From positions 1 through 64,000 of the forward strand of contig NZ_SPEY01000020.1 in assembly GCF_009360615.1 (NCBI RefSeq): DNA of 64,000 bases, given 5' to 3'. Within the stretch, counting starts at the first letter, position 1. The number at the start of each line of letters is the position of its first letter. Made by a program: the position numbers and the translations under genes. This DNA comes from Comamonas sp. (lineage in GTDB: Bacteria > Pseudomonadota > Gammaproteobacteria > Burkholderiales > Burkholderiaceae_C). Under the pieces are notes generated by a model that was not told the DNA's origin, made no database searches, and saw only the letters and a program-made list of their open reading frames with translations. Positions 1-64,000 of the stretch are shown piece after piece.

Positions 1-221
1 CTGGCCATGGACATCACATATTCGGGACTGGAGCGGAACACCCAGGCCAGCAGCCGCGCCATGCCCCAGAAGCACAGGCCGTAGAACAGCGCAATGACGG
101 GTGCGCGCCGCACATCGCGCAGACCGAGCAGCAGCCAGTGCCAGGGCTGCCTCCAGCGCAGCGGCAGAATCTGCAGATTGCCGGACTCGGCCTTGACTTC
201 GGAAACAGGGGAAGCTTGCAT
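1..221 (-). CDS. DUF2189-type integral membrane protein (N-terminal part)
   Basis: The minus-strand frame opens at the ATG at 221 and runs off the window edge, so only about 73 N-terminal residues are visible. A good ribosome site (AAGGAGGG) lies just upstream of the ATG. After a polar start comes an arginine-rich, then hydrophobic stretch (WLLLGLRDVRRAPVIALFYG) followed by another hydrophobic segment. That pattern matches the start of DUF2189 multi-pass inner-membrane proteins. The family has no established function that I know of. The family call rests on pattern memory of the N-terminus only, so it is moderate. Confidence 0.6.
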   Translation of the reverse strand, partial: MQASPVSEVKAESGNLQILPLRWRQPWHWLLLGLRDVRRAPVIALFYGLCFWGMARLLAWVFRSSPEYVMSMA

Positions 222-444
222 GCGAGACCCTCCTTGTCGCCCGTGCCGCGCCTCGGTGGCGGCAGCCGACAAGAACAAGTTACCCGCTCAACCTTGAATC
301 TGCATTGCGGAAAGCCCGCATGCCGCCCTCCGCATTTTTACTATGAAAACAAGAGCTTATGGCACCCGGCTATTGTTGACTTCGATCAATAAAAACCTTG
401 AAAGAGCCTGCAGGCAAGCGCTGCCAGCTCTCATCTGAATAGCT

Positions 445-1668
445 TCAACCAAAGGCCTTGAGCAGAGCCTGGGCCAGATCGGCCTGCAGATCGGTCGCAT
501 CCTCGAGGCCGATGGCAAAGCGCACCACGGTCCCGGCCTTGATATGCGGTGTGGCACGGCTGCGCATCTCTGGCAGGTCGTAGGGCACGACCAGGCTCAC
601 GGGCCCGCCCCAGCTGTAGCCCAGCTTGAACAGGCGCAGGCTGTCGCAGAAGCAATCCACGGCTGTCTGGTCGAAGCGTTCGTCGATGACCACGCTGAAC
701 AGACCGGCAGCCACGCCATCCTGACCCGGGCCTTGTGCGCAGAGCTGCTTCCAGTGAGCATGGCCCGGGGCGTCGGGCATGGCGGGGTGCAAGACCTGCG
801 CCACCGCACTGTGGGTGGCCAGCCACTGTGCCAGCTGGCGTGCCGAGCGATCCTGTGCGTGATAGCGCAGGCCGATGCTGGGCAGGCTGCGCAGCACGGC
901 TTCGGCGTCGTTGCCGCTCACGCCCAGACCCAGGCGCATGTGCGCGAGCTTGATGCGCATATGCAGGGGCTGGTTGCGCGTGATGATGCTGCCCATCAGC
1001 ACATCGCCGCCGCCGCTGGGGTACTTGGTCAGTGCATGGGCCGTGACATCGACGCCCACGCTGCCGTCGCCCAGCAGGTCGAAGGGGCGAAAGGCCAGGC
1101 CCGCGCCCCAGGTGTTGTCCAGCACCGTGGTCACCCCCCTGGCCCGGCACAGCCGTACCTGCTCGACGAGATTCGGGAACTCCATGGTCACCGATCCCGG
1201 GGCCTCCAGCCAGACCAGCCTGGTGGCCGGGGTGATCTTGGCGGCCAGATCATCGAGACTCATCGGGTCGTAGTACTGATGACCGATGCCGAAATGGGCA
1301 AGCTCACCCTCGGTCAGCGTCTTGTTGGGGCCGTAGGCGTTATCGGGCACCAGCACCTCGTCGCCGGTCCTGAGCAGCGCCAGCGATGCCGTGGCGATCG
1401 CGGCCAGTCCACTGGGGACCAGCAGACATTGCAGGCCGCCCTCCAGCGAAGCCAGCCGCTCTTCCAGAGTGTAGGTCGTGGGAGTTCCGTGCAGACCGTA
1501 GGTGTAGCTGCTCTTGTCCAGCCAGCGGCGTTCGCGCATGGCCTGCACATTCTCGAAATACACGGTCGAAGCCTTGTGCACGGCTGGCTGGGGGCCTTCG
1601 AAGTCCGAGGGAGCCCTGTAGGGATGGTGAATCAGATGGGTGGAAAGCTTGTGGTCGGCTTGGGTCAT
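445..1668 (-). CDS. metC: Cystathionine beta-lyase (PLP-dependent)
   Basis: The 407-residue protein belongs to the Cys/Met-metabolism PLP enzyme family (fold type I). Members cleave cystathionine to homocysteine, pyruvate and ammonia in methionine synthesis. The PLP-binding lysine is K215 in the segment ALTKYPSGGGD, and LDNTW (D184) supplies the aspartate that contacts the cofactor ring. The N-terminal SYTYGLHGTPTT loop is typical of the MetC branch rather than of MetB or MetZ. Length is normal for the family. The ribosome site is weak (AGATCAGGGC). No neighbour belongs to the methionine pathway. Other gamma/beta-elimination enzymes of the family could look similar. Confidence 0.88.
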   Translation of the reverse strand: MTQADHKLSTHLIHHPYRAPSDFEGPQPAVHKASTVYFENVQAMRERRWLDKSSYTYGLHGTPTTYTLEERLASLEGGLQCLLVPSGLAAIATASLALLRTGDEVLVPDNAYGPNKTLTEGELAHFGIGHQYYDPMSLDDLAAKITPATRLVWLEAPGSVTMEFPNLVEQVRLCRARGVTTVLDNTWGAGLAFRPFDLLGDGSVGVDVTAHALTKYPSGGGDVLMGSIITRNQPLHMRIKLAHMRLGLGVSGNDAEAVLRSLPSIGLRYHAQDRSARQLAQWLATHSAVAQVLHPAMPDAPGHAHWKQLCAQGPGQDGVAAGLFSVVIDERFDQTAVDCFCDSLRLFKLGYSWGGPVSLVVPYDLPEMRSRATPHIKAGTVVRFAIGLEDATDLQADLAQALLKAFG

Positions 1669-1694
1669 GCCCTGATCTTAGTGCCATGCAGGTG

Positions 1695-1727
1695 CAAAAA
1701 AGCCAGAGGGCTTGCGTCCTCTGGCTT
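1695..1727 (-). terminator. Rho-independent terminator after the BON lipoprotein gene
   Basis: Inverted repeat AAGCCAGAGG / CCTCTGGCTT with an 8-base loop. Read on the minus strand it is followed by a run of six T. It sits just after the stop of the BON-domain gene at 1752. Confidence 0.8.
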
Positions 1728-1751
1728 CATGCGAGATCCCGGTGAAAGGTC

Positions 1752-2258
1752 TCAACCCGCCTTCACGGTCAGGTTGTTGTTGACCGAGGTCACGCCCTTG
1801 GCGGCCTTGGCAATTTCGCCGGCCTGGGTCTTGACGGCTTCGCTGGGCACGGTGCCGGTCAGGGTCACGGCACCCGCCTTGGTGTCCACATTGATCTGCA
1901 ACGCGCTGATCTCCGGGGCCTTGATCAGGTCGGTCTTGACGGCGGCAGTGATGCCTGCATCGTCCAGCGCGGCACCAGCCTTGGCAGCGCCCTCTTCCAT
2001 CTTCTCGCCAGCCTTGTCCACGGCAGCACCCGCGGCTTCACCCGCCTTGGCCAATGCATTGGCCGCAGCATCGCCGGCCTTGGCCGTGCCTTCTTCAATC
2101 TTGCTGCCAGCATTTTCCGCAGCCTTCTCGGTCTGGGAAATGGCGGAATCGAGCTTCTGGCCAGCGGTCTTGTCTTCGGACTTGCCACAGGCAGCCAGAC
2201 CAAAGGCCAGGGCAGTGATGGCCAGAACTTGAGCCGAACGCTTGAACATAGTGGTCAT
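1752..2258 (-). CDS. BON-domain lipoprotein
   Basis: A 168-residue envelope protein. The N-terminus is a lipoprotein signal ending in the lipobox LAAC (ALAFGLAACGK), so it should be acylated and exported. The middle (residues ~25-95) is an Ala/Lys/Glu-rich helical region with repeated EKAxxNAGSKIEEGTAKAG-like units, probably coiled coil. The C-terminal ~70 residues are a BON domain (AVKTDLIKAPEIS ... VTLTGTVPSE ... VNNNLTV), a phospholipid-binding fold found in OsmY-type envelope-stress proteins. The start at 2258 was chosen because GGGAGA lies upstream and the signal peptide begins there. The same frame stays open further upstream, but that part does not look coding. Confidence 0.88.
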   Translation of the reverse strand: MTTMFKRSAQVLAITALAFGLAACGKSEDKTAGQKLDSAISQTEKAAENAGSKIEEGTAKAGDAAANALAKAGEAAGAAVDKAGEKMEEGAAKAGAALDDAGITAAVKTDLIKAPEISALQINVDTKAGAVTLTGTVPSEAVKTQAGEIAKAAKGVTSVNNNLTVKAG

Positions 2259-2987
2259 ATCGATTTCTCCCTTAATGCTTGCAAAAACATGACGGTCAAC
2301 TGTAACCAGCCACCATTTTGACCCGGATACGAACTTTTCCCGCATCCCTGTAGGACAAATTTGTCCGAATTTGTGACATTCAATCGAAAAAAGTAATCTT
2401 CCGTAAATTACAGAAACGGGCTGCAAGCCCGTCCTCTGAGCAGGCTGGCCCGCATGTGTGAATGGCGCGCGAAATCCTGTCCCGATTGGGTAGCCAATCG
2501 CATGACAAAACCGGCAAAAAGGCTCAGCGCCTGCTGGGGCTGCATGAAGCCTAGCCGCCCGAGGGTCTGCTCGGTGGAAGCAGACCGGCCCGGCGGCCGG
2601 GTTTCGCAAGAGCGGACCCCGAGCATGCTCATGCCCGACAGCATGTTCAGGCCCTGCCCGAGCGCCGTCGCACACCTTCCCGCGACGAACGGCAGCGCCA
2701 TGCCGGCACAGCCGCAGCGGTGCAGCGGCAGACTCGCAGCCAAGGGCTGCGGCAGCCACTGCCCTGCCGCAACAATGGAGGGTGCCCGCCGCTTTCCGGT
2801 TTGCTTGCGAAAATCACATTGTCGGCAAGACGGGATGCTCGCGCATCGCGCCAGACAAAGGATGCATGCCTGGAACGACTACAGGAAATCGTATGCAGCT
2901 AAGCTTTTGGATTGGCAAACCCTCACATCGGCGACTCCGGCACCCGTCGCTATACTTTGCGCCCTAATGACAGCAGGATTTCCCGGC
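2259..2987. other. Intergenic stretch without a supportable gene
   Basis: About 730 bases between two divergent lipoprotein genes. It should hold the promoters of both. A minus-strand frame of 111 codons (2408-2743) is open, but it has no convincing ribosome site and no recognisable motif, so I do not call it. Nothing else stands out. Confidence 0.5.
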
Positions 2988-4019
2988 ATGCGCCCGAACG
3001 TTTTTTTGCGCCCTTTGCTCTGTTTGAGTCTGCTCGGCCTTGCCGCCTGCGGCAGCAATCCGCCCAGCCCCGCAGCGACACCCGAGCCGCCTACCGCCAC
3101 CACCTCGGCCCCCGCGATCAAGATCGGCCTGGCCCTGGGCGGGGGTGCGGCCAAGGGCTTTGCCCATATCGGGGTCATCAAGATGCTCGAGGCCAACGGC
3201 CTGACGCCCTCGTTCGTGGCCGGCACCAGCGCCGGCAGCGTGGTGGGCGCACTCTATGCGAGCGGCATGAACGCCTTTGAGCTGCAGGAAAAAGCCGTGG
3301 CGCTGGACGAAGCCAAGATCCGCGACCTGCAACTGTCCTCCGGAGGCCTCGTGCTCGGCCAGAAGCTCGAAGACTACGTGAACGAACAGGTGCAGCGCAA
3401 ACCGCTGGAGCAGATGGCCAAGCCCTTTGTTGCCATCTCCACGCGCCTGGAGGATGGCGAACGCACCGTGTTCGCACGGGGCAACGTGGGCCAGGCCGTG
3501 CGGGCATCCAGCAGCGTGCCGGGTGTTTTCCAGCCCGTCACCATCGGCAAGTACCACTATGTGGACGGCGGCATCGTCAGCCCGGTGCCAGTCGATGCCG
3601 TGCGCAATCTGGGGGCCGACATCGTGATTGCCGTGGACATCTCCAACAAGGCCAGCGGCAAGACTCCCGCCAATATGCTGGGCGCGCTCAATCAGTCGAT
3701 TGCCATCATGGGCCAGAAACTGGGTCAGGCCGAGCTGGCTCGCGCCGACATCATCATCCGCCCCAAGGTACTGGACATTGGGCCTGCCGACTTCGCGCAG
3801 CGCAGCCATGCGATTGTGGAGGGAGAGAAAGCGGCCACGGCGCTGATGCCGCAGATTCGCGAACGCATTGCCCAGTTGCGCGCGGAACGGGCCAGATCCA
3901 CCCAGATGGCACAGCAGAGAGCTGCCGAAGCCAGCTACCAGGACTGCCTGAAGCAGCGATCCGGCCTGCAAAAGCTCTCCGGCATGGTGGGCATCAGCGA
4001 CCATTGCGAAAAGCCCTGA
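2988..4019 (+). CDS. Patatin-like phospholipase lipoprotein (RssA-type)
   Basis: A 343-residue protein of the patatin/NTE family, which hydrolyses acyl esters with a Ser-Asp dyad. It carries the oxyanion-hole motif GGGAAKG (residues 51-57), the nucleophile elbow GTSAG (Ser81) and the catalytic DGG (Asp193). The first 21 residues form a lipoprotein signal with lipobox LAAC, so it is expected to be membrane anchored outside the cytoplasm. A Pro/Thr/Ala-rich linker follows. The start at 2988 puts the signal peptide first and has AGCAGGA upstream; an in-frame ATG at 2967 is the alternative. A terminator follows directly, so it is probably monocistronic. The physiological substrate is unknown. Confidence 0.88.
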   Translation: MRPNVFLRPLLCLSLLGLAACGSNPPSPAATPEPPTATTSAPAIKIGLALGGGAAKGFAHIGVIKMLEANGLTPSFVAGTSAGSVVGALYASGMNAFELQEKAVALDEAKIRDLQLSSGGLVLGQKLEDYVNEQVQRKPLEQMAKPFVAISTRLEDGERTVFARGNVGQAVRASSSVPGVFQPVTIGKYHYVDGGIVSPVPVDAVRNLGADIVIAVDISNKASGKTPANMLGALNQSIAIMGQKLGQAELARADIIIRPKVLDIGPADFAQRSHAIVEGEKAATALMPQIRERIAQLRAERARSTQMAQQRAAEASYQDCLKQRSGLQKLSGMVGISDHCEKP

Positions 4020-4033
4020 GCGCACATCCCTGC

Positions 4034-4059
4034 AAAGGCCCGCTGACGCGGGCCTTTTT
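4034..4059 (+). terminator. Rho-independent terminator after the patatin gene
   Basis: Stem GGCCCGC / GCGGGCC with loop TGAC, flanked by AAA and followed by TTTTT, 15 bases after the stop codon. Because of the flanking A and T runs it may also stop the convergent acyl-CoA dehydrogenase transcript. Confidence 0.85.
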
Positions 4060-4074
4060 GCGGTGCCGTGCGGC

Positions 4075-5934
4075 TTAGAACGCCTCTTCCTCCATGGCCG
4101 CACAAGTCATGTCGCGCGCCTTGACCACCTGGAGCCAGGCACCGATGCGCGGCAACTCGTAGTGGAAGAAGTAGCGCTGCGCCGCCATGCTGCCGCGATG
4201 CGCGGCAATCGCCAGATCCTGGTCCATGGCCAGCACGGCCAGCGCCACATCCAGCCAGATCCAGGCCAGCACCATATGGCCGAAGGCCTGCATATAGGGC
4301 ACGGCATTGGCCAGGGCCTCCTGGGGATTGCCGCTCGCCCAGGCCGCCTTGGTGGCGGCGCCTACATCGGCCAGCGCACGCGCCAGCTGGTTGGCATGGC
4401 TCGCCAGCTTTTCGTGCTGCATGGCGCGCTGGGTGGTGGCATTGATGCGCGCCGCCAGCAACTGCAGCCCCTTGCCGCCGTCCATGACGACCTTGCGGCC
4501 CAGCAGATCCATGGCCTGGATGCCGTGCGTGCCCTCGTGGATCATGTTCAGACGGTTGTCGCGCCAGTACTGCTCAACCGCAAAGTCCCGCGTATAGCCA
4601 TAGCCGCCATGGATCTGGATGGCCAGCGAATTGGCTTCCAGGCAGAACTCGCTGGGCCAGCTCTTGGCCACCGGCGTCAGCACCTCCAGCAGCAGACGGG
4701 CTTCCGCGGCCTCCTGGCTCTGGCCGGTGTACTGCTCGTCCACCAGCCTCGCGCACAGCAGGTTCAGGGCCAGAGCGCCTTCGCAATAGGCCTTCTGCGC
4801 CAACAGCATGCGCTTGACATCGGCATGCTCGATGATGCGCGACTGCGGCCGGCTCGCATCCTTGCCGCCCTCGCCAATGGGGCGGCCCTGGGGGCGGCTC
4901 TGCGCATACTCCAGGCTGGCGTGGTAGCCCGCCATGCCCAGCATGGACGCTGCCATGCCGATGGAGATGCGCGCCTCGTTCATCATGTGGAACATGCATT
5001 TGAGACCCTCGCCGGGCTTGCCGACCAGATAGCCGATCGCGCCCGCACCGCGGCCGTCCAGCCCCCCGCCATGCTGTCCGCGCACCGGGTATCTGCCTTC
5101 GCCGAAATTGAGCAGGGTATTGGTCGTGCCGCGCCAGCCCAGCTTGTGGTTGAGTCCCGCCAGTGCCACGTCGTTGCGCTCGCCAGTCAGCCGCCCCTCT
5201 GCATCGACGAGCTTCTTGGGCACGATGAACAGCGAGATGCCCTTCACGCCGGCAATGGTCTTGCCATCGGCGCCGGGAATCTTGGCCAGCACCAGGTGCA
5301 CGATGTTCTCGGTCATTTCGTGGTCGCCCGAGCTGATCCACATCTTGTTGCCCTTGAGGCGATAGCGCGGCCCCAGCGCATCGCTCTCGTACTCGACGCC
5401 ATCGGGCTCGGCGCGCGTGGCGATGTCCGACAGCGAGGAGCCCGCCTGCGGCTCGGACAAGGCCATGGTGCCAGCCCAGCGACCGTTGAACTCGTTGGCG
5501 GCAAAGACTTTTTTCTGCCGTTCGGTGCCATGGGCCATGATGGCGTTGGCATTGCCCGAGGTCAGCATGTTCGAGCCAATGCTGATCGAGGCCGCTGCGA
5601 AAAAGCAGTTGGCCGCCGCCTCCACGGTGTAGGGCAGCTGCATGCCGCCCATCTCGTAGTCCTGGGCCGCGCTGAGCATGCCCGATTCGGCATAGGCCTC
5701 GCGGGCTTCGTAGGTGCATTGGGGCAGGATGACCTTCTCGCCATCGAATTGCGGCTCCTGCAAGTCCACCGTGCGGTTGAAGGGCGCGTATTTCTCGCGC
5801 GCGATGCGCTCGCAGGTGTCCATCACCGCATCAAAGGTATCACGCGAATGATCGGCAAAGCGTGCGCGACGGGTCAGGCCTTCGGCCTGAAGCCAGTCGT
5901 AGAGCAGAAAATCAATGGTGGATCGCAGGCGCAT
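4075..5934 (-). CDS. Acyl-CoA dehydrogenase, large DmdC-like type
   Basis: A 619-residue FAD-dependent acyl-CoA dehydrogenase. It catalyses the first step of beta-oxidation and passes electrons to electron-transfer flavoprotein. It is longer than classic enzymes (~390 residues): an N-terminal ~35-residue extension beginning MRLRSTIDFLLYDWL and a C-terminal ~130-residue domain mark the subgroup that includes 3-methylmercaptopropionyl-CoA dehydrogenase (DmdC) and long-chain enzymes. Visible motifs are MALSEPQAGSSLSD and MWISSGDHE (flavin contacts), the catalytic base E467 in NMIHEGTHGIQAMDLLGRK and IHGGYGYTRD. It is the last gene of the minus-strand beta-oxidation block, 73 bases after the thioesterase gene. 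DMSP use is not implied by the family name. Confidence 0.88.
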   Translation of the reverse strand: MRLRSTIDFLLYDWLQAEGLTRRARFADHSRDTFDAVMDTCERIAREKYAPFNRTVDLQEPQFDGEKVILPQCTYEAREAYAESGMLSAAQDYEMGGMQLPYTVEAAANCFFAAASISIGSNMLTSGNANAIMAHGTERQKKVFAANEFNGRWAGTMALSEPQAGSSLSDIATRAEPDGVEYESDALGPRYRLKGNKMWISSGDHEMTENIVHLVLAKIPGADGKTIAGVKGISLFIVPKKLVDAEGRLTGERNDVALAGLNHKLGWRGTTNTLLNFGEGRYPVRGQHGGGLDGRGAGAIGYLVGKPGEGLKCMFHMMNEARISIGMAASMLGMAGYHASLEYAQSRPQGRPIGEGGKDASRPQSRIIEHADVKRMLLAQKAYCEGALALNLLCARLVDEQYTGQSQEAAEARLLLEVLTPVAKSWPSEFCLEANSLAIQIHGGYGYTRDFAVEQYWRDNRLNMIHEGTHGIQAMDLLGRKVVMDGGKGLQLLAARINATTQRAMQHEKLASHANQLARALADVGAATKAAWASGNPQEALANAVPYMQAFGHMVLAWIWLDVALAVLAMDQDLAIAAHRGSMAAQRYFFHYELPRIGAWLQVVKARDMTCAAMEEEAF

Positions 5935-6007
5935 AGATTACCTATCAAAACAGGCTGCAAGCGCTCTATCCACCAGCGCAAGCAGCTATCAAAAGAAGAG
6001 TTGCCGA

Positions 6008-6481
6008 CTAGGCGGATGCCCCCTCGGGACGCTCGGGCAGCGCCGCGATCGTGCCCTGCGCCACGGCGCACAGCCTTTCCTGCCCGTCCGCCAGCACCAC
6101 GAACACCTCGCAGCGGCACACCGCCTGCGAGCGGCCGGCGTGCAAGGCCTCGGCGCGTGCCAGCAGGCGTTCGCCCACGGCCGGGCGCAGGTAGTTGATC
6201 TTGAGTTCGGACGTCACCACGGGCCGGCCCAGGGCGCTGCCGCCGGCATAGGTGAGCGCGTTGTCGGCCAGGTAGCTCAGCACGCCGCCGTGCGCGAAGC
6301 CGTGCTGCTGCTGCAGTTCACGCCGCATCGGCAGCGCGAGCGTGCAGCGCCCGGGCTCGAAGGCTTCCAGCACGGCACCCAGCAGGATGCTGAACGGCTG
6401 GGCCGCCAGCACCTGCCGGCCCATGGCCAGGAAGGCTTCGGGCGACACGGCGGCGGGCGCCGCCCCGGTAGCGCCTGCCAT
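6008..6481 (-). CDS. PaaI-family hotdog thioesterase
   Basis: A 157-residue single-domain hotdog thioesterase. Such enzymes hydrolyse acyl- or aryl-CoA thioesters, often to release trapped CoA in degradation pathways. The core motif HGGVLSYLADNALTYAGGSAL (split here by the helix residues HGGVLSYLADNA) and the later VVTSELKINYLRPA strand are typical of the PaaI/YdiI group. Its ATG overlaps or abuts the thiolase stop (one base apart), so the two are translated from one message. In this context it probably relieves CoA-ester build-up. The substrate is not predictable from sequence. Confidence 0.82.
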   Translation of the reverse strand: MAGATGAAPAAVSPEAFLAMGRQVLAAQPFSILLGAVLEAFEPGRCTLALPMRRELQQQHGFAHGGVLSYLADNALTYAGGSALGRPVVTSELKINYLRPAVGERLLARAEALHAGRSQAVCRCEVFVVLADGQERLCAVAQGTIAALPERPEGASA

Positions 6482-6482
6482 G

Positions 6483-7658
6483 TCAGAGCACCTCGAACAC
6501 GCCCGCAGCGCCCATGCCGCCGCCGATGCACATGGTCACGCAGACACGCTTGGCGCCGCGGCGCCTGCCCTCGATCAGTGCATGGCCCGTCAGGCGCTGG
6601 CCCGAGACCCCATAGGGGTGGCCCACGGCAATCGCTCCGCCATTGACGTTGAGCCTGTCGGCCGGAATGCCCAGCTTGTCCCGGCAGTAGATGACCTGCA
6701 CGGCAAAGGCTTCGTTGAGCTCCCACAGATCGATATCGTCGATCGACAGGCCCAGCTTCCTGAGCACCTTGGGAATGGCGTAGATGGGGCCGATGCCCAT
6801 TTCGTCGGGCTCGCAGCCGGCCACGGCAAAGCCCAGGAAACGGCCCAGGGGCTTGAGGCCCTTGCGCGAGGCGTATTCCTCGCTGACCACGGCACAGGCC
6901 CCGGCCCCGTCGGAGAACTGGCTCGCATTGCCGGCGGTAATCACCCCGCCGGGCAGCGCGCTGCGCAGGCCGCTGATGCCTTCCTTGGTCGTGCCCTCGC
7001 GAATGCCTTCATCCTTGCTGACGGTCACCTCCTTGGTGATCAGGCCGCGCACCTTGTCGGCTACGCCCATGACGGTCTTCATGGGTGCAATTTCCGCGTC
7101 GAACAGGCCGGCTGCCTGTGCCGCAGCCGCTTTCTGCTGGCTGGAGGCGCCGTACTCGTCCTGGGCATCGCGGCTGATGTGGTAGCGCTTGGCCACCTGT
7201 TCGGCAGTCTGCAGCATGCTCCAGTAGATCTCGGGCTTCATGGCGGTCAGCTCGGGATCGAAAGCCATGTGCGGATTCAGGTGGGGCTGCACGCAGGAGA
7301 TGCTCTCCAGACCGCCGGCCACCAGCACGTCGTTCTCGCCCGCGATGATGCGCTGGGCCGCCAGCGCAATCGCCTGCAGGCCCGAGGAGCAGAAGCGGTT
7401 GATGGTCAGCCCCGATGTCGTGACCGGCAGGCCTGCTCGAATGGCAATCAGACGGGCGACGTTGCCGCCTGTCGTGCCTTCGGGCAGGGACATGCCCATG
7501 ATCACGTCCTCGACCTCGGCTCCTTCGATGCCTGCGCGCTCCACGGCCGCCCTGACGGCGTGGGCACCCAGAGTTGGGCCATAGGTCATGTTGAAAGCGC
7601 CCTTCCAGCTCTTGGCCAGCGGAGTGCGCGCGGTAGAAACAATCACTGCGGATGTCAT
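6483..7658 (-). CDS. Acetyl-CoA acyltransferase (thiolase)
   Basis: A 391-residue thiolase that splits 3-ketoacyl-CoA with CoA, giving acetyl-CoA and a shortened acyl-CoA (the last step of beta-oxidation). The nucleophilic cysteine is C90 in [11 protein letters not shown]. The histidine motif [15 protein letters not shown] and the second cysteine motif [14 protein letters not shown] are both intact. It lies between the two-function FadB/FadJ-type gene upstream and the thioesterase gene downstream, so it is most likely the degradative partner (FadA/FadI role) rather than a PHB-type PhaA. Full length for the family. Confidence 0.9.
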
Positions 7659-7815
7659 GTTCTGTCCTTTGATTCTGGGTATTTCGTGGCGAGTCGCCGT
7701 TCACACAGGCCTGCAGATCGAAGATCTGCGTTGGAGACGGGGCGCGAAGCCGCAGCCGACACGGGCATGACGACAAGGCTTCGCAACGACGTCTCGAGGT
7801 CTGTGTGCACGGCAC

Positions 7816-9915
<2,100 letters not shown>

Positions 9916-10020
9916 GCTGTTGTCCCCTGTTCAATGAATGTAAAAAGAACGGTCGTGCGTTTTTATTGTCCGAGTTTTGCTGCATTGCGCAACTGATGCC
10001 TGTCCTGAATGAGACAACGA

Positions 10021-10164
10021 CTGGCGCAATCGCCGTCAGAGATGCCGAGCAAGAGCCACCTCGCGACGGTGCCGCCCAGGTGGGGCCGCCCAGGCAATGG
10101 CATCGCCCCTCCCGCAACGCGAGAGACGGAGAAGGCGCAATCAGCGCCACAGGGGGCGACTCAC
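10021..10164 (-). repeat. Dispersed Comamonadaceae-type intergenic repeat, copy A
   Basis: Read on the minus strand, this gap between the FadB-like gene and livF contains GGCTCTTGCTCGGCATCTCT and, further on, GCGCCAGT. The first block is exact in copy C (34676-34797) and the second is shared too. Copy B (31701-31790) shares only the GGCTCTTGCTSGG part. The left part contains GCGGGAGGGG and tandem GC palindromes. It is a non-coding repeat family placed between genes and may act as an attenuator or processing site. Confidence 0.7.
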
Positions 10165-10165
10165 A

Positions 10166-10861
10166 TCACACCTCCAGCCACTCCTTGCGAACCTTCTCGT
10201 TCGCCCTGAGGGTCTCGGGGGTGCCGTCAAACACGATGTGCCCATGGCCCATGACCAGCGCCCGATCCGAGATATTCATGGCGATGGTCAGCTTTTGCTC
10301 GATCAGCAGCACGGAGACGCCGCGTTCCTTGATCTTCTTGAGGTATTCGCCCACCAGCTCTACGATCTTGGGTGCCAGGCCTTCCGTGGGCTCGTCGATG
10401 ATGATGAGATCCGGGTCGCCCATCAGCGTCCGGCAGAGCGTGAGCATCTGCTGCTCGCCGCCGGACATCACCCCGGCCTCGGTATGCTGTCGCTCCTTGA
10501 GGCGGGGAAACATGGCGTACATGTCGTCGAACCCCCATCGGCTGCCTTTGCCCTTGCCTTTCTGGCCCAGAATCAGGTTCTGATGCACGGTCAGATTGGG
10601 GAACACATCGCGACTCTCCGGCACATAGCCGATACCCAGATGGGCCACCTCATAGGCTTTTTTGCCATTCAGGTCCTGGCCCTTCCAGTCCAGCGCCCCC
10701 TCCCAGTGCACCAGCCCCATGATGGCCTTGGCCGTGGTGGAGCGGCCTGAACCGTTGCGCCCCAGCAGGGCCACGATCTCGCCTGCATGGACCTCGAAAT
10801 CCACGCCATGCAGCACATGACTCTTGCCGTAGTAGGCATGCAGATCATTGATCTTCAACAT
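10166..10861 (-). CDS. livF: HAAT-family ABC transporter ATP-binding protein (LivF-like)
   Basis: A 231-residue ABC ATPase of the branched-chain amino acid (HAAT) transporter family, working at the cytoplasmic face as a heterodimer with LivG. The signature MSGGEQQML and Walker B LIIIDEPTEGLAP are normal. The Walker A reads GRNGSGRST: the invariant lysine is an arginine (R40, codon CGC at 10742-10744), which is unusual and could weaken ATP hydrolysis. It is the last gene of the transporter run livH-livM-livG-livF, 166 bases after livG. In a HAAT transporter next to beta-oxidation genes the cargo may be an organic acid rather than an amino acid. Confidence 0.88.
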   Translation of the reverse strand: MLKINDLHAYYGKSHVLHGVDFEVHAGEIVALLGRNGSGRSTTAKAIMGLVHWEGALDWKGQDLNGKKAYEVAHLGIGYVPESRDVFPNLTVHQNLILGQKGKGKGSRWGFDDMYAMFPRLKERQHTEAGVMSGGEQQMLTLCRTLMGDPDLIIIDEPTEGLAPKIVELVGEYLKKIKERGVSVLLIEQKLTIAMNISDRALVMGHGHIVFDGTPETLRANEKVRKEWLEV

Positions 10862-11027
10862 CTTCTGCTGTCCTCTCAGATTCTCGATAGGCGGGAAGCC
10901 TCAAAACATGCTTGCCCCATGTCAGTGACGGAGATCAGGGGCCGACTGGCCGCGAAGCCCTCGACTCGCTCGCGCGACGCGAGAGAAGAGGCAGAGAACG
11001 CGGCAGGGCCGCGCGGGAAGGGCTGCA

Positions 11028-11846
11028 TCAATGCGCTCCTGCCTGCTGGTCCGCCACGGAGGATCCCAGGTAGGCCTCCTGCACCCGCGCATTGGCACGC
11101 ACGGCTTCGGGTGTGTCATAGGCGATGACCTCGCCATAGACCACCACGGCAATCTTGTCCGCGAGACCGAAGACCACGCCCATGTCGTGCTCCACGGTCA
11201 GCAGCGTCTTGCCCTCGGTGACCTTCTTGATCAGCTGGATGAAATGCGCGGTCTCGCTGTTGCTCATGCCTGCCGTGGGTTCGTCCAGCAGGATGACGCT
11301 GGCACCGCCGCCGATGGTGATGCCGATCTCCAGCGCGCGCTGCTCGGCATAGGTCAGGTTCACCGCCAGCGTGTCGCGCTTGCGGTGCAGCCCGATCATC
11401 TCCATCAGCTCGTGGGCGCGTTCGTTGGCGTCATGCAGGTTGGAGAGAAAACGCCAGAAGCTGTAGCGATAGCCCAGGCTCCAGAGCACGCTGCAGCGCA
11501 GGTTTTCAAACACCGAAAGCTTGGGAAAGATATTCGTGATCTGAAAGCTGCGCGACAACCCCATGCGGTTGATTTCGAAGGGCTTTTTGCCGTCGATGCG
11601 CTGCCCGTGCAGCAGTACCTCGCCGCTGCTGGGCTCGAAGCGACCGCTGATCAGGTTGAACAGCGTGCTCTTGCCTGCACCGTTGGGTCCGATGATGGCG
11701 ACCCGTTCGCCGGCATTGACCGCCAGGTTGGCACCGCGAATGATCTCGGTCTTGCCGAAGCTCTTGCGCAGATCACGCAGCTCCAGCGCATGGGAGGGCT
11801 GCTGCACCGCTTGCGCAGCCGGTTGATGGATGGCGATGCTGGACAT
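11028..11846 (-). CDS. livG: HAAT-family ABC transporter ATP-binding protein (LivG-like)
   Basis: A 272-residue ABC ATPase with an intact Walker A (GPNGAGKSTLFN), the LivG-type insertion and C-terminal extension, a Walker B (VILLDEPTAGM) and the switch histidine in TLLTVEHDMGVV. The ABC signature is divergent (LTYAEQRALEIG), as is common in LivG proteins. It pairs with LivF to drive the LivH/LivM channel. Start ATG at 11846, 3 bases after the livM stop, so it is translationally close-coupled. The ~20-residue Gln/Ala-rich N-terminus before LELRDLRKSFG is extra. Confidence 0.9.
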   Translation of the reverse strand: MSSIAIHQPAAQAVQQPSHALELRDLRKSFGKTEIIRGANLAVNAGERVAIIGPNGAGKSTLFNLISGRFEPSSGEVLLHGQRIDGKKPFEINRMGLSRSFQITNIFPKLSVFENLRCSVLWSLGYRYSFWRFLSNLHDANERAHELMEMIGLHRKRDTLAVNLTYAEQRALEIGITIGGGASVILLDEPTAGMSNSETAHFIQLIKKVTEGKTLLTVEHDMGVVFGLADKIAVVVYGEVIAYDTPEAVRANARVQEAYLGSSVADQQAGAH

Positions 11847-11849
11847 GGA

Positions 11850-13190
11850 TCAGCCCTCCCCTTTCTTGATGCTTGCTTCGATCGCTTCCTGTATCCTGCC
11901 CCAGCGGCGGGCCGTCAGGCGGCGCACCCCCTCCAGCAGGCCCAGGCCCACCACGAACACCACGATCGCAACGGTCCAGGTCGCGGCGGCGCTGGTGTCC
12001 AGCTCCGCCCCCATGAAGGGTACCTTGGGGCCGAGGGCCGCGTTGAGCTGCATGTGATAAATCATCTCGATCAGCGATGCGGCACCGACCACCGTCACGA
12101 TGCCGGCCGCCACGATGCCCATATAGGGCATGAGCAGGCGCCTGAAGTGGCCGAACTTGGCTACGCGCAGATTCATCATGATCAGGCTGGCCACGCCGCC
12201 GGGCGCATACATGACCATGAGCAGGAACACCAGGCCCAGGTACAGCAGCCAGGCCTTGGTCAGCTCGGACAGCAGCACCGAGGCCAGCACCAGCAGCACG
12301 GCGCCGATGATGGGCCCGAAGAAGAAGGTGGCACCGCCCAGGAAGGTGAACAGCAGATAGCCGCCCGATCGCACCACGCTGACGCTGTCCATGGCCGTGA
12401 TGATCTCGAAATTGATAGCCGTCAACCCGCCGCCGATGCCGGCAAAGAAGCCGGCGATGATGAAGGCGAAGTAGCGCACGCGCTGGGTGTTGTAGCCCAC
12501 GAACTCGACACGCTCGGGGTTGTCGCGCACGGCATTCAGCATGCGCCCCAGCGGCGTTCCGGTGAAGGCGAACATGGCAGCCGTGCAGACGAAACAGTAG
12601 ACGGCGATCAGGTAATACACCTGCAGTCCGGAGCCGAAGTCCAGCCCGAAGAACTTGCTGTAGACCCGGTCCGTGGTGATGCCGCCCTCGCCACCGAAGA
12701 ACTCGGGGAACATCAGGGCCATGGACGCCACCAGCTCTCCCAGCCCCATGGTGATCATGGCAAAGGTGGTGCCCGATTTTTTGGTCGTCACATAGCCGAA
12801 GAGCGCCGCGAAGAACATGCCTGCGAGACCGCCCACAATCGGGATCAGCACCAGCGGGATCGCAATTTCGCCCGCAGCGGCCTTGTTCATGGCGTGAATG
12901 GCCAGGAAAGAGCCCAGGCCGGTGTAGACCGCATGCCCGAAGCTCAGCATGCCGCCCTGCCCCAGCAGGATGTTGTAGGACAGGCAGATGATGATCAGAT
13001 AGCCGATCTGGCTGAGCATGGTCAGCGCCAGCGAGCTGGTGAAGATCAGCGGTGCCACGATCAGCGCCAGCGCGAACAGGCCCCAGACCAGGATTCGCCC
13101 GATGTTCAGCGGCTTGAAGCGGTAATGCGCCTGAGCCCGGGCCTTGTCTGCAGCAGAAGAATTCATGGATGTTTTTGCAATCGAAGACAT
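11850..13190 (-). CDS. livM: HAAT-family ABC transporter permease (LivM-like)
   Basis: A 446-residue inner-membrane permease with 10 or more hydrophobic segments. It carries the LivM-family signature around GYNTQRVRYFAFIIAGFFAGIGGGL and the earlier YNILLGQGGMLSFGHAVYTGLG. It is longer than typical LivM (~320-420) because of an extra C-terminal part (residues ~345-430) holding two more hydrophobic spans and a charged loop. It forms the channel with LivH. The start at 13190 has GAGGGG upstream; an internal ATG at 13166 is possible. Tight 3-base spacing to both neighbours supports an operon. Confidence 0.88.
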   Translation of the reverse strand: MSSIAKTSMNSSAADKARAQAHYRFKPLNIGRILVWGLFALALIVAPLIFTSSLALTMLSQIGYLIIICLSYNILLGQGGMLSFGHAVYTGLGSFLAIHAMNKAAAGEIAIPLVLIPIVGGLAGMFFAALFGYVTTKKSGTTFAMITMGLGELVASMALMFPEFFGGEGGITTDRVYSKFFGLDFGSGLQVYYLIAVYCFVCTAAMFAFTGTPLGRMLNAVRDNPERVEFVGYNTQRVRYFAFIIAGFFAGIGGGLTAINFEIITAMDSVSVVRSGGYLLFTFLGGATFFFGPIIGAVLLVLASVLLSELTKAWLLYLGLVFLLMVMYAPGGVASLIMMNLRVAKFGHFRRLLMPYMGIVAAGIVTVVGAASLIEMIYHMQLNAALGPKVPFMGAELDTSAAATWTVAIVVFVVGLGLLEGVRRLTARRWGRIQEAIEASIKKGEG

Positions 13191-13193
13191 GGC

Positions 13194-14147
13194 TCAATCC
13201 CCTCTGGTACCCAGCAATCCCTTGGGCCGGAAGATCAGAATCAGCACCAGGAACAGGTAAGGCAGAATCGGCGCGACCTGCGACAGCGTCAGCCGCAGCA
13301 CGGGCCAGCCGAACGTGGATTCATTGACCTGATGCCCCATGGAGGCAAACAGGCCGGCCAGCGACCAGTCCAGCGCCACGGCAAAGGTCTGCACCACGCC
13401 GATCAGCAGCGACGCCACGAAAGCCCCGGCCAGCGATCCCATGCCGCCGACCACCACCACCACGAAAATGATGGAGCCCACGGAGGCCGCCATGGCGGGC
13501 TCGGTCACATAGGTGTTGCCGCCGATCACGCCGGCCAGGCCGGCCAGCGCGCAGCCGCCCCCAAACACCAGCATGAAGACGCGCGGCACGTTGTGGCCCA
13601 GTGCCTCCACCATCTCGGGGTTCTTGAGTGCGGCCTGGATCACCAGGCCGATGCGGGTGCGCGTCAGCAACAGCCAGACGGCCACCAGCATCAGCAGTGC
13701 CACCAGCATCACGAAGGAGCGCGACTTGGGGAACTGCGTTCCGTACAAGGTGAACAGCGGTCCCTGCAGCGCCGTCGGCAGCGCATAGGGCACGGTGCCG
13801 CGCCCCCAGACCAGCTGCACCACTTCCAGAATCAGATAGGACAGGCCGAAGGTCACCAGCAGCTCGGGCACATGGCCGTATTTGTGCACGCGGCGCAGGC
13901 TGTAGCGCTCGAACAGTGCGCCCAGCACGCCCACCAGGATCGGGCTGACGAAGAGCGCTGGCCAGAACCCGATGATGCCGCTGAGCGTGTAGGCGAAATA
14001 CGCGCCCAGCATGTAGAAGCTGGTGTGGGCGAAATTCAGCACGCCCATCATGCTGAAGATCAGCGTCAGACCGGAGCTGAGCATGAAGAGCAGCAGCCCG
14101 TAGCTCACGCCGTTGAGCATGGATATGGTGAAAAATTCAGGCGTCAT
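13194..14147 (-). CDS. livH: HAAT-family ABC transporter permease (LivH-like)
   Basis: A 317-residue membrane permease of the LivH type with about eight hydrophobic segments. Typical family segments are visible: LNGVSYGLLLFMLSSGLTLI at the N-terminus, MGVLNFAHTSFYMLGAY, and a C-terminal IFRPKGLLG end. It is first in the permease/ATPase run, 114 bases after the first binding-protein gene (in transcription order). Together with LivM it forms the translocation path for the solute delivered by the periplasmic binding proteins encoded just upstream. Confidence 0.9.
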   Translation of the reverse strand: MTPEFFTISMLNGVSYGLLLFMLSSGLTLIFSMMGVLNFAHTSFYMLGAYFAYTLSGIIGFWPALFVSPILVGVLGALFERYSLRRVHKYGHVPELLVTFGLSYLILEVVQLVWGRGTVPYALPTALQGPLFTLYGTQFPKSRSFVMLVALLMLVAVWLLLTRTRIGLVIQAALKNPEMVEALGHNVPRVFMLVFGGGCALAGLAGVIGGNTYVTEPAMAASVGSIIFVVVVVGGMGSLAGAFVASLLIGVVQTFAVALDWSLAGLFASMGHQVNESTFGWPVLRLTLSQVAPILPYLFLVLILIFRPKGLLGTRGD

Positions 14148-14261
14148 CGACTTGCCTTGTTCTCATGTTCAAGAGGACCGCTGCGGCACTGCACCTGTTG
14201 TACGTTCTGGTCGGTGCGGGTGCTCTGCAGCACGGGAGGAGCGAGACTGTGCGGGCCCGGC

Positions 14262-15497
14262 TCAGGACGGACGCTTCATCTGGCAGCTGGTGGGCGTGCT
14301 GGCCACATAGGGCTCGTAGTACTTCACGGGTGCGAAGGTGTAGCCGGTGTTTTCCGCGTCATAGGGGAACTTGCCGCCCGCCTTCTGCCATCTGGAGATA
14401 TACAGCCCCTGCTGCAGCTGGTGGTCGTTCTTGCGCATTTCGACCTCGCCGTTGAAGCTCTTGAGCTTCATCCCCTCGAGAGCCGCCGCCACCTTGACCG
14501 GATCCGTGGAGCCCGTCTTGACAAAGGCCGCATCGAGCAAGGCAAAGACATGGTAGATCGAGCTCTGCGTCAGGTCGTCATTGAACTTCTTCTTGAAGCT
14601 CTCCATGCTGGCCTGAATCGGTGCCCCCATGTTGTAGTGCCCATAGGTCACGGTATAGACCTTGCCGTCGGAGGCCGCGCCCATGGCGGTGGGGGCACCG
14701 GCACCAAACGCGTAATAGGTGTAGAACTTGACATCGCTCAGTCCCGCGTCGTTGGCTGCCTTGAGCAGCAGCGACAGATCGGCCCCCCAGTTGCCGGTGA
14801 TCACCGTATCGGCACCGGACTGCTTGATCTTGGCCACATAGGGTGCGAAGTCGCGCACCTGGGCCAGCGGCGAGAAGTCGTCGCCCACGATCTGCACATC
14901 GGGACGCTTTCTCTTGAGCAGGTCCTTGGCGTATTTGGACACCTGCTGACCATGACCGTAGTTCTGGTTGATCAGATAGACCTTCCTGACCTCGGCATCA
15001 TCCTTCATGAAGGTGGTCAGGGCCTCCATCTTCATGGAGGTGTCGGCATCGAGGCGGAAATGCCAGTAGCTGCATTTGCTGTTGGTCAGGTCTGGATCCA
15101 CGGCCGCATAGTTGAGATAGAGCAGCTCCTTGCCCTTGTTGCGGTTGTTGTGCTTTTCCAGCGCATCCATGATGGCCAGTGCCGGACCCGAGCCATTGCC
15201 TTGCGCCACATAGCGCACGCCCTGGTCCATGGCCGAGCGCAGCGCAGCCGTGGTCTCCTGAGGGCTGAGCTTGTTGTCCAGGGCCACAACCTCGAACTTC
15301 ACACCCGAGGCATTTTTTCTGTTGAACTCCTCCGCCAGCAGCTGAAAGGTCTTGAGCTGATTCGTCCCCACGGCAGCCATCAGCCCCGACAAGGGGTCAA
15401 TCCAGGCGATCTTGACGGTCTCGCCCTTCTGGGCCCAGGCACCACCGGCACTCACGGCCATGGCCGAGACGGCCACTGCACGCATAACCCATTTCAT
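14262..15497 (-). CDS. Periplasmic substrate-binding protein, HAAT family (paralogue 1)
   Basis: A 411-residue type I periplasmic binding protein (Peripla_BP_6 group). It has a cleavable signal (MKWVMRAVAVSAMAVSAGGAWAQ, cut after WA-Q) and the start of the mature fold KGETVKIAWIDPLSGLM. The N-terminal core continues with STEETTAAL-like positions and YLNYAAVDPDLTNSKCSYWHFR. A strong ribosome site (AAGGAGA) precedes the ATG. It should capture the solute for LivHMGF. The downstream paralogue (15728-16963) has exactly the same length, and even the last ~45 bases of coding DNA are nearly identical, so the pair arose by tandem duplication. The ligand cannot be read from the sequence; CoA-pathway neighbours suggest a carboxylic acid. 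Confidence 0.88.
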   Translation of the reverse strand: MKWVMRAVAVSAMAVSAGGAWAQKGETVKIAWIDPLSGLMAAVGTNQLKTFQLLAEEFNRKNASGVKFEVVALDNKLSPQETTAALRSAMDQGVRYVAQGNGSGPALAIMDALEKHNNRNKGKELLYLNYAAVDPDLTNSKCSYWHFRLDADTSMKMEALTTFMKDDAEVRKVYLINQNYGHGQQVSKYAKDLLKRKRPDVQIVGDDFSPLAQVRDFAPYVAKIKQSGADTVITGNWGADLSLLLKAANDAGLSDVKFYTYYAFGAGAPTAMGAASDGKVYTVTYGHYNMGAPIQASMESFKKKFNDDLTQSSIYHVFALLDAAFVKTGSTDPVKVAAALEGMKLKSFNGEVEMRKNDHQLQQGLYISRWQKAGGKFPYDAENTGYTFAPVKYYEPYVASTPTSCQMKRPS

Positions 15498-15677
15498 ACT
15501 TGTCTCCTTTCACCGTTTTTGCTAGCGACTGCCGCCAATCTACCGGCCGGTAGACTTTTTCCCGCTGGGGAAAGCCTTAGGAACTATCACGCATGCGACT
15601 TCGCGGGCCGATTCACGGCAGTTGGCGACACTTGCGCGACAGCTGCCAGCACTTGCAGGCGAATGGAATCCGGCATC

Positions 15678-15703
15678 AAAAAGGGGCGCCACCAGGGCGC
15701 CCC
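15678..15703 (-). terminator. Rho-independent terminator between the two binding-protein genes
   Basis: Perfect 8-bp stem GGGGCGCC / GGCGCCCC with a 5-base loop, followed on the minus strand by five T. It lies 25 bases after the stop of the upstream paralogue. It probably lets that gene be expressed more strongly than the rest, or separates it from the liv operon. Confidence 0.85.
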
Positions 15704-15727
15704 GAAATCCGCGACTCTGGCCTCGAC

Positions 15728-16963
15728 TCAGGAAGGACGCTTCATCTGGCAGCTGGTGGGCGTGCTGGCCACATAGGGCTCGAAATACTTCACGGGGGCA
15801 AAGGTATAGCCCGTGTTCTCGGAGTCCATGGGGTATTTGCCGCCGGCCTTCTCCCAGCGCGCGATGTACAGGCCCTGCTGCAGCTGGTGATCGCTCTTGC
15901 GCATCTCGACCTCCCCGTTGTAGTTCTGGAACTTCATGCCCTCCATGGTCGCTGCAACCTTGACGGGATCGGTGGTCTTGGCTCTCGCAAAAGCCTGATC
16001 GAGCATGTTCAGCCCCGTGTACACGGTGCCGGTGTACATGTCCTCGTTGACCTTGGCCTTGAAGCCCTTGACGATCTTCTCCATGGCACCGGGCATGTTC
16101 AGGTGACCATAGCCCACCATATAGACCTTGCCTGCTGCAGCCGCCCCCATGGCCGTGGGAGCGCCGGTGGCAATGCCGTAGTAGGTGTAGAACTTGACGT
16201 TGTTCAGGCCGGCATCGTTGGCGGCCTTGATCAGCAGTGCCAGGTCCGAACCCCAGTTGCCGGTGATCACCGTGTCGGCGCCCGACTGCTTGATCTTGGC
16301 CACATAGGGCGCGAAATCGCGTACCTGGGCCAGCGGCGAGAAGTCGTCGCCCACGATTTCCACATCGGGGCGCTTGCGCTTGAGCATTTCCTTGGCGTAC
16401 TTGGACACCTGCTGACCGTGCGAGTAATTCTGGTTGATCAGATAGACCTTCTTGACCTCGGGCACGTCCTTCATATACGTGGTCAAGGCCTCCATCTTCA
16501 TGGACGTATCGGCATCCAGGCGGAAATGCCAGTAGCTGCATTTGCTGTTGGTCAGGTCCGGGTCCACGGCCGCATAGTTGAGGAAAACGACCTCCTTGCC
16601 CTTGTTGCGGGCATTGTGCTTTTCCAGCGCATCCATGATGGCCAGCGCCGGACCCGAGCCGTTGCCCTGAAACACATAGCGCACCCCCTGGTCCATGGCC
16701 GAGCGCAGCGCGGCCGTGGTCTCCTGCGGACTGAGCTTGTTGTCGATGCCGATGATCTCGAACTTCACCCCTGAAGCACTGCTCTTGTTGATTTCCTCCG
16801 CCACGTACTGCAGGCTTTTGAGCTGGTTGGAACCCAGCGCTGCCATCAGGCCCGAGAGCGGGTCAATCCAGGCGACCTTGACGGTCTCTCCCTTCTGCGC
16901 CACCGCACTCCCCGCGCACGCCAGGATCACCGATGCTGTCAAAGCCTTGATTGCAAACTTCAT
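15728..16963 (-). CDS. Periplasmic substrate-binding protein, HAAT family (paralogue 2)
   Basis: A 411-residue paralogue of the neighbouring binding protein, with the signal MKFAIKALTASVILACAGSAVAQ and the same mature start KGETVKVAWIDPLSGLM. Long stretches are shared (SPQETTAALRSAMDQGVRYV, SGPALAIMDALEKH, PTSCQMKRPS at the C-terminus). The differences cluster in the ligand-side loops, for example NNVKFYTYYGIATG against SDVKFYTYYAFGAG, so ligand preference may differ. The start at 16963 has GGAG upstream; the frame is open for 16 more codons, but those do not make a signal peptide. It is followed by its own terminator. Confidence 0.88.
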   Translation of the reverse strand: MKFAIKALTASVILACAGSAVAQKGETVKVAWIDPLSGLMAALGSNQLKSLQYVAEEINKSSASGVKFEIIGIDNKLSPQETTAALRSAMDQGVRYVFQGNGSGPALAIMDALEKHNARNKGKEVVFLNYAAVDPDLTNSKCSYWHFRLDADTSMKMEALTTYMKDVPEVKKVYLINQNYSHGQQVSKYAKEMLKRKRPDVEIVGDDFSPLAQVRDFAPYVAKIKQSGADTVITGNWGSDLALLIKAANDAGLNNVKFYTYYGIATGAPTAMGAAAAGKVYMVGYGHLNMPGAMEKIVKGFKAKVNEDMYTGTVYTGLNMLDQAFARAKTTDPVKVAATMEGMKFQNYNGEVEMRKSDHQLQQGLYIARWEKAGGKYPMDSENTGYTFAPVKYFEPYVASTPTSCQMKRPS

Positions 16964-17786
16964 AGAGCGTCTCCGTAGGTGTTTATGAGCGACGCCCAGA
17001 CTAAAGGGCAAGCCAGCGCCTGCGGCCTGGGGGTTGCCCTAGCGAATATCACATTGGCGACTGCAGGGTTTACCTCAGGAAAAAGCGACCGAAAAGACAG
17101 CAACACCGGTCTGAAAAAGATGCCCTGAGGCATTGTTGCTCCAGCAGCCAACGACGGCAAAAAGCTTTCCGTCAGCGCAAGGCCGCTGGAGCTGCCCGGC
17201 ACCTGCGGCACGGACAATTCCCGACCTCATGCGGCAACCCTCTCTCGGGCATCCAGCAGGCGTAGCTGCGACTGCCCGCATGGTCTCCGGCCAGCAGCTC
17301 GGCCAAGCCGGGCCGCTGATCGAAGCATTCGCCCCCGCGTCACACACCGATCATTGAGGCTCTCGGGCGTACCCCGGGGCCCATGGCGGTGCACGCCTAC
17401 CGGATGCTGACGCACAATGCGGTGCATGGCCGGCGAAGGCCATCTGCCGCGCCGGTGGATCCGATCGCCGTGGAGGCCACCAGATCGGCAGATCGGCTCG
17501 TTGCCCTGCACCAGCCCATCGACCCGCACGGCGCCAAGTGACAGCGGCAAGGAATCCGCAGGCCCGGCAAAGGCGCACTCCGGCCACCGCTTGCGCCGTG
17601 CGGTCGGCGCGGCACGGCCTCTGGCCCGCTGGCGCCAATGCCGGCCCCCACCACCGGCCCAGCAAGGCGGCTGCCTGAAGCTGGCTCCGCTGCAAGTCGT
17701 GGCCGCAGCCTCTGCCTGGGCCAGCCGTTGCAAAAATCGGGAATCGAAGGCGTGGAGGCCAGCCGATGGCCGCAGCACAAGACCCC
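16964..17786. other. Long intergenic region upstream of the transporter block
   Basis: About 820 bases between the acyl-CoA ligase gene and the first binding-protein gene. The 16964-17100 part should carry the promoter of the binding-protein gene. The remainder has open frames in several registers, the longest on the minus strand over 17227-17803. None has a ribosome site, a recognisable domain or a consistent codon pattern. It may be the remnant of a decayed gene; I cannot identify it. Confidence 0.4.
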
Positions 17787-17815
17787 AAAAGCCATCGTCG
17801 CACGACGATGGCTTT
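17787..17815 (-). terminator. Rho-independent terminator after the acyl-CoA ligase gene
   Basis: A 13-bp perfect inverted repeat (AAAGCCATCGTCG / CGACGATGGCTTT) with a 2-base centre, followed on the minus strand by TTTT. It lies 28 bases after the ligase stop codon. Confidence 0.8.
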
Positions 17816-17842
17816 GCCCTGGGCCCGCCCCGGAGGAGCCGT

Positions 17843-19486
17843 TCAGGCGGCCGAGGGCAGCCTGTAGTCCTTGAGTTCCTCGCGCAGACGGGTCTTGAGC
17901 ATCTTGCCGGTGGCACCGATCGGAATCGCTTCCACAAACACCACATCATCGGGGATCTGCCACTTGGCCGTCTTGCCCTCGTAGAACTTGAGCAGCTCTT
18001 CGCGCGTGATTTCCGCGCCAGGCTTCTTGACCACCGCCACGATGGGGCGTTCGTCCCACTTGGGATGCGGCATGCCTATGCAGGCCGCCATGGCCACGGC
18101 CGGGTTGGCCATGGCGATGTTCTCTATATCGATGGAGCTGATCCATTCGCCGCCGGACTTGATCACGTCCTTGCTGCGGTCGGTGATCTGCATGTAGCCG
18201 TCGGGATCGATCGTTGCCACATCCCCTGTCGGAAACCAGCCGTGGCCGTCGGTGCCTCGCACCAGGGGGCTGCCGCTACCTTTGTAATAGCTGTCGATGA
18301 TCCAGGGGCCTCGCACCAGCAGATCGCCATAGCTCTTGCCGTCCCAGGGCTGCTCGTCGCCGGCATCGTTGACGATCTTCATCTCCACGCCATAGATCGC
18401 ACGCCCCTGCTTCTGCCGGATCTTCATCTGCTCTTCCTTGGGCAGATCCAGGTGCTTGTTCTTGAGGGTGCACAGCGTGCCCAGCGGGCTCATCTCCGTC
18501 ATGCCCCAGGCGTGCAGCACCTCCACACCATAGTCGTCCTGGAAGGCCGCAATCATGGCCGGCGGGCAGGCGGAGCCGCCGATCACCGTGCGGTTGAGCC
18601 TGGAAAAACGCAGGCCGCCCGGCTTCATGTATCCGAGCAGCATCTGCCAGACCGTAGGTACGCCGGCGGCAAAGGTCACGCCTTCGGCCTCGATCAGCTC
18701 GTAAACCGACTTGCCATCGAGCGCAGGTCCCGGAAAAACCATCTTGCAGCCCGTGAGCGCCGCCGAATACGGCAGCCCCCAGGCATTGACGTGGAACATG
18801 GGAACCACGGGCAGCACCGAATCACGGGCCGACAGGCACATCACATCCGGCAGCGCGGCTGCATAGGCGTGCAAGGTGCTGGAGCGGTGGCTGTAGAGCA
18901 CGGCCTTGGGATTGCCCGTGGTGCCGCTGGTATAGCACATGCTGGAAGCAGTGTTTTCGTCGAACTGCGGCCAGCGGTATTGATCGGACTGGCCCGCAAT
19001 CCAGCTCTCGTAGCTGACGAGGCCCGGAACGCCGCTGTCGGCCGGCAAGCGATCCGCATCGCAGAGCACCACCCATTGCTGCACTGCGGGGCATTTGGCA
19101 TGCACCGCCTGGATGATGGGCAAGAAGGTCAGGTCAAAGCACAGCACCTTGTCTTCGGCGTGGTTGACGATCCAGGCAATCTGCTCGGGGTGCAGCCGCG
19201 GGTTGATGGTGTGCAGCACCCGACCCGAGCCGCTGACGCCGAAATACATCTCCATATGCCGGTAGCCATTCCAGGCCAGGCTGGCCACTCTGTCACCCTG
19301 GGACAGACCCACGGCATCGAGCCTGTTGGCCAGCTGGCGCGAACGGGCCGCCAGCTCCTTGTAGGTGTAGCGGTGGATATCGCCCTCTACACGGCGGGAG
19401 ACGATCTCCCCGTCGGCATGGTTGCGCGCGGCAAACTCGATCAGGGAAGAAATCAACAGCGGCTGGCTTTGCATCAGACCCAACAT
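17843..19486 (-). CDS. Acyl-CoA ligase (AMP-forming, long/medium-chain type)
   Basis: A 547-residue ANL-superfamily enzyme that activates a carboxylic acid to its CoA thioester with ATP. Core motifs are present: the P-loop [38 protein letters not shown], and [15 protein letters not shown] with the C-terminal lysine motif [12 protein letters not shown]. The start at 19486 has CCAGGAG upstream; the frame is open 31 codons further without a ribosome site. The overall pattern resembles medium/long-chain fatty-acid ligases of the AlkK type. As the gene just upstream of the binding proteins, transporter and beta-oxidation genes, it would supply the CoA ester that the rest degrade. Confidence 0.88.
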
Positions 19487-19713
19487 TGGCAGTCTCCTGG
19501 ATAGCGTTGTGGTGTTCGGGATGCATCCTAGCGCGGGCTTCCGGGACGTCATCTGAGGACTGTCACCAATGCGTAACATTGGCGACGTTTGTCCGCCCCC
19601 TCTCCCTGAACCACCCGCAGGTACCCAGGGAAAAACCTAGGAGCCCTTCACCTCCAGCCGTCCCAACAACCCTGCAAGCCCTGTCCCTGATGCGGCTCAA
19701 GCACAATGCCTGC

Positions 19714-21225
19714 ATGAGCGAAACCCCTGCCCCGCAATGGCGCAAGCCCGGCCGCTTCGAAGCCCTGGGCCCGGCTTTTTTCACCTATCTGCAACCCACG
19801 CCCGTCCCCGATCCGCACTGGATTGCCACCAGTGCCAGCACGGCCCGCGGGATGGGCCTGAGCCTCGAATGGCTGCGCAGCGCCGAAGCGCTGCAGATCC
19901 TCAGCGGCAATACCGTCTCCGGCGACGGCAACGGCGGCAGCAAGCCACTGGCCACGGTCTATAGCGGTCACCAGTTCGGCGTCTGGGCCGGGCAGCTCGG
20001 CGACGGCCGTGCCATCCTGCTGGGCGAGACCGCACAGGGCTTTGAAGTCCAGCTCAAGGGAGCAGGCCGCACCCCGTATTCACGCATGGGAGACGGGCGG
20101 GCCGTGCTGCGCTCGTCGATTCGCGAGTTTCTCTGCAGCGAAGCCATGGCGGCACTGGGCATTCCCACCACGCGTGCGCTGGCGCTGACAGGCTCCCCCC
20201 TGCCCGTGGCGCGCGAGACCATGGAAACCGCCGCCGTCGTGACCCGTGTGGCCGAGAGCTTCATCCGCTTCGGCCACTTCGAGCATTTCGCCGCACGCGA
20301 TATGCAGACCGAACTCCGGGCCCTGGCAGATCTGGTCATCGACCAGCACTATCCCGAGTGCCGCACAGCCACCGCGCTGAACGGCAACCACTACGCCAAT
20401 TTGCTGCAGGCCGTGAGCGAGCGCACGGCCCGATTGCTGGCCCTGTGGCAGGGCGTGGGCTTTTGCCACGGCGTGATGAATACCGACAATATGAGCATTC
20501 TGGGCTTGACCATCGACTACGGCCCCTTCCAGTTTCTCGACGCCTTCGACCCCGGCCATATCTGCAACCACAGCGACAGCCAGGGCCGCTATGCCTTCAA
20601 CCGCCAGCCCCAGGTGGCCTACTGGAATCTCTATTGCCTGGGCCAGGCGCTGCTGCCGCTGATCGGCGACGAAGAGCTGACGATTGCGGCGCTGGAGTCG
20701 TACAAGACCGTCTTTCCCGCCGCCTATGCGCGCCAGATGCTGGCCAAGCTGGGCCTGCCCGAGAACGAGGCCGGCACGCCGGCCACCGAAGGCCGCTTTG
20801 CGCTGCTGGTCAACCCGCTGCTGGAGATCCTGGCCGACAACAAGGTGGACTACACCATCTTCTTCAGTCGCCTGACCGATGCCGTCGCACAAGGGCAGAC
20901 AAAGCCGATCGACTTCGAGCCGCTGCGTGACATCATTCTTGACCGGGCCAGCTTCGACGCCTGGTCGCTCACTTATTCAGAGCAGCTGGCGCAAGTGGAT
21001 AGCGTGCAGGCCATGGCTTTGATGCAAAAATCCAATCCGCGCTTCGTGCTGCGCAATCATCTGGGCGAGACCGTGATTAGCGCGGCCCAGGCCGGCGACT
21101 TTGCCCCGGTACAGCAGATGCTGGCCGTGCTGCAATCCCCTTACCACCCGCACCCGGACCACGCTGAATGGGCCGGATTTCCGCCCGACTGGGCTTCCTC
21201 GATCGAAATCAGTTGTTCATCATGA
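19714..21225 (+). CDS. selO: SelO-family protein adenylyltransferase (YdiU/UPF0061)
   Basis: A 503-residue pseudokinase-fold enzyme. SelO proteins transfer AMP to protein hydroxyl groups and are linked to redox control. Family motifs are clear: [56 protein letters not shown] (metal-binding Asn/Asp) and [11 protein letters not shown]. The C-terminus ends ISCSS, so a cysteine occupies the place of the selenocysteine in eukaryotic SelO. The start at 19714 gives the usual family N-terminus; a strong ribosome site is missing, and an ATG at 19690 is possible. Its stop overlaps the msrB start (ATGA), so the two are co-translated. Confidence 0.9.
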
Positions 21226-21638
21226 GCTTTCCTGTCCAGAAATCCGACCAAGAATGGCAAGCCTTGTTGCAGGACAAGGGGGCCGAAGCTGCGGCCTTCC
21301 AGGTCACACGCCACGCGGCCACCGAGAGGCCGTTCACCGGCAAGTACGAACAATTCTGGGCCGACGGCAGCTACCACTGCATCTGCTGTGGCAACAAGCT
21401 GTTCGACTCCCACACCAAATTCGATGCGGGCTGCGGCTGGCCCAGCTTTGACCAAGCCGTCCCCGGTGCCATCACCAATATCGAGGACCGCAGCCATGGC
21501 ATGGTGCGCACCGAAACCGTGTGCAGCAATTGCGGTGCACATCTGGGCCACGTCTTTCCAGACGGTCCCACCGACACCGGCCTGCGTTACTGCATGAACT
21601 CGGCCTCGCTGGATTTCCAGAACGAGCCCCGAAAATAA
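21222..21638 (+). CDS. msrB: Peptide methionine-R-sulfoxide reductase
   Basis: A 138-residue MsrB that reduces methionine-R-sulfoxide in proteins using thioredoxin. It has both zinc-binding CxxC pairs (CICC in [11 protein letters not shown] and CSNC in [12 protein letters not shown]) and the catalytic cysteine in [11 protein letters not shown]. The [12 protein letters not shown] motif is also intact. The start codon overlaps the selO stop. Co-translation with SelO, a redox-linked enzyme, suggests joint action in repair of oxidised proteins. Confidence 0.95.
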
Positions 21639-21855
21639 GTGCTGACGAGGATTGAGCTGCAAGGCCTCCGCCCTTCCGGGCCGTGCCCGCTGCGCGGTGC
21701 TTGTCCATCAGCTTTGATAGCTGAATCCGTCCAATGCGCAAGGCTTTGCTCATGGTATGGCTCAGGCTTTCGGGCATGATGCGGCTTGGCTCGCAGCACC
21801 CGGAGCCTTGCCGGTGCTGCGCAGCCTGAATTTCAGAACGACTACCATTTCGCGC

Positions 21856-22425
21856 ATGAAGCTGCTGATTGATTTCTTCCCCATCATCCTGTTTTTCGTG
21901 GCCTTCAAGGTCTGGGACATCTACACCGCCACGGCCGTGGCCATCGTGGCCACCGTGGCGCAGATCGCCTATCTGCGCTTCAAGACCGGCAAGATCGAGC
22001 CCATGCAATGGATGAGCCTGGGTGTCATCGTGCTGTTTGGCGGTGCCACTTTGCTGGCCCATGACGACAACTTCATCAAATGGAAGCCCACGGTTCTGTA
22101 CTGGCTCATGGGCGGCGCGCTGCTGGTCGGTCAACTGGTGTTCAAAAAGAACCTGCTGCGCTCCGTCATGGGTGCGCAGCTGCAGCTGCCCGACGCCATC
22201 TGGCTCAAGCTCAACTGGGCCTGGACCGCGTTCTTCGCGACCATGGGCGCGCTCAACATATGGGTGGCCTACAACTTCGACACCGACACCTGGGTCAACT
22301 TCAAGCTATTTGGCGGCATGGGACTGATGATGGTGTTCGTGATTGCCCAGGCCATCTACATGAGCCGCTACCTGCCCCAGGACGGCACAACCGATACCGC
22401 CGAAGCCAAGGACAAGCAGCCATGA
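21856..22425 (+). CDS. yciB: Inner-membrane septation protein A family (YciB)
   Basis: A 189-residue membrane protein of the YciB/IspA family, with about five or six hydrophobic segments and the family signature KLLIDFFPIILFFVAFK at the N-terminus plus LNWAWTAFFATMGALNIWVA. In Escherichia coli YciB contacts elongation and division proteins and affects envelope synthesis. The ATG at 21856 gives the standard N-terminus; the frame is open upstream but non-coding in appearance. It overlaps the bolA start by four bases (ATGA). Confidence 0.92.
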   Translation: MKLLIDFFPIILFFVAFKVWDIYTATAVAIVATVAQIAYLRFKTGKIEPMQWMSLGVIVLFGGATLLAHDDNFIKWKPTVLYWLMGGALLVGQLVFKKNLLRSVMGAQLQLPDAIWLKLNWAWTAFFATMGALNIWVAYNFDTDTWVNFKLFGGMGLMMVFVIAQAIYMSRYLPQDGTTDTAEAKDKQP

Positions 22426-22688
22426 ACCCGACCATCAGCGCCCAGGCCATGGACGCTGCCCTGCGCGAACGTCTGGCCCCCACCCTGCTCGAAGTCATCG
22501 ACGAGAGCTACCAGCATGCAGGCCATGCCGGTGCCAACGGCAGCGGAGTGGGCACGCATTTCCGCGTACGCATTGCCTGCCCTGCCTTTGATGGCAAAAG
22601 CCGCGTGGCACGTCATCGCCTTGTGTATGATGCACTGCAAGACTTCATTGACCAAGGTGCTCATGCCATCGCCATTGAAGTACTTTGA
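22422..22688 (+). CDS. bolA: BolA-family protein
   Basis: An 88-residue BolA-like protein. BolA proteins bind monothiol glutaredoxins and [2Fe-2S] clusters, and some act as regulators of morphology genes. The core fold is recognisable in HFRVRIACPAFDGKSRVARH and VYDALQDFI...AIAIEVL. The conserved histidine positions and the FxGxSxVxRHRLVY pattern fit the family. It is translationally coupled to yciB and followed by a terminator, so yciB-bolA is an operon. Confidence 0.85.
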   Translation: MNPTISAQAMDAALRERLAPTLLEVIDESYQHAGHAGANGSGVGTHFRVRIACPAFDGKSRVARHRLVYDALQDFIDQGAHAIAIEVL

Positions 22689-22706
22689 GAACCCACGGTT
22701 CTGACT

Positions 22707-22733
22707 ACAGGCTCCTTGACGGGAGCCTGTTGT
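22707..22733 (+). terminator. Putative terminator after bolA
   Basis: Inverted repeat ACAGGCTCC / GGAGCCTGT with a short loop, 18 bases after the bolA stop. The T run after it is poor (TGTGT), so efficiency is uncertain. Confidence 0.55.
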
Positions 22734-22775
22734 GTATGGACTGAACTTCATTCACTTTTCTCGATCTCAACTCGA

Positions 22776-23567
22776 ATGAGCATGAAACAAAAGCAACTGG
22801 CCCGCATCGTGGGCGCCACAGTTCTGGGCTTTGCCGCCCTGTCCGCCTCGGCCCAGAATGTGGCCATCGTCAATGGCAAGGCCGTGCCCATGGCCCGTGT
22901 CAACGCCCTGAAGGCCCAGATCGAAGCCAGCGGCCAGCCCGTCGCTCCCGAAATGGACAAAATGATCAAGGACGAGGTCATTGCGCGTGAAGTCTTCATG
23001 CAGGAAGCCAACCGCCGCGGCCTGGCCGCCTCCGAGGCCTACAAGCAGCAGATGGAAATGGCACGCCAGACCGTGCTGATCCGCGCACTGTTCGAAGACT
23101 TCCAGAAGAAGAACCCCGTGACCGATGCAGAAGCCAAGGCCGAATACGACAAATTCGTCGAAGCCAACGGCGGCAAGGAATACAAGGCCAGCCACATCCT
23201 GGTGGAGTCCGAAGACCGCGCCAAGGCCATCATCGCCGAAGTGAAGGCCGGCAAGAAGTTCGAAGACATCGCCAAGAAGGAATCCAAGGATCCCGGATCG
23301 GGTGCCCGTGGCGGCGACCTGGACTGGGCCAACCCCAACAACTACGTGCCCGAGTTCACCGAAGCCCTGATCAAGCTCAAGAAGGGCGAGATGACCGACG
23401 CGCCCGTCAAGAGCCAGTTCGGCTGGCACATCATCCGCATGGATGACGAGCGACAGGCCGAAATGCCCAAGTTCGAAGATGTCAAACCCCAGATCACGCA
23501 ACAGCTGCAGCAGCAAAAGCTGCAGCAATTCCAGGATCAACTGCGCAAAAGCGCAAAAATCCAGTAA
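22776..23567 (+). CDS. Periplasmic peptidyl-prolyl isomerase, parvulin/SurA type
   Basis: A 263-residue exported foldase. A signal peptide (ARIVGATVLGFAALSASAQ) is followed by a SurA-N-like helical region and a parvulin domain at residues ~140-232. The parvulin part shows the typical YKASHILVESEDRAKAII, GSGARGGDLDW and FGWHIIRMDD motifs. The C-terminus is Gln-rich (QQLQQQKLQQFQDQL). It should catalyse proline isomerisation of outer-membrane or periplasmic proteins. The start is ambiguous: ATG at 22776 or at 22782, neither with a strong ribosome site. A strong terminator follows. Confidence 0.9.
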   Translation: MSMKQKQLARIVGATVLGFAALSASAQNVAIVNGKAVPMARVNALKAQIEASGQPVAPEMDKMIKDEVIAREVFMQEANRRGLAASEAYKQQMEMARQTVLIRALFEDFQKKNPVTDAEAKAEYDKFVEANGGKEYKASHILVESEDRAKAIIAEVKAGKKFEDIAKKESKDPGSGARGGDLDWANPNNYVPEFTEALIKLKKGEMTDAPVKSQFGWHIIRMDDERQAEMPKFEDVKPQITQQLQQQKLQQFQDQLRKSAKIQ

Positions 23568-23613
23568 CATGCTCTTACGCCAGTCTTGAAAAGGACTGGC
23601 CAGACCATCACCC

Positions 23614-23639
23614 AAGCCCGCGTCAAGCGGGCTTTTTTT
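23614..23639 (+). terminator. Rho-independent terminator after the parvulin gene
   Basis: Stem AGCCCGC / GCGGGCT with loop GTCAA and a run of seven T. It may also serve the convergent gene ending at 23643. Confidence 0.88.
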
Positions 23640-23642
23640 GTT

Positions 23643-24416
23643 TCATCGCTGCGGTGCTGCTACATCTTCCGAAGCACCTTGACCAGCCTCGGAGTGAGCT
23701 GGCGGCCACTGCTCGGGATTTCGTGGACGGCAATGCGGCATCTTGCGCGCGGCAGCTGAATCCTGATCAGCCCCCTCTTTTGCGTCTTGCAGACGCTGCC
23801 GTGCCTCGGTCTGCAGGGGACACGGTGGCAATGGTGCGGACCGGGCCGGGTCCTGCGGCGCCGGGACATCCGCCGCCGGGGCAGCGTCCGCGCCTCGGGG
23901 ACGCGCATTGGCTTGCGGAGTCGTGCGTGCAGCCGCAGCCGCGCTTGCGGCGGGAGCGGCTGCGGATAGCGGCGCAGAGCCCGACGCAGACACGGCGGTG
24001 TCCGTGCCCTTGGCATCCGGTGCCAGCTCTGCCTGCACGGAAGCCTCGCGCTCTGTGGACTTGTGGGTCTGCGCAGACGGAGGGTCAGCGCTGGCGGACC
24101 GCGGCGCACCGGACTCCGGGCCCTTGCCCGGTCCATCCCACCAGGCCGCGTGCTGCAACATCAGCCATCCCGCCAAGCCGATGGCCGCCAGTCCGCCCAG
24201 TGCACGACCCAGCCAGAAGCGGTCGTTGGCGGCAGGGGTGCCCGACTGCCCGGGCAACGGCGAGTCCATGCCTGCCGCACGTCGGCGTGCATGCGCGAGA
24301 ATGGCGGCGCTGCTTTGCGCCCTGGGGCCACGATCCTCTGCCACGGCCTCGTGGTAGAGCTCGCGCAGCAAATCGGGCCTGTCTTCGCCAGACGGGGTTT
24401 CGGGGTGCATATTCAT
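23643..24416 (-). CDS. Single-pass membrane protein coupled to an ECF sigma factor (anti-sigma candidate)
   Basis: A 257-residue protein of unknown family. Its ATG overlaps the stop of the sigma-factor gene (ATGA), so the two are translated together, the usual arrangement for an ECF sigma factor and its anti-sigma factor. The N-terminal ~90 residues are charged and helical; one hydrophobic segment (GGLAAIGLAGWLMLQHAAWW) could span the membrane. The rest is low-complexity Ala/Pro/Ser-rich and would be outside. No zinc-binding HxxxCxxC anti-sigma motif is visible, so the role is inferred from position only. The Ala/Pro-rich tail could tether it to the wall or simply be disordered. Confidence 0.72.
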   Translation of the reverse strand: MNMHPETPSGEDRPDLLRELYHEAVAEDRGPRAQSSAAILAHARRRAAGMDSPLPGQSGTPAANDRFWLGRALGGLAAIGLAGWLMLQHAAWWDGPGKGPESGAPRSASADPPSAQTHKSTEREASVQAELAPDAKGTDTAVSASGSAPLSAAAPAASAAAAARTTPQANARPRGADAAPAADVPAPQDPARSAPLPPCPLQTEARQRLQDAKEGADQDSAAARKMPHCRPRNPEQWPPAHSEAGQGASEDVAAPQR

Positions 24417-25000
24417 GCCAGTTCCTCCAGCGCGGCGCGCAGTTTGGCACGCGCATAGCGCAAGCGGCTTTTGGCTGTTTCCTCGGCAACACCGGTGGCC
24501 TGGGCAATTTCGGCCAGCGTCAGATCCGCCTCGACCTGTAGCAGAAAACACTCGCGCTGCTCGGCAGGAAGCCCTGCCAAGGCCGCCAGAATGGCCTGGG
24601 CCATGAGTTGGCGATCCAGTTGCTGCTCGGGCTCGAAGCCAGAGGCCGCAAACAGGCTTTCGGCCAGCTGCAGGGACTCTTGCGTGTCGGCCGACAGGCT
24701 GATGCCCGGTCGTTGCCTGCGCCAATGATCGACCAGCCGGTTGTGCGCCATGGTGAACAGCCAGGTCGTGAACTTGCTGCGCACCTCATAGCGGGAGGCG
24801 CTGTCCACCACGGAAAACCAAAGGTCTTGCGCCAGATCGTCGGCCAGCGCCGCATCGCCGGTGTTGCGATAGAAATAGCGCCACATGCGCACACTGTGCC
24901 GGGCATACAGCGTCTCGAATGCCGCAGCCTGCCCTGCGGCATAGCTGCACATCAGGGCTTCATCGGCGGGTGTATCTGGTGCAGGCTGCGGTGCGAGCAT
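24413..25000 (-). CDS. ECF-family RNA polymerase sigma factor
   Basis: A 195-residue extracytoplasmic-function sigma factor. Region 2 (residues ~20-90) contains FETLYARHSVRMWRYFYRN and the DDLAQDLWFSV and TWLFTMAHNRLVDHWRR segments. Region 4 (~130-190) contains LPAEQRECFLLQVEADLTLAEIA followed by the helix-turn-helix GVAEETAKSRLRYARAKLR. It redirects RNA polymerase to a small set of promoters. The start at 25000 was chosen over 25030 because the extra ten residues look non-coding. It overlaps the membrane partner gene downstream. Confidence 0.9.
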   Translation of the reverse strand: MLAPQPAPDTPADEALMCSYAAGQAAAFETLYARHSVRMWRYFYRNTGDAALADDLAQDLWFSVVDSASRYEVRSKFTTWLFTMAHNRLVDHWRRQRPGISLSADTQESLQLAESLFAASGFEPEQQLDRQLMAQAILAALAGLPAEQRECFLLQVEADLTLAEIAQATGVAEETAKSRLRYARAKLRAALEELA

Positions 25001-25035
25001 GCCCGCGATTATGCAAATTCCGCAGCTCACCTTGT

Positions 25036-25932
25036 TCAGTTGCGGGGCGGGTCCGGGACAAAGCCATTGTCGCCAGGAAAAGGATTGGGCGCGCGCGGCT
25101 GCGATGGCCGTGGACGAGGCTCGCGGATCACGCCTCTGGCGACCAGATTGGCATAGCTGTCGTAGCGGATACGCACCATCTGCCGGGGCTGCTCGGTGTC
25201 GGCCTCGAACTCCACCTGGGTGACTTGCGAGCGCTCAACAGCGCCATGGCCCGTGCCCAGCGAAGGTGCCGGCGAGGCCTGTGGTGCCCGGCGCTCGGCG
25301 CTGCTGCTCTTGCTGGCCGCCTTTGACACGGCGACATCCGCCGCCGCAGACTCAGCCGCCGAGGCACTGGCCTGCGCTTGCGGTTCATGGAGCGGCCCCT
25401 GGTAGGCGGCAGGCTCGGGCAGCTTTTCACGGTACAGCGCAACTCCGATCACACCAACTTCCTGCGGCCTGCCGGTCCTGGCGGCATAGGACATATCGCT
25501 TTCGGAGAAATAGAACGCGGCCACGTTGTCATTGCTCTTGCGCCAGCCCCGCACGTCATAGCTGTCGCCCGCATCCAGCACATAGCCGCCTTCGGCGCGG
25601 GAGCTCGCCGTGCGGCCGTTGATGGCATTGACCCCGTCGACGCTGATGACGCCCATGATGCGACGGCTCTCGAGGTTGCGGATGCGCACCGCATAGTTGG
25701 CACCGGGGCGGCCCACCACCCACAGCTCGCCCTCGTGGCTGTACTGGGGCAGTACCCGCCCCGTGGCACGTTCGACGATGCTGATCTGGGCCAGCTTTGG
25801 GTTGCCGCGCGTCCAGGCCGAAGCCGGCGCGGCGACCGCCATTGCGACAGCGCAGAGCAGCGAAGCGCGCAGCAAGCGGCCGCGCGACAGCAAAAAACCG
25901 GGAACCGGGGGTTCGATACGGACAGACAACAT
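25036..25932 (-). CDS. Exported hypothetical protein
   Basis: A 298-residue protein that I do not recognise. The N-terminus is a signal peptide (LLRASLLCAVAMAVAAPASA, probable cut before WTRG). The next ~150 residues contain a fold with GELWVVGRPGANYAVRIRN and RIMGVISVDGVNAINGRTAS, reminiscent of beta-rich exported domains. The C-terminal half is Ala/Ser-rich and then Pro/Arg-rich (REPRPRPSQPRAPNPFPG), probably disordered. A strong ribosome site (GAGGAGG) precedes the ATG at 25932. It is 35 bases upstream of the sigma-factor gene in the same direction, so it may belong to the same envelope-stress transcript. Confidence 0.75.
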   Translation of the reverse strand: MLSVRIEPPVPGFLLSRGRLLRASLLCAVAMAVAAPASAWTRGNPKLAQISIVERATGRVLPQYSHEGELWVVGRPGANYAVRIRNLESRRIMGVISVDGVNAINGRTASSRAEGGYVLDAGDSYDVRGWRKSNDNVAAFYFSESDMSYAARTGRPQEVGVIGVALYREKLPEPAAYQGPLHEPQAQASASAAESAAADVAVSKAASKSSSAERRAPQASPAPSLGTGHGAVERSQVTQVEFEADTEQPRQMVRIRYDSYANLVARGVIREPRPRPSQPRAPNPFPGDNGFVPDPPRN

Positions 25933-26123
25933 GGACAAGGCCTCCTCAAGATACAGCCACGGCGGCTGAAACAAACTTGTCGGAGGCTGAAACGCAGCAG
26001 CAGACGCAACGGGGTCAGGACAGGCGCTCCGATTTGCAAGCATTTGCAACATGGCTTTGCGCCTCCGTCCTGCCCTGGCCTGGCATGTCTGGCACAATCG
26101 CCCTCGCTGCGGCCCAAGGCGGG

Positions 26124-26245
26124 CAGCCATGCTGGGGGTGTCCTGACCATGACCGGTCAGGGCTGAGAGAGTCCCTTTGAACCTGATTGCGCAGGCGTTG
26201 TCTTGGCGACCGCCTGCCCGAGATCATCCTCGCGCAGGGAAGCTG
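26124..26245 (+). promoter_or_regulatory. TPP riboswitch upstream of the cytX-type transporter
   Basis: The conserved Thi-box elements are present: GGGGGTGTC (26134-26142), a P3 hairpin CCTGACC...GGTCAGG, CTGAGAGAG (26163-26171), CCCTTTGAACCTGAT (26173-26187) and GCGCAGGGAAGC (26232-26243). The P5 arm carries an extra GCAGGCG...CGCCTGC helix (26191-26217). CAGC and GCTG at the two ends can form P1. It lies 90 bases before the transporter start, so thiamine pyrophosphate probably represses its expression. Confidence 0.92.
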
Positions 26246-26335
26246 TCCAAGGTGTCAGACTGCGACGGGCCATCTCTTTCATGGCCTGCCGCGCAAGCCC
26301 TGCGGCCCCTGCTTCGTTTTTCTGGCGGAGCATTC

Positions 26336-27628
26336 ATGAATTCATCTTCCTTCACATCGGCCAATCGGGCCCTGGCCCCGGTGACGGCGCAGGAGCGCGT
26401 CTTTGCCTGGCGCGACCATGCCTCGCTGTGGTTCAGCCTGGGCGTGGGCCTGCTGGTCATGCAGATGGGCGCCTATCTGCTGCCCGCGCTCAGCCCGCTG
26501 CATGCGCTGATCGCGATAGCCATCGGCTCACTGATCGGCGCCGGCCTGCTGGGCTGGGTGGGCAAGCTGGGCTGCGACAGCGGCCTGTCCAGCGCCGGGC
26601 TGATGCACAGCGTCTACGGCCGCCACTTCGCTCGGCTGCCTATCGTGCTCAACATCATCCAGCTGCTGGGCTGGGGCAGTTTCGAGCTGGTGGTGATGCG
26701 CGACGCCACCGTGGCGCTGGGCCGGCAAAGCGGCATCATGGGCGCGCCCTACTGGCCCTGGCTGGCCACGCTGCTCTGGGGCAGCGTGATCCTGCTGCTG
26801 ATGAGCGGCTCCATGACCACCCTGGTGCGCCGCATCATCTCGCGCGTGGCCTTGCCGCTGGTGATGGCATCGCTGCTGTGGCTGAGCTGGCAATTCCTGA
26901 AAATGGCTGGCGCCACCGGCCTCGGCCCCCTGCTGGCCCGCGAGGGTGCAGGCGGCATGAGCATGCTGGGCGCCGTCGATCTGGTGATCGCCATGCCCAT
27001 CAGCTGGCTGCCGCTGGTGGCCGACTATGCGCGCCACGGCAAAAGCGGCAAATCCGCGCTGACGGGAGCCTGGACCGGCTTTGCCCTGGCCAATATCTGG
27101 TGCTACTCCCTGGGCGTGCTGGTGGCCCTGACCCTGCCCAGCGAAGACCTGGTCACGGCCCTGCTGCTGGCCCAGGGCGGGCTGGTTGCCCTGTCGCTGA
27201 TTCTGATCGACGAGGTGGACAACGCCTATGGCGATGCCTACTCTGGCGCCATGTCGGCCCACAGCCTGCAGCCGGGCTGGAGCATTCGCCGCTGGGGCCT
27301 GCTGATCGCATCCCTGTGTACCGCGCTGGCCATGGTGCTGCCCATGCACAGCCTGGAGCCATTTTTGCTGTTGCTCAGCTCCTGCTTTGTGCCTCTGTTC
27401 GGCGTGATGCTGGGCCGCCTGGCCTTTGGCACCGATGCCGTGGAGCTGATGCAGAAAGCGCCCGCCGTGCGCTGGGATGCCGTGGCCATCTGGGTGCTGG
27501 GCATTGCCTTCTATCACCTGCTGCCCTATGTCAGCACGGCCCTGGGCTCGGCCCTGCCCACGCTGGCGCTGACCTTTGTGGTGGCAATCGCCACACGCCA
27601 GCTGCAGCCGCGCTCTGTTACCGTCTGA
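26336..27628 (+). CDS. cytX: CytX-type NCS1 transporter for a thiamine precursor (HMP)
   Basis: A 430-residue membrane protein with about 12 hydrophobic segments, of the NCS1 cytosine/purine permease family. The CytX branch is usually under TPP riboswitch control and is thought to import hydroxymethylpyrimidine (HMP). The riboswitch directly upstream and thiD, thiOSGE nearby support this. Family features include SLIGAGLLGWVGKLGCDSGLSS and MPISWLPLVADYARHGKS, where a conserved PLxADY motif sits. The ATG at 26336 has GGCGGAG upstream. Substrate is inferred from context. Confidence 0.85.
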   Translation: MNSSSFTSANRALAPVTAQERVFAWRDHASLWFSLGVGLLVMQMGAYLLPALSPLHALIAIAIGSLIGAGLLGWVGKLGCDSGLSSAGLMHSVYGRHFARLPIVLNIIQLLGWGSFELVVMRDATVALGRQSGIMGAPYWPWLATLLWGSVILLLMSGSMTTLVRRIISRVALPLVMASLLWLSWQFLKMAGATGLGPLLAREGAGGMSMLGAVDLVIAMPISWLPLVADYARHGKSGKSALTGAWTGFALANIWCYSLGVLVALTLPSEDLVTALLLAQGGLVALSLILIDEVDNAYGDAYSGAMSAHSLQPGWSIRRWGLLIASLCTALAMVLPMHSLEPFLLLLSSCFVPLFGVMLGRLAFGTDAVELMQKAPAVRWDAVAIWVLGIAFYHLLPYVSTALGSALPTLALTFVVAIATRQLQPRSVTV

Positions 27629-27651
27629 GCAAAAACAATTTCAATAGCAAC

Positions 27652-27674
27652 AAATGCCCTTTAACAGGGCGTTT
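27652..27674. terminator. Putative bidirectional terminator between cytX and the ankyrin gene
   Basis: Inverted repeat AAATGCCCT / AGGGCGTTT with loop TTAAC, placed between two convergent genes. The T runs are short (GTTT, and CATTT on the minus strand), so confidence is moderate. Confidence 0.55.
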
Positions 27675-27692
27675 CCGCAATTTTCTCTGTTT

Positions 27693-28460
27693 TCATCTTG
27701 CGCCCGCCGCCTGCAACAGCTGCACCACGGCCTGCTGCCCGCGCTGGCGTGCATGGGCCAGGGCCGTCACCCCTTCCTTGTCGGGCAGGTTCAGATCCGC
27801 TTTCGCTTCGATCAAGGCCCGGATGATGGCCTGATAGCGAGGCCCGCCATCGCCCAGCACCACGGCTTCCATCAGGCAGGTCCAGCCCAGCCGGTTGACA
27901 TGGTTCACATCCACACCTGCCGTGATCAGCGCATGGGCTGTTTCCAGATGGCCGCGCTCGCAGGCCGGAATCAGGGCCGTTCCGCCATAGCGATTGGTGC
28001 TCTTGAGATCGGCGCCATAGGAAATCGTCATACGCACAATCTCCAGCCGGCCCTGCGCGCCGGCCAGCAGATAGGCGCTGTCCTGCATCTGGTTCTGGAT
28101 ATTGGGGCTGGCACCATGCATCAGCAGCGAACGTGCCACCTCGATATGGTTGGCTGCCGTGGCCAGCAGCAACGGGGTATTGCCCCGGGCGTCCTGCACG
28201 TCGACGGGCGCGTTGCCGGCCAGCAGATGGCGCACCGCCACGGCATCGCCCTGCGCGGCAGCGGTCAGCAATGGCGGGCCCAGCATCTGCGAATCCCCGG
28301 CTTCTGACGCTGCAGCAGCGGCAGGCATTGCCGCCAGAGCATTCGCCGAAGTGCCGCTCTGGCAGGCCATGAGCAGCATTGCTGCGGCAGACGCCGTCAA
28401 TGCATGCGTCCATCGGCTGGTCAACGAGGCGCTCCCATCGGCTCCGGCTGGCTGGTTCAT
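27693..28460 (-). CDS. Ankyrin-repeat lipoprotein
   Basis: A 255-residue protein with an N-terminal signal and lipobox (AAMLLMACQS). About five ankyrin repeats follow at residues ~60-250, for example GPPLLTAAAQGDAVAVRHLL, RGNTPLLLATAANHIEVARS and GVTALAHARQRGQQAVVQLL. Ankyrin repeats bind other proteins; an envelope-anchored one often acts as an immunity or partner protein for a toxin or enzyme, but no such gene lies next to it. A strong ribosome site (AAGGAG) precedes the ATG. It is divergent from the SH3 gene and interrupts the thiamine cluster without an obvious link. Confidence 0.85.
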   Translation of the reverse strand: MNQPAGADGSASLTSRWTHALTASAAAMLLMACQSGTSANALAAMPAAAAASEAGDSQMLGPPLLTAAAQGDAVAVRHLLAGNAPVDVQDARGNTPLLLATAANHIEVARSLLMHGASPNIQNQMQDSAYLLAGAQGRLEIVRMTISYGADLKSTNRYGGTALIPACERGHLETAHALITAGVDVNHVNRLGWTCLMEAVVLGDGGPRYQAIIRALIEAKADLNLPDKEGVTALAHARQRGQQAVVQLLQAAGAR

Positions 28461-28583
28461 GGCACTCCTTGATGGCTGTCGGGCGTTCAGCCCCTGTCAG
28501 CTTTCTACAGGAACTATAGCTAACCACGCAAGTCCGATGAGCGTTACCGCCTGTTTTCAATCGATAAAAGGAGAATCTTCCCC

Positions 28584-29063
28584 GTGCCTTGCAACCCACG
28601 CCGCACCGCCCGCTGGATCCGCACCGCCGCCACTTCAAGCCTGATCGCGCTGGGCGCGCTCCTGTTGCCAGCCCTCGCACACGCCCAGGAATTCGTCAGT
28701 ATCAAGGGCAAGACCGTGAATGTTCGCGAGCAGCCCAACACCCGCTCCGCGACCCTCTGGGAGCTGAGCCGCGGCTACCCGCTGCAGGTCACCCAGCGCA
28801 AGGGCCAGTGGCTGCGCGTGAAGGACTATGAGTCCACGCTGGGCTGGGTCCACGCCCCGCTGACCAGCAAGAGCCCGCACATGGTGGTGACGGCGCGCAC
28901 GGCCAATCTGCGCTCCGGCCCCGGCCTGAAGCACAACCGGGTCGGCAAGCTGGAGCAGCACGAGGTGCTGCAGACGCTGAAGAAGCAAGGTAGCTGGGCC
29001 CAGGTTCAGCGCAGCAATGGCCAAAGCGGCTGGGTGGCCAAGAATCTGGTCTGGGGCTGGTAA
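28584..29063 (+). CDS. Exported protein with two bacterial SH3 domains
   Basis: A 159-residue secreted protein that starts with GTG at 28584, with GGAG upstream. The signal peptide (SLIALGALLLPALAHAQ) precedes two SH3_3-type repeats: FVSIKGKTVNVREQPNTRS to LGWVHAPL, and MVVTARTANLRSGPGLKHNR to SGWVAKNLVWGW. Bacterial SH3 domains usually bind peptidoglycan or peptides in the envelope. No catalytic domain is attached, so it may be an adaptor. A terminator follows at once. Confidence 0.85.
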   Translation: MPCNPRRTARWIRTAATSSLIALGALLLPALAHAQEFVSIKGKTVNVREQPNTRSATLWELSRGYPLQVTQRKGQWLRVKDYESTLGWVHAPLTSKSPHMVVTARTANLRSGPGLKHNRVGKLEQHEVLQTLKKQGSWAQVQRSNGQSGWVAKNLVWGW

Positions 29064-29090
29064 GCCCGGCAACAGGCGCCCCAAAAGGCA

Positions 29091-29116
29091 AAGGCCTGCA
29101 ACTGCAGGCCTTTTTT
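29091..29116 (+). terminator. Rho-independent terminator after the SH3 gene
   Basis: Stem GGCCTGCA / TGCAGGCC with a 2-base centre, preceded by AA and followed by six T. It lies between the SH3 gene and the convergent thiD end and could serve both. Confidence 0.82.
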
Positions 29117-29130
29117 GCGAGTGTCGACAA

Positions 29131-30003
29131 TCAGCCTTCGACGATCAGCTGCGCGCGCGGCGCATAGCCGTGGTTGAGGGGGCCGTGGCCCTGGCCGGTG
29201 TAGACCTCGGCTCCCGCCTCGATGGCGCCCAGGATATAGCGCCGCGCCTCGGTCACTGCAGCCTCCAGCGCCAGCCCCTGGGCCAGGAAGGACGCAATCG
29301 CCGACGACAGCGTGCAGCCCGTGCCATGGCCGTTATGGGTGACGATGCGCTGCGACTGCAGGCGCAGATAGTCGCTGGCCTGCCGGCCTTGCCGGCCCAG
29401 CACATCCATGACCAGATCGCCGCTCAGATGGCCGCCCTTGAGCAGCACCGCCGGTGCCCCCAGGGCCAGCAGATCGGCCACGGCCGCATCCAGCGCCTCG
29501 ATGCCGTCAATGCTGCGCCCCAGCAGCAAAGCCGCTTCATCCAGGTTGGGGGTGATCACCGTCGCCAGCGGGAACAGTTCCTGGACCAGCGCCTGCGCAG
29601 TCTCGGGAACGATCAGGCGGTCGCCGCTGGTGGCCACCATCACGGGGTCCAGCACCACGTTCCTGATGCGGTTGCGACGGATCGCATCCGCCACCACGCT
29701 CACCACATCGGGGGTTGCCAGCATGCCGATCTTGACGGCATCGACGCCGATGTCTTGCACAACGGCATCGATCTGGCCGCGCACGGTATCCAGCGGAATG
29801 CCGTGAATGCCCGTCACGCCCAGCGTGTTCTGCACGGTGATGGCCGTGATCGCCGTCATGCCGTAGCAGCCCAGAGCCGCACAGGTCTTGAGGTCGGCCT
29901 GGATGCCGGCGCCACCGCCGCTGTCCGAGCCGGCGATGGAGAGCACGCGTGCATAGCGCTTTTTTGCGGCGCCAGAGATAGAGGAAGGAGCAATCACTGT
30001 CAT
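29131..30003 (-). CDS. thiD: Hydroxymethylpyrimidine/phosphomethylpyrimidine kinase
   Basis: A 290-residue ribokinase-fold enzyme that phosphorylates HMP to HMP-P and then HMP-PP, the pyrimidine half of thiamine. Motifs: VLSIAGSDSGGGAGIQADLK at the N-terminus, VLDPVMVATSGDRLI, TPNLDEAALLLGR and the anion-hole/base motif NGHGTGCTLSSAIAS near residue 225. It is divergent from the thiOSGE operon and shares the 290-base intergenic region that holds the second TPP riboswitch. The riboswitch itself reads only toward thiO, so thiD is not controlled by it. Confidence 0.93.
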   Translation of the reverse strand: MTVIAPSSISGAAKKRYARVLSIAGSDSGGGAGIQADLKTCAALGCYGMTAITAITVQNTLGVTGIHGIPLDTVRGQIDAVVQDIGVDAVKIGMLATPDVVSVVADAIRRNRIRNVVLDPVMVATSGDRLIVPETAQALVQELFPLATVITPNLDEAALLLGRSIDGIEALDAAVADLLALGAPAVLLKGGHLSGDLVMDVLGRQGRQASDYLRLQSQRIVTHNGHGTGCTLSSAIASFLAQGLALEAAVTEARRYILGAIEAGAEVYTGQGHGPLNHGYAPRAQLIVEG

Positions 30004-30073
30004 GGCAAAAATTATCGCCCATGCGCATGGTCAATGCGTGCTGTTTGCGGTTGTGCTGTAATGTCCAACGGAC

Positions 30074-30218
30074 GAAACAGGGGTGTCCCGCAGGCAAGCA
30101 GCCTGTGCGGACTGAGAAACACCCTGGGGCTGCGCCAGCTGCCGGCTGCGCACCAGAGCACCATCCGTGCCCTGTGCCCCCTGCACCCGATCCAGGTCAT
30201 GCTGGCGTGGGGAGTTTC
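30074..30218 (+). promoter_or_regulatory. TPP riboswitch upstream of thiO-thiS-thiG-thiE
   Basis: Thi-box elements are recognisable but split: GGGGTGTCCC (30080-30089), a P3 hairpin GCAGGC...GCCTGTGC, CTGAGAAACACCC (30112-30124), then an insert of about 60 bases, then ACCCGATCCAGG (30185-30196) and TGCTGGCGTGGGGAGTTTC. GAAAC (30074-30078) and GTTTC (30214-30218) form P1. The insert between P2 and P4 can fold on its own (GGGGC 30126-30130 with GCCCC 30176-30180, and an inner TGCGC/GCGCA stem). It is expected to repress the operon when TPP is high. Confidence 0.82.
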
Positions 30219-30293
30219 ACAAGCCGCAAGGCATGCCGCGTTTTGTCCTGCACATGGCCCTGTTCCTGTGTCCGGATGGAAAACGATTTGCAC

Positions 30294-31388
30294 ATGTCAT
30301 TGCTACAAGCCTCTTCAAAGATCGCCATTCTCGGCGGCGGCCTCATGGGCCGTCTGCTGTCGCTGGCCCTGGCCCAGCGCGGTCACGCCATCGACCTCTA
30401 TGACGCGCACGGCCCGCAAGGCGATGGTGCTGCGGCGCGCGTGGCGGCTGCCATGCTGGCGCCGCTGGCCGAGTCGGCCATTACCGAACCCGGCGTGGTG
30501 CGCATGGGCCAGCATGGGCTCAAGCGCTGGCCGGAGCTCATAGCTCAGCTCGAGCAGCATGTGTTCCTGCAGCAGAACGGCACGCTGATTCTCTGGCACC
30601 GCCAGGATCAGGGCGACGCAGCGCGCTTTTTCGGCCTGCTGGAGAAAAACCGGCGCATCAACCCCAGCCTTCCGGCCATGCAGGAGAAAACCGGCGCCGC
30701 GCTGCAGGACTGCGAGCCCGCGTTGCAGGGGCGCTTCAATCAGGCCGTCTATCTGCCCGGCGAAGGCCAGCTGGACAACCGCCAGCTGCTGACGGCGCTG
30801 GTCGACAAGCTCAGCGCCCTGGGCGTGCAACTGCACTGGGACAGCCCGCGCGAGGTCGGCGACTTCCGCCCCGGCGAGGCCGGCCAGCCCGACTTTGTGT
30901 TCGACTGCCGGGGCCTGGGGGCTCGCACCCAGTGGAAGCAGCTGCGCGGCATTCGCGGCGAGGTGGTGCGCATCCATGCACCCGAAGTCACGCTGCAACG
31001 CCCCACACGCCTGATTCATCCGCGCTACCCCATCTACATCGCGCCCAAGGAAGACCATCTGTTCGTGATTGGCGCGACCGAGATCGAGTCCGACGACATG
31101 TCGCCAGCCAGCGTGCGCTCCACGCTGGAGCTGCTGAGCGCAGCCTATACCGTGCACTCCGGCTTTGCCGAAGGCCGGATTGTGGAGATCGCCACCCAGT
31201 GCCGCCCCACCCTGCCCGATAATCTGCCCGCCGTGCGCCTGCTGACCCCGCGCGTCATGGAAGTCAACGGCCTCTACCGCCATGGCTTCATGATCTCACC
31301 CGCCATGCTGGACGTGGTGCTGGAGCTGCTGGACCACAACGACTCGCCGCTGGCGCGGGAGTTCGATGTCGCCGTGCATCACGCCTGA
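30294..31388 (+). CDS. thiO: Glycine oxidase for thiamine synthesis
   Basis: A 364-residue FAD-dependent amine oxidase of the DAO family. In thiamine synthesis ThiO oxidises glycine to the iminoglycine used by thiazole synthase ThiG. The FAD-binding GxGxxG is KIAILGGGLMGRLLSLALA at the N-terminus, and the C-terminal RPTLPDNLPAVR and NGLYRHGFMISPAML motifs fit the family. It is the first gene of thiOSGE behind the TPP riboswitch. The start at 30294 has GGATGGAA upstream; an ATG at 30276 is the alternative. Presence of ThiO fits an aerobic route (no ThiH seen here). Confidence 0.88.
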   Translation: MSLLQASSKIAILGGGLMGRLLSLALAQRGHAIDLYDAHGPQGDGAAARVAAAMLAPLAESAITEPGVVRMGQHGLKRWPELIAQLEQHVFLQQNGTLILWHRQDQGDAARFFGLLEKNRRINPSLPAMQEKTGAALQDCEPALQGRFNQAVYLPGEGQLDNRQLLTALVDKLSALGVQLHWDSPREVGDFRPGEAGQPDFVFDCRGLGARTQWKQLRGIRGEVVRIHAPEVTLQRPTRLIHPRYPIYIAPKEDHLFVIGATEIESDDMSPASVRSTLELLSAAYTVHSGFAEGRIVEIATQCRPTLPDNLPAVRLLTPRVMEVNGLYRHGFMISPAMLDVVLELLDHNDSPLAREFDVAVHHA

Positions 31389-31494
31389 GCTGCGAGCCCG
31401 AACTTTGGCGCACAGCACTTGCACCCCCGGTGCGCCCAAGTACCGCCGTGCAGAGGTTTAACTTAGCACCCGCTTTATTTTCCGTTTCGATGCC

Positions 31495-31692
31495 ATGAAG
31501 ATCACTCTCAACCAGCAAGCCACCGAGCTGCCAGCCCATGCCACCGTGGCCGATGCCCTGGCGCAGATGCAGGCCAGGCCCCCGTTTGCCGTGGCGGTCA
31601 ACACGGTGTTTGTGCCAAAGACCCAATATGCCGACCATGCGCTCAACGAGGGCGACAGGATGGAGGTCATCTCTCCCGTCACCGGCGGCTGA
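31495..31692 (+). CDS. thiS: Sulfur carrier protein for thiazole formation
   Basis: A 65-residue ubiquitin-fold sulfur carrier. It ends in the required Gly-Gly (ISPVTGG), which becomes the thiocarboxylate that delivers sulfur to ThiG. The N-terminal MKITLNQQATELPAHATVAD and the late EGDRMEVISPV are typical of ThiS. It lies between thiO and thiG on the same strand; the 164-base gap to thiG holds a dispersed repeat. Small but clear. Confidence 0.92.
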   Translation: MKITLNQQATELPAHATVADALAQMQARPPFAVAVNTVFVPKTQYADHALNEGDRMEVISPVTGG

Positions 31693-31700
31693 AAAATGAA

Positions 31701-31790
31701 TCCCCCTGAGTCGCTTCGCGCCTTCCCCCCCAAGGGGGACGGCACCTGCGCTGCGAGGCGGCTCTTGCTGGGTGCCACTGACTTGGCACA
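31701..31790 (+). repeat. Dispersed Comamonadaceae-type intergenic repeat, copy B
   Basis: Sequence between thiS and thiG: CCCCCTGAGTCGCTTCGC, a CCCCCC...GGGGG palindrome, then GCTGCGAGGCGGCTCTTGCT. The same order of blocks occurs in copy C (34676-34797) and, inverted and more diverged, in copy A (10021-10164). It sits inside an operon without a gene, so it probably acts at the RNA level or is neutral. Confidence 0.7.
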
Positions 31791-31856
31791 TGCCTGTTTG
31801 AGGTTCATTGGGCTCCACGCGCATTGCGGCACAAAGACAAGAGATATAGATAAACC

Positions 31857-32660
31857 ATGAATACCAAAACCACCGACGACGCCCTGGTTCTCTACGGCCA
31901 GCGTTTTGAAAGCCGCTTGCTGCTGGGCACCTCACGCTACCCCTCGCCCGCGATTCTCGAAGCGGCCGTGGAGCGCTCCAGGCCCGCCATGGTCACGGCC
32001 TCGCTGCGCCGCCAGGGCAGCAATGCTGCCGAGACCGGTGCCAGCTTCTGGGAGCTGCTGCGCAAGCTCAAGGTGCCCGTGCTGCCCAACACGGCAGGCT
32101 GCATGACCATCCAGGAGGCCGTGACCACGGCCCAGATGGCGCGCGAGGTCTTCGACACGCCCTGGATCAAGCTGGAGCTGATCGGCGACGACTACACGCT
32201 GCAGCCCGATACGCTCAATCTGGTGGAAGCGGCATCCATCCTCATCAAGGACGGCTTCCAGGTCCTGCCATACACCACCTACGACCTGGTGCTGTGCCAG
32301 AAGCTCGTTGACGTGGGCTGCCAGGCAGTCATGCCCTGGGCCGCGCCCATCGGCACCGGCCGCGGCCCCATCAATCCCTATGCCATGCAGATGCTGCGCG
32401 AGCGCCTGAAGGTGCCGCTGATCGTCGATGCCGGCCTGGGCCGCCCCTCACATGCCTGCACCGTCATGGAGTGGGGCTATGACGCCGTGCTGCTGAATAC
32501 CGCCGTGGCACTGTCCGAAGACCCCGTGGCCATGGCCGGTGCCTTCTCCGATGCCGTCAATGCCGGTCACGCCGCCTGGCGCGCAGGCGCCATGGCCGAG
32601 CAGAACGCCGCCCAGCCCAGCACTCCCGTGCTGGGCACCCCTTTCTGGCATCAGGAATAA
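31857..32660 (+). CDS. thiG: Thiazole synthase
   Basis: A 267-residue TIM-barrel enzyme that builds the thiazole phosphate from 1-deoxyxylulose phosphate, iminoglycine and ThiS thiocarboxylate. The Schiff-base lysine is in WIKLELIGDD, and the phosphate-binding loops VMPWAAPIGTGRG and VDAGLGRPSHA are present. VLLNTAVALSEDPVAMAGAF near the C-terminus is typical. The start ATG at 31857 gives the usual short N-terminus before LVLYGQRFESRLLLGT. It is followed after ten bases by thiE. Confidence 0.94.
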   Translation: MNTKTTDDALVLYGQRFESRLLLGTSRYPSPAILEAAVERSRPAMVTASLRRQGSNAAETGASFWELLRKLKVPVLPNTAGCMTIQEAVTTAQMAREVFDTPWIKLELIGDDYTLQPDTLNLVEAASILIKDGFQVLPYTTYDLVLCQKLVDVGCQAVMPWAAPIGTGRGPINPYAMQMLRERLKVPLIVDAGLGRPSHACTVMEWGYDAVLLNTAVALSEDPVAMAGAFSDAVNAGHAAWRAGAMAEQNAAQPSTPVLGTPFWHQE

Positions 32661-32670
32661 AGGCCTGCCC

Positions 32671-33612
32671 ATGGACTCCGCAGAAATCAAGGCTCTGGCG
32701 CAAGCCATCGTCCACCAGCACAGTGCCAACTTTGGCGCCCAGCTGCACCACGATGCCGACTCGGTCGAGCTGACGCCCCAGCCCGTGCCGCCCGCACTGC
32801 GCCAGGAACCCGCCTATCTGGCCGCGCTGGAGGCCTGCAGCCAGCTGGGCTTTATTGCCGTGGATGCTGAGACTCTGGCCCAGGCCTGGCAGTGCCAGAG
32901 CGAGCGCAACAATCACTTCGATGCCACCCACTGGCCCGACGACCCGCGCGACTTCGGTCTCGGCGCGGCCGACCCGGCACAGGCCTTTGCCGATTGCCCG
33001 CGCGAGCTGGGCCTCTATGGCGTGCTGCCCAACGCCGAATGGGTGGGCCGCATGGCCCGCGCGGGCGTGCCCACGGTACAACTGCGCTTCAAATCCGGCG
33101 ACCAGGCCGCCGTGGCCCGCGAAGTCAGGGCGGCTGTTGAAGCCGTCAAGGGCACGAACGCACGTCTGTTCATCAACGACCACTGGCAGGCCGCTCTGGA
33201 CGCTGGCGCCTACGGCATCCACGTCGGCCAGGAAGATCTGGACGTGATCGGCCAACGCGATCTGGAGACCATCCGCGCCTCGGGCACCCGCCTGGGTGTC
33301 TCCACCCATGGCTACGCCGAGATGGTGCGCGCCCATGCCGTCCAGCCCAGCTATATCGCCCTGGGAGCGGTGTTTCCGACCACGCTCAAGAAGATGGCGA
33401 CGGCACCGCAAGGTCTGGCGCGCCTGGCCGCTTATGTACGGCTAATGCGGCATTACCCGCTGGTGGCGATTGGTGGTATTTCCGAAGACCTGTTCCCTGC
33501 CGTGCGCGCCACGGGTGTGGGCTCGGTGGCCGTGGTGCGCGCCCTGGTCAATGCCCCCGACCCCGAGGCTGCAGCCCGGCATCTGCTGCAGCGCATGCAG
33601 GCTGCTGTCTGA
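32671..33612 (+). CDS. thiE: Thiamine-phosphate synthase with an N-terminal extension
   Basis: A 313-residue protein whose C-terminal ~200 residues are a thiamine-phosphate synthase: QLRFKSGDQ, LFINDHWQAALDAGAYGIHVGQEDL, STHGYAEMVRAHAVQPSYIALGAVFPT and VAIGGISEDLFPAVRATGVGSVAVV. This TIM barrel joins HMP-PP to thiazole phosphate. Typical ThiE is ~210 residues; here about 110 extra N-terminal residues (MDSAEIKALAQAIV to ~DCPRELGLYGVLP) precede the barrel. They show no motif I know. The start at 32671 follows AGGAATAAAGG and lies ten bases after the thiG stop. The extension may be a lineage-specific feature or a decayed partner domain. Confidence 0.9.
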   Translation: MDSAEIKALAQAIVHQHSANFGAQLHHDADSVELTPQPVPPALRQEPAYLAALEACSQLGFIAVDAETLAQAWQCQSERNNHFDATHWPDDPRDFGLGAADPAQAFADCPRELGLYGVLPNAEWVGRMARAGVPTVQLRFKSGDQAAVAREVRAAVEAVKGTNARLFINDHWQAALDAGAYGIHVGQEDLDVIGQRDLETIRASGTRLGVSTHGYAEMVRAHAVQPSYIALGAVFPTTLKKMATAPQGLARLAAYVRLMRHYPLVAIGGISEDLFPAVRATGVGSVAVVRALVNAPDPEAAARHLLQRMQAAV

Positions 33613-33640
33613 GCGTATCGAAGCACATCGACTTCCCATT

Positions 33641-33683
33641 CAATAGCCGCTGGCACTTGATACACAGGTGCCGGCGGCTATTT
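33641..33683 (+). terminator. Terminator-like hairpin at the end of the thiamine operon
   Basis: Long inverted repeat AATAGCCGC-T-GGCAC / GTGCC-G-GCGGCTATT with an 11-base loop, followed by TTTTC, 28 bases after the thiE stop. Confidence 0.75.
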
Positions 33684-33760
33684 TCACGTCGAAAGACGCA
33701 AAACTCCCACCGTGCCAGGTCTGACCGGCGCAGAGAACGCCGGAAATGGCCAGAAGAAAT

Positions 33761-33783
33761 GCCCGCAGTCTGCGGGCTTTTTT
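33761..33783 (+). terminator. Rho-independent terminator upstream of the Crp/Fnr gene
   Basis: Stem GCCCGCA / TGCGGGC with loop GTC and six T. No gene lies between it and the previous terminator (33641-33683), so it could be a second stop for the thi operon or the end of an unseen small RNA. The rest of 33613-33952 shows no gene. Confidence 0.75.
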
Positions 33784-33952
33784 CTGGAGCGCAGCTGCGC
33801 AGGCCGCATGGCCGCTGGGTTTTCTCGATTGACGCAAGCCCTCTTCGCCGAAACGGCGGACACACAGGTGACAACCCTGAGTCCATCAGCTTCGGCATGG
33901 CCGGTCCCACACGCGACAATGGGGCGGTTACCAGTCACGCATAAGACAGAAC

Positions 33953-34672
33953 ATGGACGAGCCAATTCTTAGTATGGAAGAACGTGAGGCGATCAACTCT
34001 GGTCGCTGGTTTTCATCCCTTTCGCCCTCTTTGCGGCACGACATTCTTCGATGCGCTTACGTCAAACGATACAAAGATGGCATGCTCATCTGCGCTCGCG
34101 GCGAACCGCCCGAGGAGTGGATTGCCTGTGCGCGTGGCGCGGTGCGGGTCAGCTCCACCTCCATCACGGGCAAGCAGATCACGCTGACCTATGTGGAGCC
34201 GGGCATCTGGTTCGGGGATGTGGCGATTCTGGATGGCGACAAGCGCACACACGACGCCTATGCGCATGGCGAGACCACGCTGCTGTGCCTGACCAAGGCA
34301 GATTTCAAGCGCATTCTGGCCGAGCATGTGGAGTTCTCCGAGGCAATCCTGCGCCTCAATGCCCGCCGCGTACGCCAGCTCTACGGTCTGGTGGAAGACC
34401 TCAACACCTTGCCGCTGCGCGCGCGCCTGGCCAAGCAGCTGCTGCACCTCACGCGCAGCTATGGCGTGATGAGCCTGTCGGACAGCAACGAGATCCGCAT
34501 CGGCCTGCATCTGGCACAGGAAGAGCTTGCGCAATTGCTGGGTGCCTCGCGCCAGCGCGTGAACCAGGAACTCAAGTCCATGGAACGCGAGGAAGTCATT
34601 CGCATCGAACCGGGCGGCCTCATCGTGCGCGACCGGGTGACGCTGCTGCGCATCGCAGACACCGACCACTGA
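33953..34672 (+). CDS. Crp/Fnr-family transcription regulator
   Basis: A 239-residue cyclic-nucleotide-binding-fold regulator. The effector domain (~20-140) contains KRYKDGMLICARGEPPEEW and WFGDVAILDGDKRTHDAYAH; there is no FNR-type cysteine cluster, so oxygen sensing by [4Fe-4S] is unlikely. The C-terminal winged helix (~165-235) shows LAQEELAQLLGASRQRVNQELKSMEREEVI with the expected recognition helix. The RxxT/S cAMP contact is not clear, so the ligand is unknown. It precedes a phosphotransferase/acyl-CoA dehydrogenase pair but is separated from them by a dispersed repeat. Confidence 0.9.
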   Translation: MDEPILSMEEREAINSGRWFSSLSPSLRHDILRCAYVKRYKDGMLICARGEPPEEWIACARGAVRVSSTSITGKQITLTYVEPGIWFGDVAILDGDKRTHDAYAHGETTLLCLTKADFKRILAEHVEFSEAILRLNARRVRQLYGLVEDLNTLPLRARLAKQLLHLTRSYGVMSLSDSNEIRIGLHLAQEELAQLLGASRQRVNQELKSMEREEVIRIEPGGLIVRDRVTLLRIADTDH

Positions 34673-34675
34673 TTC

Positions 34676-34797
34676 ACCCCCTGAGCGGCTTTGCCGCTTC
34701 CCCCTCTCTCGCTTCGGTGCGCTTGCGGGAGGGGGACGATGCCATCGCCGCGAGGCGGCTCTTGCTCGGCATCTCTGGCTGGGATCGCGCCAGTTTT
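34676..34797 (+). repeat. Dispersed Comamonadaceae-type intergenic repeat, copy C
   Basis: The gap after the Crp/Fnr gene contains CCCCCTGAGCGGCTTTGCCG, a GCGGGAGGGGGACGATGCCA block and GGCTCTTGCTCGGCATCTCT. The GGCTCTTGCTCGGCATCTCT block is exact in copy A (minus strand, 10021-10164); copy B (31701-31790) shares the CCCCCTGAG and GGCGGCTCTTGCT blocks. It is the most complete copy in the window. It contains no open frame. Confidence 0.75.
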
Positions 34798-34925
34798 CAC
34801 CTTTGTTTCTCTCTTGCCGCGTTCTGCGGCAGCACTCCCATTTCACGCATTCGCTCGCTGCACTTTTGTGCGGCGTGGCGGGCTGCGCCTTGCCCATCGC
34901 AAATCGAACAAAGGACTGAGACAGC

Positions 34926-36011
34926 ATGAGCACTTATGAGCATTTCGTCGGCACCCGCGCGGTTTCCGATCAGCACGCATTTGACACCGATGCCATGACG
35001 GCCTGGATGAGCCGTCATGTGCAGGGCTTTGAGGGTCCGCTGCAGGTGGAGATGTTCAAGGGCGGCCAGTCCAACCCCACCTACAAGCTGATCACGCCCG
35101 GCAAAAGCTATGTGATGCGTGCCAAGCCCGGGCCCGTGGCCAAGCTGCTGCCCTCGGCCCATGCGATCGAGCGTGAGTACCGCGTGATGAAAGGCCTGGC
35201 GGGCACCGATGTGCCCGTGCCGCACATGTATGCGCTGTGCGAGGATGAGTCGGTCATCGGACGCGCCTTCTACATCATGGAGTTCATGGAAGGCCGCGTG
35301 CTCTGGGACCAGTCCCTGCCCGGCATGACCGCCGCACAACGCGCCGAAATCTACGACGAGATGAACCGCGTGATCGCCGCACTGCACAGCGTGAAGTTTG
35401 TCGAACGCGGCCTGGCCGACTACGGCAGGAGCGGCAACTACTTCGAGCGCCAGATCGCCCGCTGGAGCAAGCAGTATGTGGCCTCCGTGACCCAACCCAT
35501 CCCCGAGATGGACCAACTGATGGAATGGCTGCCCGCCCATATGCCGGCCAGCGCGCGCGACGAGGGCCGCGTCTCCATCGTGCATGGCGACTACCGCCTG
35601 GACAACCTGATGTTCCACCCCACCGAGCCGCGCGTGATCGCCGTGCTGGACTGGGAGCTGTCCACGCTGGGCCATCCGCTGGCCGACTTCAGCTATCACT
35701 GCATGAGCTGGCATATCCCGGCCGAGCTGGGGCGAGGCATTGCGGGGCTGGACATTGCGGGCCTGGGCATTCCTGCCGAGCACGATTACATCAGGCGTTA
35801 CTGTCAGCGCACCGGGATTTCGGACGTGGAGGCGCTGCAGCGCGACTGGAACTTCTACCTGGCCTACAACATGTTCCGCATTGCGGCCATCCTGCAAGGC
35901 ATTGCCAAGCGCGTCGAGGCCGGAACGGCCTCCAGCGCCCAGGCCAAGGCCTCGGGCGATACAGCCCGCCCCATGGCCGAACTGGCCTGGTCCTTTGCCC
36001 AGCGCGCCTGA
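34926..36011 (+). CDS. Phosphotransferase family protein (APH/ACAD10-like kinase fold)
   Basis: A 361-residue protein with the aminoglycoside-phosphotransferase-like kinase fold. The catalytic segment VHGDYRLDNLMFHP and the metal-binding aspartate motif AVLDWELSTLGHPLADFSYH are intact; the N-lobe has MFKGGQSNPTYKLI and YVMRAKPG (Lys/Arg region). This family occurs fused to, or next to, acyl-CoA dehydrogenases (human ACAD10/11), where it phosphorylates 4-hydroxyacyl-CoA so that the dehydrogenase domain can process it. Here the acyl-CoA dehydrogenase gene follows 45 bases downstream, which matches that partnership. Confidence 0.88.
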   Translation: MSTYEHFVGTRAVSDQHAFDTDAMTAWMSRHVQGFEGPLQVEMFKGGQSNPTYKLITPGKSYVMRAKPGPVAKLLPSAHAIEREYRVMKGLAGTDVPVPHMYALCEDESVIGRAFYIMEFMEGRVLWDQSLPGMTAAQRAEIYDEMNRVIAALHSVKFVERGLADYGRSGNYFERQIARWSKQYVASVTQPIPEMDQLMEWLPAHMPASARDEGRVSIVHGDYRLDNLMFHPTEPRVIAVLDWELSTLGHPLADFSYHCMSWHIPAELGRGIAGLDIAGLGIPAEHDYIRRYCQRTGISDVEALQRDWNFYLAYNMFRIAAILQGIAKRVEAGTASSAQAKASGDTARPMAELAWSFAQRA

Positions 36012-36056
36012 TTCTCCACCACGCAACCCGACCGTCCCACAACAAGAGGAGCACTC

Positions 36057-37331
<1,275 letters not shown>

Positions 37332-37374
37332 TGCCAGACAGCGGTAGCGCATCGCGCCGCTGCTGCTGCCCGGA

Positions 37375-37419
37375 AACAAAAAACACCCCGTCAGCCACGG
37401 CTGAGGGGTGTTTTTGTTT
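37375..37419 (+). terminator. Rho-independent terminator after the acyl-CoA dehydrogenase gene
   Basis: Stem AACAAAAAACACCCC / GGGGTGTTTTTGTT, with an inner GCC/GGC loop helix (GTCAGCCACGGCTGA) and a T run inside the 3' arm. Strong, and nearly symmetrical, so possibly also for the convergent chemoreceptor gene. Confidence 0.85.
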
Positions 37420-37590
37420 CGAAGGCAGACTTGTTATCCGCTAGTAATATAGAAGCTTACACCGCCCTATATCCAATGATTTCAGATATAAAACATCTTG
37501 AAATTCAATGAATCAAAGCGATAAAAGCTTCTTAATCAATAGCATCATAGCTAGCGGCACCGGGCCCGGCACCGCACGCCCACACCGGGC

Positions 37591-39375
37591 TTAGAAGCTC
37601 TCCCACTCTCCATCGTCTGCCGTTGCGGCCTTTTGCGGCTGGGGCGCTGCTGCGCTTTTCGCGGGGCTCAGAACCGGCGGCGTGCTCGCCGCCGACATCA
37701 CGGGGCGCTTGAGCGCAGCCGACGAGGCCTTGAGCGGGGCCTGAGCCTTGATCGCAGCCCTGGCAGGCCCTGGCCTGAGCGCCGCTGGAGCCAGGGCCGG
37801 CGTGGCTTGCAGGCCGGACTGGGACTGGGCACCGAGCTTGAAGAAGCTCACTGTCTCGGCCAGCGCGGCGGCCTGGCTGCGCAGCGCGTCGGTCGCGGCC
37901 GCAGCCTCCTCCACCAGGGCGGCGTTCTGCTGGGTCATCTGATCCATCTGTGTCACGGCCTGCGTGACCTGCTCGATACCCGAGGTCTGCTGGTGGCTGG
38001 CCACCGAGATCTCGCCCATGATGTCGGTCACGCGGCGCACACTCATCACTATCTCGTCCATGGTCCTGCCGGCCTCGTCGACCTGGGTGCTGCCTTCCTG
38101 AACCTTGCTCACCGAGTCATCGATCAGCTGCTTGATCTGCTTGGCCGCCTCGGCCGAGCGCTGGGCCAGGGTGCGCACTTCGGAGGCCACCACGGCAAAG
38201 CCACGGCCCTGGTCGCCCGCACGGGCCGCCTCCACCGCCGCGTTCAGCGCCAGAATATTGGTCTGGAAGGCGATGGAGTCGATCACGCCGATGATGTCCA
38301 CGATCTTGCGCGAGGACGCGTTGATGGCGGACATGGTCTGCACCACCTGGGCCACGGTGGCACCGCCGCGCACGGCCACCTGCGATGCGGCAGAAGCCAT
38401 CTGGTTGGCCTGCTGGGCATTGCCGGCATTTTGCTGCACCGTGGCGGTCAGCTCTTCCATGGAAGCAGCCGTCTGCTCCAGCGAGCTGGCCTGCTCTTCG
38501 GTGCGCGAGGACAGATCCTGGTTGCCGCTGGCAATCTGGCTGCTGGCCGAGGCAATCGAGTCCGTGCCCTGGCGCACCTGGCCCACGATGCGCTGCAGGC
38601 TGGTGTTCATGTCCTTGAGCGCCTGCAGCAGCTGGCCCACTTCATCGCGGCTTTGCACGGTGATGCTGGCGCTCAGATCGCCCGCGGCCACGGACTGGGC
38701 CAGCTGCACGGCAGACTGCAGCGGACGCGAGATGGAGCGAGCGATCAGCACTGCCAGCACCACACCAATGACGATGGAGCCCAACAGCAGCGCCATCACC
38801 CACCACCGGGCCGCAGCATACAGGTCGTCGCCCGCCTGATTGGTCTCCTCGGTCGCCTGGTGATTGATCTCGCTGAGCGCCTCCAGACGCGTATTGATGC
38901 CGCGACTGATCCTGAGGGCTTCGCCGCGCAAAATCTCGCTGGCGTCATCGTTGAGCAGTTGATGCGAAAGATCCACCACCTTGGCCGTCTGCACGGCATA
39001 GGCCTTGAGCTCTTCTCCGATTTCAGCCAGCAGCGCTCGCTCCTTGTCGGTTCTCACGTACTTGGTGTAGGACTGCAGGTTCTGGAGCAGCTCGTCCCAA
39101 AGCTTGGGCATGCTCTTGTCATAGACCGCCATTTCCTCGGACGTCTGTGCCATCACATGCTGCATGGTCTGCGAACGGTAGCGCTGCAGTTGGTAACGCA
39201 TGTCCTGCAGGTTGCGGGCAGCCGGCAGCCACTGACGCGCCAGATCGGTGGCCGTGGCATTGACACGCTCCATCTGCACCAGGCCATACAGGCCCGATAC
39301 CGCACTGATCAGCAGGATCAGCACAAAAGACACCAGCAGCTTGTTGGCCAGCTTGAGGTTGCGAAAGAAGTTCAT
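37591..39375 (-). CDS. Methyl-accepting chemotaxis protein with C-terminal tether pentapeptide
   Basis: A 594-residue chemoreceptor. TM1 lies at ~10-32 (LLVSFVLILLISAVSGLYGL), followed by a four-helix-bundle-type periplasmic domain (~33-190) and TM2 at ~195-215 (WVMALLLGSIVIGVVLAVLIA). A HAMP domain and the signalling domain follow, with the hairpin tip IDSIAFQTNILALNAAVEAA. Methylation-type helices have EEQASSLEQTAASMEELT. The C-terminus, after an Ala/Pro-rich linker, ends EWESF, matching the xWxxF tether (NWETF in E. coli Tar/Tsr) that binds CheR and CheB. So it is probably a high-abundance, adaptation-competent receptor. The start at 39375 lacks a clear ribosome site, which is odd. The ligand is unknown. 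Confidence 0.92.
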   Translation of the reverse strand: MNFFRNLKLANKLLVSFVLILLISAVSGLYGLVQMERVNATATDLARQWLPAARNLQDMRYQLQRYRSQTMQHVMAQTSEEMAVYDKSMPKLWDELLQNLQSYTKYVRTDKERALLAEIGEELKAYAVQTAKVVDLSHQLLNDDASEILRGEALRISRGINTRLEALSEINHQATEETNQAGDDLYAAARWWVMALLLGSIVIGVVLAVLIARSISRPLQSAVQLAQSVAAGDLSASITVQSRDEVGQLLQALKDMNTSLQRIVGQVRQGTDSIASASSQIASGNQDLSSRTEEQASSLEQTAASMEELTATVQQNAGNAQQANQMASAASQVAVRGGATVAQVVQTMSAINASSRKIVDIIGVIDSIAFQTNILALNAAVEAARAGDQGRGFAVVASEVRTLAQRSAEAAKQIKQLIDDSVSKVQEGSTQVDEAGRTMDEIVMSVRRVTDIMGEISVASHQQTSGIEQVTQAVTQMDQMTQQNAALVEEAAAATDALRSQAAALAETVSFFKLGAQSQSGLQATPALAPAALRPGPARAAIKAQAPLKASSAALKRPVMSAASTPPVLSPAKSAAAPQPQKAATADDGEWESF

Positions 39376-39677
39376 GGGGGATAAGAGGGCCCTGGACGAC
39401 CTGGAAGGTCTGGCACCCGCGAGATGGGAAATAGGGGAAACGTTCCGAAAGCGAAAGCGCGTGCACACTGCGCGCGCCTGCGGATTCTATGCAGTATTTG
39501 TTACTGCGAGTAACGTTGTCCATGAATAAATCCGATGGTGCCATCAGGGACATAGCTGGGGTCAAAAAGACACCCGGATGCAGGCCTCGAAAGCCCTGTC
39601 AAAGGCCATTGCATCCCCAGAGCCGTTTGGCATGAGAAAATCACCCGTTATCTATCAGCAAGAACAACGGACTCACC
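39376..39677. other. Divergent intergenic region between the chemoreceptor gene and prfB
   Basis: About 300 bases that must hold the promoters of both genes. A candidate -10-like ATTATT/TATTTG area lies at 39496-39520, but I cannot pick a confident promoter. No gene or strong hairpin is seen. Confidence 0.4.
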
Positions 39678-40782
39678 ATGGAAGCAGAACGCGTCAACTC
39701 TATCGGCAACACCCTCCAAGATCTGTCCGAGCGCACGGCAGATCTCCGGAGGTATCTTTGACTACGATGCCAAGTACGAACGTCTGCGCACGGTAAACGC
39801 ATCGCTCGAAGACCCGACCGTCTGGAACGACCCCAAGAAGGCGCAGGAACTGGGCAAGGAAAAGAAGTCGCTCGACTCCGTCGTGCTGACGCTGGAGAAA
39901 CTCACCACCGAGCTGGCCGACAACGTCGAGCTGTTCGAGATGAGCAAGGAAGAAGGCGATGACGCCGGCCTCGAAACCATCGAAGCCGAAGCCGCCAAGC
40001 TCCGGCCGCTGATCGAGGAACTCGAGTTCCGACGCATGTTCAGCAACGAGGCCGACCCGCTCAACTGCTTCATCGACATCCAGGCCGGTGCCGGCGGCAC
40101 CGAAGCCTGCGACTGGGCCAGCATGCTGCTGCGCCAGTACCTGAAGTACGCCGAACGCAAGGGATTCAAGGCCACGGTGGAAGACGAAACGCCTGGCGAT
40201 GTGGCAGGTATCAAGAGCGCCACCATCAAGGTCGAAGGCGAGTACGCCTACGGCCTGCTGCGCACCGAAACCGGCGTGCACCGGCTGGTGCGCAAGTCGC
40301 CCTTCGACAGCTCGGGCGGCCGTCACACCAGCTTTTCCTCCCTGTTCGTCTACCCCGAGATCGACGACTCCATCGAGATCAACATCAATCCGGCCGATGT
40401 CCGCACCGACACCTACCGCGCCTCGGGTGCGGGCGGTCAGCACATCAACAAGACCGACTCGGCCGTGCGCCTGACCCACATCCCCACGGGCATCGTGGTG
40501 CAGTGCCAGGACGGCCGCTCGCAGCACAGCAACCGTGACGTCGCCTGGCAGCGCCTGCGCTCCAGGCTGTACGACTTCGAGATGCGCAAGCGCATGGAAG
40601 AGCAGCAAAAGCTCGAGGACACCAAGACCGATGTGGGTTGGGGGCACCAGATCCGCTCCTATGTGCTGGACAACAGCCGCATCAAGGACTTGCGCACCAA
40701 CGTCGAAGTCTCGGCCACACAGAAGGTGCTGGACGGCGACCTGGATGTGTTTATCGAAGCCTCGCTCAAGCAAGGCCTCTGA
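39678..40782 (+). CDS. prfB: Peptide chain release factor 2, with programmed +1 frameshift
   Basis: RF2 releases peptides at UGA and UAA. Translation starts at the ATG at 39678, reads 27 codons and meets an in-frame TGA at 39759-39761. The +1 shift at CTT-TGA-C moves into the frame that begins with GAC at 39760 and runs to 40782, giving 367 residues (E. coli RF2 has 365). Later motifs confirm RF2: the tripeptide anticodon SPF in [10 protein letters not shown] and the catalytic GGQ in [11 protein letters not shown]. The frameshift senses RF2 shortage, so this is autoregulation and not a broken gene. A weak ribosome site precedes the ATG. Confidence 0.95.
39747..39762 (+). promoter_or_regulatory. 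prfB programmed frameshift signal
   Basis: The sequence CGGAGGTATCTTTGAC contains the internal Shine-Dalgarno-like element (GGAGG), the slippery CTT codon, the in-frame TGA stop and the C that follows it. These are the conserved parts of the bacterial prfB recoding site; the spacing matches the known element. Confidence 0.95.
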
Positions 40783-40800
40783 TCCTAGAAAGGAATCGAT

Positions 40801-43503
40801 ATGCTGCAACTGCGTGACGGGCAAGCCCCGGCCACCGCCATTTACCGTGCCGATTACGAGGCTCCGGCCTGGTGGATCGATACGGTGGACCTGACTTTTG
40901 ACCTGGATCCGGCCAAGACCCGCGTGCTCAGCAAGATGCGCGTGCGTCGCAACCCCGAGGTGCGCGCACAGGCGCTGCGACTGGATGGCGACGAGCTGAA
41001 TCTGGCGCGGGTGATGGTCAACGGCGGCGGGACCTCTTTCAAGATGGATGGCGACCAGCTGGTGCTGGAGAACCTGCCAGAGGGCAACGAGCCCGTGGAG
41101 CTGGAGATCTTCACCACCTGCGCCCCCATCAAGAACACCAAGCTCATGGGCTTGTATGTGAGCGAGGACACGTTCTTCACGCAGTGCGAGGCAGAAGGTT
41201 TCCGCCGCATCACCTACTTCCTCGACCGCCCCGACGTGATGGCCATGTATACCGTCACGCTGCGCGCCAGCAAGACCCAGTATCCGGTGCTGCTGTCCAA
41301 CGGCAATCTGGTGGAGTCCGGCGACCTGGAAGACGGTCGCCACTTTGCCAGGTGGGTCGATCCGCACAAAAAGCCCAGCTATCTGTTTGCGCTGGTGGCC
41401 GGCAACCTGGTGGCCCGCGAGCAGAAGATCAAGAGCCGTGCCGGCCGCGATCACCTGCTGCAGGTCTATGTACGCCCCGGCGATCTGGAAAAGACCGAGC
41501 ACGCCATGAACTCCCTCATGCACTCCGTCGCATGGGACGAGGCCCGCTTTGGCCTGAGCCTGGATCTGGACCGCTTCATGATCGTCGCCACCAGCGACTT
41601 CAACATGGGCGCCATGGAAAACAAGGGCCTGAACATCTTCAACACCAAGTATGTTCTGGCCAGCCAGGCCACGGCCACCGACACCGATTACGCCAATATC
41701 GAATCCGTCGTCGGTCACGAATACTTCCACAACTGGACAGGTGACCGCGTCACCTGCCGCGACTGGTTCCAGCTGAGCCTCAAGGAAGGCCTGACGGTAT
41801 TCCGCGATCAGGAGTTCAGCATGGACATGGCGGGCACGGCCTCGGCCCGCGCCGTCAAGCGCATCGACGATGTGCGCGTGCTGCGCACCGTGCAGTTCCC
41901 CGAGGATGCCGGCCCCATGGCCCACCCCGTGCGCCCCGACAGCTATATCGAGATCAACAACTTCTACACGGTCACGATCTACGAAAAAGGCGCGGAAGTC
42001 GTGCGCATGCAGCACAACCTGGTCGGCCGCGAAGGCTTTGCCAAGGGCATGAAGCTGTACTTCGAGCGCCATGACGGCCAGGCCGTGACCTGCGACGACT
42101 TCTCGCAGGCCATTGCCGATGCCAACCCCGACTCAGCCCTGGCCCAGCACCTGCAGCAGTTCCGCCGCTGGTACAGCCAGGCCGGCACGCCCGTGCTCAA
42201 GGCCGTGGGCCAGTACAATGCCGAAGCCCGGACCTATACGCTGACGCTGTCGCAAAGCTGCGCACCCACCGTCGGTCAGTCCGAGAAGCTGCCGTTCGTC
42301 ATTCCTGTGCAAATGGGTCTGCTCACGGCCAGCGGCCAGCCCATCGCCCTGCAATTGCATGGAGAAGAGGCGGCCCAGGCCGTCACCAGCCGCATGCTGG
42401 TGCTGACCGAAGCCGAGCAAAGCTTTGTCTTCAGCAACGTGAGCGAAGCTCCCGTGCCCTCGCTGCTGCGCAGTTTCAGCGCGCCCGTGGTACTGGAGCA
42501 TGAATTCAGCGATGCCGATCTGCTGACCCTGCTGGCCCATGACAGCGACCCGTTCAACCAATGGGAAGCCAGCCAGCGCCTGGGCCTGCGCTATGCCCTG
42601 AAGGCAATCACTGCCAGCGGCGAAACCAGTGCCGAAATCCTGCCGGCGGACTTCATTGAAGCCATGCGCCGCGTGCTGCGCGACGACAAGCTGGATGCGG
42701 CTTTCAAGGACCTGGTGCTCACGCTGCCGTCCGAGAGCTACATCGCCGAGCAGTTGGCAGAAGTCGATCCGCAGCGCGTGCATGCTGTGCGCGAAGCCAT
42801 GATCTTGCAGCTCGCGAGTGCCCTGCAGCCCGAGTGGGAGAGCCTCTGGGAAGCCAACCGAGACACCGGTGCCTACCGCCCCGACCATGTCAGCGCCGGA
42901 CGCCGTGCGCTGGCAGGCCGTGCCCTGTCCATGCTCTGCCTGCAGGCCGCCCGCACCGGCGACACGGTCTGGCCCGGAAAGGCCTACCAGCGCTGCAAGG
43001 ATGCCGGCAATATGACGGATCGCCTGGCCGCCCTCTCCGCCCTGGTCTACAGCGCCAGCCCCCTGGCCGAGCAGGCGCTGCAGCGCTTCCACGCCCTGTT
43101 CAAGCAGGATGCGCTGGTGCTGGACAAATGGTTTGCCCTGCAGGGCGCGGCCAGCGACCGCGGCGGCAATGTGCTTCCCGCCGTCAAGACGCTGATGAAG
43201 CATGCCGACTTCCAGATCAAGAATCCCAACCGAGCGCGCAGCCTGATCTTCAGTTACTGCAACAACGCCGGCGCATTCCACCGCACCGATGCGGCAGGCT
43301 ATGTGTTCTGGGCCGATCGCGTGATCGAGATCGACGGCTTCAACCCGCAAGTGGCTTCCCGCCTGGCACGAGTGATGGATCGCTGGAAAAAGCTGGCCGA
43401 ACCCTACCGCTCTGCCGCCCGTGAGGCCATCGCCCGCGTGGCCGCCAAGCCCGACCTGTCCAACGACGTGCGCGAGGTCGTCACCCGCGCCCTGGCGGAC
43501 TGA
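40801..43503 (+). CDS. pepN: Aminopeptidase N
   Basis: A 900-residue M1-family zinc aminopeptidase that removes N-terminal residues from peptides in the cytoplasm. The exopeptidase motif GAMENKG (~270-276) and the zinc motif HEYFHNWTG (H306 and H310, catalytic E307) are intact, with the third zinc ligand E in LKEGLTVFRDQ. The length equals E. coli PepN (~870). It begins 18 bases after prfB with AAAGGA upstream, and its stop overlaps the start of the next gene. Confidence 0.93.
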   Translation: MLQLRDGQAPATAIYRADYEAPAWWIDTVDLTFDLDPAKTRVLSKMRVRRNPEVRAQALRLDGDELNLARVMVNGGGTSFKMDGDQLVLENLPEGNEPVELEIFTTCAPIKNTKLMGLYVSEDTFFTQCEAEGFRRITYFLDRPDVMAMYTVTLRASKTQYPVLLSNGNLVESGDLEDGRHFARWVDPHKKPSYLFALVAGNLVAREQKIKSRAGRDHLLQVYVRPGDLEKTEHAMNSLMHSVAWDEARFGLSLDLDRFMIVATSDFNMGAMENKGLNIFNTKYVLASQATATDTDYANIESVVGHEYFHNWTGDRVTCRDWFQLSLKEGLTVFRDQEFSMDMAGTASARAVKRIDDVRVLRTVQFPEDAGPMAHPVRPDSYIEINNFYTVTIYEKGAEVVRMQHNLVGREGFAKGMKLYFERHDGQAVTCDDFSQAIADANPDSALAQHLQQFRRWYSQAGTPVLKAVGQYNAEARTYTLTLSQSCAPTVGQSEKLPFVIPVQMGLLTASGQPIALQLHGEEAAQAVTSRMLVLTEAEQSFVFSNVSEAPVPSLLRSFSAPVVLEHEFSDADLLTLLAHDSDPFNQWEASQRLGLRYALKAITASGETSAEILPADFIEAMRRVLRDDKLDAAFKDLVLTLPSESYIAEQLAEVDPQRVHAVREAMILQLASALQPEWESLWEANRDTGAYRPDHVSAGRRALAGRALSMLCLQAARTGDTVWPGKAYQRCKDAGNMTDRLAALSALVYSASPLAEQALQRFHALFKQDALVLDKWFALQGAASDRGGNVLPAVKTLMKHADFQIKNPNRARSLIFSYCNNAGAFHRTDAAGYVFWADRVIEIDGFNPQVASRLARVMDRWKKLAEPYRSAAREAIARVAAKPDLSNDVREVVTRALAD

Positions 43504-44501
43504 TGGACCTGCACATGCTTGCGCGACACACGGCCCGGGGCTTCCAGGCCCTTGCCGTCGCTGCGGCGAGCATGTCGCCGAGCGCTCAGGCCGCCAGATC
43601 CGCTGCGGGATTCGAAGCCCGTTTCGCGCCCTTGTATGCCACCGTCTTCAGCGAAGGCGGCAGCTTCAGCGGGCGTGCCATGAGTGCCGATCTGCAGGCG
43701 CTGGAGCCATTGCTGAAAACGCCTGGAGTCGTTGCTCGTGACGCCTTCCGGCTCTACTACACACAAGCCAGCGTCTATGCACGCCGCAACATGCCCGAGG
43801 AGGCTGCCAAGGCTGCCGGCTCCGCGCTGGCCGCTCTGCCCGGCCCCCAGGCAGACACCGAGCTGTCCTATGCGCAATTCTTCCTGCGCTACTCCGGCAT
43901 CCGCTGGCTGGCGGACGCCGGTCAGCATGTGGCGGCGCTCAGGCAGGTCAAGGCCTTTCAGGCTCTGTACCCGCTGCCTCAGATTGCCAGACTACCGGCC
44001 GAGATGCGCTGGGACTCCAGCGTGAAGCCTGCCCGGGCCCTGGATTTTCCCAGCCAGATGCAAATTCTCGGCGTCTACGAGGACGAAGGCTATCTGCTGC
44101 ATGAGCTGGGGCGATTTCGCGAGGCCAGGCTGGCCAACGAGCGGCTGCTTCCCATCGCGCGTGCACGCCTCAGCGCCATGGGCAAGCTGCCACAGCTACG
44201 GGGCGTGCTCACCAATATCGCGCAAAATTGCTATGAACTGGGGGATCTGAAGCAGGCTGCGGCCTATCTTCAGGAACGCCTGCAGATTGCGCAAACGGCA
44301 CAGGACCATGTCACCGTCTACGACAGCTATTTCCAGCTCATGGTCCTTGCCCATGAGCAACAGCAGGAACCGCAGGCCCGCCAATGGCTGGCCCGCTATG
44401 AACAATACGCGTTGAGCCAGAAAGACAGCGAGCATCAAGCCCGCGCAAGGGAGCTGCTGGCCGAACTGGAGCAACGCAATGCTCGGCATCCTGGCAAGTG
44501 A
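43503..44501 (+). CDS. TPR-like hypothetical protein
   Basis: A 332-residue protein that I do not recognise as a named family. The N-terminus has a possible signal (FQALAVAAASMSPSAQA). The rest is helical and looks like tetratricopeptide or related repeats, for example AFRLYYTQASVYARRNMPEE, YLLHELGRFREARLANERLL and LTNIAQNCYELGDLKQAAAY. Such repeats act as protein-binding scaffolds. Its ATG overlaps the pepN stop, so it is co-translated with pepN, and fbp follows 55 bases later. The functional link is not evident. Confidence 0.75.
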   Translation: MDLHMLARHTARGFQALAVAAASMSPSAQAARSAAGFEARFAPLYATVFSEGGSFSGRAMSADLQALEPLLKTPGVVARDAFRLYYTQASVYARRNMPEEAAKAAGSALAALPGPQADTELSYAQFFLRYSGIRWLADAGQHVAALRQVKAFQALYPLPQIARLPAEMRWDSSVKPARALDFPSQMQILGVYEDEGYLLHELGRFREARLANERLLPIARARLSAMGKLPQLRGVLTNIAQNCYELGDLKQAAAYLQERLQIAQTAQDHVTVYDSYFQLMVLAHEQQQEPQARQWLARYEQYALSQKDSEHQARARELLAELEQRNARHPGK

Positions 44502-44556
44502 TCGTGCCAGCCCCCGGCCCATTTCAGATTTGCATCGAATTTCAAGGAGTTGAAAC

Positions 44557-45579
44557 ATGAAGAAAAACATCAGCCTGACCCGCTACCTGGTCGAGCAGCA
44601 ACGCGTGGACGGACTCATCCCCGGCCAGCTGCGTCTGCTGCTGGAAGTGGTTGCCCGCGCCTGCAAGCGCATCAGCTTTGCCGTGAACAAGGGCGAGCTC
44701 GGCGATGTCATGGGCACGGCCGGCAGCGAAAACGTGCAAGGTGAAGTGCAGAAGAAGCTGGACATCATCGCCAACGAAACCCTGATCGAAGCCAATGAGT
44801 GGGGCGGCCACCTGGCGGCCATGGCGTCGGAAGAAATGGAAGGCATCTATGTGGTGCCCAACCGCTACCCCCAGGGTGAGTACCTGCTGATGTTCGACCC
44901 CCTGGACGGCTCGTCCAACATCGACATCAACATGTCCATCGGCACCATTTTCAGCGTGCTCAAAAAGCCCGAAGGCCACCCGGGCGTGCATGACAGCGAC
45001 TTCATGCAGCCCGGTACCCAGCAGGTGGCAGCGGGCTACTGCATCTACGGCCCCCAGACCACCCTGGTGCTGACCGTGGGTGACGGCGTTTCCATGTTCA
45101 CGCTGGACCGCGAGCAAGGCTCATTCGTGCTCATCGAGGAAAACGTCAAGATCCCCGAAGACACCAAGGAGTTCGCCATCAACATGTCCAATATGCGCCA
45201 CTGGGATGCGCCCGTGAAGCGCTATGTGGACGAATGCCTGGCAGGTGCCGATGGCCCGCGCGGCAAGAACTTCAATATGCGCTGGGTCGCAGCCATGGTG
45301 GCCGACGTACACCGCATCCTGTGCCGCGGCGGCATCTTCATGTACCCCTGGGACAAGCGCGAGCCGCAAAAGGCAGGCAAGCTGCGCCTGATGTACGAAG
45401 CCAACCCCATGAGCTGGCTGGTGGAGCAGGCCGGCGGCATGGCCACCAACGGCCGCCAGCGCATCCTCGACATCCAGCCCACACAGCTGCACGAGCGTGT
45501 GAGCGTCGTGCTCGGCTCCAAGAATGAAGTGGAGCGTGTGACCCGCTATCATCTCGAAGCCGATGAAAAAGCGCTATAA
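44557..45579 (+). CDS. fbp: Fructose-1,6-bisphosphatase class I
   Basis: A 340-residue class I FBPase that hydrolyses fructose 1,6-bisphosphate to fructose 6-phosphate, the committed step of gluconeogenesis. The metal-binding motif [20 protein letters not shown] and the later [23 protein letters not shown] motif (phosphate contact) are typical. An AAGGAG site precedes the ATG. It fits a bacterium that lives mainly on organic acids, in line with the beta-oxidation genes of this window. The tRNA-Thr gene follows 13 bases after the stop. Confidence 0.95.
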
Positions 45580-45592
45580 TCTATAGCTTATC

Positions 45593-45668
45593 GCCGGTGT
45601 AGCTCAGTCGGTAGAGCAGCTCATTCGTAATGAGAAGGTCGCGTGTTCGATTCATGTCTCCGGCACCA
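45593..45668 (+). tRNA. tRNA-Thr (anticodon CGT)
   Basis: A 76-base cloverleaf: acceptor GCCGGTG, D-arm GCTC-AGTCGGTAGA-GC, anticodon loop TTCGTAA (CGT), T-loop TTCGATT and 3' CTCCGGC-A-CCA. One U-U mismatch occurs in the acceptor stem. Its 3' half (from 45621) is the core of the integration repeat, so the integrated element supplies the present 3' end of the gene. A good terminator follows at 45680. Confidence 0.95.
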
Positions 45669-45669
45669 A
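45621..45669 (+). repeat. att core, left copy (attL)
   Basis: The 49-base stretch from TCATTCGTAATGAGAAGG to CTCCGGCACCAA covers the anticodon-to-CCA half of tRNA-Thr. It is identical to 63537-63585. Upstream sequence differs, so recombination was within this block. Confidence 0.92.
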
Positions 45670-45679
45670 GTAAATAAAA

Positions 45680-45713
45680 GAAAGCCCGCTATCTAAACAG
45701 TAGCGGGCTTTTT
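45680..45713 (+). terminator. Rho-independent terminator after tRNA-Thr
   Basis: Stem AAAGCCCGCTA / TAGCGGGCTTT with a 9-base loop and further TTT. It lies inside the element's left end. Confidence 0.88.
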
Positions 45714-45726
45714 CTATTTCTGAATC

Positions 45727-45745
45727 TGTAGGCAATCTGTAGGCA
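45727..45745 (+). repeat. Probable integrase arm-type site, left
   Basis: The 19-base sequence TGTAGGCAATCTGTAGGCA is itself a tandem of two TGTAGGCA units 11 bases apart. The same 19 bases occur in the same orientation at 63401-63419, next to the integrase start. Placement at both ends inside the element suggests arm-type integrase binding sites. Confidence 0.65.
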
Positions 45746-45825
45746 CTTTTGAGAAATGCAGCTCAACGCAAGCTGTCCTTTGCCTCATGATTTGTACAGA
45801 CGTTTGCTGTGTTCTGGTGTTATGG

Positions 45826-45905
45826 GTGCTACACGTGCTACAGCCTTATTCCATGCGGGTTTGCGGTGTAGCACCATCAAAATGCGTGGTGCTACAGGCG
45901 CTACC
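45826..45905 (+). repeat. Left terminal cluster of GTGCTACA / TGTAGCAC repeats
   Basis: Two GTGCTACA units (45826-45833 and 45835-45842) precede the perfect palindrome GTAGCACCA-N10-TGGTGCTAC at 45868-45895 and a further CGCTACC. The matching cluster lies at 61947-62036. The surrounding 45670-46068 holds no gene. Confidence 0.75.
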
Positions 45906-46068
45906 AATCTCATGCGACCACTGCAGAAAGTCACGGCGATGCGCGGGTTGCTGGCGCTGGTCATCGTTGACCACCATTCCGCTTGGAGCTGACCTGCGTA
46001 TGTGACCTGGCCGTTGGCAGAAGCCGCTCTTCAAAGCGGACGCTATGCTAAGGGCACCAAGGAAAACC

Positions 46069-47304
46069 ATGCATATCGAATTACTAACTGACAGCAAGCA
46101 CGCCACCGATACGCTTGTCGCTCTCATGGGCAGTTGTGAGCGGGCAGCATGGGCGGTAGCTTGGGCAACAGAGAACCATAAGGTCTGGGATGCAGCCTAT
46201 GAACATCGGGCCAAGTTTCGCAATTTCGTTGTAGGCACCCATAATTTCGTGACTACCCCCTCTGTCATCGAGCGCTTCCAGTCGGAACCCAACTTCCGTG
46301 TTATCCATGCGACCGGGGCACTTTTCCATCCCAAGCTTTATGCCTTTCGGGTGGGCGAGGACACCGCAGTCGTCATCGGAAGCCACAACCTCACCCGCTC
46401 GGCATTCTCCGCGAATATCGAGGCGAGCACGCTTATTCAGGGGAAGGCCTGTGACCCTTCAATGCAGGGATTCTTCAAGTTCATCAGCGACGCGTGGAAT
46501 GCAGGCAAGGAGGTGACGCCGGAATGGCTCTTCGCATATAAGTCCAACTACGAGCGTGCCAAACAGGCGCACAAAGAGCTCAAGGTGTGGGTTGATGCCA
46601 AACCGTCCAAGGCGAAAGATGGCATCCCCGGCCCAGATGAGCTCGATTGGGCCCAGTTCGTGGAGTTGGTGAAGATTGAAAAGTCCGGCTCAACGCACAC
46701 CCTCGAAGGGCGACTTCGGGTACTAGAGGGCCTTAGGTCCATATTTAGGAAGGTGCCTTCATACAAGGACCTGGACGTCGACGACAGGAAGCGCATCGCA
46801 GGGACGATGGGCGAGGCTGACTCGCGCAAGAAAGATGGTGAGGGCTATGACTGGGCATGGTTCGGGGCAATGGCATCGAACGGGTCCTTCTCTACTACGG
46901 TCATCAATGACCCCGAAGGCCTTTCGCGCGCCCTTGATTGCATCCCACAGGTAGGGCCGGTACACCGAGAGCACTACGATGCCTTTGTCGAGGTCTTCAA
47001 GAATGCGCTGAGCTCAGACCTGTACGCATCGGGGGGCATCGGGAATGGCACTCGCCTCCTGGCCATGAAGCGTCCTGACCAATTCGTATGCCTTTGCTCG
47101 CCTAACAAGCGAGGTATCGCTGAGCACTTTAACGTTCCGTTGAATACGACCCTGGACACTTATTGGGAACGCATCGTGCAACGGATTCGTGGCACACGCT
47201 GGTGGAATGCCCCGGAACCGTCAGATGCGCTGGAACGTCGTATCTGGGCGGGGCGCGCGGCTCTGCTGGACGCTATCTACTATGACCCAGCTCAACGCAA
47301 GTAG
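46069..47304 (+). CDS. PLD-superfamily nuclease-like protein (HKD motif)
   Basis: A 411-residue protein with an N-terminal phospholipase D-like domain (~1-140). The catalytic set is visible as HPK (H87, K89) followed by VIGSHNLTRS (~102-111), the HxK...GSxN form used by nucleases and restriction enzymes of this fold. The remaining ~270 residues show no known domain. As one copy of the motif is present, a dimer should form the active site. AAGGA precedes the ATG at 46069; an upstream ATG at 46045 is possible. It is the first gene of the element after attL. Anti-phage or restriction function is likely but inferred from position and fold. Confidence 0.8.
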   Translation: MHIELLTDSKHATDTLVALMGSCERAAWAVAWATENHKVWDAAYEHRAKFRNFVVGTHNFVTTPSVIERFQSEPNFRVIHATGALFHPKLYAFRVGEDTAVVIGSHNLTRSAFSANIEASTLIQGKACDPSMQGFFKFISDAWNAGKEVTPEWLFAYKSNYERAKQAHKELKVWVDAKPSKAKDGIPGPDELDWAQFVELVKIEKSGSTHTLEGRLRVLEGLRSIFRKVPSYKDLDVDDRKRIAGTMGEADSRKKDGEGYDWAWFGAMASNGSFSTTVINDPEGLSRALDCIPQVGPVHREHYDAFVEVFKNALSSDLYASGGIGNGTRLLAMKRPDQFVCLCSPNKRGIAEHFNVPLNTTLDTYWERIVQRIRGTRWWNAPEPSDALERRIWAGRAALLDAIYYDPAQRK

Positions 47305-47971
47305 GCACCGCACCTTCCCACTTGATTTCAATCGAGCTAAATGGGAAGCGGACGGTCGCCATGAGTGACTGGTTTTGGCGTCGAATTCTGTCGGACAGGG
47401 CCAACGAGCTGGTCAACCGGAACCGACATAGGTGGCCAGTTCAATCAGAATGCGCGCGAGCACCCGTAGTGCTTCTGAAAAACGTCCCCCTCTATCTCGT
47501 GCATAGAGTTTGTTGCGTGACAACCCTCCTGTCACGCATGTCACGAACGTCGTCCCAATGACATGCTGCATCCAGGTGCCCCCTCCCTACGTCGCCTCCC
47601 TTCAACCCAAGCGGTCGGAACCTCTCATCAAACCAGCGCCAGCATTGGCTTGCGAAGGCGCGGCACCGTTGTCTTAGATGTTGTCTGGCAGAAAACATGG
47701 GCGACAACGGTGGTTGGGGGAATTGAACCCGCGTCCATGTGCTCTGCACGTCCATCTGGTGCCCCGAACCGGAACCGAACCGGAACTCATCGGCATGGCG
47801 ACGGTACACCTCGTGAACTTTCTTTGAGGCGTAGTGCAAGGTGCCCCCAGTTTGAGGACTCCCTTCTTTGGAATAGAGGACTGCCGTGATTTCGGGGAGC
47901 CTCAGGTACGGCTGCAGGACCTTCGCCCTCATTCAAGACCCTTCGATGCCCCATGGAAGGGGCTTGCATCA
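47305..47971. other. Gene-poor stretch between the PLD gene and the HTH gene
   Basis: About 670 bases. Frames of 79 codons (47322, plus) and 146 codons (47492-47932, minus) are open, but neither has a recognisable domain and I do not call them. On the minus strand near 47735 the sequence GGACGCGGGTTCAATTCC resembles the T-arm of tRNAs or of tmRNA; the pairing downstream is imperfect, so it may be a remnant of another integration site. Confidence 0.4.
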
Positions 47972-48247
47972 TTAGAGTGAAGGCAGCGGCGGCGGCACTC
48001 TTCGCCGTCGCCCTCTCTGAATCACTAGTGGTGACCTCGGTGAGCTGGATTCCAGCCGCAAGCGCCTCTGCTCTGCGCTTTTGCGAGCCTGCTCAGCCAA
48101 GTACACGAGCAGGTCCGTACGGAAAAACACCCAGCCGCGGCCAAACTTCAGTCCAGGCAAATCTCCTTTTCTGGCGAGTGCTTCGATGGTCGCTACATCG
48201 CAGAAAAGCAACTCCGCACACTGTCTCGCATCGATTGCGTCGGTCAT
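47972..48247 (-). CDS. Small HTH DNA-binding protein (excisionase-like)
   Basis: A 91-residue protein whose first ~55 residues form a winged-helix/MerR-like excisionase domain (HTH_17): ARQCAELLFCDVATIEALAR, then GDLPGLKFGRGWVFFRTDL. The C-terminal 30 residues are basic (QRGRRRRVPPPLPSL). Such proteins bind DNA next to att sites or regulate neighbouring genes. A GGTGGA site precedes the ATG. It is divergent from the HNH gene (126 bases between), so it could be its repressor. A role as recombination directionality factor is also possible. Confidence 0.75.
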   Translation of the reverse strand: MTDAIDARQCAELLFCDVATIEALARKGDLPGLKFGRGWVFFRTDLLVYLAEQARKSAEQRRLRLESSSPRSPLVIQRGRRRRVPPPLPSL

Positions 48248-48373
48248 AAGTCCACCATCGGTTTAAATAACCAACAAAAACCAGCAACGCCCAGTCAAAA
48301 GCAGCTGGTCAAGGCTCTCTTCATAATGCCCAAGTGAGGCAGTGCACTCATTACCAAACATAGAGGTCTGCTC

Positions 48374-49234
48374 ATGTCGAAAGCCGAAATGAACTGGCGG
48401 TTTGCCGCAGTACACGAATACAACTCCTGGAGGCTGGCATCCTTCGAGTCCCAGGACAATGCAATTACTGGCTCAAAAGGTGCTCACAAGTTGCTCAGCG
48501 AGGGTCGATGGGGTACTCCACTTAAGCGGAAAGAAGAAGGCCTAGCACTTGCTGTATTGGTTTGGAAGACTTCCCCTAAGGGGCTCGACGCGACCCCCCT
48601 GGAAGAAGACACATCTTCAGCGACGGTCATTCGGCCCGTTCCTGGTGCAAAGAAGCATTTCGAGGAGGTGGTGGTACCCATTGAACAAATCAAGAGCTTC
48701 AAAAAGCTCAACGGCCCGACACCCGCTCAAATTGATGACTGGTTTGAGTTTTATAGTGTGGAAGGCACGGAACCTTCAAGCGATTCACAGGAGCCTAGCC
48801 TAGTCGAGTTCTACAGCTGGCTGGACAACGCACAACCGCCACTCTCAGCCACAGAAAAGGATGCACTGGTCAAAGTGCGCATCGGTCAAAGTGCCTATCG
48901 GCGCCGACTTCTGCGACGTTGGAAGGGCTGTGCCGTAACCGACTGCCGCGAGAAGACGTTGCTAATTGCCTCTCACATCAAGCCCTGGAGCGTGTCCACC
49001 CACGTTGAGCGCCTCTCCGTAGACAACGGAATACTCCTGAGCCCAACACTCGACAAGGCCTTCGATGCAGGACTAATCAGTTTTGGGGACGACTTCAAGG
49101 TGATGCTTCACTGTAATCTGAGCGTTCACTCGATGGAGGCTCTGCACCTTAAAGCGGATATGCGCCTAAGACAGCAGCATGAAGGCATGAGAGCTTTCTT
49201 AAAGTGGCACAGGCAATTTCACGGATTTGAATAA
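48374..49234 (+). CDS. HNH endonuclease (HNH_2 family)
   Basis: A 286-residue protein. The C-terminal ~120 residues are an HNH_2-type nuclease (VRIGQSAYRRRLLRRWKGCA, then CREKTLLIASHIKPWS with the first catalytic His, and LSVDNGILLSPTLDKAFDAG with the Asn/Asp and metal site). CAVTDC could hold a structural zinc. The N-terminal ~150 residues are unassigned and could recognise a modified or specific DNA. Such proteins act as type IV-like or solitary restriction enzymes. With the PLD gene to the left and an HTH gene divergent, this looks like defence cargo of the element. Confidence 0.85.
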   Translation: MSKAEMNWRFAAVHEYNSWRLASFESQDNAITGSKGAHKLLSEGRWGTPLKRKEEGLALAVLVWKTSPKGLDATPLEEDTSSATVIRPVPGAKKHFEEVVVPIEQIKSFKKLNGPTPAQIDDWFEFYSVEGTEPSSDSQEPSLVEFYSWLDNAQPPLSATEKDALVKVRIGQSAYRRRLLRRWKGCAVTDCREKTLLIASHIKPWSVSTHVERLSVDNGILLSPTLDKAFDAGLISFGDDFKVMLHCNLSVHSMEALHLKADMRLRQQHEGMRAFLKWHRQFHGFE

Positions 49235-49783
49235 GTGCCTCACGCTCCCAGTTAGGTTAACGATGCCCACTTCTCGCAGAAACCTTTTTGCTCCTTCGCT
49301 TTGATTTCCGGTGATTGTTTTTCAAATGTAGGTGGCTGTGACGCGTGGAAGCGGCGTGCAAGAGCTGACAGTCACGCGCGCGTATTGCACTCGAAGGGCG
49401 CCGGGAAACTGAAGTTTTATCAAGCTCTCGCGCGCGAGGCATAAAGAAATTCTGGGGCGACTTCAGGTTTTCTCATGTCGGCAAAGGTTCATCAGCCTCA
49501 ACATTTCTCAACATGCACAGCGCCGCAACCTGAAGTTTTATCAAGTAGGCGGGGATCCTCCCCGTAACATCCCCGTGCTGCAGCCCTTACCGTGGCACTA
49601 CCGTCCGGGCCGTCCAAAAGCGTTGCCAATGTCAAGTTTTGACAAGTTCTGCTCACATGCGTACCGCGCGGCACATCAAGGTTCTGGTCTTTGAGCCTTG
49701 ACTTTTCTTAACAGGCACCAGCCTTGCCCTCACCCTTCGGGCAGCTCTCATAGAATGAAACTTCACCAAATAAGGGGGGCGAT
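49235..49783. repeat. Non-coding region with three AAGTTTTNNCAAG motifs
   Basis: A 549-base gap. CTGAAGTTTTATCAAG occurs at 49409-49424 and again at 49530-49545; a related GTCAAGTTTTGACAAG lies at 49631-49646. The spacings are about 121 and 101 bases. GTCAA-GTT-TTGAC at 49631-49643 is a small palindrome. These look like binding sites for a regulator or a replication protein. TTGACT near 49698 could be a -35 box, but no matching -10 is clear. No gene seen. Confidence 0.55.
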
Positions 49784-50026
49784 ATGGCTTACACAGGATG
49801 GATGTCAGTAAAAATCGATGGCCACGAAAACGAGGTTATGGACATTCCAACACTGAGTGCCGTGCCGCCCTCGGATTTCAAAGACTACGCAGAAACACAC
49901 TTGCTGTACATCGACCACCATGATGTGATTCGAGCCACAGTGGGCGACTACCCATTCGCAACGTCTGCTGCTCAAGCAGACGAGCTCATCAAGTTGTTGG
50001 AAGAGTTCAAGCGGCGGATGGCCTAA
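49784..50026 (+). CDS. Small hypothetical protein
   Basis: An 80-residue protein with a good ribosome site (AAGGGGGG) six bases before the ATG. It has no motif I recognise; the sequence is mixed and acidic (VDGHENEVMDIPTLSAV, HLLYIDHHDVIRATVGD), with an amphipathic C-terminal helix (ADELIKLLEEFKRRM). Soluble, no signal peptide. It begins after the repeat-bearing region, and so may be controlled by it. Function unknown. Confidence 0.65.
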   Translation: MAYTGWMSVKIDGHENEVMDIPTLSAVPPSDFKDYAETHLLYIDHHDVIRATVGDYPFATSAAQADELIKLLEEFKRRMA

Positions 50027-50162
50027 ACCGGTCTAATTTAGAAAAATCGGCCGCTCATAGCTATCGCGCACATCACCTGCTATCTCTCGCGCGTGATGCG
50101 CATCGAAGTTCGACAGCAGTCGCAGGTGAATCCAGCCCCAAGACACACCTCAAGGAGATGTA

Positions 50163-50414
50163 ATGCGCGAAGAGACACCGACCGAATACGAGGTGGACAA
50201 GCTCTACCAAGTTAAGAAGGTGGCCGACAACCTGGCTGGCATTCTTGGGGTGGGCTGGGCAGGCTTTGCTTTCATGCTGTCCCAGAATGCGCTCATCGGC
50301 GTTGCGGTCGGTGCAGCGCTGGCGCTGCTGGTTCGCGCTCCATATGCCAGGCGGTACAAGGCGGCCAAAGCCTACCTTGACCACCTCACCTCATCATCTG
50401 GCGCCAGCAGCTGA
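50163..50414 (+). CDS. Small membrane protein
   Basis: An 83-residue protein with an AAGGAG site before the ATG. One or two hydrophobic segments (LAGILGVGWAGFAFMLSQNALIGVAVGAALALLV split at the middle) suggest an inner-membrane hairpin; both ends are charged. It overlaps the end of the convergent ejection-protein gene by 21 bases (50394-50414). No family recognised; position next to phage-like genes suggests a superinfection or envelope role, but this is speculation. Confidence 0.65.
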   Translation: MREETPTEYEVDKLYQVKKVADNLAGILGVGWAGFAFMLSQNALIGVAVGAALALLVRAPYARRYKAAKAYLDHLTSSSGASS

Positions 50415-52742
50415 TATAGGGGCTGACAGCAGGCCGGGTTGAAACCCAGTACTGGGCGCGACCAGTGTGACTGGCGAAAGCAGGCTTTGCTGCATCCTGT
50501 TGCTAGACAGAAGACCGCGCATGGCCGGCCTTGCCAAGATGAGCCCCATGGCCCCGACATTGCCAGTTGTCGCCCCTAGAGTTGCAGGCACCACAGCATC
50601 AAAGAAACCAAGGCTTGGCACGCTTCCAACCACTTCAGGTGTGCGCATCACCGTGGGAAATGTTCGGCCGGCTTGAGCAATGGACAGCATGTCGCCAGTG
50701 AGCGGCTTGCCTCTTTTAAGAGCCGCACCCAATGCTTTTGCATCGATATTCCCCGATGGCGTCAATACCCGCTCCAACTCGTGCACCCGTGCAATTTGTT
50801 GCCGCGCATCCCTGAATGCCTGCACAGCTGCTTCGTTTCCTGTCCCTTGCAGGTGGCGCTCGAGTTGGTTCTCAATAGCTGTCGCAGTTTTTCGCGCTGC
50901 TCGGCCGGCGGTCTGATTGCCGGCCGCAAACAGGTCACCAGCTCTTTCACGCAAAGTCCTGATGGCATCGACGGCAGAGCTGCTATCCATCGTCTTGACG
51001 TTAGCGCCCTTCACAATCTTGGCCACCCCGTTATCCGGGACCAATCCAGGGAAGCTGTTCTTGGTGTTGGCGTATTGCTTGCCGATGTCTCTGAGCTCAG
51101 TTCTAAATGCCTTGTCTGGGGTGATGGGGCCCAGATTACGGAGCGTCTCGTAACTCTGCCCTGCCTGTTGGCGCAGGTTGGCCAGAGACTGGCGGGATAG
51201 CTCCGCCCCCTCGGGCAATCCAACCGCACGGCGAGCCAAATTGTTGGAGGCCTGCTGGTTGCTTAGCGTCAGCTCTGCATTGAGCTTTGCTCGGTCCAAA
51301 GCGCCATCAAGCACACGATTTACCGTCGATGGCTTTGCCTGGCTCGGTGGCAGCTTGTAGCCCGCCTCGATTGCGTCCTTTACTGCCTGGCGGTGCATCT
51401 CTGGCATGACTGGGCCGCGGGTCGCCTGCTGCACCGCCTGTCTCGTTGCCGAGACTGCCCCGGGAGCCATGGCCCCAAGCACGCCAGCCACCATCTGCCC
51501 ACCAATGCCAGCGCCGTTTTGCCTGGCTATCTCCGAAGAAGCTCCACCGGTGGCAGCGCTGGCCAACTGAGCTAGGGGCCGAGACCCCATCCAATTGAGC
51601 ACCGCTTGCGTGGTGGCGTTAGCCGCCTTTGTCGCCAATGCACCAGCAGCTCCTGCTGCACCGCCAGCGCCAGCCACGGCACGAGTGGCGGTGCCAACAA
51701 CGTTTTCTAGCTCTCCCTCAGGCTTTGGCAGCCCCATCCAGTCGGCCACGCTCGATGCAATCTGGCTTGTGCTCTTACTGTGCCGAGGTGCTGGGCGCGC
51801 GCCTTTTACCAAGTCGCCCATGCTGGTTTTCTCAGGGCCGCTCACAAGTCGCACAAGAGGGTCTGTTATGAAGTCGCGTACTGGCGTAGTAAAGATATCA
51901 GCCAATTGCCCTGTGCCTTCCAAGGCATAGCGTCCCGCCAGCCCTACCTGGCGCCCAATAGCGTCCATGGCGCTGCGCTCCTGTGGCGCTGCTGGTACTG
52001 GTGTTTTGGCCTTGTAGTCGCGCATCGCGGCTTCAAATGCGGCGCGAGGGTCTGCTCCCGAAGGATTAGATTGCTGTCCAGGCTGCGCGTGAGTTGGGGG
52101 CTGCTGCTGTGCAGGTGTGGCAGCCGCCGCGCTGACGTTACGGCCTTGGCCGCCGTACTGCGTTCGGTACTGCTGCATGGCTTGCTCGAATGCTCTGCGG
52201 GCATCAGGGCCGGACTGCTGCGGCAGTTCAGCAGCGCCAGCAGACGGAATGATGGTATCCAATGCGCGCTCCACAAAGCCTTGACTGCGCTTGGGCTGGG
52301 CGTAGGGGCTACTGGGCAGACTGGCCCAAGTTCTTCCATCTTTTTTCACGGCCGCCCCGAAGTTGCCCGCCAGCACGTCGGGCAGGGAGCCGTTACGGCG
52401 CATCAGCTCCAGTGCGGCCAGGTCCTGAGACCTAGGGCCAAAGTCCTGCAGTCCCAACTTGCCAGCCACATCGTCCCAGGTGGAGCCCAGAAACTGATAG
52501 GCACCGGCAGCGCTGGTCTTGTTTGGCTTTCCGTCGGTCTGCGTGAAGCTGTGCAGTGTTCGAGGGTGCTGCCGCAGGTCAGGCAACTGGCCGCCGCCGA
52601 AGGCCGTGGAGTAAGGAGTGCTGTCCGCCCCTCGGTAGGTACCCTCTGCCTGCTGCAGCATGCGCAGGTACATCTGCGCATTTGTATTGCCCAGTGCCTG
52701 GCTGAGCTGCTCGACCGTGTTGATGGAGTTTTGCTGGTTCAT
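50394..52742 (-). CDS. Putative phage ejection/internal virion protein with N-terminal muramidase domain
   Basis: A 782-residue protein. Residues ~20-150 resemble GH104-type phage lysozymes/muramidases (lambda R-like): YLRMLQQAEGTYRG with a probable catalytic Glu (E33), then SAAGAYQFLGSTWDDVAGKLGLQ and FGPRSQDLAALELMRRNGSL. The long remainder is Ala/Gln-rich and helical, with a hydrophobic AGAGGAAGAAGALA stretch (~360-380). This build fits podovirus ejection proteins, where a cell-wall-cutting domain helps DNA cross the periplasm (compare the T7 gp16 and P22 gp16 roles). It is the last gene of a three-gene operon; only 2 bases separate it from the gene upstream. The ATG at 52742 was chosen because the MGVLS extension overlaps that gene. 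Confidence 0.75.
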   Translation of the reverse strand: MNQQNSINTVEQLSQALGNTNAQMYLRMLQQAEGTYRGADSTPYSTAFGGGQLPDLRQHPRTLHSFTQTDGKPNKTSAAGAYQFLGSTWDDVAGKLGLQDFGPRSQDLAALELMRRNGSLPDVLAGNFGAAVKKDGRTWASLPSSPYAQPKRSQGFVERALDTIIPSAGAAELPQQSGPDARRAFEQAMQQYRTQYGGQGRNVSAAAATPAQQQPPTHAQPGQQSNPSGADPRAAFEAAMRDYKAKTPVPAAPQERSAMDAIGRQVGLAGRYALEGTGQLADIFTTPVRDFITDPLVRLVSGPEKTSMGDLVKGARPAPRHSKSTSQIASSVADWMGLPKPEGELENVVGTATRAVAGAGGAAGAAGALATKAANATTQAVLNWMGSRPLAQLASAATGGASSEIARQNGAGIGGQMVAGVLGAMAPGAVSATRQAVQQATRGPVMPEMHRQAVKDAIEAGYKLPPSQAKPSTVNRVLDGALDRAKLNAELTLSNQQASNNLARRAVGLPEGAELSRQSLANLRQQAGQSYETLRNLGPITPDKAFRTELRDIGKQYANTKNSFPGLVPDNGVAKIVKGANVKTMDSSSAVDAIRTLRERAGDLFAAGNQTAGRAARKTATAIENQLERHLQGTGNEAAVQAFRDARQQIARVHELERVLTPSGNIDAKALGAALKRGKPLTGDMLSIAQAGRTFPTVMRTPEVVGSVPSLGFFDAVVPATLGATTGNVGAMGLILARPAMRGLLSSNRMQQSLLSPVTLVAPSTGFQPGLLSAPISAAGAR

Positions 52743-52744
52743 GC

Positions 52745-54058
52745 TCAGTACCCCCATGTGGCCGGGTCTTGGCCCTGACTGGTTAGCACTTGGCGAATCA
52801 CTTCACGCGGCATGCCTTGCTGCTCATACTCGCGAGCAACAGTTCCCCAAGACTGTCCGCCCGGGTCGTAGCCTTTGGGCATCCTTCCTTGCAGCACTTC
52901 GCGCATGTTGGTGTAGTGAGTCTTAATTTTTTGCAGATTGGCCCTCAACTGAGTTTCGCTTTGGCTGGTGTCGAGGTTGGCCACAGTGGATTGCAGGGCC
53001 TGCAGCTCCTGTACAGCCACGCTGCCCAGTGCTCCGCCAGTTGGCGAAGCTTCGCGCATAGCTTGCAGTTCCGCAAAGCCGAGGTTGGCTTTGATGGTGC
53101 CCAGCGTGGCGCGAAGGTCGCTGGCGCTGCTACCCGGTATCTTGGCTGCAGCAGAGCCACTAAGGCCGGTGGTGAACCAACTGTTCAATTGCTTGTCAGC
53201 CTCATCTACGGATGAAATCATGCGGTCCGCTTGAGCAATCGCGCCCTTGGTGCGCATATCTTCCTTCTTGCCGGCGATGGTGGCTTTTTCATCGGCGGGT
53301 CCTCCTGGGATAGCCTCGAGTCCGCCATCTGAGCGCCAACGGAAGCCCTGAGGCGGCTTACTGGAGTCGCTAGGCTTGCTCATGTCCCACTGCAAGCGGT
53401 CGGCATTGGTCTGAGCATTGGTCGCGCCGCTGACGTCGGAATATGTTGGCGTCTTGCGACCAAGGTCGCGTACTTGGCCGGTCACGGTATCAAAAGAGGC
53501 TTGATTGCCGCCAAAGTCCAGCGTCTTGAAGTCGCTGAACGGCTGCGCCCCTGTGTTGATGGTGCGGCCATCCTTGGTGAAGGCTGTCCGGGTGACGCTG
53601 CCATCGGGGTTCCGCACGTTCTGGTATTCCTGAATCTGAGGGGCGTTGAAGCCTGAAATGTGGGGCAAGTCAACGGGCTTGACTGCACCAGTTCGCAGCA
53701 GTGCTTGAATGTCTGCGTCGTATCCGCCACCCTCACGCGGCTTGATGCTGGAAAAAGCGTTCTGCCGCTCTTGCTCTTTCTGCATGGAGAGCTGGCGCTG
53801 GACATCCTCCATAAGCCGGTTTCGCTGCTGCTCTTGTGCCTGGCCATAGGCAGAAAGGCCCAGTAGACCGCCGCGACCAATTGCCTGTGCGGTGGTGCCG
53901 CGGCTGGCCAGAGCACCGAAGCCAGCGCCCAGCAAGCCTTGAGCAACCGGGGAACTCAGCAGGCCCATGAAGCCGCTCGGCTCCTGCTGCTGTTTGGTTT
54001 GATTGAGGATTGAAAGCCAGTCGGCTGGGGTTGTGGAGCCGGGAAATTGCTGGTTCAT
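52745..54058 (-). CDS. Putative phage DNA-ejection protein (middle gene of the cassette)
   Basis: A 437-residue protein, glycine/glutamine-rich at the N-terminus (GLLGAGFGALASRGTTAQAIG, a possible membrane-active segment), then helical. The region near residues ~340-400 (LGSVAVQELQALQSTVANLD, then LRANLQKIKTHYTNMREVL) looks like known podovirus ejection proteins. Its size and position between a small upstream and a large downstream gene match the P22 order 7-20-16. A strong site (GGGAGG) precedes the ATG at 54058. The family assignment is by pattern, not search. Confidence 0.65.
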   Translation of the reverse strand: MNQQFPGSTTPADWLSILNQTKQQQEPSGFMGLLSSPVAQGLLGAGFGALASRGTTAQAIGRGGLLGLSAYGQAQEQQRNRLMEDVQRQLSMQKEQERQNAFSSIKPREGGGYDADIQALLRTGAVKPVDLPHISGFNAPQIQEYQNVRNPDGSVTRTAFTKDGRTINTGAQPFSDFKTLDFGGNQASFDTVTGQVRDLGRKTPTYSDVSGATNAQTNADRLQWDMSKPSDSSKPPQGFRWRSDGGLEAIPGGPADEKATIAGKKEDMRTKGAIAQADRMISSVDEADKQLNSWFTTGLSGSAAAKIPGSSASDLRATLGTIKANLGFAELQAMREASPTGGALGSVAVQELQALQSTVANLDTSQSETQLRANLQKIKTHYTNMREVLQGRMPKGYDPGGQSWGTVAREYEQQGMPREVIRQVLTSQGQDPATWGY

Positions 54059-54068
54059 GTTGCCTCCC

Positions 54069-54554
54069 TTAAATGTCCTGCAACTCAATGGCACAGAAGG
54101 TCACGAGGTGGGCGCGAATCTGGCGTAGCCCTGCAATCTCAAAGGCGGTATTCATCAGCTCGGAAGCCTCATCGCCCGTCTGCATGCCATTCCAACTGGC
54201 CATCAGAATGATGCTTTCCCCTTGCTCGATGGCGCAATCCACATGTGCAGCCAGCACGTCGAAGCGGGTGTGCTGGTCTACAAGTAGCAGGGCAGAGCGA
54301 ATGTCGCGCATCTGCAGGCGGGCCAGTTCGGCCGCCTCGGATTGTGGGTCTTGGGCTTCGGTGGCCACACACACGGCCAGCAGCGCCAACAAGTGGGTAC
54401 GCAATCGCGCTAAGCGTTCGCCCTCTGCACCATTGGGTATGGCAATAGCGCCATCAGTGCCAGGCAGCAGACAGTCTGCGTGCCAAGAGAAGCCAGCGGG
54501 CGCGACAGCGCCGGCAGGAACGTGGAAAGTGTTGGATGGGCAAGTAACTGCCAT
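54069..54554 (-). CDS. Small protein at the head of the ejection-protein operon
   Basis: A 161-residue protein that I do not recognise. The N-terminus (MAVTCPSNTFHVPAGAVAPAG) looks like a structural beta start; the rest is helical with ALLLVDQHTRFDVLAAHVDC. GAGGA precedes the ATG at 54554. It is 10 bases upstream of the 437-residue gene and first in the operon, the place of P22 gene 7 or 14, but similarity is not evident. Two repeats upstream (54652-54713) may control this operon. Confidence 0.55.
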   Translation of the reverse strand: MAVTCPSNTFHVPAGAVAPAGFSWHADCLLPGTDGAIAIPNGAEGERLARLRTHLLALLAVCVATEAQDPQSEAAELARLQMRDIRSALLLVDQHTRFDVLAAHVDCAIEQGESIILMASWNGMQTGDEASELMNTAFEIAGLRQIRAHLVTFCAIELQDI

Positions 54555-54651
54555 GAGTAGTCCTCGAGAATGGTCTGAGGCGTAGCCGTGCCCCCTAAGA
54601 CGTGGCAGCGCAGGCCTAAAGGCCGCACGCTGAAACACTGTCCAAACCAGT

Positions 54652-54713
54652 CCGAATCACTCAGGACATTTCGCAGTTTGCAGTTTGTTTGCCACTGGAC
54701 CGAGTCACTCAGG
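54652..54713. promoter_or_regulatory. Paired CCGARTCACTCAGG sites upstream of the ejection operon
   Basis: CCGAATCACTCAGG at 54652-54665 and CCGAGTCACTCAGG at 54700-54713 match in 13 of 14 positions, with 48 bases between starts (about 4.5 turns). They lie in the 225-base gap upstream of the operon start at 54554. They may bind an activator of this late-type operon. Confidence 0.5.
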
Positions 54714-54779
54714 CCCAGGCAAGATTCGTATCAATAACTGTATGCGTTCACAGGATTGTGCAATGCGCCGAAAAAGGCA

Positions 54780-55052
54780 TCAAGGCTTTACCACCGGTGT
54801 GTTGGTGAAATAGGCGCTGACAAGCTCGGCGGTGGTCTTGCGGCTTAGTCCGAGTGCGCGGGCAATGCCCTCCAGTCGCCGCTTTTCCACCACCAGCGCG
54901 TCGCGCGCAGCCCCTGCTGTGCTCTGCTGCAGTAGCGTGGCCTGTGCCGCTTGCTTGGCAGCGCTTGCCCTTGCTGCCTGGTGCACCAGCGATAAGCCCG
55001 GTGCAGGCATTTGCATAAGTGGGGCTTGTGCGGCCTCAGTCTTGCAGCTCAT
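54780..55052 (-). CDS. Small hypothetical protein
   Basis: A 90-residue Ala/Gln-rich protein. Residues ~45-80 (RDALVVEKRRLEGIARALGL then SRKTTAELVSAYFTNT) could form a DNA-binding helical pair. Its start overlaps the end of the SSB-like gene by 17 bases, so it belongs to the replication operon and is its last gene. Function unknown. Confidence 0.55.
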   Translation of the reverse strand: MSCKTEAAQAPLMQMPAPGLSLVHQAARASAAKQAAQATLLQQSTAGAARDALVVEKRRLEGIARALGLSRKTTAELVSAYFTNTPVVKP

Positions 55053-55386
55053 CGTTCTGCCCCTGTTGCATGGCCCTGCGCTTGCGCTGTACGTGGTATG
55101 AGGTCAACACCGCATGCACCACAACATCAAGGCCAGCGCGAGCCTCTCCGTTTCGGTCAGCCCATGCCTTTGGAGTGAGTTCACCAGCAAGGGCAATGCT
55201 GTCCCCATCGCCCAGCGCCAGCAGTGCTGCAACGGCATCCGGTGCGAAGGCAATGCAGTTGGCAAAGAGCACATCCCCGCTGGCGCTTGCCGCGCGCACC
55301 TTTGCGATGACAAAGGGCTTGTCATTGCGCCCCATGCGCTGCTCTGGTTGGCCGTGCAGCCTCCCGGCAATGAGTCCGTCCATCAT
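55036..55386 (-). CDS. SSB-like single-stranded DNA-binding protein
   Basis: A 116-residue OB-fold protein. The pattern MDGLIAGRLHGQPEQRMGRN then FVIAKVRAA and GDVLFANCIAF and GDSIALAGELTPKAW matches short phage SSB/PriB-like proteins. AGGAGGG lies just before the ATG at 55386. It overlaps the ATPase gene stop, so it is translated with it. It would coat single-stranded DNA during replication of the element. Confidence 0.75.
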   Translation of the reverse strand: MMDGLIAGRLHGQPEQRMGRNDKPFVIAKVRAASASGDVLFANCIAFAPDAVAALLALGDGDSIALAGELTPKAWADRNGEARAGLDVVVHAVLTSYHVQRKRRAMQQGQNDELQD

Positions 55387-57230
55387 GCTGTGCCCTCCTG
55401 TGCGGAATAGGCCTTCTCCGGCTGCACCACGTACACCCGGACATTGCGGCTGTGAATGCGCTTTTGCTTGGCACTCTTTCCGTCTGCGCCAGGACTCAGC
55501 ACTCCCGCCTGCTGAAGTACCTTGAGCGCGCGGGCAAAGTCAAAGCCTTTCAGGGCCTCGCGCATGCCATCTTTGGTGAACAAGTACAGCACTCCATCGG
55601 CGGTGCCTTCCCACCACCCAGCCCGGTCACGCACAGTGGCCTGCTGACGGTCCTCGTAGGGGCCAGTGGCATCAGAAAACCGGCTATCACCGTGGCGCTC
55701 GATGAAGCCCAGCACCGCCTGCACCACCTGGTCCTGCTCGGCATTACCAGACACCTCTCCGCGCTGCGTCAGCCAGGCTGCAAAGCCCACCTCTGCAGCG
55801 CTAGTGGCCTCGCCTTCGTCCCAACCTGTGATTCCGTATGCGGTGGCCAGCTCACCAGCCAGCGCCAGCACTGCCAGGCGTGCGGCAGCGCGTGCCGGCT
55901 GCCCGTCACCGCTGTCTATGCCGGCCAGCAGTTGCGCCTTAATAGCCTCTAGGCTCTGCACCATGTCTGAGGTGTCGCGGCTGAGTTTCTCCAGGAATGC
56001 CCTGCCAGCGGTTCCGTATTGCTGGCGACTGGCGCGCTTGATGGCATCGGAGAATGCTGGGCCGTTGGGGTGGCCATGCAGGTTGTCCCATGCACCATGG
56101 ATTCGCTGAACAGGAATGTCCAGCAGGCGCACCGCCTGACCAGCTTTCACCCGCTGGCCGGCATCAGCCATGCTGGTGGCTATGCTGCGCTCCCCGGTCG
56201 AAAGTACAGAGGTGCGCCAGCGCGTCACAGCCCGTGCACCGCCGGTGCGGCCTGCGCGCTGTTTGCCTCGGCCGTTGCCCAGCATGTAGACCACCTCGCC
56301 GACGTCGCGCGCGTCGCACTCGCTAATTTCATCCAGCGCCAGCATGCTGTCATTGAACAGGCTGGCACTGGCCTCCAGGCCGTTGGCCGTGGCTCTCCAG
56401 CTGCGGCGGTAGCTGTCGCCTCCCATCACGCTGCAGGCCCCCTGCAGGGCCGTGGTCTTGCCGGTGGAGCTGTCGCCAATCAAGTGCACACCGCCCGACT
56501 CTGCGCCCACCAGCGCCAGCACTGGGCCAGCAAAGGCGGTGCACAAGCCCAACACCAGCACAGGATTGCCCACGGCCGGGGCCGCAATGCTCCGGCGCCA
56601 GCCTTCTAGCGTGCCGCGTTGGCTGTACTCATCCGAATGCAGGGACTGTGCTTGAAACGTAACTTTCCCAGCTTGGGGGCCAATGACGGTATCCGGCAGG
56701 GCAAAGGCTTTGAACTGCCCGCCAGCCCAGCCGGTTTGCATGACCGCCTCCATCTTGCGGGCGGGCACCTGGCTTTGCAGATAGGTGGCCAGCGTGTTGC
56801 GGCCTGCGTTGCTGGGGTCGAGGTGCACCCCCATGGAGAGCAGCACGCCGCGCAGGTCGCTGGTGTCGCCGCGCAGCATCTCCATCGGCATGGCCCAGGT
56901 CTTCCACTTGCCCAGCGTATTGCGAAAGCGCAGCAGGCGGCCAAAGTTAGCCCCTGCGCTGTCGTGTGTCACAGCGTCTACATGCAGAGGGCTGCAAATC
57001 CACTGCTGCACCAGCGTGGGCGGGTTGTCGCCCTTGCTGGGCTTGAGACCGAAGTGCCAGACCCCAGCGCGGTACTTGCTGCCGTCGCTGGCGGTGTACT
57101 CATCGTCCAGCACCACGTAGCGCGGGCGCTCCTGCTCGCCGGGGATAGGGTTGTATGCGCTGGCGCTGGGTGCATCTACTACTGTGTCAACGTCCACGGC
57201 ATCGATGGCATCCTGGGTTTCAAACGTCAT
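55383..57230 (-). CDS. DUF927-type replicative ATPase/helicase
   Basis: A 615-residue protein. The central ATPase core (~210-420) has a Walker A GDSSTGKTT (252-260) and a Walker B-like SMLALDEISECD (~293-304), typical of DUF927 proteins found in phages and satellites next to primases. The N-terminal ~200 residues (WHFGLKPSKGDNPP, RGVLLSMGVHLDPS) also match that family. It would act as the replicative helicase with the Toprim primase gene upstream, with an 11-base overlap (start ATG at 57230 lies inside that gene). No ribosome site of its own is clear, consistent with coupling. Confidence 0.82.
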   Translation of the reverse strand: MTFETQDAIDAVDVDTVVDAPSASAYNPIPGEQERPRYVVLDDEYTASDGSKYRAGVWHFGLKPSKGDNPPTLVQQWICSPLHVDAVTHDSAGANFGRLLRFRNTLGKWKTWAMPMEMLRGDTSDLRGVLLSMGVHLDPSNAGRNTLATYLQSQVPARKMEAVMQTGWAGGQFKAFALPDTVIGPQAGKVTFQAQSLHSDEYSQRGTLEGWRRSIAAPAVGNPVLVLGLCTAFAGPVLALVGAESGGVHLIGDSSTGKTTALQGACSVMGGDSYRRSWRATANGLEASASLFNDSMLALDEISECDARDVGEVVYMLGNGRGKQRAGRTGGARAVTRWRTSVLSTGERSIATSMADAGQRVKAGQAVRLLDIPVQRIHGAWDNLHGHPNGPAFSDAIKRASRQQYGTAGRAFLEKLSRDTSDMVQSLEAIKAQLLAGIDSGDGQPARAAARLAVLALAGELATAYGITGWDEGEATSAAEVGFAAWLTQRGEVSGNAEQDQVVQAVLGFIERHGDSRFSDATGPYEDRQQATVRDRAGWWEGTADGVLYLFTKDGMREALKGFDFARALKVLQQAGVLSPGADGKSAKQKRIHSRNVRVYVVQPEKAYSAQEGTA

Positions 57231-58134
57231 AGGGCAAGCCCTCCAATACTTCGGCAAAGCACTCGCACACAGCGCCAGCACCAGCCAGCAAAAACAGGTC
57301 GTTAAAGTCGGTGGCCTTACGAGGCCGGCCAGCCGGGAAACTAGGTATAGAAACCAGCCCGCCAACGGCCAATGCAGCGGCATGGGCGGAAGTCAGCCCA
57401 GGATTGCCTTCGGTAGCGTGGTCATCGTCGGCCGCCAGGATGATGGGCAAGACCGGGAACTTACGGCGCAGAGCCTGAGCAACAGGTCCCAGGTTGCTGG
57501 CGCTGAATGCAGTGGCCACGGCCAAGCCGGTGGCGGCGTGGACGCTGTGCGCTGTGGCCATGCCCTCGCACACCACAATGGCCCCAGCAGGACGGCCCAC
57601 GCTGTGATAGCAGCCGTGCACACGCCCTCCGGCCATAAAGCGCTTTTCACCTGCTGCGGTAATGGTCTGCAGGCTGTGCAACGTGCCGCTGGTGTCGCGC
57701 ATGGGCACCAGCAGCATGGAGCCCTCAGCTCGCAGGCCGAAAGACTGGATGCCTTTGGCAACCAAGTATGGGTGCTGGGCCGTGGCGATGGCGGCCTCCC
57801 ACCGTGCTGCAGCTGTTACCTGCGTTTCACGGTAACGCTGCTGTAACGTTACATCCCTCTGCCGCTTGGCCTCCTGCACTCGCAGGCGCATGGTGTCACG
57901 CTCTGCCTGGGTCAAAGTACTTTCAGCCTTGCTGCACCATGTCTCGGTCAGGCCGGTGCGCCAGCAGCCAAACATGCCCGCGGGCAGGCCATCGTCATGC
58001 AGCACATACCAGCCAGCTGAATCGCTGCGCTTACCTGTAGCGCTGAAGCGGTGGAGCTGGCCGTCTGCTTGGATGGCGGCCGGCGCAACCAAACCTGCTG
58101 CCTCGATGGCTTGGATGAAGCGGTCCCCAATCAT
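57220..58134 (-). CDS. Toprim-domain primase
   Basis: A 304-residue protein with a Toprim fold: the catalytic Glu in GAIVVCEGMATAHS and the acidic pair in ILAADDDHATEGNPG, then KATDFNDL. The N-terminus (~1-60) has GWYVLHDDGLPAGMFGCWRTG, which resembles a small CHC-like or DUF-type substrate domain without a clear zinc set. It should make primers for the element's replication. Its ATG overlaps the stop of the 82-residue gene (ATGA), and it overlaps the helicase gene, so the replication genes form one tight operon. Confidence 0.85.
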   Translation of the reverse strand: MIGDRFIQAIEAAGLVAPAAIQADGQLHRFSATGKRSDSAGWYVLHDDGLPAGMFGCWRTGLTETWCSKAESTLTQAERDTMRLRVQEAKRQRDVTLQQRYRETQVTAAARWEAAIATAQHPYLVAKGIQSFGLRAEGSMLLVPMRDTSGTLHSLQTITAAGEKRFMAGGRVHGCYHSVGRPAGAIVVCEGMATAHSVHAATGLAVATAFSASNLGPVAQALRRKFPVLPIILAADDDHATEGNPGLTSAHAAALAVGGLVSIPSFPAGRPRKATDFNDLFLLAGAGAVCECFAEVLEGLPYDV

Positions 58135-58379
58135 GTGAGCCCCTCCACTACCCGGCGCATGTCTGCCGTTTTTCGCTCGTCGTCGCCGCCTGTGACAGAC
58201 ATAGCAACGCTGTTCAGTTCGAGGATGCGCAGCACCATGGAGCGCATAAACAGCCACTCAGGTTCTGTCGGAAGGTTTTCCACTAGGTGTCGACCAATGG
58301 AATCAATTTCGTAGGTGCTAAACAGCACCAGTTGCTCTCGTTCGGCCTTCTGTTTTGGGGTAAATGCGGCCTCTATCAT
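58131..58379 (-). CDS. Small hypothetical protein
   Basis: An 82-residue, mainly helical protein (EREQLVLFSTYEIDSIGRHL, WLFMRSMVLRILELNSVAM). No motif recognised. Overlaps the upstream gene by 4 bases and the primase start by 4 bases, showing translational coupling with the primase. Confidence 0.6.
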   Translation of the reverse strand: MIEAAFTPKQKAEREQLVLFSTYEIDSIGRHLVENLPTEPEWLFMRSMVLRILELNSVAMSVTGGDDERKTADMRRVVEGLT

Positions 58380-58786
58380 GCTGCACCTACTTTCTTAAGT
58401 GCCTTTGCATTTGCGCTTTCCAGGTCCGCATCGGCATCAGTGGCTAAGGCAAACAGAGCGTCAATGAGACCGAACTCTAAGTTGTCGCCGAGACTGAAGG
58501 CATCACGGTCTGCGGCTGCCATCAAAATGCCGGTAATGGCCCTGATGCCACGCATACGCCGCGTAATGCTCTGGACTTCGCAGGCTTGTAGCGTGATAGC
58601 GCTGTGGTAGCCGCAATCGGATTGCAGAAGATACAAGTCGTGCAGGTTGAGGGGCTTGGGCTGGGCCTCGGCTCCTTCCACACCAACTATCGGCGTCTCC
58701 AAGTCTTCGCGATGCTTGCCAACGGCCTGATTTGTGCATGCGGCAGCCTTCACTGCCTCAATAGCAGCGTTATTTCGTGCATTCAT
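58376..58786 (-). CDS. Small hypothetical protein
   Basis: A 136-residue protein of unknown family. The first ~60 residues are polar; the C-terminal half is helical and Ala-rich (LMAAADRDAFSLGDNLEFGL, DADADLESANAKALKK). No signal peptide or domain is seen. Part of the overlapping gene chain upstream of the primase. Confidence 0.6.
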   Translation of the reverse strand: MNARNNAAIEAVKAAACTNQAVGKHREDLETPIVGVEGAEAQPKPLNLHDLYLLQSDCGYHSAITLQACEVQSITRRMRGIRAITGILMAAADRDAFSLGDNLEFGLIDALFALATDADADLESANAKALKKVGAA

Positions 58787-58789
58787 GAT

Positions 58790-59023
58790 TTAACCCTCTG
58801 GGTAGATTGAGGATGTGGTGCGCGATGCAGCGTGGCGGCCTTGGTGGTGCCACAGTTCAGGAGGAGTGGCAGCTAGCCAGCGACGCACAATCTCGCGGCC
58901 TACGCGCTCAGCAAATTCGGCAGGGTTGGCCTGTGCGATATGCCACAGCTGCGCCAGATAACTGTCGTTGATGCCTGGCAGCTTGTCAGCGTCAATCTGA
59001 AAGGTGATGCTGGAGGTAGTCAT
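58790..59023 (-). CDS. Small hypothetical protein
   Basis: A 77-residue soluble protein (ITFQIDADKLPGINDSYLAQ, VGREIVRRWLAATPPELWHH). No domain recognised. It overlaps the preceding gene (59020-59238) by four bases and is followed after three bases by the next, so it is co-translated. Confidence 0.6.
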   Translation of the reverse strand: MTTSSITFQIDADKLPGINDSYLAQLWHIAQANPAEFAERVGREIVRRWLAATPPELWHHQGRHAASRTTSSIYPEG

Positions 59024-59238
59024 ATGGCTGAGCCCTCCAGCGCCAGCGACAGGCCGCGCAAGGCGGTCAGAGCTTGAATGGCTTTGCGGCGCGCGCCAGG
59101 GACATTGGCTGCCGGCTGGCGCAGGTAGAACACGGCCATGGACAGCGCGTTATGCGCGTCGGCATGCAGTTGGATAGGGTCAGGGGTGCCCATGGCGGGC
59201 GTGGATGCAGCGGCGCGGATGGCCGTGGTAGTGGACAT
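59020..59238 (-). CDS. Small hypothetical protein (start uncertain)
   Basis: A 72-residue Ala-rich helical protein with AGGAG nine bases before the ATG at 59238. The frame remains open to 59541, with another ATG at 59418 that would give 132 residues; the extra part (TAELVFLTAMLHQLRVETQM) looks plausible as protein. I cannot decide between the starts. No family recognised. Confidence 0.5.
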   Translation of the reverse strand: MSTTTAIRAAASTPAMGTPDPIQLHADAHNALSMAVFYLRQPAANVPGARRKAIQALTALRGLSLALEGSAI

Positions 59239-59540
59239 GGTCTTGGCTCCTGAGCGAGTCAAAAGAACCACCATTTGCGTTTCTACGCGCAGTTGGTGGA
59301 GCATGGCGGTTAGAAACACGAGCTCAGCCGTGCGGACATCCTTACGGGTAGCCCCCGCCATGCCCCGTAACCGTTGAACTGGTGCATGCGGACGCACCAG
59401 TCCCAAGAATTTGGGCATGACAAAACCCCGCTTACAGGTGGGGGCTGCAACCTCTGAGCTAATGGTGTTTCTACGCACCGGGCCTTTCGGCTTAGCGCGA
59501 TTCTGCCACGAAGCGCAGCGCGAATGGAAGGGGGTATGCA
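59239..59540. other. Possible N-terminal extension or leader of the 59020 gene
   Basis: A 302-base stretch between two minus-strand genes. It is open in frame with the downstream gene. It contains a CCCC...GGGG hairpin near 59430 and two CGTAGAAAC units on the minus strand (near 59285 and 59475). Whether it is coding or a regulatory leader is unclear. Confidence 0.4.
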
Positions 59541-60011
59541 TTACGCACCCCCCTTTTGATTCCCAACACCAGGTTCGGCGTAACCTCGGGTGCCGTTAAT
59601 TGCAGCTGCAAGGCGATAGGCCTCAGGGGCTTTAGCGCGAAGAGCTTTGCGAGCCTTGTGAACCTCGGCACACCATTCACCAGCACCAGCAGCGCGGGCT
59701 TCATGGATGCAATCAACAGGCAGGCGGTATGCGGCAACCAGCGCCATGCGACCGTCAGCACAGCCGGTTGCGCGAGTCTCGGCAGCAATAGGCCAGCCGT
59801 AGCGGTTGCTGAGGTAATGCACGTGGGCAGCAGCACGCATGGTGCTGGCATCGTCTAAGGTATCGACAGCCGTCAGAACCTCTCCAGCCAACAAATGGGC
59901 CAAAACTTCTGCGCAGGCGCTGCTTTTTTGGCTGGGGTATGTGAGAATGCGCTTGCTACCGGCGCTCAGTTCTGCATTTTTGTGGGGCTGGGCGTTATTT
60001 TTTTGAGTCAT
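59541..60011 (-). CDS. Hypothetical protein with a possible winged helix
   Basis: A 156-residue protein. The middle (AAHVHYLSNRYGWPIAAET) resembles a short winged-helix segment seen in phage regulators; the C-terminal half is helical and basic (HKARKALRAKAPEAYRLAAA). It starts two bases after the stop of the HTH gene upstream and heads the small-gene chain. The role is probably regulatory, but this is a guess from pattern. Confidence 0.55.
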   Translation of the reverse strand: MTQKNNAQPHKNAELSAGSKRILTYPSQKSSACAEVLAHLLAGEVLTAVDTLDDASTMRAAAHVHYLSNRYGWPIAAETRATGCADGRMALVAAYRLPVDCIHEARAAGAGEWCAEVHKARKALRAKAPEAYRLAAAINGTRGYAEPGVGNQKGGA

Positions 60012-60013
60012 GG

Positions 60014-60241
60014 TTACGCCACTCCCAAAACACGTCGAATATCTTCGACCTTCCAGCCCAGGCGATTTCCCACGCGAATGGGGCTCAAGGGTCCGTTCTC
60101 ATTGCAGGCCCAGGTGCGTAAGGTCTGAGGGCGACGCAGCAGGTAGTGCGCAGCCTGCTCTGTAGGGACTGTAGGGCGGCTCACAGCTTCCAGCGGTGGG
60201 AAGACCTGTGTTTTAGTAGCCGTGTCGGCTTGCGTTTGCAT
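60014..60241 (-). CDS. AlpA/excisionase-like HTH protein
   Basis: A 75-residue DNA-binding protein. Residues ~25-72 form a MerR-like helix-turn-helix (VPTEQAAHYLLRRPQTLRTW, then GPLSPIRVGNRLGWKVEDIR). In satellites and islands such AlpA-like proteins act as excisionases or activators of the integrase gene. It is the first gene of the replication/regulation operon and is preceded by three 20-base iterons (60310-60359), which may be its operator. Confidence 0.75.
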   Translation of the reverse strand: MQTQADTATKTQVFPPLEAVSRPTVPTEQAAHYLLRRPQTLRTWACNENGPLSPIRVGNRLGWKVEDIRRVLGVA

Positions 60242-60309
60242 CTGTTCGCACCTTTCAGAGTTTTGGTGCGTTGATGCTCGTTTTTGTGCTCCGAAATACG
60301 TAGCTTGGC

Positions 60310-60359
60310 GTGCTTATCGTGCCTCTAGAGTGCTTGTCGAGCGCCTATCGTGCTTATCG
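60310..60359. repeat. Three 20-bp-spaced iterons
   Basis: GTGCTTATCG (60310-60319), GTGCTTGTCG (60330-60339) and GTGCTTATCG (60350-60359) begin exactly 20 bases apart. Flanks continue GTG or AG. Weaker GTGCGTTGATG and TGTGCTCCG copies lie at 60266-60290. They sit between the HTH gene and the 362-residue gene and could be a replication origin or an operator. Confidence 0.65.
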
Positions 60360-60361
60360 TG

Positions 60362-61450
60362 TCAAACGTGCCGCTCTGTCATTCGAGCGATGGCCTCTCT
60401 TAGCGCTGCAAGGTCCACAGTCTTCACATCGCCATTGCTGGCGTAGTATTTCAAGCCATCCTGCATAACCTCGAAAATCTCCGCAGGTTTGGATGTGCTC
60501 CATTCATCCAAAACATCCCTTGGTGTCGGACGGCGTAGCCGGCCTTTCTGCCATTCGTTGTACAGGAGCTTGTAAAGCGGGGCACTGTATGGTGAAAAAC
60601 GCTTCGGCCTTTTGACTACCCAGTCTTGGGTCTCAGCCTTCCCTCGCCTCTCGGCCACCTGAATAGCTTCAACCTCCGCCCTTGCTGCTTCTATTTCTTC
60701 ATCAGTCCAATCAGGTGGAGCCTTTTCTTCGTCGCCGCACCATATCCGAGCCGTCATGGACAATGGAGTGGGGCGCGATTCTGCAGAAACTGACTCGGGC
60801 TCAATACTCAGTTCAACGAAACTACCTGAACGCTTCAGATACTCCTCCAGGTCCTTCATGCTGACCACTGCATGCTGAGCGTTGACATAGCTAGGTAAGC
60901 GTTCCCCGGTGATAGGGTCACGTATTGGAAGTTCACCCCTAGTTATTGCGGCGTTGATGGAGGACTCGTAACGCACCAAGTTGAGACCCAACTCTAGCTC
61001 ATAGATTGCCCACTCTTCATCATCCTCATCCGGGTGCGGGGGAGGATTGCGGGTAACAGCATCCGCCAATAGGCAGTGCAAATCTGAAACCGGAATTGCT
61101 ATTTTTTTGGCCGGCCAGATGATTTTTTTCATTTCTAGCGGCATTCCGCTACGCCCCCCAGGCGCCGACAAATCGTCCCGAGTTATCTCTGTGTTAGCGC
61201 TGGCAAACATGCGCCCCCCACGCAGTGGAGTAATAGGTGGTGGCGCTTCAGTTGTTAACTTAATGCCAGCCTGAACGAGTATTCGACGTCGCTCTTGTCG
61301 GGGTAGCGTTTCAAGCTGTTTGTACAACTCGGCCAATTCAGCGGCTTGTAGGGCTTCGCTTTCACACTGTTGCGCCTCTCGTTGCTTTTCCTCTTCTCGA
61401 TTGGCTAACGCCAAGCGCAGCCTCTCTACCGGGCTCTTGTTCTCGCTCAC
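60362..61450 (-). CDS. Hypothetical protein of the element
   Basis: A 362-residue protein of unknown family, starting with GTG at 61450 after AGAAGGGG (a TTG at 61477 is the weaker alternative). The N-terminal ~60 residues are a charged helix (ALANREEEKQREAQQCESEA), then an AMFAxANT-like core and KKIIWPAKKIAIPVSDLHCL. The C-terminal part has RPTPRDVLDEWSTSKPAEIF, a helical segment similar in look to short DNA-binding ends. No transmembrane part. It lies between the integrase side and the replication side of the element. The codon pattern differs from chromosomal genes (more A/T). Confidence 0.65.
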   Translation of the reverse strand: MSENKSPVERLRLALANREEEKQREAQQCESEALQAAELAELYKQLETLPRQERRRILVQAGIKLTTEAPPPITPLRGGRMFASANTEITRDDLSAPGGRSGMPLEMKKIIWPAKKIAIPVSDLHCLLADAVTRNPPPHPDEDDEEWAIYELELGLNLVRYESSINAAITRGELPIRDPITGERLPSYVNAQHAVVSMKDLEEYLKRSGSFVELSIEPESVSAESRPTPLSMTARIWCGDEEKAPPDWTDEEIEAARAEVEAIQVAERRGKAETQDWVVKRPKRFSPYSAPLYKLLYNEWQKGRLRRPTPRDVLDEWSTSKPAEIFEVMQDGLKYYASNGDVKTVDLAALREAIARMTERHV

Positions 61451-61553
61451 TTTTGCACCCCTTCTGGTGCCCTTCAAGAAACGCCCTGGCAGGCGGGTGA
61501 AGGTTCCCCCGCTTTTCGGTTCGCGGGCCTAGCCAGGGGTATCAAACATTGAC

Positions 61554-61907
61554 CTATTCGTCGTAGCCGAGAGCCTTTCGTCGCTGCGCCTCTCGCTCGG
61601 AGTAACTGATACGACTGTCGCGCCAAACATCGCGACCCCACTTGCAAAGGAAAAAGAGCAAAGCGCAGTTCAGTACAACAGATATAGAGACAGCGATGAA
61701 ATTGCCCGCTTCACGCCAGTTGAGGCCCAGTCCGTCCAGCGCAGAACTGGAGAGATACAGGCCGCCACCAACCACTACGACTGCAATAGCACCCCATTTC
61801 AAGAGCTTCAACAACAGTGGCAGGAGAGCTGCAAAGATGGTCAGTCCAAGCACGATAGCCACTAACCACACAAATGCAGACGCAATGAGAATTGCACCAC
61901 TCACCAT
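61554..61907 (-). CDS. Small integral membrane protein
   Basis: A 117-residue protein with GGGAGG before the ATG. There are three likely membrane segments: ASAFVWLVAIVLGLTIFAAL, LKWGAIAVVVVGGGLYLSSS and NFIAVSISVVLNCALLFFLC. The tail is charged (DSRISYSEREAQRRKA). It lies between the integrase and the 362-residue gene. No family recognised; membrane proteins in this place can serve exclusion or defence, but this is unproved. Confidence 0.7.
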   Translation of the reverse strand: MVSGAILIASAFVWLVAIVLGLTIFAALLPLLLKLLKWGAIAVVVVGGGLYLSSSALDGLGLNWREAGNFIAVSISVVLNCALLFFLCKWGRDVWRDSRISYSEREAQRRKALGYDE

Positions 61908-61946
61908 AAATGCCTCCCTTGGTGAATGCCGTTTAGCGGCTTGTTT

Positions 61947-62036
61947 TGTAGCACGCGTAGCACCAAAAAAAATGATGGTGCTACGACTTTATTCCTTATG
62001 AATCATTGCTGTAGCACGCATAACACCTGTAGCACA
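61947..62036 (+). repeat. Right terminal cluster of TGTAGCAC repeats
   Basis: TGTAGCAC at 61947-61954, the perfect palindrome GTAGCACCA-N10-TGGTGCTAC at 61957-61984, then TGTAGCAC at 62010-62017 and 62029-62036. The palindrome has the same arms and the same 10-base loop as at 45868-45895. Both loci also share GTGCTAC followed by TTATTCC a few bases later. Confidence 0.75.
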
Positions 62037-62059
62037 CAAAAATAGAAGTCGCGTGCGTA

Positions 62060-63382
62060 TTATTTGCCACCCTCTACGACTCTCAATGCACCAGGTTTGC
62101 TGGCGCTGTCGAACTGGATGCCTGCCTGTTTCAGAATCCACGCCTCGATGTGCCCCAAGAACGGGCGCAAGGCATCCACACTGCGGGGCCGGTAGCCCTC
62201 TGCTGTGGCGCTGGGCTTGTGCCCCATCACCTGGGCAATCGCTCCAGCTGGTGCGCCTGCTGCCTCACCCAGTAGGGAGAAGCTACGGCGCAGGCCGTGA
62301 AAGGTCAGCCGCTCAATAGAAGCAGACTTCAGTACCTTGGCATGACTGGCCCTCACATCAACGATGTGACCTTTATCCCCTGAGCTGGCAAAAACGAACT
62401 CGCCCACCCTAGGCAACCCCACCAGCATGTGGTGCAGGTACGGAGTTAGCGGGATGGTGCGGCTGTCCTCTACCTTGTCGGCCAAGGTCAGTTTGCACCA
62501 CCTGAAGTCCACATCCTTCCAGCGCAGAGTAGCCATTTCCTCGCGACGGGCCCCCGTCAGCAGCAATGCACGCAGATAGACACTGGCAGTGCGGTTGTCC
62601 AGTTGCTCAACACCAGACCACCACGCCTCAACCTGCGCAGTTTCCAGCGCATCGGTGCGGCGGGTCATGGCCGGCAGGTTCTGAACGATGGCCGGAGCCT
62701 GCCCTGCCTCGCGGTCGGTCATAGCTCGGTATTCGGGCTGTGAGGCACACCAACGCAGAAAGCCACGAAACATCATCAAAGCCCGCGCGGCTTGATGCTT
62801 CCCTGATTTGGACTCTTTGTCATGCCACAGTTTGAGCGAGTCCTCATTGATTCCGGCCAGTGGCAGCGCCAGCAATGGGTAAAGCGGACCGGGCCGGGTC
62901 AGCCCCTCCCCTCTCTTCTTAGGAACGCCACCTGGCACAGCCATCTTGTGCAAATCCTCTAGGTAGCGCGGCTTCCATGCATCCCGTCGCTTGGGCCTGC
63001 CGTTCTCCAGATACAGCGGCCAAACCTCACCAACAGTCAGAGCTCTAGCCTTGGCCTGCTGGCGCTGGGCTTCCTTCTCTGCTTGGTGCTGGGTTTTTAG
63101 CTCCCTTGGGTCTTGCCCCTTATCCACCAAAACAGAGTAGTTGCGTCCCTGCTCACGGGCCTGCTCCAACGTCCACGCCTCTATTGGGCCAATCCCTATG
63201 CGCAGAGTCTTGCCAAAAAGGCGAGCCTCAAAGGCATAGGTTTTCCGGCCGGTGGGAGTGGCGCGCAGCATTAAGGCTGGAACATCGGTGTCCCATAAAA
63301 ATGCCTGCGACTTCCCAGGCGGGCAAGTGAAGGCTGCAATGCGGCCTGCTGTCAGCCGTACACGGTTGCTGTTTGCGGTCAT
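62060..63382 (-). CDS. Tyrosine recombinase (site-specific integrase)
   Basis: A 440-residue phage-type integrase. An N-terminal arm-binding region (~1-100, DUF4102-like PALMLRATPTGRKTYAFEAR) is followed by a core-binding SAM-like domain and a catalytic domain (~235-420). Catalytic residues visible: R279 in LTGARREE, H362 and R365 in FHGLRRSFS, H388 in MGHKPS and the tyrosine nucleophile Y397. It lies 155 bases from the right att core and points into the element. The start at 63382 was preferred because the upstream frame runs through the arm-type repeat. It should insert the element in tRNA-Thr. Confidence 0.92.
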   Translation of the reverse strand: MTANSNRVRLTAGRIAAFTCPPGKSQAFLWDTDVPALMLRATPTGRKTYAFEARLFGKTLRIGIGPIEAWTLEQAREQGRNYSVLVDKGQDPRELKTQHQAEKEAQRQQAKARALTVGEVWPLYLENGRPKRRDAWKPRYLEDLHKMAVPGGVPKKRGEGLTRPGPLYPLLALPLAGINEDSLKLWHDKESKSGKHQAARALMMFRGFLRWCASQPEYRAMTDREAGQAPAIVQNLPAMTRRTDALETAQVEAWWSGVEQLDNRTASVYLRALLLTGARREEMATLRWKDVDFRWCKLTLADKVEDSRTIPLTPYLHHMLVGLPRVGEFVFASSGDKGHIVDVRASHAKVLKSASIERLTFHGLRRSFSLLGEAAGAPAGAIAQVMGHKPSATAEGYRPRSVDALRPFLGHIEAWILKQAGIQFDSASKPGALRVVEGGK

Positions 63383-63400
63383 AACGTGCCACTCGATATT

Positions 63401-63419
63401 TGTAGGCAATCTGTAGGCA
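63401..63419 (+). repeat. Probable integrase arm-type site, right
   Basis: TGTAGGCAATCTGTAGGCA, identical to 45727-45745 and in the same orientation. It begins 18 bases upstream of the integrase start, so bound integrase would also repress its own gene. Confidence 0.65.
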
Positions 63420-63536
63420 AATTCGGTAAACACCGACATGTACAAATCAACAGGCATTCAGCCCACCAATCGCATAAGCCTTTGTTTTTCAATGCCTACT
63501 CAACGCTATTCTACGCAAACAAACACCACTCACCAA

Positions 63537-63585
63537 TCATTCGTAATGAGAAGGTCGCGTGTTCGATTCATGTCTCCGGCACCAA
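63537..63585 (+). repeat. att core, right copy (attR, or junction of two elements)
   Basis: Exact 49-base repeat of 45621-45669. It lacks the first half of tRNA-Thr. A second integrase begins 161 bases further right, so this site is probably shared by two stacked elements. Confidence 0.9.
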
Positions 63586-63746
63586 TAAATTCAACGACTT
63601 ACGAGTCGTGATTGTTCAAAGTGTCGTCTCCTGTCACACTCAAGTCACAGTAGACGGCACAACTGAACAACGCTGCGCAGTAGCGCTATCTCTCTCCAGC
63701 CAGTTCTTGTGCCGTCACATTTCGCTGACCACACACAAGACGCACC

Positions 63747-64000
63747 ATGGCTGCAATCCGCGAACGAAAAGATCAGAACGGCAAAGTGAGCTATCAAGCT
63801 CAAGTCCGTATCCAAGGCTACCCACCTCAGTCCAAGACGTTTCTGAGGAAAACCGACGCCAAACAATGGGCCATCCAGACGGAAACTGAAATCCGTACCG
63901 GCATGACTATCCGTAAAAACACCGCCAGCAAGCACACTGTGCGCGAAATGCTGGAGCGCTACCGCGACAATGTGCTGATCGACAAAGCCAACGGCGGCAA
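63747..64000 (+). CDS. Second tyrosine integrase (N-terminal part, cut by the window)
   Basis: Open from the ATG at 63747 to the window end, 84 codons visible. The protein starts MAAIRERKDQNGKVSYQAQV and continues RIQGYPPQSKTFLRKTDAKQ, then WAIQTETEIRTGM and TVREMLERYRDNVL. This is the arm-binding beta-sheet domain plus the start of the core-binding domain of phage integrases. The catalytic part lies outside. It differs from the first integrase, so it comes from another element. No clear ribosome site precedes it. Confidence 0.8.
   Translation, partial: MAAIRERKDQNGKVSYQAQVRIQGYPPQSKTFLRKTDAKQWAIQTETEIRTGMTIRKNTASKHTVREMLERYRDNVLIDKANGG

Follow-up and report, generated by a model that had tools for sequence, protein, structure and literature searches.

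Putative podophage-type ejection genes in a satellite-type element of a Comamonas chromosome

Phage satellites are known to take the heads and tails of a helper phage, and in our literature searches DNA-injection proteins of their own were not found described as such. The closest described systems are two satellites that carry toprim and DUF927 functions. For EcCIMP1, an E. coli PICI (NZ_CP139039), transfer by the P22-type podophage Kapi1 has been demonstrated; the authors identified no structural genes in it, proposed packaging as the role of its ejection-like genes, and found a Kapi1-like prophage in only 2 of 21 EcCIMP1 strains (PMC11773190). phiAH14b of Pseudomonas was proposed by its authors to be packaged in capsids of its helper phiAH14a (PMC4936722), and P4-like satellites are defined by seven markers (PMC8628076). 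For podophages themselves, the available part of a review gives size ranges of 181–240, 431–982 and 609–1337 aa for the ejection proteins, and describes the largest one of the T7 set gp14-gp15-gp16 as starting with a murein hydrolase (PMC8954989).

The window analysed here, a stretch of 64,000 nucleotides, contains a 17.9-kb element that lies in the Comamonas chromosome between 49-bp att repeats at a tRNA-Thr gene, and the three-gene operon studied here sits in this element (Table 1). Family scans of 20 element proteins, one 80-aa frame being left out, found no terminase, portal or capsid genes, and the element has the plan of phiAH14b and EcCIMP1: an integrase, AlpA/HTH genes, toprim and DUF927, att sites in a tRNA gene and no terminase or capsid. 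This setting, a satellite-type element in which no head genes were found, is the main point that a preliminary description of the operon missed. An ordinary prophage was rejected, head genes not having been found in the element. Three P4 markers (integrase, alpA and alpha primase) are present, the AlpA match being weak and the primase split into toprim and DUF927; no Pfam match to psu, delta or sid was found in the 20 proteins, and a P4-like satellite in the strict sense was rejected. A second integrated element directly adjoins this one, with an integrase at 63747 and a third att copy at C36:95806.

Table 1. Features of the element and its operon (positions in the window)
Feature	Positions	Strand	Basis
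tRNA-Thr (CGT), integration site	45593..45668	+	ARAGORN
attL, 49 bp, identical to attR	45621..45669	+	49-bp att repeat
PLD-like protein, 419 aa (cargo)	46045..47304	+	PF13091
HTH_17/excisionase-like protein, 91 aa	47972..48247	-	PF12728 7.8e-08, phrog_1840
HNH_2 endonuclease-like protein, 286 aa (cargo)	48374..49234	+	PF13391
P0001, 782 aa, lambda-R-type lysozyme domain (residues 20-151) and putative podophage third ejection protein (residues ~250-752)	50394..52742	-	sequence matches
P0002, 437 aa, putative podophage second ejection protein (gp20 position)	52745..54058	-	sequence matches
P0003, 161 aa, orphan first gene of operon	54069..54554	-	no relatives found
Operon leader, 225 bp	54555..54779	-	operon's own
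90-aa protein, weakly KorA/TrfB-like, below cut-off	54780..55052	-	profile match
Single-strand-binding protein, at Pfam cut-off	55036..55386	-	PF00436
DUF927 primase-helicase, 617 aa	55383..57236	-	PF06048 1.3e-93
Toprim primase	57220..58167	-	PF13362; phiAH14b relative 9.7e-68
Five small genes, no assigned function (82, 136, 77, 173, 156 aa)	58131..60011	-	ORFs
AlpA/excisionase-like HTH protein, 75 aa	60014..60241	-	phrog_597, phrog_66, both weak
371-aa protein, no assigned function	60362..61477	-	ORF
117-aa protein, no assigned function	61554..61907	-	ORF
Tyrosine integrase, longest frame 465 aa (start at 63388 gives 442 aa)	62060..63457	-	PF00589, PF13356
attR, 49 bp	63537..63585	+	49-bp att repeat

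EcCIMP1 shares with the window element the tRNA-Thr site, a size of about 18–20 kb, an integrase at one end, an HTH/AlpA gene, toprim and DUF927, the lack of terminase and capsid, and ejection genes shortly after DUF927, the last of which encodes a large protein that includes a murein hydrolase. Its DUF2824-/gp14-, gp7-, gp20- and gp16-like genes follow TOPRIM/DUF927 after one 53-aa gene, whereas in the window an SSB gene and a 90-aa gene lie between. Its toprim and DUF927 are fused and 33% identical to the window DUF927; it carries gp14- and gp7-like genes with gp20 and gp16 of the P22 lineage, where the window has an orphan P0003 and proteins of the AP1/PBR31 lineage; and its authors have shown its transfer, which for the window element is a prediction. 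The toprim/DUF927 pair of phiAH14b is a relative of the window pair. This proposed satellite likewise combines an integrase, AlpA and small genes with toprim (293 aa) and DUF927, is without head genes, and has genes of virion type behind DUF927 (tail assembly protein I, lipoprotein), but differs in having a siphophage helper, no annotated ejection proteins and a DUF927 of 37% identity. The window DUF927 is closer to Comamonas suwonensis (74%), where the 75-aa AlpA-like protein also has a 95-aa homologue (5.8e-24).

The operon of the preliminary description was confirmed: it consists of three intact minus-strand ORFs, P0003 (161 aa), P0002 (437 aa) and P0001 (782 aa), separated by 10 and 2 bases, and a purine-rich stretch precedes each start. 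The genes are adjacent and stand in the small-middle-large order of podophage ejection sets; by the ranges in the available part of the above review, P0002 and P0001 fall inside and P0003 falls below (PMC8954989). A promoter and terminator scan of 50000–55500 gave no signal above shuffles, none of the three proteins has a 19-residue Kyte-Doolittle window above 1.6, an NCBIfam search with the operon and a PDB profile search gave nothing useful, and neither did P0002, the C part of P0001 and P0003 searched singly against viral_contigs.

The lysozyme-like domain noticed earlier at the N-terminus of P0001 was confirmed: residues 20–151 match the lambda lysozyme chains 3d3d and 1am7 (E 1.8e-19), and the glutamate of the P0001 'EGT' motif is aligned with the lambda lysozyme Glu, which we take to be catalytic. 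The C part is related to third-position internal proteins, with 35% identity over 499 aa to that of Acidovorax phage AP1 and 34% to 'internal protein C' of Xanthomonas phage PBR31, and the lineage of gene 3 is that of these two phages. A single P22 gp16 sequence (hhalign) and phrog_770 gave no match. The C proteins of PBR31, AP1 and a Comamonas prophage (G341) are without a lysozyme domain, whereas P0001 has one. A hydrolase fusion as a trait of satellites was rejected: 5 of 29 viral third-position proteins are long and seem to have a murein hydrolase at their start (in one case by PHROG, in the others by eye; two of the five look identical). Nor is the murein hydrolase on the EcCIMP1 gp16 a satellite trait, because this protein has a relative in phages Dewey and Huey over 97% of its length (46%).

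P0002 resembles a Comamonas podophage prophage in its N part (44% over 172 aa with gene B) and, in its C part, AP1 and the gp20-position protein of an Arsenophonus P22-type phage-plasmid (36% over 124 aa). It also matches PHROG 2534 (1.6e-12), a family that P22 gp20 matches by its other half, the N half of gp20 against the C half of P0002. The absence of visible similarity to P22 stated earlier holds for direct comparison, in which P0002 with gp20 and P0001 with gp16 gave no match by BLAST or hhalign, but not for this shared family and the Arsenophonus protein. No PF16928 Inj_translocase match was found in P0002, two weak P0002 matches were seen in Comamonadaceae (the G288 stretch was read by eye), and PBR31 B gave no match. 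PBR31, AP1 and the G341 prophage all have homologues of the P0001 C part, AP1 and G341 have homologues of P0002 as well, and the order is B-C; their ejection genes follow head and tail genes, whereas the window operon does not. By these matches, genes 2 and 3 are related in sequence to podophage ejection (internal) proteins two and three and keep their order, and since P0002 and P0001 have phage relatives the operon is not a chance arrangement.

The first gene does not fit this pattern. P0003 had no match to P22_gp7 (PF25688), phrog_598, phrog_4287 or the phage collection, and comparison with the first-position ejection genes of P22, PBR31, AP1, the Arsenophonus phage and two prophages of Comamonadaceae was likewise negative, whereas known first genes do match the families named: P22 gp7 and the Arsenophonus gene (phrog_598 and PF25688), PBR31 A (phrog_598) and G341 A (phrog_4287). 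The proposed likeness to P22 genes 7-20-16 in order and role is therefore supported for genes 2 and 3, with podophage relatives in the same order, and not supported for gene 1; with P22 itself the operon shares gene order and rough sizes, and a gp7 counterpart was not found. With T7 it shares the hydrolase at the start of the largest protein, which has 1318 aa in T7 and 782 in P0001.

Comparison of predicted structures with podovirus ejection proteins, the check suggested in the preliminary description, answered only weakly. P0003 folded alone gave a poor model (mean pLDDT 50.6), and residues 250–782 of P0001, folded with 26 viral relatives, reached a pLDDT of 73.7; alignment A3 covers 26 of the 30 viral loci, leaving out L139, L140, L142 and L145, and alignment A4 covers 5 of the 30. 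Foldseek with the P0001 model gave no PDB match at E <= 0.001, and a second look at the PDB gave helical matches with Z below 7, uninformative on the P22 and T7 proteins either way. Among the 17 BFVD matches listed at E <= 0.001 none has a stated function, 14 being proteins of uncultured Caudovirales phages (two called LT_GEWL domain proteins) and three nameless; an entry named 'Injection protein' stands at 1.7e-3. The question is answered better by sequence homology than by structure.

Podophage head or tail genes, sought with seven seeds, are present in 22 of the 30 viral loci that bear a relative of the P0001 C part. This association speaks against use of the operon by another resident element, either the Mu-like prophage seemingly present or the one that directly follows in tandem, and no toxin family was matched in PHROG, Pfam and NCBIfam searches; we consider it very improbable that the operon serves such an element, or acts as a bacteriocin or a toxin, independently of satellite transfer. 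We conclude that the window carries a putative ejection pair of a non-P22 lineage, encoded by a satellite; its homology and architecture are established here, its use in particles is inferred. The operon probably, though by no means surely, serves an integrated phage satellite of the phiAH14b/EcCIMP1 type as its ejection module.

A remnant is a rather unlikely reading, in which a podophage replicating by DUF927 and toprim lost its head and tail genes by deletion and kept the integrase, the replication genes and the late operon's end, with the ejection genes idle. A locus in a Burkholderiales genome (G579; L013/L014) resembles such a deletion product, having an integrase at tRNA-Pro, cI- and O-like genes, a gene A apparently shortened (by eye), ejection genes B and C, a tailspike and lysis genes, with 0 of 7 head/tail seed matches in L013; moreover, only B and C are left of the podophage set in the window. 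Against a remnant, podophage head or tail genes were found in none of the 80 nearest DUF927-type loci by the seven seeds or by six Kapi1 seeds, the operon ORFs are all intact behind their own 225-bp leader, and satellites arranged in a similar way are widespread in E. coli, where 230 of the 5426 complete genomes contain the DUF927-to-gp7 junction over at least 80% of its length. Decay does occur there. Four E. coli records read besides MP1 gave one intact satellite (PEC131), one prophage and two decayed places, one with DUF927 and gp20 genes marked incomplete, the other lacking a primase and having complete genes for gp20 and gp16 but a truncated one for gp7.

The satellites of PEC131 and of MP1, a commensal strain to which EcCIMP1 and Kapi1 are native, are 99.5% identical in primase and 99.6% in gp7, but gp20 is only 48% identical over 188 aa and gp16 has no match. 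Two E. coli satellites near-identical in primase and gp7 thus carry different gp20-gp16 pairs, and the pair changes together. This pairwise swap, together with a pair at a like place in a second bacterial order and from another podophage lineage, makes ejection the likelier role.

In the satellite reading, the element would excise when a short-tailed helper grows in the cell, replicate with its own toprim and DUF927, and be packaged in helper-made heads, which the P0002-P0001 pair would enter either instead of the helper's ejection proteins two and three or along with them; most likely the satellite pair replaces the helper pair in the particles. At infection the lysozyme domain of P0001 would open the murein, and P0002 as a tube with the P0001 C part as its inner-membrane end would let the DNA enter, a gp7-type first protein coming from the helper unless P0003 substitutes. 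In the available part of a study of P22 (PMC10883804), P22 virions function with a complete foreign 7-20-16 set, between P22 and Sf6 the gp16 and gp20 proteins are compatible only as a matched pair, and Sf6 gp7 can replace P22 gp7. The helper is presumably of the short-tailed type. A search of this genome, the assembly of which is 93% complete, revealed no podophage helper; the only clear match to phrog_2, which we take to be the terminase large subunit, lies in the prophage that appears Mu-like by eye, and a second (C55) was taken by eye as a RecB-like protein.

Mismatched ejection proteins can poison, because exchanging gene 16 alone, or gene 20 alone, of P22 for its Sf6 counterpart yielded no phages able to form plaques, as far as the available text of that study goes (PMC10883804). 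The satellite proteins might accordingly enter the heads of an infecting podophage, spoil its particles and protect the host population, a role consistent with the addition by EcCIMP1 to superinfection immunity of lysogens against Kapi1 (PMC11773190) and with tail-assembly interference, which PICIs can bear according to the accessible part of another source (PMC11364771). We consider such interference improbable: a poison needs neither a pair nor a lysozyme domain, whereas the operon gives a B-C pair and the pair of the two E. coli satellites compared changes jointly, and EcCIMP1 left Kapi1 titres from induced lysogens unaltered (PMC11773190).

As to the benefit of satellite-encoded ejection, a conduit unlike that of the helper might let the particles enter cells whose prophage excludes the helper's ejection proteins. 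In the available part of the P22 study, HK620 ejection proteins partially escape SieA, but P22 with the Sf6, L or CUS-3 set, three of four foreign sets, is still excluded, which speaks against a bypass (PMC10883804). Such a bypass is speculative and doubtful, and we have lowered our expectation slightly because of these three sets and because only 2 of the 21 EcCIMP1 strains have Kapi1-like prophages. The finding bears on the entry of satellites into cells that their own helper protects, and the working E. coli commensal system makes this question tractable.

P0001-C, P0002 and P0003 were found in none of the 80 DUF927-type loci, several of which end at contig ends, and the operon has therefore been seen only once in this DUF927 lineage so far. 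It is a tentative and rather doubtful idea that the place behind DUF927 acts in these satellites as a delivery slot for swappable DNA-delivery genes, suited to the kind of tail that the helper has. If true, it would hold ejection sets for short-tailed helpers, as in the window element and the E. coli satellites, and a complete tape measure for a long-tailed one, as in Pseudomonas sp. Irchel 3A7, and a satellite would re-arm the helper particle to enter the helper's lysogens, which exclude helper particles. Genes downstream of DUF927 were read by eye in 26 of L038–L083 (loci of at least 5 kb) and listed in 30 of L082–L117 (at least 2.5 kb), and downstream families were tested with seven proteins of L103, L110 and L117 and three of L030 and L034. 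Two of the 80 loci carry one other virion gene (a tape measure; a P2-type head protein).

The three-gene operon lies on the minus strand where the preliminary description placed it and encodes proteins of 161, 437 and 782 residues, with spacings of 10 and 2 bases. The lysozyme-like N terminus ascribed to the last protein, P0001, was likewise found, residues 20–151 being a lambda-lysozyme domain (PDB 3d3d, E 1.8e-19). Further along, two phage proteins align: one of 541 aa from Acidovorax phage AP1 with residues 262–752 (35%, E 7e-55), and the 'internal protein C' of PBR31, a Xanthomonas phage, with residues 461–779 (34%). The middle protein, P0002, is a composite whose N and C parts have different relatives. 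A different Comamonas species carries a podophage prophage whose gene B product is 44% identical to the N part over 172 aa; this prophage also encodes a major head protein, and PHROG classes its gene A as a 'DNA ejection protein' (4.2e-13). The C part is 31% identical to the protein encoded upstream in AP1, and resembles the gp20-position protein (36%, 124 aa) of a phage-plasmid from Arsenophonus whose genes stand in P22-type order. The product name of PHROG 2534 is that of P22 gene 20; its matched positions are 1–247 for P22 gp20, 280–410 for P0002 and 50–420 for the Arsenophonus protein. P0002 thus has a module in common with the gp20 family, but not PF16928, the N-terminal domain of P22 gp20. 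The C part of P0001 showed no match to P22 gp16. For the first protein, P0003, searches of PHROG, Pfam and phage sequences gave nothing informative, and 53 Comamonas genomes gave two marginal matches (E about 0.005). The leader of the operon contains two near-identical 14-base direct repeats, CCGAATCACTCAGG and CCGAGTCACTCAGG, possibly activator or repressor sites.

Coordinates of the features discussed and the ejection-region genes of EcCIMP1 in order (identities to Kapi1 cover aligned parts only, and the Kapi1 positions were assigned by gene order)
Feature	Position	Remark
tRNA-Thr	window 45593–45668	carries 49-bp repeat
Operon gene 3 (P0001)	window 50394–52742	
Operon gene 2 (P0002)	window 52745–54058	
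Operon gene 1 (P0003)	window 54069–54554	
Part of operon leader	window 54650–54714	14-base direct repeats
Second copy of 49-bp repeat (attR)	window 63537–63585	
Region past attR	window 63586–64000, continuing to C36:95835	tyrosine-integrase-like frame, 365 aa, start 63747
Third att-core copy	C36:95806–95835	
Mu-like prophage (by eye), own genome	G000:C16 about 12000–45000	loci L153–L155
Tape measure, Pseudomonas sp. Irchel 3A7	L110 12490–15450	phrog_24, 1.8e-195
Major head protein, P. sivasensis	L103 12877–13881	phrog_70, 1.4e-123
Tape measure start fragment, Comamonas G301	L034 6398–7054	218 aa, opposite strand
G579 element	L013 9500–14164; L014 7531–8686	at tRNA-Pro
EcCIMP1 gene 1 after 53-aa gene		DUF2824, 153 aa; 83% to Kapi1 gp14-position protein
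EcCIMP1 gene 2		225 aa; 57% to gp7-position protein
EcCIMP1 gene 3		'phage DNA ejection protein', 439 aa; 26% to gp20-position protein
EcCIMP1 gene 4		'lytic transglycosylase domain-containing protein', 906 aa; 24% to gp16-position protein

Read from the right, the element between the two copies of the 49-bp repeat carries an integrase, a 117-aa gene, a 371-aa gene, an AlpA-like gene, five small genes, toprim, DUF927, SSB, a 90-aa gene and then the operon, beyond which cargo genes (HNH, PLD) lie on the opposite strand. Terminase, portal and capsid gave no match among the 20 element proteins scanned. Since a further integrase lies past attR and a third att copy follows, a second integrated element seems to stand in tandem.

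The window DUF927 protein is 74% identical to its Comamonas suwonensis counterpart and 37% to that of phiAH14b, which its authors report to be packed together with phiAH14a in like capsids and propose to be a satellite (PMC4936722). GTDB contigs yielded 181 DUF927 relatives, and in the loci of the best 80 a toprim relative was found in 65, a window-like integrase in 19, and P0001-C (the C part of P0001), P0002 or P0003 in none. Seven podophage head or tail seeds also matched none of these 80, and the same seeds match 22 of 30 viral loci encoding a P0001-C relative. In the loci read by eye, genes 3' of DUF927 are mostly host, defence or unknown. Lone virion genes do occur there, since a complete 986-aa tape measure follows DUF927 in a phiAH14b-type satellite of Irchel 3A7, and a 335-aa P2-type major head protein does so in a P. 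sivasensis satellite. Locus L108 resembles the latter by eye, and the Comamonas satellite G301 has a tape measure fragment nearby.

The key parallel is EcCIMP1, whose gp14- to gp16-like genes follow DUF927. This 19,963-bp satellite occupies a tRNA-Thr of E. coli MP1 and is transferred by podophage Kapi1 (PMC11773190). Its RefSeq annotation has a 918-aa TOPRIM/DUF927 protein, a 53-aa gene and then four ejection-region genes. At least 80% of this ejection gene set is present in 69 of 5426 complete E. coli genomes, and at least 80% of the 2.6-kb DUF927-to-gp7-like stretch in 230 of the 5426. Strain PEC131 carries the same satellite, nearly identical in primase (99.5%), gp14 (98.7%) and gp7 (99.6%), differing in gp20 (48% over 188 aa) and with a gp16 that gave no match. 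The two satellites thus differ in exactly the gp20-gp16 pair, which seems to be swapped as one unit between E. coli satellites (L163, L165). Two more E. coli satellites that were read are decayed; in the P22-type prophage of E. coli 0H26, used as a control, head genes were seen.

A P22 study (PMC10883804) reports that whole foreign 7-20-16 sets are functional, that, between P22 and Sf6, gp16 and gp20 have to match each other, and that P22 gp7 is replaceable by Sf6 gp7. It also reports that SieA exclusion depends on gp16 and gp20, and is partly escaped by one of four foreign sets (HK620) and not by the other three. The satellite would swap in its own conduit proteins for those of the helper; this fits because the window operon has the pair that must match and lacks gp7, and because it is in this very pair that the two E. 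coli satellites differ. We infer that the purpose would be to pass exclusion. Satellite-encoded ejection proteins were not described in the titles or abstract openings found, mostly outside subscription journals and preprints; encapsidation functions are encoded by Streptomyces satellites, according to one abstract (PMC10690885).

Against this stand the facts that the operon is known from one copy in its lineage and that its first gene is an orphan. The ejection family is also rare: a profile detected it in 2 of 399 Comamonadaceae genomes and the P0001-C query in 3 of 53 from Comamonas, and each count includes the own genome. No podophage helper was found in the own genome, where Terminase_6N is absent and only a Mu-like prophage was seen by eye; a Kapi1-like prophage is reported in only 2 of 21 EcCIMP1 strains (PMC11773190). 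That the operon is a deletion remnant of a podophage is a real alternative, because a prophage of the Burkholderiales genome G579 seems to have kept its ejection genes after losing head genes. Besides an integrase and cI- and O-like genes, this G579 element has a gene A that looks shortened, ejection genes B and C, a tailspike and lysis genes; no head genes were seen, and it probably arose from a podophage prophage by deletion. The Mu-like prophage of the own genome shows, by eye, transposition genes, portal, terminase and a 1732-aa tape measure frame.
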